This document shows, one piece after another, positions 1 to 64,000 of a stretch of DNA of 64,000 nucleotides. The stretch lies in assembly GCA_030248225.1 (NCBI GenBank), contig JASANE010030141.1, forward strand, positions 1 to 64,000. The letters are read 5' to 3'. The stretch is from Trileptium ribeirensis. Taxonomy: Eukaryota > Nematoda > Enoplea > Enoplida > Thoracostomopsidae. Each line of letters opens with the position of its first letter. The stretch's first letter is position 1. The notes below the pieces were generated by a model. It had not been told where the DNA came from, searched no databases, and saw nothing but the letters and a program-made list of their open reading frames with translations. Both the position numbers and the translations under genes were made by a program.

Positions 1-865
1 TATGTTGTTTGTTCTTCGTTCAGTTATTGCTCTCAGAATAACTGATATTCTAATTAGTTTGCTAGTTTTTAGCTAGGTAGCTTGCTTTTTGTATGACGAT
101 GGATTTGACATCAGTTGTCTAAAACGTGATGCTTATTATAAATTATTTGGTTGAAATACATGTATATATTAATATGATATAAAATATTTTTTCTGTATAT
201 TTCTTTTTTATGTAATTTATTACGTTTACTAGTAATAGTCGACACATATACACACTACACATTATTAATACACACATTTACATATTTCATTATTATATGT
301 TTCCCTCGACATGTGTTCATGTGTAATGTAAAATTATTATTTGTCTAATATGTTTCCTGTGTAGTTTAGTTTTATGTCTAACATTTTCTAGCAATTATAG
401 TACTTCATGGGTTCCGTTTCAACTGGGGAACCATTCTCCAGATGAACTGGGACAAGTTGTCCCAGATATTTTCAATCTCCCAGTTTCCAACTGGGGGCCC
501 CAGTCTTTGCTTACCCCAGGAATAATGTTGATAGTTTAGAGAAGCCAGCTGTGAAGTCAAATTATGACAGCTCACTCTGAGAGAGTCTGCTGGTAGACAC
601 AAAGGCACAACTTCATGGGTTGAAATACACTCTAGCCCAACTTTTCACCTACCTGCTTTTCGTATTGTTTCGTCATCAACAACCTTTATTGCTATACCGA
701 ACGGAAATCTTGTGCATATAACTTGTAGGTCGTATTTGGGATGTTGGATGCTATTGGCACCTAGTCGAGCCCAGATTAAAACACCTACGCCATGAATAAC
801 CTGTGTATATAATTGAGCGCTGGCTGCTTATTTGTTAAATAGATTAAAACGATATCAAAGTTTAA
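1..865. other. AT-rich intergenic DNA, no gene seen
   Basis: I see no exon, RNA gene or clear transposon here. The only structure is a cluster of short palindromes: CTGGGACAAGTTGTCCCAG at 447-465 is a perfect odd palindrome, followed at about 478-494 by CCCAGTT-TCC-AACTGGG. A related AACTGGGGGCCCAGTT-like stretch recurs near 20,805-20,825, so this may be a remnant of a dispersed element. Confidence 0.5.
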
Positions 866-2150
866 TCAGAGCGTAGTGAAACGTAGTGGAGGTTGTGTGT
901 TGTAGGGGTGAAATTCGGTCTGTGTGTGTGTGATCGGCCATAATTCGGGAACGACTTAACCGATTTTCATGATCTTGGGTTCATTCGAACCGGCATAGTT
1001 GATTTACCGCGTACCTCCCCGAGCGTTTTTATTTGGGGTCTGGTTCCGGGGTCAGGGGTCAAAAAGTTTTTTGCCCCATTTTACCCCATTTCAGTACCCT
1101 TCACGGAAGCAAGGTTATTTTTATCTCTAATTTTTTTCTCTCGATGTTTTTATTTCATAGAAAAATGATAAATGCCAATGCCTCTTTTTGTTTTTCGTTT
1201 AATGCTTCGGTTCTGGATTTATGGGGTTTTAGGTACGGGATTGTATGGCGCCCCAATGGTTCCTCGACCAAAAATTTAAAAATTTGTTCTGACGTCCTGG
1301 GTGGTTGATAAGGTTAACCCTGGGGTTTTCGGGCATGGGAAACTCACTGCCGGTACTGGTTTTGCTCTGTGAGCCATGGTTTCACGGGTACGGGGGTATG
1401 ACGCCCCATGGCTCGGGGTCAGAGGTCAAAATTAGGGTTTTTAGTACCCTTCACGGAAGCAGGGTTATTTTTATCTTAAGTTTCGAATTTGTCTCTGGTT
1501 GGTTTTATTTCATAGTAAAATTATATATACCGATGCCTCTTTTTTGTTTTTCGATTACGCCTCCGGTTCTAGAGTTATGGGGTTTGAGGCATGGTGCCGC
1601 AATGGTTCCTCGACCCAAAATTCGGAAGTTTGTTCTGACTTTTGGGCGGCTGAAAAGTTCACAATTAGGGGTTTTCGGTCATGGGAAACTCATTGCCGGT
1701 GTTGGTTTTGCTCTGTAACCTATGGTTCCATGGGTACGGGAGTATGGTTCGGGGTCAGAGGTCACAATGAGCGTTTTTAGTACCCTTCACGGAAGCAAGG
1801 TTATTTTTATCTTAACTTTCGATTTTTATTCTTGGGTTGGTTTTATTTCATGCTAAAACGATAAATGCCGATGCTTCCTTGTTTGATTTTTTATTACGGC
1901 TCCGGTTCTGTATTTATGGGGTTTGAGCTTTGAAAATTTGTTCTGACGTCTTGGGCGGCTGATAAGTTTCACATGGGGTTTTCGGCCATAGGAAACTCAA
2001 TAGTTAGTTTTGTTCTAACTTGTGCGGTATTGTGTGATATCCACATATACCATATCGCCTTATGCTATCGAGAGCTGATTGTCTGTGCATGCTACAGGCG
2101 TAGGTATACCTATGCTTCACTACGTTCTGCAATCTCGATAGAGTTACTAG
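866..2150 (+). mobile_element. Helitron-like non-autonomous element, copy 1
   Basis: A 1.3 kb block whose left end (TCAGAGCGTAGTG), body and right end (TCTCGATAGAGTTACTAG) are shared with a second copy at 45,539-46,662. It starts with TC, ends with CTAG and lies between an A and a T, which fits the Helitron rule (TC...CTRR inserted into AT). The body contains about three degenerate tandem units of roughly 340 bp, each beginning near AGTACCCTTCACGGAAG (1093, 1443, 1779). CTATCGAGA near 2067 pairs with TCTCGATAG at 2133-2141 just before the end. No transposase is encoded. The several open frames inside it look accidental. The Helitron assignment is inference from termini. Confidence 0.55.
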
Positions 2151-3094
2151 TATATATGACACATATACTTAAGTCATAGGTGTTCCAGGTTCGCCAGCTC
2201 AGGGGTTAGTGTAGCTGGTTACAGTCGTGGAGGCTGGTCCACGGGAGATTAAGTTAGGGGTTATTTTTTGAAATGTTTAGAAACTCAGTTGTGCCTTCTA
2301 TGTGGGGAGAGGGCCAGGTAGTGTGCGGCTTAAAGGGGATAAGGGAGTGAATATGGCTTTAGCAGACGGTTCGACCTTTATGGTTACACGTATTTTTGAC
2401 AACTCTGTTGATTATATTTATTTTGAAAATTACATCATTTACCAAACGCGATACAACGTTATAAAACATATCTTATTCGATGAAAGAAGTCGGCCGGCAG
2501 TCGTCGATGAGAGATTGCCGTTTGTGGAAGGATTTCCCATTCAAATGAGAGTGTATTCTATTGCATCTCATTGCTGCGTACTACATTTGTACTTTGTTGT
2601 TAATAAAAACCTCACCTAAAATGGTTTAGTGATTCAGCTAAAATACACAGTACCTCGCAAAAATCCAAAGTGAAAATTTACTGGTATCTTATCACCAAGG
2701 TGGTGAACTCTCGGTGTTGGATATAAAATTAAGATAGACCTGCACAGCTGCGTTGCGCAACATCTTACAAAATGAGCCGAATAAAAGCCATGTAACTTGG
2801 ATAGCGCAAGCTATATGCCAGTTATTTGTGTATTTAAGGATTTATTGTGACAGAGTATTAGTAGCTTCGCAAAAGCGTTTATATAGCTTGAGTGGTTGCA
2901 GAGGTATGGTTGTTCAGGTATATTATAGACATCATGGGCCCATTAAAAACGATTTTGATCAAACCCTGCAGCTCAAATAATGACTGTGTCAGCGCGATAT
3001 GTGCAAATAGATAGGTAATGAATTGTTGTACAAAATGTGCTTCATAACATTCATACAGCTTGAGCGGTTGCCGAGATATTGGTGTTTTCGAGTA
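2151..3094. other. Intergenic DNA with degenerate repeats
   Basis: No gene is recognised. A diverged motif of the type GGGCC(C/A)AT...CCTGCAG...AATAATGAC occurs at about 2936, 3381 and 3890. This suggests an old tandem or dispersed repeat that was later split by the small element at 3095-3365. Confidence 0.35.
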
Positions 3095-3365
3095 CTTGCC
3101 TGTCCACTGTGGGGGGATCCCCCATGTTCATGAGATTTTCCTCCATGTCCTTTCCCCCCACTCCGCCGAAACCCCCATGTACAACTAATTCCAAAAAATT
3201 TTTATGTCTAAAATTTTTTTTGCAAATTGTTAGTAAAAATGCATGAAAATATGGTAATATTTAGTATTTTAAGTAAAATTTATCCCCCACTTTTAATTCC
3301 CCCCGAGAATGTGCAAGGCCCACCGAAGTTTTCCCCCACTTTTCGGAGGGCTTTGGACAGGCCAG
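3095..3365. mobile_element. Small TIR element (family C), copy 1
   Basis: About 271 bp with imperfect terminal inverted repeats (CTTGCCTGTCC at the left, GGACAGGCCAG at the right). G/C-rich runs next to both ends flank an AT-rich core. A longer inverted copy lies at 30,130-30,474 inside another transposon, which shows the block is mobile. It has no coding capacity, so it is a MITE-like non-autonomous DNA transposon of unknown superfamily. Confidence 0.6.
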
Positions 3366-3942
3366 GTGTAATGGACCTGATGGGCCAATCGAGGTCCTAT
3401 TTTGAGCCCACCCTGCAGTGTAAATAATGACAATACCAGTGTACCATTTAGAACGGTATATAGAAAATGAATTGTACAAAATGAGACTAATGACATCCAT
3501 GTAGCACGATTATTTACAGATGTTGCCGCTTACATGTATTTTGGGTCCTAGGAGCTCATGTAAAACCGTTTTAGTCCAATCCTGTAGGACTGTACCGGCG
3601 AAACAAAACTTATGTACAGAATAAACAGAACACATCTAGCTCCAGTATAACCTTAACGACGAACTGGCCAGTTGATTCCGAAAACGTAATATAACATGAT
3701 GTAGTATCGCGAACAATAGCGAGAAAAAATAATAGTAATAATAACACTCAACAGTTTTTCTACTACATTTATATACTATCATCACTTTCTAAACTCGTTG
3801 CACAAACGTCCATGTCTATTATGCAAATTAGATAAGGTTTGCACGTAATGTTAATTCATCAAAGCTTCTGCCGGGACATAGGACATTGTGGACCAATGGA
3901 AAACCAATTTTTTAGCCAATCTTGCAGTGCAATTATGACATT

Positions 3943-4285
3943 TTTTCAGCTTATGAGAAGGCCATCAAGAAGGGCATTGAAATTTCTGCCCCACACCTCT
4001 TCTGTCCAGATTTTCACTCCTGAAAGACCGTGAGAGGCCCACATTAAGATTCTCAAAGTTTTTCTGCGTATGAGAATGCTAGCAAAAAGGCTGTTGGAAT
4101 TTCTGCGCTCTACCTCCCCGTCGAGATTTGCCACACCAGAATGATCATGAGGGCTTCACATTGAAATTCTAAAATTTTCTCGGCTAATGAAAGGCCAGGA
4201 AGACGGCTATTGGAATTTCTGCTCTCCAAATGAGATTTTCCATCTAGAATGATCGCAAGGGCAGCACATTGAAATCCTTACGTTT
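3943..4285. repeat. Diverged tandem repeat, about 115-bp unit, three copies
   Basis: Three successive units contain, in order, a GAGAAGGCCA-like start, TTGGAATTTCTGC or TTGAAATTTCTGC, a GAGATTTTCCA-like segment, and CACATTGAAAT or CACATTAAGAT. Divergence between units is substantial, so the array is old. No function is apparent. Confidence 0.5.
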
Positions 4286-4392
4286 GTTCGGCCAACAAGA
4301 AGGGTATTTTGTTTTTTTAATAGTAACGCATTTCTGAATTGTTAAAAGATCACATCTATATTCCCAAGTTCTGACCGTATATATATATATAT

Positions 4393-5533
4393 CAGGGAAT
4401 AACCGGAACCGGGACCAGCAACCGGAACCGTCCATTTAAACCGGATCATGAACAGGAACCTGGTCTTCGAAATTTATATATAGTAAAAGATATGAAAAAA
4501 GAAATTAAGGTGTAGTCGACTTAAAATGCATTAAAAATAACTTTTACGTTAAACTTAATGTATTGCCATGACATTATTGCCGCTCTGAAACTTTAAAGAG
4601 ACTGAGCAAGCTAATAATGTTTATTTATCGATCAATATGTCGTTTTATTGGACACCCAGAGCAAAAAAATGCCTTCTACTATACACCCTTGCGTATACTG
4701 CGTCAAATTGAATGTGCTTACAACGCATAGAGCGAAGAATAAACACTTTCGCTCTGTCCCTATTCGCCTCCCTTTTCTACACATACGTTTGTTAGATGTT
4801 GTTCTGTAGGAAACTTGAAATTATTGGTTTATATGATTCAGGAAAAATTAATAGATTAAAAGTAATTTTCTGATCAGTGGTCAGAGACACTGTTTAGGCT
4901 AGCGCTGGATAAACAGTTCCCGTCAATTAGATGATAACGATGATAACTTTCCAATCATAATGCTATAAATGATACAAACTGTTATACTGCTCGCACAGTT
5001 TCAATAAATCCAGTTCATTGCCAAGAAAGCAATTTTGGCTGCGTTATAGATAACGTTACTTCACTTTAATTTCGCCTGATTTACAAAGTTTACAAGCGGA
5101 CTGGCTGGCGCCTGGCGCAATTTATATTAGCTTCTATGTAAGCCATACTTTGTTACCCAGTTGGACTGGTTTAATTCGAACGTAATCCGGAGACTTCTGA
5201 ATGTGTAAAATAGTTGCTACAAGCATCGACTTGGTTTTGATTTGTTAACAAACTGTTGTAGGTTATGAAAAATTTCTACTGAAATTATGTGTCCTACTTA
5301 CGTTTCACACGGCAAATTGCTTAGTTAATCTTTTCTTTTGCTTGGTTGTATTGGAGTTTGATCATTGTATAATATATATTACATATTTTTGGATCAGAGA
5401 TGAAGCAAAAATGTGGAAAATTTCAAACAAAATTTTTAAACCGGAATTCCGGTTCCGGTATGGTTTTTGCCCTTTGCCGGAACCGCAACCGGAACACGAT
5501 TTTCGCCGAAACCGGAATTCCGGTTACTCCCTG
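4393..5533 (+). mobile_element. hAT-like non-autonomous element (family B), full-length copy
   Basis: About 1.14 kb with terminal inverted repeats CAGGGAATAACCGGAA (left) and TTCCGGTTACTCCCTG (right, one mismatch), followed inward by CCGGAAC-rich subterminal repeats on both sides. It is inserted in a (TA)n tract. CAGGG termini are typical of the hAT superfamily; the 8-bp flanks agree (ATATATAT) but are uninformative in a microsatellite. Other copies or fragments are at 10,979-11,128, 15,789-16,656 and 29,746-30,756. No transposase frame is visible. Confidence 0.65.
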
Positions 5534-5663
5534 ATATATATATGTTTTCTTTACATTATATTCATATAATTGTATATACTCATTGTATGGAACGTGTTTT
5601 TGCAGCCTAGCGTATACATAGTTTATTAGGATTAGGCAATCTAATGTTGGCAAATTTGTATCG

Positions 5664-17173
<11,510 letters not shown>

Positions 17174-20100
17174 ATGACAATTGGCGCGTTTCTTTGATGC
17201 AAAGGTCCTGCTAAAATTCTATAACAACTGTACGATGTGATACCGTTCCGTATTTAGATTATATTATGTAAGTTTATGCAAATGGTTATTTGAATTGTTA
17301 TTGTTTAAAGTGTAGAAATATAATTATTGATGTTCGTACGGGCGTGTTCACGTTGCGTTGATTTGATCCGATTTGAAGGTGTGATGTATATTGAGTGTAT
17401 ACACTGCATTCTCTCCCAATCCGATCCCATAGATTATGCACAATTTTGATCGATCCAAATCGGATTATCGTGCGAAAAATACAATCCATGGCCGAGGCTG
17501 AAGTCCAAGGAGGGGGGTGGCCGGGTCCTCGGCAGAGGGGGTGGTAGGACCATCTGTCAAGGGGGGAGTAGGCAAGGCGTCGGGCGAGGACAGAGACTTT
17601 AGCAGTAACACCACCTGTCTCCTAGGAGCATGTATGGCAGTGATTGCATACACAATATGTGTAAAGTTTGGTCGTATCGGATAGAACCGAATCCATGTGC
17701 CCCTAAATCGGACCCAATAGGACGTAATGCGAACACGGCCTAAACCGTCGCGCCGCTCGGTTAAAACATCGACTTGCTAATTTTATTCGCAATCGCCGTC
17801 GCAATTTGATGCAAATTGGACAAACGCCTCTTGTCTGTTTATTACTAAATTTAATTATGGTACAACCTAGTGAAAATTTATGTATATATATATATATTTT
17901 GTATACGTAAGCCCGACTAATGTTATAAGTGAGCAGCGTAGCCTAGTGCGAACAGTAAACAATTATATTTAAGCAAGCAATATCTGGTATAAGGCACTAA
18001 AATGTATTAAAACTATTTTGCTACGTAAATTAGCTAATCTAGATTTGTTTCACCCCTGATCAATTATAATAACGTTGTTTTAAGATGCAATGTTAAGTTT
18101 CAATGAGCATCGAACAAATAGTACTCAATTCTTACAAGCACTGAAACTAGTAATACCTAGCTATATTGCGTACACTCCGTGCAAAGAAGCTGTCATCGAT
18201 GTCAGAAACGTGGAACAAAATAGGGCGTAGTTTTGATTTCAATGGTCGGCGGCATCAGTTCTTGTTACAGTTCAGTTATTCAGTTATCAGTTCTTGCTAA
18301 AATAAGTGTTCGTTTTTTCAATCGGAGTTTTTCCATATGAAATACACATATTTTTCATTTTTTTGAGTCGAGGATGTTCCTGAACTTAAAGGATTTATCG
18401 ACTATATATTTCGTGAATATGAGCGTAATGAAATGGCGTCAAATCGAATCTTTTTTTGGATTTGCTTGCTAAGTTATCTAATAACAGTACGTAAGATCGT
18501 AGAATAATCGATGCCTTCAAGCTTGAATATTCTAATGTATTTTTAAATGTTTATTTTTGTTTTAGATATTTCATAAAGGAACGCCGTTTGCACAATTTTT
18601 GGTCGCCGGATAATAGTGAAGAATATTTGAGAACTTGTCGTAGTGTTTTAAATTAATAATTTCATTACTATTGAAAGCGTACAGTAAGCTAGTGATACCG
18701 ACAAATTACTGCAATAATTTCAGATAGAGAGCGTGAATTTATTAGTATGATCGCGACGTGAGAGAAATCGCAGAAGTTCCAATGGGAGTTATGCAAGAGA
18801 AAATAAAATGATTGTCGTAAATTTTTTTGGCTATTTTTTTAAACAAATTAAAAATAAATTCGGTCTCAGAAGTGTTTTTAGGTGCTAAAGCTTCGGTTAA
18901 AATGATAGTGTTTTTCCTTAAAGCCTTAAAATTTTGTTCCGTATTACCCCTTATCCATGCTTGTGATTCTGATTCTGCTTCTGTCATCGATCTGAAAACC
19001 TTTTATTCATTTCATGTGAATTTTTTGTCGGTTCAATTTATCGTTTATTTCATAGCCTTTATTTGGCGACAAATATTTAAGTAGCCTTTGCACCGTCATT
19101 GGCTTTGCTTATGGGAATGTTTGGGTATTAGCGATTCGAAATTGTTTGATGAAAATGATTTAATTAAAAATAGCTCTTTGTTTAATAATAAATCAAAAAC
19201 AGTATGCTTTAAAACTGAAACAAAGTTGCCGCCTCCTCGTGCTGGACTGAATTTTAACCCGAATTTTCTAAATATTCATAAAAATTTTGTATCTATCATT
19301 CATAATATTTGTTTTTATTTAGAGCTGTCTGAATAACACCCAGTCACATTGGTATTACGAAGACAGCCATCATGGCTGCTCTAGTAGTGTTAGAATGATT
19401 TTTCTTTTTCGTTTAATACATTGATTCCAATTTCCTCGCTGTAGGTCGGGTTATTATTTGGAGGAGATTATGCAGACCTACAATAATTGGTAGAGCTATA
19501 TATGGCTATTAATCGGGCCGTAAGGCTTCACTTAGATGTTTTTACACCGACAGCTAATTGTGGACATATGGTGGTTATGTTCAAATTTTTAGGCAATAAT
19601 AATAAAGTTGAACGCGTTATTAGCATGGTATTGTTGAAATTATATATAATAGTAACAATATTTATCCCGATTGCGTAATAATGTTTAATAAGTTGATAGC
19701 GAGCAACACTAAACACAGCACAGATAGAGCCCGGCGGTAGAATTAAAGTCGAGCATCGATTAAAAATTCATCTACATGACTCATATCATCTGATTTATCG
19801 AATGAAATTAGAGATCTAGATGATGATAATATAATTTTGTATCCCAAGGAATTCACGGAACAACGTATCGGTAATGAATTATTGGTTTGACCAGTGTGTC
19901 GGTCGGTGATAATAGCGTTATATTGCTGAAATAGAGTAACTTATATGCAACACATTAGACCGAAAATGGTCGTTCTTACTTCTGAAACAATGTTTTGGTC
20001 ACTCGAAATGTAGCTAACATTGTCTTGGCAGGATTATTGAGTGTGAGAACTAACGTTTCTCACCGATTATTTGACAAAGACTTCCTAGTACTAACTGTTC

Positions 20101-22700
20101 CTGGTCTCTCCCGAACTGTAGTTTATTGGCGTTTGATGCTGTTTCGTCTTCAACACCGTTATCGATTTATCGGTCCAAGTTAATATAAAACGGGGTGAGG
20201 GAGAGTTTCCACTTGAGGGCGCTAAGAGAGAAGTTGTGAAAATTCTTTTTTTGAGTGTCGGCGTGACCCTTAACTCATATTGTGGCGGATGAATATCTAT
20301 AGGAGAAATGATAATAATGTGCCCTTTAATAGATTGATAAGAACTCGGACCCCATCTACCCGTGAAAATGGTCAAAAACTGGTTTTAAGGGTTCTGACGG
20401 ACGCTCTCCGCAGGAATTTTCGTGCTCATCCTCCCCAGGTTATGCCCGTTGGGTATATTTAGGTTTGTTAAAGGTCAAGCTCCCCAGCATTACCAGGTAT
20501 TTTCAAGTCACCAAAAACGATGTTCTTTCAGGAAACGTTTATAATGAAGCTCACTATTACTGCTTATATTTCGATTTATTGTGACAAAATCTCAAGTAAA
20601 ATAACTTGCGGTTTGCATAAATACGCATTTTCTGTGCTTAAGCAATAAGATTTTCTGTGCATATTCTAGTGCAAAAATATGCAATAACAATAACGATAGA
20701 AATGGTGTAAATGCTTGGAAAACGCAAAAAATGTAATTATAAATTAGTCAGTTGACATGTGGTTGGTATGGTTGTATTTACTCCCAGGTATTTCCAGTTC
20801 CCCATATTGAAACTGGGGGCCCAGTTCAATGTTCAACAGGAAAATTTTGGTGCTGTGAAAAGGCCAGAGGGTTCCGTACCAAATATGGTTATACGGTTAC
20901 CTTTGCTTCGTGGATATACTTTACCTATATATAGGGTTTATGTCGAACCAGCTCGTCGAGATCTACAATTTTACTGAGCGACACTCTTTGTGAGACCACT
21001 CCCTGCAACTGCTGTGGGCTGGAACTGAATCGTGAACCCTTTATCTTAAAAATAGATTTTTAAATTTTGGCATGTTGTTGTATGCTTTTACCTCAGAACG
21101 AGTGTCTTTTATGTTATGGATTACTTTGAATGCGGTGGTCTTTGCTTAGAATCCAGAATGGCTAAATGTTAGGCTTTTCTGTTTTTTATGGGGATGTAGT
21201 GTCGACTAATTCGATTTCCGGAATATGCCCTACTGTTCCTATATCCGGAATATAGCAAGTTGTTTGGCGGTATGTATTGGGTACAGTGTTTTCAATGGTC
21301 TATGGGTTTTTTGGTACTCTGGTTATGGCGGTTTCACAAGTCTGAAACCGGATCGGAGCGTTTCAGAACAAGTTGGTTTAACTGAGACTGTTGAGTTAGT
21401 ACGTAACTCAGGAGTGTGTTACAATTCTAATTCAGGCTGAGTGAATTTAGCTCAGAATGGATTAGTAAAAATTCTACTCAGGATCTCTCAGTTAGGGGGA
21501 TAACTCAACGTGAGTCTTTGTCTAACTCAGAGTTCCTGAGTTACGTTTATTTGTAACTTACTCATTCCTAACGCACGTCTGAATTAGAATACTTAACTCA
21601 GGGCCACGAGTTACCTGACAAATTCAACCTTGGTTAGCTGGAACTCATGGCAATGTCAAATTCGAAGTTGCAGTGGGGGTGTTTAGAATTGGTCATATTG
21701 ATTTGTCGGTACGTTGAATGAGACCATCATCATTGCTGAATGTGACCCGTAGTCGCTCTGTTTCATCATCGCATGCGAGATATTAGTTTGTTATAATAAT
21801 TATAAATTGTGTAATCAAAAATTTTTAATGCCAGTCTTTGTGCTTTTTGAAGCAATGTTTAGCTCTTTTAAGAGCTAATATGCTCCACAACGATAGTAGT
21901 GCTTGGTAGGAAATATTTGTCGCACCCTGGGTGTATTTTTTTGTGGCCAGAGCAACTAAGATGCCGGTTGGACTGGAGGAATTTGAAGCGGGGCTCAAAT
22001 TTGCTCCGAGATGAATACCAAAATAATAATGCGATAGTTGTCACACCGCCGCAGCTTGTTTCGAGCCGAACCCTCGCCCCCAACCACCGTAGCAGCTACG
22101 ATCCTGGGTGTTTTGATATTAGTGTGAACATATTTCGAGGGATGAGGGGGTTGCATTCCCCCCCCCCCTCTGGAAATCAAGATCCGGGGATAAAACTAAA
22201 GAAAAATTATGCTCGTCCCCTCACTATTTTTAGGGATCGCCGTTCCTGGGTGTGCAGTGGATAATTCAGTGGCTGGTCTGTCAGTTTTATCCGAAGGCGG
22301 TGATTTAACATTTTGTTTCGGCACATATTGAAACGCCTCCTTTGTGGTGAGATATCGTCGGTCTTATGTGGGATTGCTTTTATCTATTCACGTTCTTTTA
22401 GAAATATTATTTAGTTGTATATCTAAATGTGTGTATATATTATTATTACGTTGACAGTGTTAAAACATATATATATGTTATATTCAACTAATTTGTGTTT
22501 TACAAAGGCGCGATAGTTAGTAGATAGATGTAATAGATGAATTTTAATAATAAATATATATCAATACAATGTTGATTCAGATGTATGTACGTTTTCGTTG
22601 TACATGTATGTATATCATTGTTTTGATTGATTAGTAATACTTTAGTTTTATGTATATTTAGTTTCATTTGGTCAGAGTCCATGTTTTTTAATTACTATAA
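17174..22700. other. hnRNP 3' flank and intergenic DNA, no gene recognised
   Basis: It presumably begins with the hnRNP 3' UTR; I cannot fix the polyadenylation site (AATAAA at 18,802-18,807 is one distant candidate). A G-rich stretch with runs of five or six G occurs at about 17,507-17,570. No open frame here shows a recognisable domain or splice context. A short segment near 20,190-20,260 (GAGTTTCCACTTGAGGGCGCTA) resembles 37,270-37,300, suggesting another dispersed repeat. Confidence 0.45.
21329..21630. repeat. Palindrome-rich block with AACTCAG/CTGAGTT motifs
   Basis: Starts with a perfect 8-bp hairpin (CGGTTTCA / TGAAACCG). It then carries many copies of AACTCAG, CTCAG and their complements on both strands, for example ATTCTAATTCAG facing CTGAATTAGAAT. 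It is probably an old foldback-type element. No coding sequence is seen. Confidence 0.4.
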
Positions 22701-22704
22701 TCAA

Positions 22705-22824
22705 GAGTGAATAAGGGAAGAGTATGACACTTCTCTGCACTCACATGTTAGCCCGCGGTTGAGGATACGGGCTAACATGTGAGTGCAGGGAAGTGTCACA
22801 CTCTTTCCTAATGCATTCTTGCTA
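22705..22824. repeat. Long near-perfect hairpin with 35-48 bp arms
   Basis: Left arm about 22,708-22,755 and right arm about 22,768-22,815 are reverse complements with only a few mismatches around a 12-nt loop (22,756-22,767). The core GCACTCACATGTTAGCCCG is perfectly paired. CTATAATCAAG occurs directly on both sides (22,695 and 22,824), as a target-site duplication would. It could be a foldback element or a precursor-microRNA-sized hairpin. Confidence 0.75.
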
Positions 22825-22829
22825 TAATC

Positions 22830-25800
22830 AAGGCTGGGTACCTATTTTACGCTCCTAGGCTGTTGCTATATAAGCAATCGCGGATCCAGAAATTTTCAAC
22901 GGGAGTGGAATGGGTTTCCGATCTAGACCCGTTTTTGAGCAAATTTTTTCATGGTTAATGGCTTAATACCATAGTGAGGGCTATTTCGCTATTAGATACG
23001 CTAGTGATTATAGCTTCCACTTAACCGTCAATTTGCCATCTTATCGCCCGTAAAGCGGTTTACACAGTATTTGTCAAATTTGCTCGGTTGGAAATTACCA
23101 TGGGGATAGATTTTAGATATACAACGGTCACAGTCTTAAAGCAGATTTGGGCAGCGTTAAAGTTTGGCCGAACTGTGCCTCAAATTTGAATTTTTCATTG
23201 CTCAAATTATAAAAAGTCGAATAATGGCCGTATTTTTGTCAACTCTCTGATGGTTTTGCTTTAACCTTTCAATTGTGGGTCATTGTTGTGGATATCCGAA
23301 CTGTTATAGAAAATGCTTATGCTTAATAAATATCTAGCATAATTATGCGTATTGCAGACTTTTAGCAAAATGTTACGCTTAATCCTAGCTAACATTTAAG
23401 CTGCTAAATAGCTTAAGTAGCAAAACAAAACTGAAAGTTCTACGTAGTATTTAGCAGTATTATCTTTAAATTGTAAGTTTTTAAACATAATTCTGTTTAA
23501 TATTAAAACTTGATTTATACTAAATATTTTATGACTTTAATTTAGCATAATTATCACAGTTATGCTAAAAAATGTCCAAATGTCCAAAGCTTAGCGACAA
23601 TATCTACCAAAGCTTAATTAAGGATTGCAATATATTTAGCCTAGTTATGCTTAAAAAGCAGCTTCATATTAAGCATAAGCGTTTTGAGTGTGGTAAACGG
23701 GCTAATAATATTTACTATTTGGACAAGGAATTTTGTAGAAATTGAGAGGTGTCGTTGATTACAGTATGTTGCGGTATGCTAAACTCATTGTATTTGGTTT
23801 CTCACCATACATTTCATTGTAGATTTGACAATTACGTAAAAAAGAGTAGAAAATTCATGTTGTTAACGCTTGTCATTCTGATTGACAACAACAGTTGTGT
23901 AGGACATCGCTGTTTTAGAGCTAAATTCTACTTGGAGTGTATGTTTGTGCCTATATTATTGTTGGCTCGGTTTGCGAGTACTTGGAGTATACATACCTAG
24001 TTCGAAAATGTGTTCTGAGTTATGCAAATTTGGAAAAAAATTCATTTTTGTTAGCTCGATGGAAAATTTATTAGTGAAAATTTTTAATCAATCGCTTAGT
24101 TGTCCGGTCAATGTTACTTTTAGGGGTGCAAGAGGTCAAGGTTCTTGTAGTCGGAGGGCTCCCTACCTGGTACCAGCTGCGCTAAGAAAAGAAGGCCGAA
24201 CTAATTAGTATTTCCGGTCAATGTTACTTTTAGTGGTGGAAGAGGTTAAGGTCCTTCTATGAGCATTATACTAAGCACAAGTCGAAAAGCTTTGATTTGC
24301 TAGAAATTCATGGCTTTCTCATGAGTCCATTTCTTGCCGCTGTCAGGCTTGGTTGATCGATGTCGTATTAGTTTATGTGCCGTTTTTAACTACCAACAAT
24401 TAAGGTGCCTGTAACTTGTTTGTGTTTAGTCAACTACTGGTTAACACACGTGTAGCATTTTTGTTGTGATAGAGTTGTTTATTTCTATTAGTCGTAGTGT
24501 AGTATTGTTTAAAACTGTGATATTTAAGTAAGGTGTAGCGGAATACTGTAATTCAAGTTATCTTAAACCAGGTTAGATGTTGACATTTTTATTGTGATTC
24601 GTCCCTTTCCTGTTGGTATACATATTATGTTGTTCAAAAAGGTCTTGCCTAAAATCCCCAACCTGAAATTGGTCAATTTTGAAGACACAGAGATAATGCA
24701 AGAGTAAACTTAAGATGCGCCCCCAACCATCCTCTTTTTACACAAACAAAAGGAGCGAACAAAACTAATTAAAGCGGATCATTTCATTTTTTTTTCAAAA
24801 CCGCAATGGGAAGAGCCCCTTAGCCAAATATAAAAAAAAAACCAAAAAAAACAAAAAACAAACCCAAAAGAGAGAAGCCACTTAATTTACATAATTTGAT
24901 ACCATTCGAACCATCTTGATGACACGGTTAAAAATATTCATTTCCACCACATTTGTGAAAGTTTTTTTTTTCGAATTTTCGAGTTTTTACCCAATGGTAC
25001 ACCTTGGCACACAATTTCTCATATAAATGTATAATTTTAGATATTATTCGAGCCGCATTGGCTCGCTGAGTTGAATGATATGATCAGGGAACTCATTTCG
25101 TATGTTAATAATTTAGGCTATATAATGTTTAGGCTCAGGTTTTGCACATAAATGGAAGTAAATTTCTTTCATTATGATGATACCACAAACAGTTGCAAAA
25201 AATTTTTTATGATAAATTTGGCCGAATGGGTATATATTTTCCAGCAAAGTCACCAAAATGTCCGACTTTGATATATTTCAGGTTGCCGAATAGAAAAGAC
25301 CGTTTCATTTATACTATGAAGCATCAATATAAAATTGTCTCCAGGCATAGATAAGTCTTTGCGTCTTGAAATAAAAAAAAACACTGCGTTGAGCTTCCTA
25401 CGTTTTCTCAGGTAGATTGTTGGGATCTGCAGTTGTAAAGTGCAGTTATTGTTTCCCCAATATGAATCTGTTTTAGTCTACCAATTATATATATATATTC
25501 AGAGTAATTGACATAGATGTTATAATTTAGCTTTGATACTCTGAGTATATAAATGACAAAGTCATAGTTACTCGTTATATTTTTGAACAACTATTCGTGA
25601 CGTATATAGTTTGCGTCCATAAGTTTTTGGCTGATCTTTCTGTTCTTGAAATAAAAAATATAAAACGGCTTGAGGCTACTAGTCAGTCGGGTTTGTCGGT
25701 TTAATTAATCTGATTTCTAAAATTGAGAAATTAACATTTTATCGATGCCCACAACACTATCTGCTGAATCAAACGAAAGCGGAAAACAATTATATACCTT

Positions 25801-28302
25801 GTACTATGTTTTAACAAATTTGTGTATATTAAATTGAGCTTTTTTCTGTCATTGTCTCAGCCATAGAAGCGATCGACTGTTAATAGTGCACTACGAATTG
25901 TGCTATCTGAGAATGTGGGTTTTTTATGATTTTTTCAACCACCCCATAAAATATATCGTACGATGATGCTTAGTAAGGGTCTTCGAATTATTTCATTTTT
26001 CGTAGAAATCCGAAATTCGTCATTATAACATTCGAAATTCCATATTGAAACTATACTTTGGGAAAATCTATAGAGGTTTTAAAATATATACATTATAATG
26101 TTTAAACTACATAATTTGATTTTCAGCAGTTTTTTGGTGGAGTTTTTTTATTTTTGTTCGATTTTACCGCTAATTTTTTATGGATTGCTGGTAATGAAAA
26201 CCTCAAATTTCACGGTAGTTCGGATTTATCCGTTCCATTGTCACGCGTTATGTATAAATGTAACAAGATGTGTTTATAACAGCTTGTAGTTTGTGCACTT
26301 TTTATATATAATTTTTCGAGTATTGTTTACTGGTTGGTTTTTCTTTTACGGTATATATAGTCGCTGCAATAGTAAATTATTAGCTTGTGGAGTATCCGTC
26401 CTAGGTTATTTTTTTCCAACGGTTGAGCGTTAGTGTTTACTTTATAATAAAAAGTGGTAATCTTTTGAACTATTTTTGAATTTTATTTCTGAGGATATCC
26501 ACCCCTCAGACGGAGAAGGTGCTACATTGTCAGCTGTGTGCTCCTGTCCCCGAATCAGAGGTACTCCTTTTAGTTATCTACAAATACAGTTTTTGCTCAA
26601 ATAACTTAGTTATACTTTATGATTCGCTGAGGGTCAATAAGATAAATTTGCCCGTATATCCTTTGATGGCCATTAGGTTGAAATGGACAATAGTTCACGT
26701 TTTTGTATTTACTGGTTTTGGCATGTTCTTTTGCGGATATTCTGTTCTCTCGCGTTGTGGGGTTGCTTGCTCCGGATTGTAGTTCGCTTCATTGCATGCG
26801 TTACCGGGGCATGCGCCCTGGGTTCTATCTACGTCGGCATTGAGGTTGTGCTGTTTATTTTATAACTTGCTATCACGTAACTGGTCATTCCATAGCCAGT
26901 TAGTGCTTATGGGTCTAAGGTTCCTTGTGAGTTGTGCGTGCTTGTCTATCGTTTGCGTGCACATTCGTTATTTGTTTGCCTTGTGAGATCCCGGCGGGTT
27001 CAGTATTTCTCAGGGGTTTGCGTGCACAACTCACTCGTATATCCCGAGTTCGACTCTTGGCGCTTGTTTGGGTTTGCGTCGGGCATGAAAAGGTTAAAAC
27101 CGGACACACCCGTCATAGATTCAGTATAGGGTGTAAGTTACTGTCAGTCAGTCTGCATTGTGCCTCGAACAATTAAATGGCTGTCAACCTGAAGATACCG
27201 CAATATTGTTGTATTTGTGGGATTATCGCTTTCTGGTGGTGTTAGCAGTAGTTGTTGCAGTTGATCACTTATGGAGTCCATCATTTTTACAGCTGTTCCA
27301 GAATCTCGCCACAGCGAGATAGTGATTCTGAATAACAACGCCTGAATGAATGGTAAATATCTGTGGATATTGCTTAACAGTATGAAACGTGTTTTGGGAA
27401 GTGGTTTATTTTATCGCCAATCTGTGTACTGCAATTGGTCGTGGCATAAAGCTGGTAGCCTCTCGTAATTGCGTGTTGAGAGATGCTGGGTGGAAACTAG
27501 GTTATTAGGGGTAATATATCATTTTTTGGTGTCATGTTAAGTTTTTCTCCCGTACTATATATTGTACTAACATTTTGTCTTGCCCTGGGTTCGCAGTTAA
27601 ACTTTTGTCGTATGGTATTTCGGTCGGTCAAGTTTTTCCCGCTTCGTTGGAAATTGGCATGATTTAAATTTCATTTTGTCATTACTTTGGTCATTGAGGG
27701 CGCCATTGCCACGAATGATAGAGCAGCCTTACTTGTAAGAAGAGGCTGGTGAACAAAATAAACGTAAGATTATTGGCATTTGGATAGCCTTGCGTTCGGT
27801 ATAGGATTGGCTGAAATTCTCGTCGGGCTTTTGCTTGTAGCGAGTCACGATATGCCGCGAATTCCGTTCGGGATAGTCAGCTTTATCCTGTGACACAATT
27901 GAAGTAAATAGTAGTATATCATCTGAGTGCTCATTTTAAGTGTTTACTGCGAAAACTAGTGTACACATATATTGTCATATTCAATCGTTTGATTTATCAT
28001 GTTAAATATTTTCATTAGTGCTTCAAGTCTTTGGTGAATAATTATCTCTTGGTTTCTTATATTATTCTTTTCTTTAAGGCTTGTACGTTTGGTGGCTGGG
28101 AAAAATATATAGCTTGGTGTGGGGGACCGGGTGGACCCTTGTGTTAGACATAGTCTAAAACTTACATGAGGTATGAAGTTTGGCATATCGAGAACGGAGT
28201 AGCCTGCATTTTATTTCGTCCCCTGAAAACGTTACAGAAGCCCATATTATGACCTTTACATTTTCATTTTATTTAGAAGTGATCTTATAAAATAATGATT
28301 GA
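22830..28302. other. Intergenic DNA upstream of the kinase gene, no gene recognised
   Basis: AT-rich, with several homopolymer runs and one MITE-like block (23,310-23,685). The open frames between 26,098 and 27,338 are short and overlap on both strands, without domains or consistent splice sites. The kinase promoter should lie near the right end, but I see no convincing core element. Confidence 0.4.
23310..23685. mobile_element. MITE-like element with AAAATGCTTATGCTTAATA termini
   Basis: AAAATGCTTATGCTTAATA at 23,310-23,328 is matched in inverse orientation by TATTAAGCATAAGCGTTTT at 23,667-23,685 (one mismatch). The 376-bp interior is full of TTAGCATAA/TTATGCTAA variants, the subterminal-repeat pattern of MITEs. 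Only one copy is present in the window. Confidence 0.5.
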
Positions 28303-28488
28303 ATGAACGATCAGTCGATAGTGGTTGAAGCGGCGGCGGATGCTTCACGTGGTACGGGAAAGCCGCTGGTCGGCTCGGTGACGAATCCTGTCGGTAAACA
28401 GAAACCAGTCGCTGTTGGAGGTGACGAAGATGGCGAAGGAACGAGTTTTCGACGAAAAATTTCAACTTCGCGAGAATTGAAAGCCACA
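28303..28488 (+). CDS. DGKD/DGKH-like: DGK exon 1 (start codon)
   Basis: ATG at 28,303 opens a Ser/Thr/Gly-rich N-terminus ending in [14 protein letters not shown], close to the IRKVSTSGQIRTK-type lead-in of vertebrate DGK delta. Donor GTAAGC, phase 0. The start is the first ATG of this frame. Confidence 0.85.
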
Positions 28489-31400
28489 GTAAGCAATTAA
28501 ATGTAAACACTTGACATGATTATGGACACGTCAGAATTGATTAGTACATAGGTAATGTTTGTGGTATATAACAAGCAAGGTCCATGTCAATTTTAGGGGC
28601 CGAAAATTATATAGTTTGAAAAAAAAGACCAGCTTAAAGTGGGTTTTCTCTCCTCTCCCGAATCGGGGGCGAGAAATCCCACCCCATCGTTCGACATAGA
28701 CTTGGCGTACGCCTCGAAGAGACGCATTAGCCTAGGCTAATTGTATCGAGAACGGTATGGTATGCATTATGCTTCTACTCGGAAATTTTACATTCCCGCA
28801 AGCACAACTCTCCAACAACGACGAGCAACATAATTTTCATCAGTTTCGAACGCGTTTTGAGCGCCATAAACATTTTATTATATTAAGAGTTGTTATTTAA
28901 TTTCCATGGTTCGATTACATTTTGCGGAGACGTACTATTGGACCATGGACTTTCAAACGAACATCGAGTCAACAGGTATCATATTTGGCAGGACTGTATA
29001 ACAGACGTTGTCTTGTTATACCTGAGCCGTTTTATTTTATTTTATTTTATTATATTAAGAGTTGTTATTTAATTTCCATGGTTCGATTACATTTTGCGGA
29101 GACGTACTATTGGACCATGGACTTTCAAAAACATTTTATTATATTAAGAGTTGTTATTTAATTTCCATGGTTCGATTACATTTTGCGGAGACGTACTATT
29201 GGACCATGGACTTTCAAACGAACATCGAGTCAACAGCTATCATATTTGGCAGGACTGTATAACAGACGTTGTCTTGTTATACCTGAGCCGTTTGATTGTT
29301 ATGTATTGTACGATTTCAACCTTCTACTTTGTTAACTTTTCATTAACTAGGGTAGGGTATAATGGCTTTGTTTCATATTAAAATTTCGTTAAATAATAAT
29401 ACTTTATAGGTATCAATAAAAGAAGGGTATCTTCGTATGCAAACTCGCCCTTTAGGGGTAAGTTTATTTTAGTTATTCGGGTTTTGAAGAATTTAAGTTA
29501 TTGATCATTTCCAGCTTTATTTACAAAACTTATTGACTGATATTTATGTAAAGTGTAAAATGTCAGGATAAGATAAACCAATATTTTGTGCGCAAGAAGA
29601 CATATGTCAGTATAAAAACGGCAGGAACAAGGTTAAAACGCATTACTTATTCGAAATTCTGTTTCATAGTAATTACATACGTCTGGTAAGCTGTTTTCGT
29701 CAAAGTCAAAGAAAAGTCCAAGATAAACTTTATATATCTCCTTTGCAGGGAGTAAAAGGAATTCCGGTTCCGGCGGAAATCATGTTCCGGTTGCGGTTCC
29801 AGCAAAGGGAAAAACCATACAGGAACAGGAATTCCGGTTTAAAAAAATTTTTGTACGAATTTTCCACATTTTTGTTTCATCTGCGGTACAAACGTTATGT
29901 AATATGTACGCCATGAGCAAGTTTCAAAAGCAAAAGAAAAGATTGACTCAGCAATTTACATTGTGAAACGTAAGTAGGACACATAATTTCAGCAGGAATT
30001 TTTATGTTTACCTGCAGGAGTTTGTTAACAAAACAAAACCAGGTCGATGCTTGTAGCAGCTATTTTACACATTCAGAAGCCTGCGTGGTATGTTAGATTT
30101 AAACCGGTCCAACTCGGTAACAGAGTATGCTGGCCTGTCACAGCCCTCCGAAAAGTTGGGGAACTTCGGGGGCCTCCACGTTCATTCTCGGGGGAAAATT
30201 AAACGTGGGGGGACAAATTTTGTTTAAAAATACTAAATATTTCCATATTTTCATGCATTTTTACTACTGTGAGTGTATTTTCAAGCTAAAAACGATATTT
30301 TAGGATTATAAATAGTGGTAATTAATGTTTAAAAACAATTTGCAAACAAAAACATAAATTTTCAGACATAAAAAATTTTTGGAATTAGTTGAACATGGGG
30401 GGACGGACATGGGGAAAATCGCACGAACATTTGGAAAGTGGGGGTACCCCCACCCCCCACTGTGGACAGCCCAGGTGTGGATTATGTAGAAGTACTTAGC
30501 TGTAAGCTTGGCTAATATAAATTGCGTCAAGCACAAGGCAGTGCGCCTGCAAACTTTGTAAATCAGTCTGCATTGGAGTAAACTAGCCTTATCTGCAACG
30601 CAGCAAGAAACTGCGTTCTTGACAACGAACTGTATTCATTGAAACGGTGGGAGCAGTATAACAGATGATCTCACTTATAGCATTGTGGTTAGAAAGTTAT
30701 CATCATTATCATCTAAACGCAAGCCAAAACAGTGTCTCTGACCACTGATCAGAAAATTATAGTACATAGCTCAGTTTTAGGCTCGATTAGTTTATTAATA
30801 ATTAGGTTAGAATTCGTACGTTTACTACGGCGTAAACTAGCCATCAGAAGGGAATCCACAGACGTTTCCAGACAGTTGGTTGCCGTTATGCGTAATAAAT
30901 CTTGGCAGAGCTGCCGATGTAAATTCAGTAAGACCAGACACGCAGATTGGCTGTTCCATTACTTACTGGACACAATCATCTGCATGATCATTCGTTTCTT
31001 TCATCTGGGAATGGCTCAGGGCAGTCTCAGTGAGACCTGCAGTACAGAAGAAACCTCACCACAGGTTGCCCTCAATTGTAACAGTGTCACTGATCTTAGA
31101 AAACAAATATGGTCAGGATCCTCTGGATCTTATTAGTTTCCGCGTTTGAGGCGTCAAAAAATCAATTTGGCATAGAATGTGGTTAACTCAGATCTATTTA
31201 GAATAGGGTCGTGTAATTGGCATGCTCTTGACCACACACAATCAACTCTGTCCCCGCCTTAACTTTATATTTCTATTTACCTAATATAATTGACTTTATC
31301 TATCTATATACACATATATAATTAATTACATATTTAATTTAGAGATGGGTCCAATGCTACTTCAAATTGCGTTCTGGCAAAATCAATTATGCGAAGAAAC

Positions 31401-34400
31401 CGGATGTAAGCCACAGTCGCATTTTTTAAAATGATAAGCTCGATGCTCAGCAACAAGCATGGTTCAATAATGTATAAGATGGCAGTCGGGCCGGGTCTGG
31501 TCGAGTCGCTCGCAGATCGGGGCAGGTCAAATCGAGTTGAAGTATTGTTTGTACATGATTTTATATCGGGTCAGGTCTAGTTCGATGCAGCATTGTCCAC
31601 TTTTGCAAAGTATAATAATATTATATTATGCAAAATTTCGGTTTGAGACCCGTTCCTTGAGTTGAATTAAAGCATGATGATAGTTTTGTTGATAAGTTCG
31701 GTTTCTTGTAGTGCCAGTGACAGTTTTTATTAAGGTTTCGCCATACAACCAATAGGCCTTGAATTTTCCTGATTGGAAACGAACCGATTTATGGATGAAT
31801 CAACGTTAGGTGTAAAAGTGGTGTTCTTTTGTCAAAATCTCGAACTGAACAGTGCAAAACTGACGTTCGCTGTTCTGCCAGTTGTTTTGTAATCACAAAT
31901 AGAAGATCTGCGATGATCGATTGCGCTTGGCAGATGCGTAGTTTGTGCGTGTTCATCAAATGGCATTCAAATATAAGACAACATTTGCTTATGCAAGCCA
32001 ATTTAATCAACTCGTAATGAATTGACAGTATATACTACAAGTCCATCGACTTTAACACGCAAAATCAAAACAACTTATGAATTGAACCATCTTCGCTGCT
32101 GCATCTTGTAGTAGTTTTGCATTATATACTGCATTTTGTGTATTGCGTACTCCAAACTTCTTATGTAAGTATCTCTTAAATCTGAGGCATCATCTCACAA
32201 AATTTTAACTATACTTATGACTTCGTCAACTGAGACAAAATGGTGAGCCTGTCACACCCTTATCACTTCGACCAAATTAAAGTCCCATATGTAGCAAGGG
32301 GTGGAACGATGAGCCAGGTTGTGAGATTTGTGATCGAAAATATCTTTTAGCTTATACGACAATTTGACCGATATAGTTGTTGTGTTTGTACGGCCCCCAT
32401 TCCCGCTTCATATAGCGCTAAACTAATATATTGCTAGTGCTTACCTAGGAAATGTAGACAGTGTATTAGCGAACAAAACGATTGCCAGCTATAATTGCAC
32501 TCTAATGAAAGTGCTTTTGATATCTTACGAAATTTGTCGACAAAATATATTGTGAATAGGCATGGCACAAAATAGTGTTGTATTGGTTCTAGGCCACGTA
32601 TTTCAACGAGGTTGATCTTATGGATTGCAGCATTGCCGAATGTGCGTCGCGTGGCTTGAAATTTATGTTCCAGGTAAGAGTTGGCGGTGAACTATTGGCA
32701 GTGGTGTATCTATCTTTTTGTCACCGCGACTGCTACTTTTACGCAGATCTTTAGATAGTTTTCAAGAAATAATTTTAACCTGGGTTTTTGGGTCCAGACT
32801 CAAAATTTTCTAATAAAACCCAGTTATTTTCAATTCAGAGCCAAGCAGGACCCAGTATGGTTTTGTCGTACATTTGGTTTCAAATTTCACCAGTTATTTG
32901 TCGAGGTAACCTTTTTAAATCCAATAATTCCCCCTTTTCCTTGTGAATTTCCCCAATTTTTCGTAATAATTTTGAGATTTTGGTTATAATTGATAAAAAA
33001 TTTCGCTCGCGTTCGACTCGCGGGGTGTTCATTCGTCATGTAATACGTACATAATATATATGCCGTACGTGGAAACAGGTATTTATTATGGTTACAATTT
33101 GTGTGCATACACCCATTTTTCCTGTCTATCAGACACGAAACTGTCTAATCAGCCCAAGTTTGTACTCAGCGTTCGTTTTGAAAACACAAAATCTTGATCT
33201 TCACTCAGTGTTTAGTTGGATGGGTGCTGATTATGACACATATTTATTTTCAAATTTCTTTTCAGTACTATATTCATTTCGATTGCTGTTTTTCAAGTTA
33301 ATAATATTGTGTATATATTTGTATATATATTTATATTTGTATATATATATATATTTGTATATATATATATTTGTATATATATATTGTGTATATATTTGCT
33401 TTTATAATATGGTTAGGTTATAACGCCATACACGAGCTTCATCTTACTTTTCAGTACTATATTCATTTCGATTGCTGTTTTTCAAGTTAATAATATTGTG
33501 TATGTATTTGCTTTTATAATATGGTTAGGTTATAACGCCATACACGAGCTTCATCTTACTTTTCAGTACTATATTCATTTCGATTGCTGTTTTTCAAGTT
33601 AATAATATTGTGTATATATTTGCTTTTAATATGTTTAGGTTATAACGCCATACACGAGCTTCATCTTATCGGCGGATACAAAGAAAGACATGGATAATTG
33701 GATTTCAGCGTTAAAAAGTGTTGGAAGCCGGGAGTACTTTGAGGTATTGTCGTTAACATTGTTTTACGTATTAACGTGGAACCTTAACGTGGAAGAGTTT
33801 AGTGTTTGTTTTAGATAAACCTTACATTGTAACATTCTTTGAACACCGTTTAGAGTTTTGATTTGAAGAATTGAGTTGTTCGCTAATCGCGAAATAAATC
33901 AGCCAAGTTAATTTTTTTTCAGATGTACTTATCCTAAAAAAGCTGAAAATTATAAAAAATTTCTATTTAGATTTTGACCATCAGACACCTGAACGTGGAA
34001 TCGCACTTTTTCGAAGTATTCGTTATGATAACAATGGACATTTCCGTCATAAAAATATTGTGATTTTCTATAAAAATTGTGAAAATATGATAATTTTTTC
34101 TGTTACGTTTTTGCCTACATTATTTTCTTAGGTGATGCTGGTAGTGCTTTTGATATAACCCTTTCATAATTATTCAACATAACCACATCATTCATTCTGT
34201 TTAGGGTCATTTCGGTATTTACATACGTAATACAATAGTTCGCTTGGGCTAAATTTTTTTAGTCATCAGTGGACGAACAGTATCGTCAACTAACGCGCGG
34301 CTATCACAACTGGTTTGTTTATTCAGTGCGTCGTTCGACGTTTTGCAACGTTTGCGAGAATAGCACTTCGGCTGTGGCGTTTTCGTCGAATTGGTTGTCA

Positions 34401-37400
34401 TGTGAAAGTAAGTCAGTCTTTTTCAACAACCGGAGGTGATGAGAAAAATTGTCTAATCAATGTGGGTTTATTGTGGGCAAAACCGAGTTTCGGACTGATC
34501 GATAGTGTACAAAATGTGTAATTTTTGTTTGGTTATTGTCATGCTATCTACTCCCTGCGTACCGCAAGGTTCTAAAGATTTTCCACGGTACAGTTTGTAT
34601 CTTAAAATTCAAGGCTTGCAGTCATTGCATATCGGTTCATGAGGTCCCATTGCTCCGCAGTTAGATTCCTGGAAGTTATAATGTCCATAATGCGGTATCC
34701 CCGCAGAATGGGCTGAAATCATTGTTGCCAGGGCCCATATCTTTAGTTCGTATTGTATGATCTTTGTTAATGTATGTTTGGTAGGACCTATGACTATTTG
34801 AGAATCGCGATCCAGTTTTTATTGTTACGACCGTCGTAAAATTCTACGACCTATTGTAAAATAATACGTTACTTAATTTGGTACAAGTAGCACATTACCT
34901 TTCGTTGCGCGACTTCATTCACGGTTTTGTTTAAAAAGAATTTTTCACTTGAATTACGTAATTAAACAACCTATTGAAATTTTATATATGATTTTAGTAG
35001 TGTATTACTGACAAATTGGTGACGTTAAAGGATATTTGCCCATTTGTTTACGCGTATTGTTATACGCACAAACCGCAGCGCATTGTTTGAGTGTGATTGT
35101 CTAAACTGATATGGCGGACATAAGTTTTCATCTTCTGGCGCATTCTGTGATGTTATCATTTTGGAAAATGTGTTGCGTCGCCCCGGGTGCAACTATTTTA
35201 TAGCAATCGTTTGGATTTAACCGGAGCAGTTTGTGTCAATAAAGTATTTTTTCCTGTTAATATCATATATTTCTAATTAGTTTGCAAGCTAAAAGTCCAC
35301 AAGAAATGCGCAATTAAAGTGAAAGAAAAATGCAAGTGGACAACGCTGGACACTGTTGGATCAAGTGCTATTTACGGCGAGGATGGGGTAAGCACTTACG
35401 GCTGGCCTCTCTACAGGACCAAAATTTAACCTGGAGCCTCCAGCTCCAACTTTGGAGAATTTTCACCCAGCTGACCTTGGAAAAAATCATATCCCCATAT
35501 CATCTGGTGGTTTTATAATAGCATTTTTCAGGTTCTTCAAGCAATTGCGACATTTTATCTTTAGATTTGTTGGTTATTTACTGTTTAAGCTCTGGAAATG
35601 CATATTTTTGCATGCTTCAATTCATTTTACTTAAGATTTTGTCATATAAATAGTAGAAATATAAGAGTAATATTGGGTTTTTATAACCGTTTCTTGTTAG
35701 CACGATCAATTCTGGTGTTACCTGAAAATACCTGGGGAGTGCTGTGGGTTGACATAGGGGTACAAAAATTAATCTTGTAGCATGACTTGGGAGATATAGG
35801 CGAGCATGCTGTGACAGTTCTGCTAATGCTGTCTTTAGTTTCTTGAGCTATTGTTGAATTTAAGGTATTTACCGGGGCAGCGTCTATCATTGTACCAATA
35901 AAGTTTCTATTCAAAGGCATGTGTCATATACAAAAGTTTTCCTTTTGCTTGCCGCTTTTTGTAGAATTACGTTTACTTACCACGTTTCTTCAGCATTTTA
36001 ATGCAGGAAACACGATATATTTTATTCTTTGATCGATGCAAGAGAATTGACAATAACTATTCACAGCTAAAGGCAAACGTTAACAATTTTTAGACAGTCA
36101 CAATGCCTCATCAATGGATTCGCGGTAATTTGCCGTACCGCGCAACGTGCAATTTATGCGAACGAACGTGCGGATCGCTAATGCAACTTCAAGACTGGCG
36201 CTGTTTGTGGTGCAAAGCTGTGGTAAGTATGGGTTTTCTTTCTCGTTGAGTCGGCTTCTGTTTTGATGTAATTAAATTTGGTCGTACACCGGCGGCTGAG
36301 CTTTTTTCGACGCACACTAGTAATAATAATAATTGTAGGAATTATGTTGGGCTTTGAAATTTTTCTTTTTGGAACATTTGAACTAGATACTAGCCATGCG
36401 AAGGCACACGGACTGAGTGTGGCTAATCTGGGCTTATTGAATATTTTAAAGGTTCTAAATATAAAATGAGGTTTTGAGTTGGCAAGCACCGATAGTAAAT
36501 GATATTTGTGTTTACTTTATTATAGCGACATAAATTTCGTACCATTCGTATTATCGCTTATCTTGTATACTATCATGGCGGAATCAGGAGTGCAGGTTAA
36601 CAACGGCACCGTTCCGATCTATGAGCACTGGCTAGTCCAAACATCGGAAATTATAGCCTGGGGCCATTTTTTGCCGGATTTTGTCTCGTTTAGACGTTAA
36701 TTTTTCTCAGCAGGGGGCTTTGAGCCGGGGGTACCTCCGTTTTGCCGGGGGGCAGCCGAAAATGCCGGGCCCCCACTTTGGACTAGCCTGGAGCATGATT
36801 TACATTATATATATTATTATTAATATAGAATGGGTATTCACAACAATAGCTTTCTGTTCTGACAGTACATTAGTAACAATTTTTGAATGAATATTGACGT
36901 CACCTGCACCCGAACATCGTACAATTCAGAGTTCGGTTTATTAACGGAGTGCTGTATTAGAAAACGCCATAATGTGTTGATAAGCAGCTGGCTCATTTTC
37001 TATTTTCAATAAAATTATAAATCATAGCTTTATTCAAAATTTGATTTCCGTGCTTTTAATAGTAGTCACTAAGAACTAGCTGTACCGATACTGTCAGGTA
37101 GAAATTTTCGCAATAATACAGTAATACAGATTGTCTTTTAGTATGCAGGAGCATTTTGGTCGCCAAATTCCCAACTGCTGTGAAAATACGACTTTCGCGG
37201 GTTGCTACAAATTACTATTCAGAGTTATGTTTTTATATAATAAACTATGTTGATTTAGTTGAAACGGAGCGGAGTTTCCACTCATGGCGCTATGGGGGAA
37301 AATAGTGAAAATTTGTTCTTTTGTCTTGTTTCTGTCATTCTTGGTTAATGAACCCTATTTCCAGAATATAGTCTGTGTTGAATTGGTTGGTCACGTATTG

Positions 37401-40400
37401 CACACAGGTCGTCAAGAATTGTCTATATGGATTTTACGGTAGGCTGAATACGATGGTTTGCTTATCTAGAAACAGGCACAAATACTTATGCGTTGTCATT
37501 TAATTCCTATAAGTTTAGTGTCGACGAGATTCAATTTTTTCAATGGATTCAGGGTTCAAAAGGTTTTAATGTGGTATATACATCATACGCAGCCCGTTAC
37601 ATGTAATTAAACAAAATGATAATATAAAACCATTTTACCTCGTTTCATCTTCTCGTATGAGTTACTAGTTGAAAATTGTGTATGCATTTTAGCGAATTTA
37701 GTGCACTAAGGTCCCAGCGGTACCGAGGAATAATTATTTAATGTTATATTTTGTACGTAGTAGAATCCACCTCGTTTCAGTTTGTTCCCTATAAATTTAG
37801 ACCCACGAGGCTTGTAAATCTCAGTTTCCGCGACGCTGTTCGCTTGGCGTTTATCGTGTGTCAGTCCTACTGCCGACATCGATAACAAATCTTCAGCCGA
37901 ACGGCGATGCGTGTCTGAAGCTATCGGGTAGTCCCATCGGATCGCCGCTTCTTGTTTTGGTCAACACCAAATCCGGCGAAAATCAGGGAGTCAAATTTTT
38001 GCGACGTTTCAAACAAATTCTAAATCCGGCGCAGGTTTTCGATTTGATGAAGGGTGGGCCGGAATTTGGGTGAGTTTGTTTCTAATCTGATTTTCTGTTT
38101 TATCTAAAAGGAGCAGTTATTATGCTTTTGGAGAAACGGCGGAAATAAGATGATTTAATCTGCCTTTCCCAACAGTTTTAATTCAAAATGTCCACCTTAA
38201 ATTACTCGCCACGTATTGCCGAGAATAAAAAGGATTTTCTAGTATCTCGCAAGCGAGGGTGAAGTGGAGCAAGCCTAGTTTCATTAAGTTGTCATTTTGT
38301 GTAATCACTTGGAACGGGTTTTGTGGTTGATGTGTATACTATAATATTCACTTTCTGTTTTAGTTTAGACGCTTTTTCAGTCGGAGTTTTGTTCTCTCAT
38401 TTCGATATCTATTGATTGAGCATTTCAGATTGCGGTTCTTTCGAATATTTGAAACGTTTCGTGTTTTGGTGTGCGGTGGTGACGGTAGCGTTGGATGGGT
38501 ACTCTCCGCGCTGGACAAGCTTGATCTACATTCCAAGGTTGGTGAGTCAATGGGGTTAGCGAATGTACATTTTGTTGTCTTATATCGGACAGAGGGTGTG
38601 CTTTCCATCCTATTGCAGGTACGGTATATTTGTCTCTGATTAGTAGGAAATGTTTAAGATTAGCTTATACGGTTAGTGTATTGCGGTGAGCAATGACGTT
38701 GGATACCTAATATGGAGACTTATAGAAATAGCTAAAATGAGGTCCAACCAGAACCTCTAGACTACTTGACCAAAGTCGTACTTCTTTTTAACGGAATCAC
38801 AAGGTATATACTATTGCGAAGCTGTGGAGAGGCCAATGACCAATACCGATCCTGTTTGTAACGGACTCCCCACGTAACTACTATTTGGAAGCTGTGAAGG
38901 GCCATGACCAATCCCGATCTTCTTTTTATTCGACTCCACAGGTATATACTATTTGGATGCTGTGCAGAGGTCAATGACCAATGCCGATTTTGTTTGTAAC
39001 GGACTCCCCAGGTATTAACTATTTGGAAGATGTGGAGAGACCAATAACCAATGCCGATTTTCTTTGTAACGAAATCCCCGCGTATCTACTATTGGAAGCA
39101 ATGGAGGGGCCAATGCCGATCTTCTTTGTAATGGACTCCCCAGGTATATACTATTTGGATGATGTGGAGAGGTCAATGATCAATGCCGACCTTCTTTGTA
39201 ACGGAATCGTCTGGTTGTCTGTTATAAACTTGAGCTTAAGAAGTAACAAAATTCTAAGTTGATATTGATAATTGTTGCATATTTTTAATTTCAGTCAGCA
39301 TACCTGTAGGAGACGCTGGGTGCAAGGGTATAGTAGTGGATAACTGGCGCTTGGCATTGAATAGAGTTTCTTAGAGAAGGCTTTGAGGGTCTTCGCTTGA
39401 GCTTCTTAAGGAAAATTTCAATTTATTCAGAGCAACTGGCCTCTCTATCGGGCGCAAATTTTCCATGCACTGGGCAGGAACCCTGTTTCTGCAAGGCTTA
39501 TAAATCTCTATTAAACCAAATAACGGTTAAAATTCGCCTCAGGGACGCTACACCAATCTGTATGAAGCAAATTTTAAATAAATCTGCAGAAATTTACGAA
39601 ATTTTTTATTTTAGAAAAGAATTTAAGAAGTATAATAAATTGCTAATTTTTGTGGCAACTAGTTGTGAATCAAATAAAAAGAGAGCCCAAAATTTTAACA
39701 ATATCTACATTATAAACCAGGCAACTAGTTGTGAATCAAATAAAAAGAGAGCCCAAAATTTTAACAATATCTACATTATAAACCAGGCAACTAGTTGTGA
39801 ATCAAATAAAAAGAGAGCCCAAAATTTTAACAATATCTACATTATAAACCAAGGAAACAGAGGAATGCCAGATCATTCCACAGTTTTTAAAGCCAGCCTG
39901 ATATAGACGTCTTGCTAAGTATACGTCGATGCCTCAATTGCAGGGACTTGACTTACGTTACGCAATACTTCAGTAAAAACTTTTGGTTAGCAGGTGACAT
40001 CTTAAGGAACCCTGTGTTTATCCATGCGTATGGTACTTTAGCTCTACTTATAAAATAGATGTTAGAACTGGCCGAAATTTTTCGGCTTGGCCCGTTGGAA
40101 AGCGATGTCAGCCCGGAGCTACCCGACCTAAACCTGTCCGTTGGCAAACTAGGTCGGTCCGGTTCGACGAACAGAAATTTTTATGCCCCGCCCAACTTGC
40201 TTGTAATTAGGAGTTGGCACTACCGGGACGGGCCGCGGGCCGAAATTCTACCCTCTAATTTAAAATGAGCACAATCCTAAACCTCCACTTTGCCCAATAT
40301 ACCGTTTCGAGCTCTTTTCCTTTACTTGTTATTTCTATTACTGGAAACGTAAAGATTATGTTTTCAATCATTAAAGATAATCTATAGTTATATACCATTA

Positions 40401-43400
40401 AGACAGAATAATATCAATTCGGCAGATTTACAACTACGCATTCTAGGAACTGGAGTTACCTCGAGTAGTTTTTGAATGCTGAGTAAGTGAGTGAAACGAG
40501 CGAAGCGAAGAATTCTTACTAGCTAGGAGTGTGAAATTTGGCAGCGTCTGTTTGTGGGTTTTATTCGTGCGACATGCATAACCCAACTTCTGACAGGCAC
40601 ATCTGGTCTTGCGATACCTCATTCGAAAGTTTGAAATCTCTTTGTACCCTTGAGTTCGATGCAAAAACCGATTCTTCCAACTCCGTCCCCCTCAAAAGGG
40701 GGTTGAAAAGGGCCCAAGTAGGGTCATATCTCTACAACTACCGGTGTCATCTGGCCGCATTTAGTCTTATTTTGTTCAGAAAGTTTAGCTCTATAAAGCG
40801 ATTCGGCTAAGATTGGCTCATTTTGTTCAGAGAACAGAGCTATATATAGATATATGTGGTGCTATACTATTTGAGTTTTGTTTTGGATCTTCAACTTTAA
40901 CGAAATGTAAGTATATGTTTTCCTAACTTTTATATACACTAAGAATTCATTTTCTTGTCCATGAGACAAATCCCTAGTTGTATTGCATTATGTTACTTTC
41001 ATAATGATCTCTACAATTTCATACTCTAGTGCAAACAGTATGTTTTGTTACTATTGCGTTTTTGTCTTATCGGGATTTATAAATAAAACTTCATTTACAG
41101 CGCGCAGATACTTTTGATTTTGCAACTGTCATTGCCATGACTGAAAAAGCATATATTATACTCCAGTTTATAACAATCGAACAAACATGTTTTAAGCAGA
41201 TTTTTACGAATAATACTCAGTATAGTTATCAAAGATTACATTTCCTGGGGTTCCTTTTTTCAATTCCCGTTCAGTGAATTTTTTAATTTTGATTTTGGAA
41301 TTGCAGTTCACGCGGGCATAATAAGGATGAGGTCTTCATACCGATATGTAAATTATATATATTATTTGCAATATATTTTGGCATCGGCTTTGTGCAAAAA
41401 ATCATTTTAGTGTCGAGTTGAAATCCGGATGGTAAGGGTCACCAGTAGTAATCCCATCACTTACAATTTACATTACTGTGTATTTCATTACCAAATTTAA
41501 ATTCCTTGAATCCCACTGAAAAGGATTCACAAGGATTGTGCCAGTTATTGGCGGATTTATTACTTGGAGTGCCTTCATTTGACCTTTATGTCATTTTTGA
41601 TTGATGGGGCTTCGGCATTTCTCGGGCATGGCTTCCTTAGTATCTAGGAACGAGCTCGGTCTGAAATTGGCTAGGAATTTGGAAATTCTGGTGGCGACTC
41701 TTTCGTGGAACCCAGGACTAGCCGCTCCCCTGCAGAATCAGGTTGCCGCAGGGGCGTGGAGCAGCGACGAATCTTAGGCTACGATTGCCGGTAGTACTGA
41801 TGAGCTGTGGCTTATGGAATGGTTATGGGAATGTATTAATACGTTTCAGGGTTAACGTTTTCAGTTGCTAAATTTAGCGTAGCGAATCCTATTGGACTAG
41901 AGGCGTCCCCGATTGGGCTCACTGGATGCATGTTTGTGTGTGCATTTATTCCCATTAATAGCCATTAATGCTTATATGAAGTCCCACGGTTTTTAAGTTG
42001 TGACTGTCTCAGCTCAAATACACAATATTGGCTAGGCGCGAATTAACTTGATCTTCACCGGCAAACCATTTAAGAAGCAAAATTTGTACCTTGTAAATGT
42101 AACCTCAGCATCTCAATCTGAAGTTTTTGCAATACTCATATGCCAAGTCATCTAAACTCCAAATTGGAATTGTTTCAGAGTATATCTTATGGGATTTAAT
42201 TAGAAAGAACCATGTAACGAGCACACTCTTGCCTACACACAACAATTATTATCTTGTCCCTGACCTAATTTTATCTATCACTGTATTATGATATTACTAT
42301 AGCGTAGCGTCGCGTAGGGCTTTAGATTACTTGCCAGCGGTAAACAGATTTTGTTTTAAATAATATGTCTTAAAATGTACGTGTGATAATAATTACGTTG
42401 GATTGTTATAATCACGCCTAATTGAATTTAATGTTTGATCGGACGTCTGTTGTGCGTAGTTAGAAATAAACGCCTAGTTATTTAATTATGTAAGTATAGT
42501 TTTAGGTAAAATTATTGGCACGCGTTACTTTCTGCCAGGTTGTAAAAACTGTTGTTTTGATTGGATTCTCAGTTCAGTGTGAGTGAACTGAACGAAGTGA
42601 AGAATTTTTACTAGCCGTATTGTAGTGAAATAAACAATTTCTAGCATTGGTTGTTTTTAGGTTGACATGCATAGCTCAACTTTGGCTGGGCTAATTAATT
42701 CGTGCGATAGCTTATTTGAAAGTTAGAAATCTCTGTTTATGCTCATTATTGCACGAAGCTCTATTTCCAACGTTTCCTTTTAGGAAGCCGCCCGAAGGTG
42801 GTCAGATCGGGACGCGAACAGGCCCGAAAAACACGTTGCTATGTCTTTTCAAACAGGTGTAGATAATCTGAGTCAAATTGGGCTCATTTTGTAGAGCAAA
42901 TAAGGTTCTATAGGACTGTATATACTGCAGTATAACGCGGCGTTTTCAAAATTTGAGTCAAAACGGGTCTTTAACAGGCCCTTGAGACCACATGAAAACG
43001 ACAATAACTTTGCATCCTTTCAAGTTAGTTGTGTTATTCGTCTCATTTTGCACAGCAATATTTTATATGTGCTTGCCGTTTGTGAGTGTCTAAATGCGCA
43101 ATAAGCGGACAAATCTCCGCAACTATTCAAGCAACATGACTTATATTCGTCCCATTTTGTTAGTTTATGCTAAATATGTGTTTTCGTCTGGTTAAATAAC
43201 ATATTCTGACTGAGAATACAACACATTGGCGATAAGGCAAACTGCTAGCACAGTACAAAACCGCCAAAAACTACTCTTGGATGTGCTGAAGATTTTAAAT
43301 AATTTGAAAAAATTTGAAGACTTTCAACAATTTTTTCTCATGGCTTAAATAACATTTAGGGTCATTAACTTAATCGTTTCCGTCCACGTAGGTCAGTTAT

Positions 43401-45156
43401 TAAAGCTAACTTATAACTTGAAACTGAACTATTTTGGCATGTCGTTGAAAATTTCTATTTTGTAAAAAGTTTTTTCCTTTGGTACTAGAAATTTGAGGAA
43501 TTACGTACTTACAATGTTTCCCTGCCATTTACGTTTTAGTGTCAAGTAGGCGTTTTGCCGCTCGGCACAGGCAATGATTTGGCGCGGTGTCTTGGTTGGG
43601 GGACAGCAGTCGACAGCGAAGACCAACTGCCACTACTGTTGGAACGCTTTGAGCGGGCTCATACAAAAATGTTGGATCGATGGTCGATTATGATCTACGA
43701 AGCAGGATTAGACAGCGCTACCAGGTCGCCGTTATATGAGGTATGTATGCATGTTTATGAGGCTTTAAGGAAATTTGTATATTTGTATTTCAAGATGTAA
43801 TTTTATGAGGATGCGAATAGACTGGATGTACATGATAAATAATTGCCTTTAGTCCGCCGTTGCCGGATTATTAGAAACTTATGATTCGCTAAGTTATAGC
43901 AGTGTGCATGAGCTCGAGTGTTTCATAGTACGAAATTGGGGAACTGAAATTGCCTGTGGGAGCGATTGAGCTGGGGATGGGGGACATAAAGCACGGTAAC
44001 TGTCAGAAAACGTCAAATATAATATGTAATTTAACGGTTGACTGATATCATGAATGGATAGGAACGGAAAATTTTAGATTTTTAGCCTCACAGGCAAAAA
44101 TCTTTTTTGGCTAAAACAGGAAAAATTCGCATATTCATCCTAATGGCAAAACTTACTAGACTTTTCAACATAGTAGAAAACTACTTGAAAGGATCGGGGG
44201 TCATGAACAAAGGAAGCCCTAAATTAACGAATTGGCAGGAACGAACTGTGACGAACCTAGGGAGGAGTCCAAATATCTATACTCTCCATTACTCCTATTT
44301 CGAGAAGCCAGGCAGTGCGAGCAAACAGATTTTTGGTTTAATTGTGATGGGCTATTTTTTGAAACGTAGTACACAGTACGACCAAATGAGGTCTTGACTG
44401 TATGATTTATTGAAGTTGAACGTTATCCAGTTTCTTTAATGTGGATTACTTGTAATTGCTTGACCACACTTCATAGCTTCTGTCAGGCTGGAATTTAATA
44501 TTTGCGAACCTCTGCTCAGCTCTGTCCGCCACAGTAAGAAACCGCAAATAACAGTAAGTACACACCGAGATTGAACATGAGGTTTTTGTTGGTTGCCCAA
44601 CGCACTGCCGCTGAGCCAAAATTTCTACCAGACTTCTTAATCTTCGAGACAGGCCGATCCTTCTCTGTGTCTACACGTGTGAACTTTTGAAACCAATTTA
44701 TTGACAAACTATAACTGCATGCGACTGTTTGTTGCGTTCTGTATGTATGTAAATATGAAAGTGACGGACCAGTTGTCCCTGGGTCTTTATCGGTGAACTT
44801 TAAGTACCGAAAAGCTACTACTTTATTGTATGTGGTGCCATATATGTGACTACAACCGAGTGTCATATTCTGATACAAAATTGATATTATGATCACTTGG
44901 TATGACGGTAGCGATCTCTCGTCGTGCCACTGCAAAGTACTAATGTATTGAAGATATTTAATTTTCAATAGTTTAATTATTTTTAAATTATTTGAACATG
45001 TTACAATGAGCATTTTATTTTGTCGGTATCGTATTGTTTCTTAATGTTTTAGCACATGGCACCGTGTAGCATAACTCAATATGAAGCTTCAATCGGAACT
45101 CACTTGTCGCAGATTTTATCATCAGATGATCATCGGGTCGTTATTTCGTCGGCAAA
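28303..45156 (+). CDS. DGKD/DGKH-like: Type II diacylglycerol kinase (delta/eta-like), first 12 exons
   Basis: Model: 28303-28488, 29410-29457, 31343-31405, 32593-32673, 33639-33743, 34263-34407, 35281-35387, 36094-36222, 37801-38069, 38429-38537, 43540-43740 and 45053-45156, giving 515 codons plus two bases. The enzyme phosphorylates diacylglycerol to phosphatidic acid at membranes. Domains in order: Ser/Thr/Gly-rich tail (1-62); PH domain (about 63-161); C1a with all Cys/His ligands (H176, C189, C192, C208, C211, H216, C219, C227); C1b (H251, C264, C267, C282, C285, H290, C293, C301); catalytic domain from P337 with the nucleotide-binding GGDG at 394-397 and [10 protein letters not shown] at 421-430. 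The PH domain and the wording LRLQDW/WCKAV-like in C1b place it with DGK delta/eta/kappa. Relatives have about 1,200 residues; the accessory catalytic half and SAM domain are not found in this window. Confidence 0.93.
28869..29295. repeat. Partial triplication in DGK intron 1
   Basis: A segment beginning CATTTTATTATATTAAGAG is present as a full about 165-bp unit (28,869-29,034), a short about 85-bp unit (29,041-29,128) and another full unit (29,129-29,295), nearly identical. Each full unit includes CCATGGTTCG and GGACCATGG in inverse orientation. This is a recent local duplication. Open frames through it are accidental. Confidence 0.85.
29410..29457 (+). CDS. DGKD/DGKH-like: DGK exon 2 (start of PH domain)
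   Basis: Acceptor TTATAG, perfect GTAAGT donor, both phase 0. Encodes [16 protein letters not shown], the first strand of the PH domain (SIKEG is conserved). Confidence 0.88.
29746..30756 (-). mobile_element. hAT-like family B, inverted copy split by a nested element
   Basis: Begins with CAGGGAGTAAAAGGAATTCC, the inverted right terminus of the family. It aligns to the full-length copy as far as CCACTGATCAGAAAATTA (about 30,756), where it is truncated. A family C element interrupts it at 30,130-30,474. This lies in DGK intron 2. Confidence 0.65.
30130..30474. mobile_element. Small TIR element (family C), copy 2, nested
   Basis: About 345 bp, with CTGGCCTGTC at the left and GACAGCCCAG at the right as inverted termini. 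It is opposite in orientation to the 3095-3365 copy. It interrupts a hAT-like copy between GAGTATG and TAGAAGTACT, so it inserted later. A clean target-site duplication was not apparent by eye. Confidence 0.65.
31343..31405 (+). CDS. DGKD/DGKH-like: DGK exon 3 (PH domain)
   Basis: Encodes [21 protein letters not shown], the RWxxRYFKLR...YYAK core of the PH domain, with acceptor TTTAG and donor GTAAGC, phase 0. Confidence 0.9.
32593..32673 (+). CDS. DGKD/DGKH-like: DGK exon 4 (PH domain)
   Basis: Encodes [24 protein letters not shown] and three more residues, matching the FDEVDLTDASVAES region of the delta/eta PH domain. Acceptor TTCTAG, donor GTAAGA, phase 0. Confidence 0.9.
33258..33665. 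repeat. Tandem duplication carrying the 5' end of DGK exon 5
   Basis: Units start with CTTTTCAGTACTATATTC (about 33,258, 33,447, 33,559). Each ends with AG plus GTTATAACGCCATACACGAG and ten further bases, the first 30 nt of exon 5 (33,417-33,446; 33,529-33,558; genuine exon at 33,639). Units two and three are about 110 bp apart; the first is longer because of a (TATATTTG)n/(TA)n expansion at about 33,305-33,395. Two decoy 3' splice sites thus precede the real one. Confidence 0.9.
33639..33743 (+). CDS. DGKD/DGKH-like: DGK exon 5 (end of PH domain)
   Basis: Encodes [20 protein letters not shown] and the WISALKSV...REYFE helix, the C-terminal helix of the PH domain. Acceptor TTTAG, donor GTATTG, phase 0. 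Only this copy of the duplicated acceptor is followed by the rest of the exon. Confidence 0.93.
34263..34407 (+). CDS. DGKD/DGKH-like: DGK exon 6 (first half of C1a)
   Basis: Encodes a linker and [19 protein letters not shown]...WLSCE, giving the first His and four of the six Cys of C1a when joined to exon 7. Donor GTAAGT; one base carried over. Confidence 0.93.
35281..35387 (+). CDS. DGKD/DGKH-like: DGK exon 7 (second half of C1a)
   Basis: Two bases complete Ile, then CKLKVHKKC...[13 protein letters not shown], the HX2CX7C part of C1a and the conserved KWTTL linker. Acceptor TAATTAG, donor GTAAGC, phase 0 at the end. Confidence 0.93.
36094..36222 (+). CDS. DGKD/DGKH-like: DGK exon 8 (C1b)
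   Basis: Encodes [19 protein letters not shown] and [19 protein letters not shown], a near-exact type II C1b. The acceptor at TTTTTAG keeps phase 0; an AG four bases further in would break the frame. Donor GTAAGT. Confidence 0.95.
36628..36791. mobile_element. Small TIR element (family D), copy 1, in DGK intron 8
   Basis: About 164 bp with CTGGCTAGTCCAAA at the left and TTTGGACTAGCC at the right. The interior is rich in GGGGG/CCCCC runs. An inverted, somewhat longer copy lies at 47,167-47,366. Non-coding and MITE-like. Confidence 0.65.
37801..38069 (+). CDS. DGKD/DGKH-like: DGK exon 9 (end of C1b, start of catalytic domain)
   Basis: Opens with [13 protein letters not shown], supplying the last His and two Cys of C1b. 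Then comes the [11 protein letters not shown] linker and [12 protein letters not shown]...[20 protein letters not shown], the start of the DAGK catalytic domain. Acceptor AAATTTAG, donor GTGAGT, two bases carried over. Confidence 0.95.
38429..38537 (+). CDS. DGKD/DGKH-like: DGK exon 10 (GGDG loop)
   Basis: Encodes [19 protein letters not shown] followed by [17 protein letters not shown]. The glycine-rich loop binds ATP in this family. Phase and alignment favour the donor at 38,538 (AAG/GTTGGT); a better-looking GTGAGT four bases downstream would shift the frame. Confidence 0.9.
38786..39212. repeat. Tandem repeat, about 70-bp unit, six copies, in DGK intron 10
   Basis: Units contain CAGGTATATACTATTTGGA, GCTGTGGAGAGG and CCAATGCCGAT-CTTCTTTGTAACGG. 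Copies differ by 10-20 percent, so the array is moderately old. No function visible. Confidence 0.85.
39655..39852. repeat. Perfect 66-bp triplication in DGK intron 10
   Basis: Three head-to-tail copies of a 66-bp unit beginning GCAACTAGTTGTGAATC (39,655, 39,721, 39,787) are identical, so the expansion is very recent or is being homogenised. Because 66 is divisible by three, a long open frame (39,397-39,906) runs through it. I regard that frame as accidental. Confidence 0.95.
40470..40860. repeat. Dispersed repeat family H, copy 1
   Basis: Shares GAAGAATT(C/T)TTACTAGC, GACATGCATA(A/G)C(C/T)CAACTT, TCGAAAGTTTGAAATCTCT-type segments and their order with 42,560-42,960, both in DGK intron 10. 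Divergence is about a quarter. No termini could be set. Confidence 0.5.
42560..42960. repeat. Dispersed repeat family H, copy 2
   Basis: Second member of the pair with 40,470-40,860 in the same intron and orientation. Also non-coding. The upstream segment at about 42,190-42,320 resembles 31,190-31,320, indicating yet another dispersed family. Confidence 0.5.
43540..43740 (+). CDS. DGKD/DGKH-like: DGK exon 11 (catalytic core)
   Basis: Encodes [20 protein letters not shown], then an acidic loop, [20 protein letters not shown] and IMIYEAG. This is highly typical of delta/eta enzymes. Acceptor TTTTAG, donor GTATGT, phase 0. Confidence 0.96.
44516..45013 (-). other. 165-codon open frame on the antisense strand, unrecognised
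   Basis: An ATG-to-stop frame of 165 codons antisense within DGK intron 11. The C-terminus has a hydrophobic run ([15 protein letters not shown]) that could be a membrane segment. No family is recognised and no nearby splice or promoter signals are convincing. It may be a remnant of a mobile element or chance. Confidence 0.15.
45053..45156 (+). CDS. DGKD/DGKH-like: DGK exon 12
   Basis: Encodes [19 protein letters not shown] and RVVISSA plus two bases of the next codon, matching the YEDSVAxHLxKIL...VVISSAK segment after the catalytic core. Acceptor TGTTTTAG, donor GTAAGA. I could not find the following exon (expected LCETVKDFV-like) up to position 64,000. Confidence 0.9.
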
Positions 45157-45538
45157 GTAAGATAATATTATAGTAAGGACCCGAATCTTGTGGCACTATG
45201 GCTTTGACTTAGTTCGACACGTGCCCGATCTGCCAGTCTCAGTAGGTTTGCGCACTGAAATTTTAAGATTGTTAAAGGCGGTGGGTACTTAGATTTTTCT
45301 TTTGCATTTTGTTTTTTAATATATTTTTTCTGTAAAATCGTTAAAATTATATTTCTTACAGCTCTATCGGTTAACCGATTTCAGTCAATCGTAAGGGATA
45401 GATTATCCTTACGTGGTGGTTCAGCATTGATCCTAATCCTTGGTTTTCAAAGATATTGAGGACCTCGGTATAACAAAGTTTTTTGTTAAGAATTAGATTG
45501 GTTTAATTTTGCGTTTTCAAATTTTTTTTCAGAACGTA

Positions 45539-46662
45539 GTGTAAAGTAGTGAAGATTGTGTGCTGCAGGAATGAAAGCTTTTAAATTCCGTCTGTGTGTG
45601 ATCGGCCATAACTCGGGAACGACTTAACGAATTTTCATGATCTTGGGCTCATTCGAACTGGCATAGTCAATTTACCGTGTACATGTCTGAGCGTTTTTTG
45701 ATTTGGGTCTGGTTCCGGGGTCAGCGGTCAAAATGTGAGATTTTTTACCCCATTTAGTTCCGTCCACGGAAGCAATGTTATATTTATCTTAACTTCCTAA
45801 TTTTTTCTCTGGTTCTTTTATTTCATAGTAAAATGATAAATGTCGATGCCTCTTTTTTGTTTTTCGATTAAGGCTCCGGTTCTGAAGTTACGGGGTTTGA
45901 CGCATGGCGCCCGCCTGCTTCCTCGACCCAAAATTAAACAATTTGTTCTAAGGTCCTGGTCAGCTGAAAAGTTTCACTTGGGGGTTTTCGGGCATTGGAA
46001 ACTCATTGCCGGTGTTGTTTTACTCTGCGAACTGTGGTTCCATGGATAGGGGGGTATGGTGCCTCCATGGTTCGGGGTCAGAGGTCAAAACGACGGTTTT
46101 TATTCCATTTTAGTACCCTTCACGGAAGCAAGGTTATTTTTATCTGAACTTCTGAATTTTTTGCTCGGATTGGTTTTGTTTCATAGTAAAATGTAAATGC
46201 CGATGCCTCTTTTTGTTTTCGATTAACGCGCCGGTTCATATTTTTTGAGGTATGGCACCCTCGTATATCCTCGATCAAAAATTCGAAAAATTTTTCTGAA
46301 CTCCTGTGTGGCTGAAAAGTTTTACTTGGGGTTTTCGGGCATGGGAAACTCGTTGCCGGTGTTGATTTTACTATGTGACCTATGGTTCCATGGGCACGGT
46401 GGTATGGCGCCCCAATGGTTCATCAACCCAAAATTCCTAATTTCAATGTGACGTCCTGGGGTGCTGATAGCTTGTACTTGGGGGTTTTCGGGCAAGGAAA
46501 ACTTATTTCCGGTGTTAGTTTTGTTCTAATTTGTGTAATATTGTGTGATATCCACATATTGCATATCGACTTATGCTATCGAGAGCTGATTGGCTGTGCA
46601 CGCAAAAGGTGTAGGGCTGCCTATGCTTCCCTACGTTCTGGAATCTCGATAGAGTTATCTAG
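45539..46662 (+). mobile_element. Helitron-like non-autonomous element, copy 2
   Basis: Same termini and body as 866-2150 (TCAGAACGTAGTG start, TCTCGATAGAGTTATCTAG end) with one fewer internal unit. The right flank is T as expected; the left flank is T rather than A. Located downstream of the last visible DGK exon. Confidence 0.55.
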
Positions 46663-47166
46663 TTGTATTGCGAAAATCATTTACGCATATTATTTGGTTC
46701 TAGCCTGGCAGATCGCCGAACCATGAAAAGCAAATCAAAATCGGAAATAACAAAAGGAGTTGAAAAACACATGAGACCCATTTTAGTTCTTCCTCGGGAT
46801 CCTACTAGTCTAAATATTTGTAGTGACCAAAGTTGGCTTTTTTTGATTTGGCAAACCAACTAGGGTGGTGAAAAAATGCTGAAAAACTTAGGTTTTTTCG
46901 CCACGGTTTTTGGAAAACACAGGATTCTGGGGAGGACATAGAATATATATTGGGGCTTTTGCTAGTGACAAGTTTTTTTCCGGGGGAGGAGGGTGAGTCT
47001 TTTAAGGTTAGTCCAAATTTCGGGAAGCCAGTATTACCAATTGTTGGCGCTTTTTAAAAACTAAGTCGTCAACAACATAACGATATCAAATTAACTGTTG
47101 AAACGTAAGTTAGTATTAACTCCCTTCGGTTTTTGAATGTCAAAATGCAACGTTGATTATTTCTTG

Positions 47167-47366
47167 TCTAGTCCAAAGTGGGGGGTCGGCATTTTCGGCT
47201 GCTCCCCGGCAAAACGGAGGTATCCCCGGCTCTTACCCCCCGCCTCAAAGCCCCCTGCTGAGAAAAGTTAAAGTCTAAACGCGACAAAATCCGGCAAAAA
47301 ATTGCCCCCCCCGGCAGGTGATCTGCCCTCCCCCCGGCTATAATCTCCGAAGTTTGGACTAGCCAG
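47167..47366. mobile_element. Small TIR element (family D), copy 2
   Basis: Inverted relative to 36,628-36,791. Termini are CTAGTCCAAAG and TTTGGACTAGCCAG, and the interior again has long C and G runs. Immediately downstream is a short GTAAGCAACGTTAATTA direct repeat (47,381 and 47,411). Confidence 0.65.
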
Positions 47367-47464
47367 ATTTCTGTATACAGGTAAGCAACGTTAATTACTT
47401 CTGTACACAGGTAAGCAACGTTAATTATGTAACAGATCCTCACGGATCGTTACGAGGTGGATAA

Positions 47465-47882
47465 TCCTGACCACAGCCTAATGGCAAACTTTTATCGAAA
47501 ATCCATAATCTTGACCACACCATAATGGTCAACATTTACGAAAATCCTGACCACACGATAATGGTCAACATTTAAAATAAATCTGACCACACCCAATGGT
47601 TAACATTTTTTTCGAACAAATAATCCTGACCACACCCCAATGGTTAACATTTTTCGAACAAAAAATTAATTCTGACCACGGTACAATGGTCAACATTTTT
47701 TCGACCACCAATAATTATGTCCACAGTATAATGGACAACATTTTTCCGAGTACCAAAAATCCCGTCCACAGTATAATGGACAACATTTTTTCGAGTACCA
47801 AAAATCCCGTCCATGGTGTAATGGTCAACTTTTAGGGGAGTTCCCCAATAATCATGACCACATGTATAGTGGTCGACATTTC
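47465..47882. repeat. Array of ten short hairpin units
   Basis: Ten units spaced about 35-47 bp apart each contain an inverted repeat around a 6-8 nt loop. Most have TGACCA...TGGTCA; the seventh and eighth have GTCCA...TGGACA, changed on both arms so pairing is kept. AACATTTTT(T)CGA usually follows. A few units have one unpaired position. No coding function is apparent. Confidence 0.8.
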
Positions 47883-47932
47883 CGAATTCTGTCCCCAGTT
47901 CTCCCCCAACCTGGAGTACCCGACGGGAATAG

Positions 47933-48163
47933 CCCAAAAAGGGTACGGAATCCACCCTCGCCTTACAATACGTACATTTATGTAAGCAGACTCAATTGAT
48001 CACAAGCAAATATGTAAACCGAGTTTCTCCATGTACACTCGTTGACCATGAATGCCCTGTTGTCATCTCATATACAGATCGCCTAATTGGCATAAACGAT
48101 GAACCACAGTATATACGCGAACCAGTACTTGGAACAACTTGTAAAATCAATATAGCTATGTAA
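47933..48163 (+). other. Possible orphan exon with Cys-rich peptide
   Basis: An open frame of 76 codons without ATG includes VSPCTLVDHECPVVISYTD and ends INIAM-stop, with a possible AG acceptor near 47,989 and a GTAAGC donor at 48,160. The peptide looks protein-like (spaced Cys, balanced composition), but I recognise no family and see no partner exon. Confidence 0.2.
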
Positions 48164-50930
48164 GCACATAAGTACGATAAATCAGAAATCATCGGGTATA
48201 TACGTAGAAAAGTGAAACAGAATTAAAATCAAAGTATATAAGTACGTGATCAGAACAGGTTCAATAGCACCACGTTGAAATATATATAGGTAAACGGGAT
48301 AATTAGGTTCAAAGAGTCCCGCTATGTAACCGACTCGCGTTTTCAGTATTTCGGCCTGCACCGCCGACATGTTTTGATCAAGATGGGTATTATTATTGCC
48401 ATTTCAGAGATGGAGAATCGCTGAGGAACCGTAACCGTTTGTACAGATGTTTATATTCGGCTATATACATATTGATTGTAGTGCCCCGATGGCACGCCTT
48501 GGAACATATATATATTGGCATTTGCATGATTTCTCTATAGTATCATTGGCCATAAAGGCACATTTTCGATATGTTACCATGCTCGTATCACATAGCCGTG
48601 TATCATTGAAACCGTTATTGTTGCTCATATGTATTTTCAGGTACATAAGTTATCAGAGTGGTTGGGATGAATCGTTAACTGGATATGCATTTGTCTAAAT
48701 TTTGTACCGTATTCATACCGTTTATTGTTGTTGTAGGCGGTCGTAAAAGCGCAGCCATTGTTGTTGTCGCATACCGTATCATGCCAATATTGTGTTATGA
48801 TTGTATCGTTTCGTTGGGTCGAACAGGCCATAAAAGCGCCTGCGTTTGACCATGATTTATATGCTCTGATTGTCATAGTTTGTTGTGTATTTTCATAATT
48901 TTCAGGTTGGAAGTATGACGGTAAAGTATTTGAGATCTTTTAGGAGAATTTTGGGGATTTATACGTACGCAAAACTGATCTTTTATAGGCGTAGAACGTG
49001 AGTATGGTGAGCCCTTGCCATACTCGATTTGTAGAGAATTTTAGGACGGTACGACTCCTCCCCGCCGGACCCAGTGTGAAAGTATATATAGGTATTGCCC
49101 TACCCCGAATGGTAGGACCTCGAAACGAGTTGCAAATTTTCATAGGAAATAGTGGCCGCGACGGACTCCCGTCACGACCGTCCTCATGAATGAGGACTAC
49201 AAAAATGTGGCTGTTCGCTCGAAAGCGAACAGCAATTGAGAGAGTTGTCTGAAAATTATAAGTTCAACGTCGAAATATAAAGTTTACCAGTGCTCGCTAC
49301 ACTGGTAATTTGAGTAACATTAGGAAATATCGTCTACCAGCGTTCAATTTCGCTGGTCAAGATAAGAAACAAAATTAGAAAAGTTAGCAAATTTGGCACC
49401 GAAAAAATACCGGCTCCGGTCCATAACTCCGGAACCGTTGGGAATTCCGAAATTTAGCGCTTAACATGTATTATAGTGAATTTTACGGTCTACCTAATGA
49501 GACCGGTTTTGTGGAAATCCGACCCGGATCCACGGACTTGGGGACAAATTCGTATGTAAGAAAGCTGGTAAAATACACTTAACTAAATAATTCGACGAAT
49601 TATGGACAGAAAACCGCATGAGTGGTATCGTTAGAATCCCCAGACCCGAGGCTTTCGTTTGAGCCCGGACGGGTCTAGATGCGCCCACTTTTGGGTACCC
49701 CATAAGAAGATTTTAAAATAACGCCCCGACCGGCGTGTCACCCCTCATTGGATTCCCCGTGTCGAGACGAATTCAAAAAGGTATAAAACGCCCCAGAAAA
49801 GTGTCCCCCGAACCCAGGGGAACCGTTTAAACACCCTACCCGGAGAAAATTTGGCATGGACCCTCCCCCAAGAGCTCATTTTTCCCCCTGTAGACCGAAT
49901 ACGGTCCTGTTACACATCAAAATGTTCGGTCGGACCTACCGAGTCCGAATCCGAGGTTTAATTGGCACTTCGGCCATTCCCCGAGGACCCCCACCCTCTT
50001 TTTACCCCTTTGCCCTCTCTTTTCTTTCTTTTGTTTACATAAGCCATCAGTCCTTTTTGAAGTCTCCAGTTACACGAATGTTTATAAGTAAGCTGAAATT
50101 GTAGTATTAAATACATTTAAGCTTAAATAATGCAGCTGTTCTAAAATAGGAGTTTATTTGAAGCTGGTACTGACGGCTGGCATCCGTAGCTTTACTTCGC
50201 CAACACACGAGTGTAAATGCTCTATTAAGCTGATGAGTGCCGGTTTGAGCTTTAAGTACTGCAGTGTATTGATCTTGAGTAAACATCACGGAAGTGCCCA
50301 TAATTTAATATAAATGTTATACCAAGTATTGTATCAGCGAGCACGCGTAGTGTCGGTTTGAGTTAATGTAACGGCCACAGTTACCTGGAATAAACGCTGA
50401 ACACGGGGTTTAAGTCAACAACAATTCGCGGATACCATTAAATTAATATTAAGTTTATATAAGTTTGTAGTTTCCAGCTTATATGAAGTTCTTATCATAT
50501 TGCCGACGATATTAACAGAATTAGGAGTCAGCTTTATCAGTGGAATTAACGGCCCGTGTGGCGTTATTGTATGAAATGTGTATACGAGAGCTAACGCTTT
50601 GTGACTAGCCCGATGCCGCGAACACAGCTGAAGCGTTTGTGTTCTAAGAGGTTTAGAAGTAGTAGCTTATAAAGTTTATACTAATTTGGTATTAAGTTAC
50701 TATTAATTTTATTAGGAGTTTTATATTAGATTGGCATAAACAAGACTATAAATCTCACAAGTTGTATAAGATTTCATATAAAATCGGCCCGAAATTTCCG
50801 AAAATATGATCGGAATTCGGCCGATAAGAAAGTTGACTTAGTTAAGCAAGATTGGGTCAGAAAATCGGCCAAAAGTGCTGAATAAGCACTTTAACCGATC
50901 AATAAATTCAAAATTTCAAAATTTTAAAAT
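48164..50930. other. No gene recognised; composition shift and three hairpins
   Basis: From about 48.9 kb the sequence becomes richer in CCG/CGG and resembles the retroelement leader further right. Three simple hairpins follow each other: 49,210-49,233 (10-bp stem, CGAA loop), 49,284-49,308 (9-bp stem) and 49,336-49,357 (7-bp stem). The function is unknown. It may belong to an upstream portion of the retroelement or to an older element. Confidence 0.4.
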
Positions 50931-50934
50931 TTAG

Positions 50935-50941
50935 TATAAAA
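50935..50941 (+). promoter_or_regulatory. Candidate TATA box
   Basis: TATAAAA, with TCAGTA (initiator-like) 33 bases further at 50,968-50,973. It precedes the small frame at 50,958-51,149. This is a motif-only prediction. Confidence 0.35.
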
Positions 50942-50957
50942 GCAGAAGCGCAAGAAA

Positions 50958-51149
50958 ATGACAGCGTTCAGTATGACTTCCGCGGCGCAGAGTTCGGTCG
51001 TTTTGCAGACCGGCTCTGTCGCTCTTCAGTATTCACTGCTTGATTGGTTAATTATTTTCTTTCTTTGCTTTGCTTCTTACTTTTGGTTTATGGCTTTCGG
51101 ATGTGGATGGACGAGCGATGGACGTGCCCGATTGGAATCGCGTACGTAA
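50958..51149 (+). CDS. Small frame with one membrane segment, ends at a perfect splice donor
   Basis: 63 codons with a strongly hydrophobic stretch (LLDWLIIFFLCFASYFWFMAF) then a short basic tail. The stop codon lies in GTAAGT at 51,146-51,151, a perfect donor, so the frame may be a first exon spliced to something downstream. If transcription starts at the initiator-like TCAGTA, the in-frame ATG at 50,973 would be used. No family recognised. Expression is unproven. Confidence 0.25.
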   Translation: MTAFSMTSAAQSSVVLQTGSVALQYSLLDWLIIFFLCFASYFWFMAFGCGWTSDGRARLESRT

Positions 51150-51297
51150 GTGTGGACAGGGAGGTTGAGCGTAACCGTAGAGTATAGCGGACTAGGTTAG
51201 GCGATGGCGTGAGCAGATTAACTAAAGTAGACGGAAGCAATTAGCATTCAATCAACGTCTAAAAATTCAGCCTCCATAGGACTCCCTGTCCACACTT
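51148..51297. repeat. 16-bp perfect inverted repeat spanning a splice donor
   Basis: AAGTGTGGACAGGGAG (51,148-51,163) is perfectly complementary to CTCCCTGTCCACACTT (51,282-51,297). The left arm overlaps the GTAAGT donor of the small frame, so folding would cover that donor. The role is inference only. Confidence 0.6.
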
Positions 51298-52015
51298 TTG
51301 TCTACATGATAGATAGGCCGTCCTAGCTTGTCCAGCAGACCCGTAGTCGCCAGCGGAAATATTAGCCATCAGTTCAGCCGAAGTCGTACTGGACCTCCCT
51401 CGGTCAATGAGTTAGGACACAAACAAACGCGACACTCGCGTCTAGACGAATTTTACATGATTTCCTGAGATGAGTTAGGAATTAGGACGACATTACCTGA
51501 GCTGACCGAGGCTAAATAAACTTTATTTTGATTGAAACGTATTAGTTGAACTCCGAATCATCCACGGTCATACACGAACGAGCCCGATTTATTTAGGATT
51601 TGCCAAAGATAGCTTTCAAGATCTTATGCGTTTTACGATTTTACCTGGACAAGAGTCTGTCCAGCTATTATGGTTTCGTTGATTGGATTTATTTGATATT
51701 TGCGGATCGTTTTACGTGAACAAAACCTCCAAAATGTGGAAACATAGTCAAAATTAAAATATTTACGGATTCCCTTCAGGAATCTCGGTGAAACTCTCGC
51801 AGTTTCTTCGCAAGTATGTCTACTTTTAGATGGCATCATAAACTTTAACCTTATCATGTCGGAATTGCAAACCCGATGACCCGATAGGGGTCCGCCCCCA
51901 CCTGAAATATGAAATGTTTATAAGGTAAAATTCTTTCCAGGAATCTCGACGATTTTTGCAGTATAAACAAAGGCCCGTTAAGCCGTCCGTTTGAGTTAGT
52001 AAGCCCGGCAAAGCC

Positions 52016-52267
52016 GTGGCTCATTCAAAAATTATGAAAATTATGGACCCGGGCAGAGCAAAATCCGCCCAGGGTCGACACAAGTTTCATAGAATTTACC
52101 TGCTTTGCGCAGTTATATATACAGCTTTGCAGATTGGTTTTGGTCTTGCTTTTGCACATATTTCTATAGTTTTGAGTCTCTTTCTTTTCTCTGACTATAT
52201 AGTGAGTTCAGTGCAGCACGAAAGCCGTCGGAGACTTGAATCTCCGATATACGGCCAGCTGCAGTGA
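52016..52267 (+). CDS. Small frame with a membrane segment, unrecognised
   Basis: 83 codons with a basic N-terminal part and a long hydrophobic region (IYLLCAVIYTALQIGFGLAF and IVLSLFLFSDYIV), then a charged RRRLES tail reminiscent of ARLES at the end of the 50,958 frame. A strong hairpin follows the stop directly. No family recognised; it could be chance. Confidence 0.2.
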   Translation: MAHSKIMKIMDPGRAKSAQGRHKFHRIYLLCAVIYTALQIGFGLAFAHISIVLSLFLFSDYIVSSVQHESRRRLESPIYGQLQ

Positions 52268-52270
52268 AAG

Positions 52271-52302
52271 TATCAAATTTACCAGGGTTGGTAAATTTGA
52301 TA
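52271..52302. repeat. 14-bp perfect hairpin
   Basis: TATCAAATTTACCA, four-base loop GGGT, TGGTAAATTTGATA. It sits three bases after the stop of the 52,016-52,267 frame. It would be very stable as RNA or cruciform DNA. Its purpose is unknown. Confidence 0.8.
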
Positions 52303-53728
52303 GCAGTGGTAGAGTTTTAGAAATAAAATTGACGACGTCGCTAGACGCGATGTCGGGTCTATCGGGTCTCGGCCCGACCGACCAATTTTTGTGAGGACCG
52401 TTGACCCGGTCCTAGGAAATCGAACACAGGAGGTCAAGCCCAGCCGCAGTGCAAAAGTTAGTAGAGAAAGGCTGGCAGAATAATGAGTAATACATCGAAT
52501 GTAGTTTCTCCCCCCCCCAGTCTTAACTCAGAATATACGTAAATTTAGGAGCGGAAACCAGGAATTGAACGATTTAAAGACTCAAACCGAGTGCCCCTCC
52601 GAGCATAAAATTGGCTACGGTTGTCCTATCAACCGGGGCCTTCGTTCACTGCCCCGATTCGTCGAGCAGAGTTTGCTCGAAATAACCGTTAAACATTAGT
52701 ACAAAATTGAGCTCATTTTTTGAACGCTTTCCAAGTAACATCAAAGTAGATTTCAGTATTATTAGAGTCATGCCGAGGGCCTATGAGGCCTCGCCATCAG
52801 TCGTATCCGTTTTAGTTAAAATCATAGGCACCACCGCGTAGTAAAGTGGAACCCAAAATTTCATTAGGAAAAGCTCAAAGTTTGTGTCCCGACTTCATCC
52901 TCCCGGGACCCCATAAGTCGTACGAAAGGCAAGGCCGCCTGATCGTTCCTTTTCCTGCTGTCGCAACGCACGTTGGCGTATTTGAAACGTCTGTCCTGTT
53001 AGTGATTTGGATCGAAGAATTCTGTTAAATAAGATCTTATTGCTGTTGTGTTCATAGAATAATCTAATAGGGAACGAGCATCAAAATTAAGTAGAGTCTT
53101 TGGACATTTCATTACAGATTTTACATGGTCACACAAAAGATTGTATGTATGTATGCGAGTAGGAAGAAAATTTTGCACCGCACCGCTGTCGCACACTAGA
53201 AAAGAACTTAGGAGTCGTACCGAGGAATATTACATACTCTTGTCATGATATCCTCAAGCATTGGTGTATCATTATTGTGTTTGTTGTCATAAGTTAACCG
53301 CATCGCTACTAATTGCGAATCCAAGTACCTGATCATTATGTACCATAGTTTTGTGATTTGCATGAGCAAGATGAAGTCTCGCAAAAGTCCCGATGCACGA
53401 TCATCCCCGTATCCCCGCCTCGTTCCGCCTTTCGCTTACCTGAACCTATTGTTGTATCGGAGTACCCAACCCTGTTAGCGAATCTAGTCCTAAGCCAATA
53501 GTTATTTCGATGGCGCCTTCATGATGTCGATAACTACCCTTAGCACCCATTAGTACTAATCTTAACTTCACCCACTACTGTTTTTATGAGTAAGGTAAGC
53601 GCAGCTGTCATGAGATAAGGCTTCACAGTACACGCCGTGTTTTGACTCAGCTGTGAGAGTTCCGTGAAAAAGGCGATGACTCCGCGACCCTCCCCAACCG
53701 ATGCTCTGCTTATTACGTATTAGCGTGC

Positions 53729-53858
53729 TATAAATGTGACATAACGCTATTGTATCTGCCCGTACAATATGTATCTGTCCGCGTACCCGTAAATTTTTGT
53801 GTAACTCATCAATAAATGCTCGCTGAAAACCCGAATTGTGTAAGCGTTTTGGTGACCC
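53729..53858 (+). promoter_or_regulatory. Candidate LTR end: TATA box, polyA signal and primer-binding site
   Basis: TATAAAT (53,729-53,735), AATAAA (53,811-53,816) and TGGTGACCC (53,850-53,858) occur in the order and spacing of U3/R/U5/primer-binding site of an LTR element. TGG is the complement of a tRNA CCA end. LTR boundaries cannot be proved because the 3' LTR lies outside the window, and no terminal CA is present directly before TGG. Confidence 0.4.
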
Positions 53859-54522
53859 ATAGTAGCGATAGGAATTGAAGGGGTTTGAAATCCGTCACCC
53901 CGATCGACGACCCACGTTCAGGTTTGACACGCGCATCGAAGAAGCAAACCTGAGCGTGACTCGCCGATTACAAATTAGTTTATTAATCATTGTTATTGTA
54001 CAGGTACGACTGGTGCGACTCATTAGAAAAGAAAATTTTAAACTCACGCTGAGCACCCAAACTAGGAAATTAGATACGCGCGGATCCGACGTTAAACGTC
54101 TAGGGATTTGTCGGACCCTAGTGGGGGCCACTGGCTAAAACAAAACCAAATAATTGTCCATTTTTAGAAAGTTAGAAAGAATTTTATACTTCCCGGTTTG
54201 AACGTGGATAGGGAATAGTGGTACGGTCTCTTTGGCCTGTGAGCAGGTGACGGAGCCGACCTCCCTGGGGACCTCAAAGGTAGTACCTCGTAGACTACGT
54301 GCGCAACCCGTCCGGCAGGATCAGAACACATCCTGTGAAGCGCTCCTGCGGCTTGCTAAGCTCCGTCATTTCTTGGGCCTGACTCGCGTGGGAAAAGACA
54401 TTCGCGTGATTGAAACCCATCAGGTCCGCCCTTGAAGTCACGATAGCCGGGGTCGTATGGGCATTGCGTCTGGGAAGTGCGCAGTGCAGCAGCGTCACGT
54501 CGATATTATTACAAGTGGGGGC

Positions 54523-54616
54523 CACGCCGTGAGTAAAGTTTATTCGTTTGAACCACACGCCGTGAGTCTGGTTTATTCGTCTAACCCACACGTTTTAAGT
54601 AAATTTCACTCGTTTA
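54523..54616. repeat. 33-bp tandem repeat, three copies, in the leader
   Basis: CACGCCGTGAGT...TTTATTCGT...AACC units start at 54,523, 54,556 and 54,589. The third is more diverged (CACGTTTTAAGT). The spacing is exactly 33 bp. Confidence 0.8.
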
Positions 54617-55025
54617 TATAGTTTATGGAAATTTTGAGAAAAGTGACCTCTCGCATACATACAAGGTGACCAAATCTAGAGATATATGTATATAAGTATT
54701 GCAAGAGTTCAAGTGCATGACCAAGGATGATGCTAATCGGAGTATAGGTTTTGTTATGATTGTCACATGATTGTTATGTATTGACGATTATTGTATGATT
54801 GTTATGTCGTATCGTTATTGAACTTGTTGTTGTACCAATGCGTGGATGTACCCGTGTACATGTGTAACCGCCCGTGCGGAAAAGGAACGATGTAACCACG
54901 AGCCAAGAGGTGCGGTCCGGAGAAGCGACCCCAGAGGGGGACCACTATTTCAGGCACTTAAATCATTAACCCCTTACTCAATTAATAAGTTACTAAATTA
55001 TTATAGTACATTGGTATTGCAAATC

Positions 55026-55172
55026 GTCGTCAACTTAATAATTGATTTATTCGGACTCAATTTCGCCATATTATTGAGCCGTCGTCAATCGCCTATTCGG
55101 ACTCAATTTCGCCATATTATTGAGCCGTCGTCAATCGCCTATTCGGACTCAATTTCGCTATTTTATTGAGCC
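55026..55172. repeat. 46-bp tandem repeat, about three copies, in the leader
   Basis: Units read GTCGTCAATCGCCT then ATTCGGACTCAATTTCGC and end in ATTGAGCC. TTCGG-motif starts are exactly 46 bp apart (55,051, 55,097, 55,143). Each unit contains CTCAAT...ATTGAG, a small hairpin. Confidence 0.9.
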
Positions 55173-56067
55173 GTCACCTACTACCCGGGAACAATAACCG
55201 AGAATTGGTCGTAACCATTGGGAACTGGTTGTAGTAATTGGGCTAACTGGTTATACTAATAGAATTATTATCAACCATAATACGCGGGTTAACGGTTGTA
55301 TTATTGAATTAGCGGTACGGATAATTCGGTTATTGGTTATATTACTATTTGGGTTATCGGCAATATTAACTCGGGTTAATCGGTCAATATTATTTGGTTA
55401 TTGGAAGTATTAGTAATTAATCGGGTTATATCGGTATAACTATTGGTTTTGGAATGAATCGGGTACTGGCACGGAAATCAGGTTATTGGAATCGTCGCTT
55501 TAAAAAGGGGGACCACTTGAACTGTCGCGTTTGGTCGCCGTTATTAATTGCGACCTCACGATATCAATCAATTTGCCGGGAGTACCGCGCCGTATATATC
55601 GAAAACGATCGCCAATCGACCGCCGCGACAATTCGAATAACGCATCAATTGCCATATCACCGCCGACATCGACAAGTCACCGCCAAACCACCGTCGTCTC
55701 GACTCGACCAACGCCAATCGTAACATCATCGTCGGACGAGAAGTGCCGGTAAAGAATCGCTGATCGAGTCGCTGGTGTGCCGTGCCGTACCGACCTCAAA
55801 CGCTAGTGGAGGAGCTCGTGGATTGGAAGAACACCGCCATCGTTGGACTGGGACACTGTAAACTTTTGAGACTATCATTCGTAGTTTAATTGTTGTTGTA
55901 TAATTTCCGTTTTGTGACAAATTGATATTTGTGTGAATCGGCAGTGAACGGGTAAAGAGTTTTGACGAAATTTGGTTAAAATTTCAAAAGAATAGAGCCT
56001 GAATTTTTGAGAACCCGGCGTTGACTAGGAAAAGTTATAAGGTCTTGTTTTGAAAAGACAGTTTTTG

Positions 56068-59000
56068 ATGGCGAACCGACAAGAATACCCCATGACTGAT
56101 CTCGGAGAATACGTAGAACCGGATGATAATCTTTTTAATAACCCTGCTAATGATCTTGCTTTTGGAAGAACCCATAACCCGCCTCTACCAGAAGGCAATA
56201 ATGGAGATTTACCGCCTCTCCCCGACCCCTCGAAAGATACTCTAGGTGCCCTGTTGCACCACCTTGTTAAACGCGCCTCTGCGACAACCATAATACCCCT
56301 TCGTGATATGCCGACCTTTGAAGGAAAACCTGGAGGTCAGGATTTTGAAGATTGGATTCGAATGTTCAATCGATTGGCTAGTGCCAACAATTGGAGTGAT
56401 GAACAAAAGTTAACATGCATACCCGCACTACTGAGAGGACCCGCTCGAGAGGCCTATGCAGGCCTGACCCCAGCTCAACGACGAACCTTTGACGGTCTGG
56501 TTTACAATTTACGTTTCTTATTTTCTTCTTCGCGCCGCCCAGAGAAATCGCTCGCAGGCCTTTGCACTAGGAAGCAAGGTGCCGAGGAAACAGTCGCTAT
56601 ATATGGTTTAGAATTGCAAAAGTTGTGTGACCGAGCATTCCCCGATGTTGACCCTCCACAGAGGGATTCGCTGCTTCGTAAATTTTTCCAGAGAGGCTTA
56701 CGTGTAGAATTACGTAGACAAGTGTTGAACCAAATTCATGAATGTACCACTTTTCGCGATATGTTAGAAGTTGCTAAGCGATACGAGGATGCGATATCTG
56801 ATTGTCCTGAACCGGACACCCCCGCAGTAGTAAGTAAACCGCGTCCTACCAAGGCAGTTAATGCTCTTCTCGAGGAACCTGGAGAAGGAGTGGTCACACA
56901 ACTTCAGTCAGTATTAGAGGATCACCGTCGTGCAAGTAACGCTAATAATGATACGATAAACCGATTACTCGATGTAATCGACCGCCGAGCAGGAGCTCCG
57001 CAGCAATTGAACGCGCTTGCGCAGCCGTACGCAAATAATTCGCAACCAGTAGCACCGCACCCGCAGATGCCTCTTATAAATTGTTTCCGTTGTGGCCAGA
57101 ATGGTCACTATGCTCGCTATTGCCCGATGGTGGCATACCCTCCGCCAGAACCAGCAGGTGCTGTAGCGCGAAGACATCAGCCTGTCGATGTATATGTCCC
57201 CAGCTATGTACAGCGTGGAGCCCAGCCAAATCGCTCAGGAGGCTCAAATGAGCCCTATAGTAGCAATCAGTTTGATAATGGCGCACGCCGCTTTGATACT
57301 AATCGCATAAATGGTCAGCAGTATCGACCATATCAAGGTGTTAATAATAACCCGCGCAGTTATTCCGATGGCCCTAGAAACGGACCGATGAACGCATTTA
57401 ACAATTACCCGCAGCAGAATAACGCATTCCAGCGCTCACGTAACGATCGCGCGTCGATGGGACCCGCGTATCCCCAGAATAAACCCCAGTTCCAGAATAA
57501 TTACGGTCAAATGAGAGAAAGACCCAGCCAGTGGAATGGCGATAGGCAACGCCGCCGCAACCAAGTTAATTGTAATGCAACCCGCCGTAGGAGAAATAAA
57601 GATCCCAGCCCCGCAACGAACCACCGGTTAGAGGTTTTGAGCCGAGAATTAGGAATAATCCAGGAAAGATTAGGGTTTGGTGAACAGTCCGGACAAGTAA
57701 ACGCAATTGCCGCAACGGACGAACAGTATGATAGTGACGGATATTTAACCGCCGAGGACAATTATAGTGATTATGACGAAACTGATGGTGGTGATGTGTT
57801 CGCTCGACATGTGAACGTGGTCGTAACCGCACCGTTTGATGATGCTACGTGTCACACTCGGAGCCGCGAGGCGTCACCCTCGACCGACCATGTTACCACC
57901 GATGAGTTAGTGGAGATGGACGAGGACACTTGTGAACGTGAAGGAACATATTACGACTATGAGGGCGAGTTTGGAAACAGAACAAATAATAATAGATCAG
58001 AAGAATATAGCCAGGAAGAAATATCTAAGATGTGTAGATATCCATCAGAAAATGGAAAAGAACAGTCCGTGAATGATTTAAACAGTTGTGAGATGATTCA
58101 GGAAGTAGCACATGAAATAATGGAAGTAGCAAATGAGAGTATGGATATAGCTATTGAGAATATAACTGAAAGAATGGATGTAGCAGATAGTTGTAGTTCT
58201 AGATTTGATGATAATTTTCCGGTAGCCGGCGCCGATGAGATAAGTCCGTGTGAGTTTGATAATTTTCCGGTAGCCGGCGCCGATGAGATAAGTCCGTGTG
58301 GGTTTGATAATGCCGGTATGCGCCCTGGGATCACCTCCTGTAGGATTTCCGGGATCCCCAGCTCCGTGGAGATGATTGATAGTGATGTTATGGAAGCTGA
58401 AAGGGATGTTGGTAATTTTAATTTTTATTCCTCCCCCGAGACTGGCCCATTGAGTTGTGTAGTGAGAGAGAATATTGGCCACTGCGATGTATCCCGCATA
58501 ACTGCCGTCAGGGCGGGTGGTAACGCTCGTAGCGACCGGATTCCGGCTACGTCGATGTATCGCGCAATGGCGTTTACGCACGCCGCGTCCGGATCCAATA
58601 ATTATATAAGTTGTTCAGCTAGTAGTAACGTTAGAGTTAAGGATCCAGGCGTGGAAGCCACTAATACTTTTATGGTTCAACCTGCCCAGCCTTCAAGTGC
58701 TCTGCCGTGTGAGGTATCCATGAAGTCTGTAGAGAAGTGGGATGAGTCAGGGATGATGGAGGCTGCATCGGCCGATCCAGGTACCAATTCGGTAGCGATC
58801 AGTCCTAGTCCCGTTCAAAATACTAAGGATTGCATATATCCGTGTCATGAGTCGTATGGTGTGAATGTGTGTGAGACGGACGGCAACGTCAGCCGTTCTG
58901 TTGTTGAGTGTGGTGTGTCATGTGAATCCCCTTTTAGGCGCGCTTTAGAGAATAATTTTCCGGTAACCGGCGCCGAAGAGATAAGTCCGTGTGGGTTTGA

Positions 59001-62000
59001 TGATTTAAAACCGGCTGATATTATTATGGGGCAGGAGGTGAATTTCCCACCCTCACTGACCAGGGGTTCTCCAGTCATTGGGTCCTTCCTTGATGCTGAC
59101 CGGGGCTGCCCTCGTCGCCCGTGTCCAAGTGGAGGTACTGAGCGATTCGCGACCGTTCGGACTGAAGAAGCGGATGTGATCGTTGGGGCTGAAATGATTG
59201 CCCGGGGTCCATCCAGGCATGGGAGTGAAGTAGATTGGGTGATAGAATTTGACCGATCCAAACACTGTGAGGTTCCAATTGCGTCCACCGTCGAAGTAGA
59301 TGAGGTGATAGAATTTGACTCTTCCACCCTCGGTGAGTCTGCATCTCCCGTCGTTGGAGCGCGAAACGACGGTTCCCTTGATGAAGTTGAATTGAGTTGT
59401 ACTCCGACCAGCGAACAGGAAACTGCGATTGATTCCCCGTGTCCATGTGGAGGTAGAGAGCAAGTTGCGTACTGCCTCACTGAGGATACGAGCATGATCA
59501 TTGGGAGTAAACAGAGTTATATACCGACCTGCCTGGGGTCTGTTCAGGCACGGGCCTGTAGCGTAGTGTCTTCAGGAGCCGACCGATCGCAGTGCCCTGA
59601 TATCGTGGTCGTGGGAGTTAATGATTTGTGTAGTGTAATTGATAGTAATGAAGTTGTTGAAAATGGTAACGAGAACAATGTAGTTGAAGTCAGTGAAGTG
59701 ATTGAAGGTAGTGATGAAGGTAATCTAAACGAAATTGTTGAAATAGGTATTAGTAGTGACGTAGATCAGGTAGTTGAACTAAGTAAGGAAGTTAATACCC
59801 AGATTGGGACAGGATTTGAGATTTCAGATACGGAAGGTAACGAGGAAAATAGTAATGATGAATCAGGTAACGAAGGTGAGAGTGAAGAAGAAGTTTGGTT
59901 GTATTGGCAAGATCCCTACCGAGCCTGTTACCGTAGGCAAAATACGCCGCCCCCACACGAGTGGGACTCGACAGGAAGATGGGAATGTCAGCGACCGCCT
60001 AAGAAAAGTAGTCCAGCAAGCAAGGCTGAAGTGGTAATTGGAAGCAGTATAAACAAAGAGTTAAGTCAGAGTGAAGAACCGCTAGTCAGCGAAGAAGTTA
60101 GTGAGGAAGAAGAATGCGATCAGGAAATTGCAAAGATTATGGAGCATAATAAAGATTTAGTACAGTCGGAGGATCCTATCGAAGGAGTGCCAAGTACGCC
60201 TCTGGATGGATTAGGTGAATCCAATGAAGAAATAAGGGATGTAGAGTCGGGTGACGACCTGGGTTTACATTGTAGCTCCGAAATAGAGCCCTCAAGTCGA
60301 ATATCTTCCGTAGAATTTAATGCGACACCTGACACGTTCTTATTAGAAGGGCCCGACGTTGCAGATGATAATAGTAATGATAATGATAACATGGACTTTA
60401 ATTGGACATACGAGACTTTGTTGGAACATGTGAACGAGGAAAGAACGAAACGATTACGTGAATTGGACGAACGCTTGCATAAATTGTTTCGAATGGACTT
60501 TGATAATAATATACCTATTGAATTTGGAACTTTGAGAGTGATGACAAACGAAGAACGTAACCGACTGTTAGGACCGGACTACATGTTCACCATCCCCAGT
60601 GAGAAAGTGAAGACGATGAAGTACCGTTATCCACGAATCGAATTTACCCCATTTCAACCTAATCCAGGAGACCGAGACGAAAAACGGATGGAAAATGCCG
60701 AGTTTATAGTACCCGACAAATGTTTAGGCCTCGAATGGCACTGTTTACCGCAACCAAGAATTCTCTTTTATAGGCGTACCCTTATCGTAATAGAACAACT
60801 GAATAATTTAGCTCGACTGTTTGAGATACGTTCGGACGCATGTAACCAGCCAGAACTTAAAAGGGATGCAACTGTTTTAGCTCATTTATTAGGCGTAGTC
60901 TCACCGATAGAACACAGAACTTCAGGAATTTACATAAGTATCGTAGCTTTAGCCTCATTGGAACTTCTTTTAGAGTTGGTGGGTAAATGCGTGTCTGGCC
61001 AGACGCTCCGCCAAGTCATGAAGGAAACCTATAAGGCTGAGTTAAGTTATCTACCCACTTGTTTGAAATGTGGAGCAAATCACCTTGACCGGTCTAAGCC
61101 CTTAATCCTCCCCGAGAGTGAATGTTATTTCGACGGATATTATGGAAGGTGGAGTTACACCGGAACCTTATTTACCAGTTGTGCCTTTATCGATTTAGAT
61201 GGAACCGTTTGGCCTCGTTGGTCATACTTCATAGGACTAGGAACACAGGCAGCCAGAGTGGGTTATCGCGATAGCAACCTGGAATTCCACGAACTAATCA
61301 AGCAAGCTCCTTATCTGTTAGATATTATTTTTCGCAATCAAGGTACCCAAGGTATTCCAGTAGATGAATTGGTGCAGCATATCACTGAACATACAACGTT
61401 CGAGAAGGAATCTCATAGACAAGACCGCCAGAAACTGATAAAGGCCCAGCTACAATTATTAAGACATCCGGTAGCCTCGCTAACATGTGAAGCTCCAGTA
61501 CGAAGCACTTCAGTAGAAGACCTCGATCAGCAGTTAGCTGATGCGATGGAGGAGTACCTAGATGAAACGGACACTGACCCTGAGACGAATAATAGTCAGA
61601 TTAACGAGGATATAAGCCTTCCCTGCCAAGATGAAACAGAATTAAAACCAGTCCCCGAGGAACCTCAAAGGACGCCAGTCGCGTCTAATCCATTAGTTGG
61701 ATACAGGACTAGTACCTTAGTTAATGCTATTTGTGGAGTTCTCTTAGTTATGTGGTTGGCATTGATTTCAACCACTCATGCAGTTTCGACGCCGATGAGC
61801 GAGAAAATATCACGACTAGGAGTAGTAGTGAACTCTCAAGTAGGAGTTGTAGTTGAACCTCAAGGACTAATGATCACGTCAGATCAACTCACATATTTAC
61901 CAGTAGTTTTACAGCTAACATTAAGACATTGGAGACCAGATATGAGAGCTCCCTCAGACGAAGCTACCCCTTGCCTACTATACAACGCGGATGGCTCGTG

Positions 62001-64000
62001 TTCATCCGATTGTTGCTACTGGAACAATTGCACAACTGACCCGCAGTTATACAAAACTATGCGAGAATTAGGAACAGAGTTAAGTGGAACCTATAACGGA
62101 GTCCTAGATATTAGTTATTATTCAAACCTTATGCGCTCATTCTGTGATAACAACCTACACTTTTGTCATGATGATCCTAAGAGGAGCAAGCGTTTCGTTA
62201 CGCTTATTGCAGCTGCCGCTGGAGCAGTGTCAGGATTTTTAGGAATGGGAATGTCCATCTCCAATGGCATTCACATACACAACATGGGAAACCAAATGCA
62301 CGCTATAAGAACGTATATGAGGGATACCCTGGAAGCAACCCTACGTAACACGAAGGAAATTAAGAAGTTGACCCAAGCAAACGAAGAGTTGTATGCCTTT
62401 CTACACCATAGTATGCAGGAAGTTGTAGATATGGTAGAACAGGTTAGATGCTCACAACATAGAGCAGTGATGCAAGTGAACCAGATGTTGCTTACCCATA
62501 CAGTTCGAGCTAACATTCGATCGTCCGTCCAAGCTATAATGCAGTCCATGTTGAGTGGAGAATTAACGCCGACCGTAGTAGATGCCCTAATGTTAAGACG
62601 ACTATTTGAGATGGATCCAAGAATTTCCCAGTCTATTTTAGCCCGTGAACCTAATTTAGCATACCAATTTGGACGGGTTTTACCAGTTAACGTGGATTTG
62701 AATACTTTTCGATTCGGATTTATTTTGCAGTTACCCTTACCAACCACGAATGATGTAAGACCGTATTTTCGCATATATAACACTGGCTGGAATGTACCCG
62801 CTACTAGAACGCATGTAAAATTACCGCTACCAGAATACGCAGCACGCGTATCTTCATCGCGCTTTGAAGTGTTGAATTTAGCCGCTTGCAAACGCCGTCC
62901 TGGCATTGCATTTTGCGAACCGCATGCGCTTGTAACTGATCAACGCATACATTGCCTTGATTGGATTATCTCGGGTGACCTCGTCTCTGAGTACACCAAA
63001 TCAAAATGTCAAAACCGTTCTCTAATCGGACCACTTGACAATGGTACCGATGTCTACACTACTATGCAAGGAGTCTTGCTCCGTACTTCGGAGGAGAAAC
63101 TCGTAATCACCGACAAACGACATTTCGCACATATTACACAAGGACAAAGTAGAATAGTACCCGACCATGGAGTCGTTTGGATGCCGCATGGCAACTACAC
63201 ACAGTTGATTGTAGGATCACTTATGCTAACAAGCATGTTACAACCTGAGGAATTAATGGTTCGAGTTGGCCCTAACATTTCCATGGACCAGTTGTCTAAT
63301 ACCAAGCTAAAACCCCTCACTTGGAGTTCTTTAGAAAATGCTAAAGCCATTAACCTACAAGTAGCTCAAATAGCGAAGGACCAGTTACACAAGGTTATAG
63401 CCCTTCCTGCACTCGAATATACTGGACTCTCCCCGTACGCAATAATCACTATAATAATAGGCATCATTGTACTAGGATATGGCCTATATAAGTGTAAATT
63501 ACCCCTACGATGTGCTCATTGTTTACCCAGATGGTTCCCTGGTAAAAGCCGAGTGGATGACCACCAGATTGAACTAACGCCGACCACCCAATGGATGATG
63601 ACTTCACCTGAAGCATCTACCACTTCTTATACCGATGAAGCACATGCTATGACACCGCTACAGAAAGCTGAAAGTACAGCCTCCCTACCATCACCCGATA
63701 GGACTCGTAGAACTAGTAGAACCCCGCGCCGTTATACACGGAAACGCCCTATTCCAAGCGCCCCTTCTGATGAAGGAATGGTATTTATCGATGATGGAGA
63801 GTTATTCGCTAACCCCATCCGCCGACTCCGTAGTAGATCTCGTACTGGTGTCGTAACCAAACGAGTCAATGCCCTCAAAGCCAATAATACCCCGCTGATT
63901 ATTAACACCACCATTCTAGGAACACCCGTAAATACTCTTATTGACACTGGAGCAGATGTCTCCATTTTATCTCAAGCTATTGCAGCCCGACTAGGCTTAG
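56068..64000 (+). CDS. Gag-Env-protease polyprotein, continues past the right edge
   Basis: One frame of 2,644 visible codons. ATG 56,068 is the first after the in-frame TAA. Order: short N-terminal region (1-81); Ty3/gypsy-type capsid (82-242); CCHC knuckle (C339, C342, H347, C352); Asn/Gln/Arg-rich tail (353-530); acidic, Ser/Glu-rich linker (about 550-1440); unrecognised globular domain (about 1442-1805); Env with internal hydrophobic signal (about 1883-1905), furin site RSKR (2039-2042), fusion peptide (2043-2062) and transmembrane anchor (2458-2474); then protease with Asp-Thr-Gly-Ala at 2626-2629. In known retroviruses and errantiviruses env lies after pol, usually in its own frame or spliced. 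Separation of the products would need the element's protease, host signal peptidase and furin, or alternative RNAs. Whether it is expressed as one protein is unknown. Confidence 0.93.
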   Translation, partial: MANRQEYPMTDLGEYVEPDDNLFNNPANDLAFGRTHNPPLPEGNNGDLPPLPDPSKDTLGALLHHLVKRASATTIIPLRDMPTFEGKPGGQDFEDWIRMFNRLASANNWSDEQKLTCIPALLRGPAREAYAGLTPAQRRTFDGLVYNLRFLFSSSRRPEKSLAGLCTRKQGAEETVAIYGLELQKLCDRAFPDVDPPQRDSLLRKFFQRGLRVELRRQVLNQIHECTTFRDMLEVAKRYEDAISDCPEPDTPAVVSKPRPTKAVNALLEEPGEGVVTQLQSVLEDHRRASNANNDTINRLLDVIDRRAGAPQQLNALAQPYANNSQPVAPHPQMPLINCFRCGQNGHYARYCPMVAYPPPEPAGAVARRHQPVDVYVPSYVQRGAQPNRSGGSNEPYSSNQFDNGARRFDTNRINGQQYRPYQGVNNNPRSYSDGPRNGPMNAFNNYPQQNNAFQRSRNDRASMGPAYPQNKPQFQNNYGQMRERPSQWNGDRQRRRNQVNCNATRRRRNKDPSPATNHRLEVLSRELGIIQERLGFGEQSGQVNAIAATDEQYDSDGYLTAEDNYSDYDETDGGDVFARHVNVVVTAPFDDATCHTRSREASPSTDHVTTDELVEMDEDTCEREGTYYDYEGEFGNRTNNNRSEEYSQEEISKMCRYPSENGKEQSVNDLNSCEMIQEVAHEIMEVANESMDIAIENITERMDVADSCSSRFDDNFPVAGADEISPCEFDNFPVAGADEISPCGFDNAGMRPGITSCRISGIPSSVEMIDSDVMEAERDVGNFNFYSSPETGPLSCVVRENIGHCDVSRITAVRAGGNARSDRIPATSMYRAMAFTHAASGSNNYISCSASSNVRVKDPGVEATNTFMVQPAQPSSALPCEVSMKSVEKWDESGMMEAASADPGTNSVAISPSPVQNTKDCIYPCHESYGVNVCETDGNVSRSVVECGVSCESPFRRALENNFPVTGAEEISPCGFDDLKPADIIMGQEVNFPPSLTRGSPVIGSFLDADRGCPRRPCPSGGTERFATVRTEEADVIVGAEMIARGPSRHGSEVDWVIEFDRSKHCEVPIASTVEVDEVIEFDSSTLGESASPVVGARNDGSLDEVELSCTPTSEQETAIDSPCPCGGREQVAYCLTEDTSMIIGSKQSYIPTCLGSVQARACSVVSSGADRSQCPDIVVVGVNDLCSVIDSNEVVENGNENNVVEVSEVIEGSDEGNLNEIVEIGISSDVDQVVELSKEVNTQIGTGFEISDTEGNEENSNDESGNEGESEEEVWLYWQDPYRACYRRQNTPPPHEWDSTGRWECQRPPKKSSPASKAEVVIGSSINKELSQSEEPLVSEEVSEEEECDQEIAKIMEHNKDLVQSEDPIEGVPSTPLDGLGESNEEIRDVESGDDLGLHCSSEIEPSSRISSVEFNATPDTFLLEGPDVADDNSNDNDNMDFNWTYETLLEHVNEERTKRLRELDERLHKLFRMDFDNNIPIEFGTLRVMTNEERNRLLGPDYMFTIPSEKVKTMKYRYPRIEFTPFQPNPGDRDEKRMENAEFIVPDKCLGLEWHCLPQPRILFYRRTLIVIEQLNNLARLFEIRSDACNQPELKRDATVLAHLLGVVSPIEHRTSGIYISIVALASLELLLELVGKCVSGQTLRQVMKETYKAELSYLPTCLKCGANHLDRSKPLILPESECYFDGYYGRWSYTGTLFTSCAFIDLDGTVWPRWSYFIGLGTQAARVGYRDSNLEFHELIKQAPYLLDIIFRNQGTQGIPVDELVQHITEHTTFEKESHRQDRQKLIKAQLQLLRHPVASLTCEAPVRSTSVEDLDQQLADAMEEYLDETDTDPETNNSQINEDISLPCQDETELKPVPEEPQRTPVASNPLVGYRTSTLVNAICGVLLVMWLALISTTHAVSTPMSEKISRLGVVVNSQVGVVVEPQGLMITSDQLTYLPVVLQLTLRHWRPDMRAPSDEATPCLLYNADGSCSSDCCYWNNCTTDPQLYKTMRELGTELSGTYNGVLDISYYSNLMRSFCDNNLHFCHDDPKRSKRFVTLIAAAAGAVSGFLGMGMSISNGIHIHNMGNQMHAIRTYMRDTLEATLRNTKEIKKLTQANEELYAFLHHSMQEVVDMVEQVRCSQHRAVMQVNQMLLTHTVRANIRSSVQAIMQSMLSGELTPTVVDALMLRRLFEMDPRISQSILAREPNLAYQFGRVLPVNVDLNTFRFGFILQLPLPTTNDVRPYFRIYNTGWNVPATRTHVKLPLPEYAARVSSSRFEVLNLAACKRRPGIAFCEPHALVTDQRIHCLDWIISGDLVSEYTKSKCQNRSLIGPLDNGTDVYTTMQGVLLRTSEEKLVITDKRHFAHITQGQSRIVPDHGVVWMPHGNYTQLIVGSLMLTSMLQPEELMVRVGPNISMDQLSNTKLKPLTWSSLENAKAINLQVAQIAKDQLHKVIALPALEYTGLSPYAIITIIIGIIVLGYGLYKCKLPLRCAHCLPRWFPGKSRVDDHQIELTPTTQWMMTSPEASTTSYTDEAHAMTPLQKAESTASLPSPDRTRRTSRTPRRYTRKRPIPSAPSDEGMVFIDDGELFANPIRRLRSRSRTGVVTKRVNALKANNTPLIINTTILGTPVNTLIDTGADVSILSQAIAARLGL
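56311..56793 (+). other. Gag capsid domain (Ty3/gypsy type)
   Basis: Residues 82-242. Opens with PTFEG, then DFEDWIRMFNRLASANNWSD and LRGPAREAY, and ends FFQRGL...LNQIHE...VAKRYED. This is the retrotransposon Gag capsid layout shared by Metaviridae and Arc-like proteins. It builds the particle shell. Confidence 0.92.
57082..57123 (+). other. Nucleocapsid zinc knuckle CCHC
   Basis: CX2CX4HX4C (CFRCGQNGHYARYC), residues 339-352, a single knuckle. It binds genomic RNA in this family and is followed by an Asn/Gln/Arg-rich region likely to add RNA affinity. Confidence 0.97.
58216..59001 (+). repeat. 45-bp coding repeat in the polyprotein linker
   Basis: NFPVAGADEISPC and its neighbours occur twice in tandem (58,216-58,260 and 58,261-58,305) and again, slightly changed (NFPVTGAEEISPC), at 58,957-59,001. 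Other motifs also recur (PCPxGGxE at about 59,125 and 59,443; VIEFD at about 59,242 and 59,308), so the linker seems to have grown by internal duplication. Confidence 0.9.
60391..61480 (+). other. Unrecognised globular domain between linker and Env
   Basis: Residues about 1442-1805. Unlike the acidic linker, it has balanced composition with many aromatic and hydrophobic residues, a CLKCG pair (near 61,060) and segments such as SIVALASLELLLELVGKCVS. It looks folded. It is not a known retroviral domain to me (not protease, dUTPase, RNase H or integrase). Confidence 0.6.
62182..62253 (+). other. Furin site and fusion peptide
   Basis: Arg-Ser-Lys-Arg (62,182-62,193) is followed at once by an Ala/Gly-rich apolar stretch (FVTLIAAAAGAVSGFLG), the hallmark of a class I fusion peptide at a new N-terminus. 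All key features are intact. Confidence 0.9.
63439..63492 (+). other. Env transmembrane anchor
   Basis: AIITIIIGIIVLGYGLY is an uninterrupted apolar stretch followed by basic and Cys residues (KCKLPLRCAHC), as in a type I membrane anchor with palmitoylation-prone tail. Confidence 0.92.
63892..64000 (+). other. Start of retroviral-type aspartic protease
   Basis: LGTPVNTLIDTGADVSIL contains the catalytic Asp-Thr-Gly (63,943-63,951), with the beta-strand context (xLIDTGAxxS) of retropepsins. The flap and remaining parts lie beyond the edge. Polymerase domains would be expected next. Confidence 0.9.

What the first reader, a model, noticed from the sequence alone, without database searches (positions are those of the whole stretch)
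56068..64000. Env sits between Gag and protease in one continuous frame (gag-env-pro order)
The sequence shows capsid and CCHC knuckle, then a complete Env (signal, furin site, fusion peptide, anchor), then DTGA protease, without a stop or frameshift. Standard retroviruses, errantiviruses and env-bearing BEL or gypsy elements place env after pol. I know of no well-described family with this order, so it may be an undescribed lineage of invertebrate retrovirus-like elements.
Basis: partly seen in the sequence, partly recalled or inferred. Interest (0 to 1): 0.9.

Follow-up and report, generated by a model that had tools for sequence, protein, structure and literature searches.

The report
Retroelement with envelope before protease
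A eukaryotic genome carries many copies of a very large retrovirus-like element whose envelope gene sits inside one huge reading frame between the capsid and the enzymes, instead of after them, and sequence comparison suggests that it has been kept working there.

Summary
Confirmed. One frame is open from 56050 past the window's end: Gag with CCHC knuckle, acidic linker, unknown domain X, an Env with class-I-like layout, then DTGA protease. It is no junction artefact. The contig continues into RT and RNase H. In the window's own genome an Env query gave 81 rows (capped list): family A (35) and family B (46, 62-63% identical). Of 21 contigs with gag and env rows near each other, 12 have both in one open frame, up to 4,813 aa. 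Intact copies read Gag-linker-X-Env-PR-RT-RH-IN-extension, then a NADAR ORF. P0001, 38% identical, also has Env before protease. Between one A and one B copy synonymous sites are saturated while Env keeps 62.5% of residues; 12 ectodomain cysteines are invariant in A, B and P0001. RT is Ty3-like. Best reading: a membrane-threaded Gag-Env-Pol polyprotein; a spliced Env message is the main rival. No RNA data, no RT tree, host unnamed, LTRs not settled. I found no earlier report, but the library is partial.

The parts
51750..56067 (+). Element-derived 5' non-coding region (perhaps LTR, plus leader): homology to copy C14098 begins at 51750, to copy C15631 at 52266
   Evidence: blastn of L053 (91.0%) and L051 (86.1%) against window 50001-56100; the alignment with L051 has a gap at 55135-55615
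53850..53858 (+). Possible start of a primer binding site, TGGTGACCC (weak)
   Evidence: TTTTGGTGACCC occurs once in the window, 0 in shuffles; a longer tRNA-Trp-type pattern, recalled, does not match
56068..57600 (+). Gag: capsid-like region and CCHC zinc knuckle (57082-57123)
   Evidence: zf-CCHC E 1.9e-4 over cut-off, PNMA E 0.003 below cut-off; 116 gag rows in the own genome
57601..60390 (+). Long acidic, repeat-bearing linker (20% D+E, 7% K+R)
   Evidence: direct repeats; no Pfam match
60391..61530 (+). Domain X, unknown; homologous in family B (40.7% identity, query residues 8-364)
   Evidence: no Pfam, PDB or NCBIfam match of use
61711..61785 (+). Internal signal-peptide-like hydrophobic core; no Met at its start in this copy
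   Evidence: hydropathy and Met positions
61789..62193 (+). Env surface subunit ending in furin-type site RSKR (62182-62193)
   Evidence: 39% identity to P0001; RxKR also in P0001 and family B
62194..63438 (+). Env fusion subunit: hydrophobic N-terminus, then ectodomain
   Evidence: 12 ectodomain Cys of Env invariant in A, B and P0001
63439..63495 (+). Env membrane anchor
   Evidence: mean hydropathy 2.06
63496..63867 (+). Env tail / linker to protease
63868..63999 (+). Aspartic protease, N-terminal part (LIDTGAD); goes on in L010
   Evidence: gag-asp_proteas E 2.2e-6; homologous behind Env in family A and B copies

Best explanation
This is a very large Ty3/gypsy-type retrovirus-like element whose single main ORF (about 4,700-4,800 aa in the longest copies) encodes Gag - acidic linker - domain X - Env - PR - RT - RNase H - integrase - long C-terminal extension, followed by a second ORF with a NADAR domain. 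Shown: the order, the open frame, its recurrence in two diverged families, and conservation of Env. Inferred: the message is translated as one polyprotein; the signal peptide inside it is picked up co-translationally at the ER; signal peptidase separates the Gag part, which stays in the cytosol; Env is threaded into the lumen and cut by a furin-like host protease; the anchor stops transfer so that PR and Pol end in the cytosol, tethered to Env's tail until the element's protease frees them. It would then work like the structural polyproteins of flaviviruses and alphaviruses (recalled comparison), and Env and Pol would reach the budding site together.
For: Open ORF and domain positions. RT and RNase H in the same contig. 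81 Env rows; open frames up to 4,813 aa in A and 4,749 aa in B, at least 2,000 aa in 9 of 35 A rows and 35 of 46 B rows; 46 of 46 B rows without a stop in Env. Of 21 contigs with gag and env near each other 12 share one frame, 3 of family A and 9 of family B. PR, RT and RH in the frame open from Env in 8 of 8 downstream loci; integrase in that frame in the 2 scanned by Pfam. Family B copy C1224: gag, knuckle, X and Env in one frame. P0001: Env then protease. One A against one B copy: pS 0.75-0.89 in six pieces, pN 0.23 in Env, 0.19 gag, 0.11 PR end-RT. Topology: hydrophobic signal, ectodomain with 12 conserved Cys, one anchor, then enzymes. Copy A has no Met in the 54 residues before the signal core, which argues against an independent start there.
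Against: No RNA or protein data. In family B and in P0001 a Met stands at the start of the signal peptide, which would suit a separate Env message. One polyprotein would make Gag, Env and Pol in equal amounts, unusual for infectious retroviruses (recalled). Splice-site-like signals exist, including in the leader (no shuffled control was run). Most family A copies are broken in this region: 10 of 30 loci keep X, Env and PR in one reading frame with no stop in Env. The Env fold was not predicted with confidence (pLDDT 32-33).
Confidence: 0.55

Rival explanations
1. Env is expressed from its own spliced (or trans-spliced) message, as in errantiviruses, and the unbroken Gag-Env-Pol frame serves little or only for Gag-Pol.
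For: In Drosophila env-bearing gypsy elements Env comes from a spliced subgenomic RNA (PMC12992720, passages). Family B and P0001 have Met at the start of the Env signal. Donor-like sites in the leader (54004, 54247, 54910) and acceptor-like sites at 60774 and 63531 (crude scan without control).
Against: An Env made only from spliced RNA does not need Gag, Env and Pol in one open frame, yet 12 contigs of two diverged families keep it. Copy A lacks a Met near the signal.
Confidence: 0.35
2. Env is a segment that is removed at will: an intron-like excision joins Gag to PR-Pol, so that Gag-Pol and Gag-Env are two products of one gene.
For: Would solve the problem of amounts; an acceptor-like site lies just behind the anchor (63531).
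Against: None of the six donor-like sites inside the ORF is in phase with either acceptor-like site inside the ORF, at the thresholds used; not tested in family B.
Confidence: 0.08
3. Artefact: chimeric assembly or a nested insertion of an env gene in one copy.
For: The window copy does run into a low-complexity break and lacks integrase.
Against: The gag-env-pro part recurs in many contigs and two families with saturated synonymous divergence, and Env-PR in P0001.
Confidence: 0.01

Closest known systems
Ty3/gypsy (Metaviridae) LTR retrotransposons
   Same: RT piece is closest to Ty3 RT among solved structures (E 4.5e-39); CCHC knuckle; PR-RT-RH-IN order; H2C2 and rve integrase domains
   Different: Env and domain X lie between Gag and PR; main ORF up to 4,813 aa; extra NADAR ORF
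Errantiviruses / insect env-bearing gypsy elements
   Same: Env layout of signal, furin site, fusion peptide and anchor, as described for Env-F in PMC12992720 (passages)
   Different: There Env is translated from a spliced subgenomic RNA and env follows pol (recalled); this Env matches no Pfam family, so common descent is open
Env-bearing BEL/Pao elements (Belpaoviridae, e.g. Tas)
   Same: LTR elements with gag, pol and sometimes env (PMC8742986, passages)
   Different: RT here is Ty3-like; env between gag and protease
Bdelloid rotifer TelKA and Vesta elements
   Same: Gypsy-like elements with an env-like or other extra ORF (PMC5408684, passages)
   Different: Their env-like gene is an ORF3; the paper speaks of ORF3 as downstream of pol
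Ectocarpus Gypsy elements with NADAR
   Same: A NADAR domain captured by gypsy elements (PMC12477816, passages)
   Different: [quoted passage not shown] here it is a separate ORF behind the integrase-bearing frame
Cer1 of C. elegans
   Same: Ty3/gypsy element with an extra protein from a spliced RNA (PMC10309623, abstract and passages)
   Different: Its extra ORF follows pol and does not resemble Env

Membership tests
Metaviridae (Ty3/gypsy) | RT of the Ty3 type | tested here: met
   Best solved match Ty3 RT 4ol8 E 4.5e-39, Ty3 Gag-Pol 7q5b 2.7e-38, next 8r0s 4.2e-29, other RTs from 3.6e-14; no RT tree was built
Metaviridae (Ty3/gypsy) | Pol order PR-RT-RH-IN | tested here: met
   PR, RT, RH by tblastn in 8 of 8 downstream loci; IN by Pfam in the 2 of 8 that were scanned
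Metaviridae (Ty3/gypsy) | Gag with CX2CX4HX4C knuckle | tested here: met
   Read at 57082; zf-CCHC over cut-off in the window copy and in one B copy
Metaviridae (Ty3/gypsy) | Long terminal repeats | tested here: inconclusive
   Copy C14098 has direct repeats up- and downstream, 805 aligned columns at 79.8%, reaching the edges of the stretches fetched; no pair found for C15631 in the stretches fetched
Errantivirus / Env-F elements | env gene downstream of pol | tested here: not met
   Env lies between Gag and PR; a query with the end of Env hit nothing further downstream in 8 loci
Errantivirus / Env-F elements | Env homologous to gypsy Env / baculovirus F | tested here: inconclusive
   No Pfam match of use for Env of A, of B or for P0001; no PDB match to the Env part; fold models unusable
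Retroviridae | gag-pro-pol-env order | tested here: not met
   Env precedes PR
Polyprotein with internal signal and anchor (works like) | Env made as part of the Gag-Pol polyprotein | not testable with these tools
   Needs RNA or protein data

The most novel reading that the evidence does not exclude
An old lineage of giant Ty3/gypsy retrovirus-like elements has turned the retroviral plan into a flavivirus-style membrane-threaded polyprotein: Gag, Env and Pol are one chain woven through the ER membrane, with Pol delivered to the particle by being attached to the tail of Env, and with an accessory NADAR enzyme.
Probability: 0.45. Interest if true: 0.92.

Novelty: new variant of a known kind. 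Interest (0 to 1): 0.82.

Why it matters
The common rule for retroelements is that env sits behind pol and is made from its own message. An env kept by selection between Gag and protease, in a frame of up to about 4,800 codons, breaks that rule. It makes directly testable how a retrovirus-like element can balance and sort Gag, Env and Pol from one polyprotein, and it shows that env can be gained in a place other than behind pol.

Tried and rejected
Structure: two AlphaFold jobs on Env alignments of two sequences gave pLDDT 32 and 33, so I ran no fold search. The helices they show are not counted as evidence.

Distant homology of Env: Pfam, NCBIfam and PDB by sequence, single and profile, gave nothing of use for Env; the PDB hits of the two profiles are to the protease part.

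Protein database: searches found nothing, but P0001 (found) was within their stated length range and, inside the query alignment, so I give these nulls no weight. IMG/VR, GTDB contigs, plasmids and phages: no Env relative; one 25-residue gag-like match in IMG/VR (L001) was not followed.

Splicing: a crude donor and acceptor scan of 53001-63990 gave ten donors and three acceptors above my thresholds, without a shuffled control. Primer binding site: only 9 bases fit. Troyka elements were dropped, since the paper says none encodes an envelope (PMC12440569, abstract and passages). Searches of the own genome with NADAR and with P0001 did not complete. Host identity was not established. Rfam found nothing in the window at gathering thresholds and ARAGORN no tRNA.

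Full report
1. Observation. The frame 56050-63999 (+) holds 2650 codons without a stop and runs off the window. In 1000 first-order Markov simulations of the same 7,950 bases the longest open run was 258 codons, mean 107. In order it carries: Gag ATG 56068; a capsid-like region (PNMA, weak, below cut-off) and a CX2CX4HX4C knuckle at 57082; an acidic linker 57601-60390 with internal repeats; a domain X 60391-61530; a hydrophobic signal-like core 61711-61785; a surface subunit ending in RSKR at 62182; a fusion-peptide-like stretch 62194-62250; a fusion subunit; an anchor 63439-63495; a tail; and DTGAD at 63943 with protease matches just above Pfam cut-offs.

2. What lies beyond the window. The own genome G000 has 687,459,628 bases in 20,229 contigs; the window is the first 64 kb of a contig of 67,964 bases. 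The next 3,964 bases (L010) hold the end of the protease, RT (RVT_1 E 3.1e-22), a low-complexity stretch where the frame breaks, RNase H (E 7.7e-36), more residues of the pol tail, and then from L010:2443 a stretch 89.7% identical to window 55025-56591, that is, element 5' sequence and a second gag start. So this copy lacks integrase and what follows; whether by deletion, tandem insertion or assembly I cannot tell.

3. Other copies. The Env ectodomain (window 61786-63420) gave 81 rows in the own genome, with 80 of 2548 first-look candidates scored, so the count is a lower bound. They form two groups: family A, 35 rows at 80-100% identity (two of them pieces of one place), and family B, 46 rows at 62-63%. 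Open frames around Env reach 4,813 aa in A and 4,749 aa in B; at least 2,000 aa in 9 of 35 A rows and 35 of 46 B rows (numbers copied into). Many A copies are decayed. Of the 30 A loci held (L011-L040), X was found upstream of Env in 29 and protease downstream in 29; X, Env and protease have the same frame number in 11, of which one (L029) has stops in Env; stops between the pieces were not checked there; the other 19 have shifts or lack one piece. A gag query gave 116 rows, with 116 of 2387 candidates scored. Reading both capped lists by eye I found 22 contigs in both; I left out one (C10539, gag and env about 70 kb apart); of the other 21, 12 show gag and env rows with the same open frame (C19808, C10639, C15631 in A; C6627, C15720, C6937, C1224, C3253, C15157, C7014, C17839, C6146 in B) and 9 do not. 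In C15681 the gag is of type B and the env of type A.

4. Full order. In 8 of 8 stretches fetched behind Env (four per family) protease, RT and RNase H follow in the frame that is open from the end of Env. This frame goes on for 1,714 (L043), 1,859 (L044) and, in the other six, 2,264 to 2,350 codons. Pfam scans of one A copy (L041) and one B copy (L046) find integrase zinc-binding and core domains behind RNase H in that frame, then 764 and 800 residues with no known domain up to the stop. Behind it lies an ORF with a NADAR domain in these two copies (E 1.7e-16 and 3.3e-17; 60% identical to each other). Open frames of similar length (358 to 432 codons) stand in the same place in L042 and L043 of A and in the three other B stretches, but were not scanned; L044 shows none. 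In three of the four B stretches this frame is separated from the main one by a single stop codon in the same frame, in L047 and in L041 and L042 it is in another frame. One B copy (L049, C1224) shows gag, knuckle, X and Env in one frame of 2,383 codons that runs to the end of the locus.

5. A third relative. A search with the Env region of window 59002-63999 found one protein among 4843 candidates, P0001 (1,083 aa, ENA, source unnamed, 12 member sequences, one contig), 38% identical over 595 aligned positions and with a complete protease behind Env. It may be from another species or from this one; the own-genome search with it did not complete. Whether gag precedes it is unknown; its first 90 residues do not align to the window.

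6. Selection. Between one A and one B copy (window, L010 and L041 against L049 and L046) synonymous differences are saturated or nearly so (pS 0.75 to 0.89 in the six pieces measured), so that dN/dS could be computed only for X (0.08); pN is 0.23 in Env, 0.19 in the gag capsid piece, 0.14 and 0.11 in the two protease-RT pieces, 0.17 in RNase H and 0.38 in X. Env changes faster than RT but far slower than its silent sites. All 12 cysteines of the ectodomain are invariant in A, B and P0001. A cleavage motif RxKR is present in all three. Env has therefore been kept working in this position for a long time. Six pairs of copies within a family differ by 4-9% of nucleotides in the stretch behind Env.

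7. Placement. Against solved structures the RT piece (166 aa) is closest to Ty3 RT (4.5e-39) and Ty3 Gag-Pol, then to 8r0s, 'Enzymatic polyprotein' (4.2e-29), then to other RTs (3.6e-14 and weaker). No tree was built. Env itself matches no Pfam, NCBIfam or PDB sequence in a useful way and its fold could not be predicted; 'class I-like' is inferred from layout only.

8. Ends. The 5' non-coding region shared by copies begins at window 51750 (C14098) or 52266 (C15631). Copy C14098 has direct repeats up- and downstream, 805 aligned columns at 79.8%, reaching the edge of the stretches fetched, in keeping with long LTRs; for copy C15631 no pair was found in the stretches held. Homology between these two copies extends about 2.5 kb into L050, that is roughly 12 kb behind Env. 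The element is thus likely above 20 kb (inference), but its ends are not fixed.

9. Mechanism. The simplest reading of an Env between Gag and Pol in one conserved frame is a polyprotein threaded through the ER membrane: the internal signal starts translocation, signal peptidase and a furin-like protease make the Env cuts, the anchor brings protease and Pol back into the cytosol. Order, frame and conservation are shown; translation and processing are inferred. Against it: B and P0001 carry a Met at the start of the signal, so a separate Env message is quite possible, as in insect elements (PMC12992720, passages). In A the nearest Met upstream of the core is at 61546, 55 residues before it; another lies inside the core at 61750.

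10. Literature. Ten searches of the held library listed no paper whose title or abstract start shows an element with env between gag and protease; for the broad ones only the top 20 rows were listed (of 120, of 361), and few were opened. The library lacks most subscription papers; the survey of env-bearing elements across metazoans by Chary and Hayashi is known to me only from citations, and its preprint was not held. Seen by abstract and passages: PMC12440569, PMC10309623. By passages only: PMC5408684, PMC11952523, PMC8742986, PMC12992720, PMC13172572, PMC2582038, PMC12477816. Novelty is therefore likely, not proven.

Noticed in passing
L041:6902-8068 and L046:7016-8140: A NADAR-domain ORF follows the main ORF in the one A and one B copy scanned (60% identical to each other). 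NADAR in gypsy elements is on record for Ectocarpus (PMC12477816); here it is a separate ORF behind integrase.
   Followed up: partly
L041:4501-6792: 764 residues behind integrase, proline- and charge-rich to the eye, with no known domain, still in the main frame; only partly alignable to family B.
   Followed up: no
window 60391-61530: Domain X between Gag and Env is conserved between families A and B (41%) but matches no library searched.
   Followed up: partly
L010:1380-2443: The window copy has a low-complexity break between RT and RNase H and jumps from the pol tail into element 5' sequence followed by a second gag start: deletion, tandem copy or assembly error.
   Followed up: partly
window 38364-38636 and 43540-43797: Frames that resemble exons of a diacylglycerol kinase (recognised from memory, not searched), so a host gene may lie beside the element.
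   Followed up: no
window 8066-9517: Tandem array with an 89-base unit (10.0 and 6.3 copies in two rows).
   Followed up: no
Both protein searches returned nothing although P0001, found, was within range and was in the query itself; nulls of that kind should not be trusted.
   Followed up: partly
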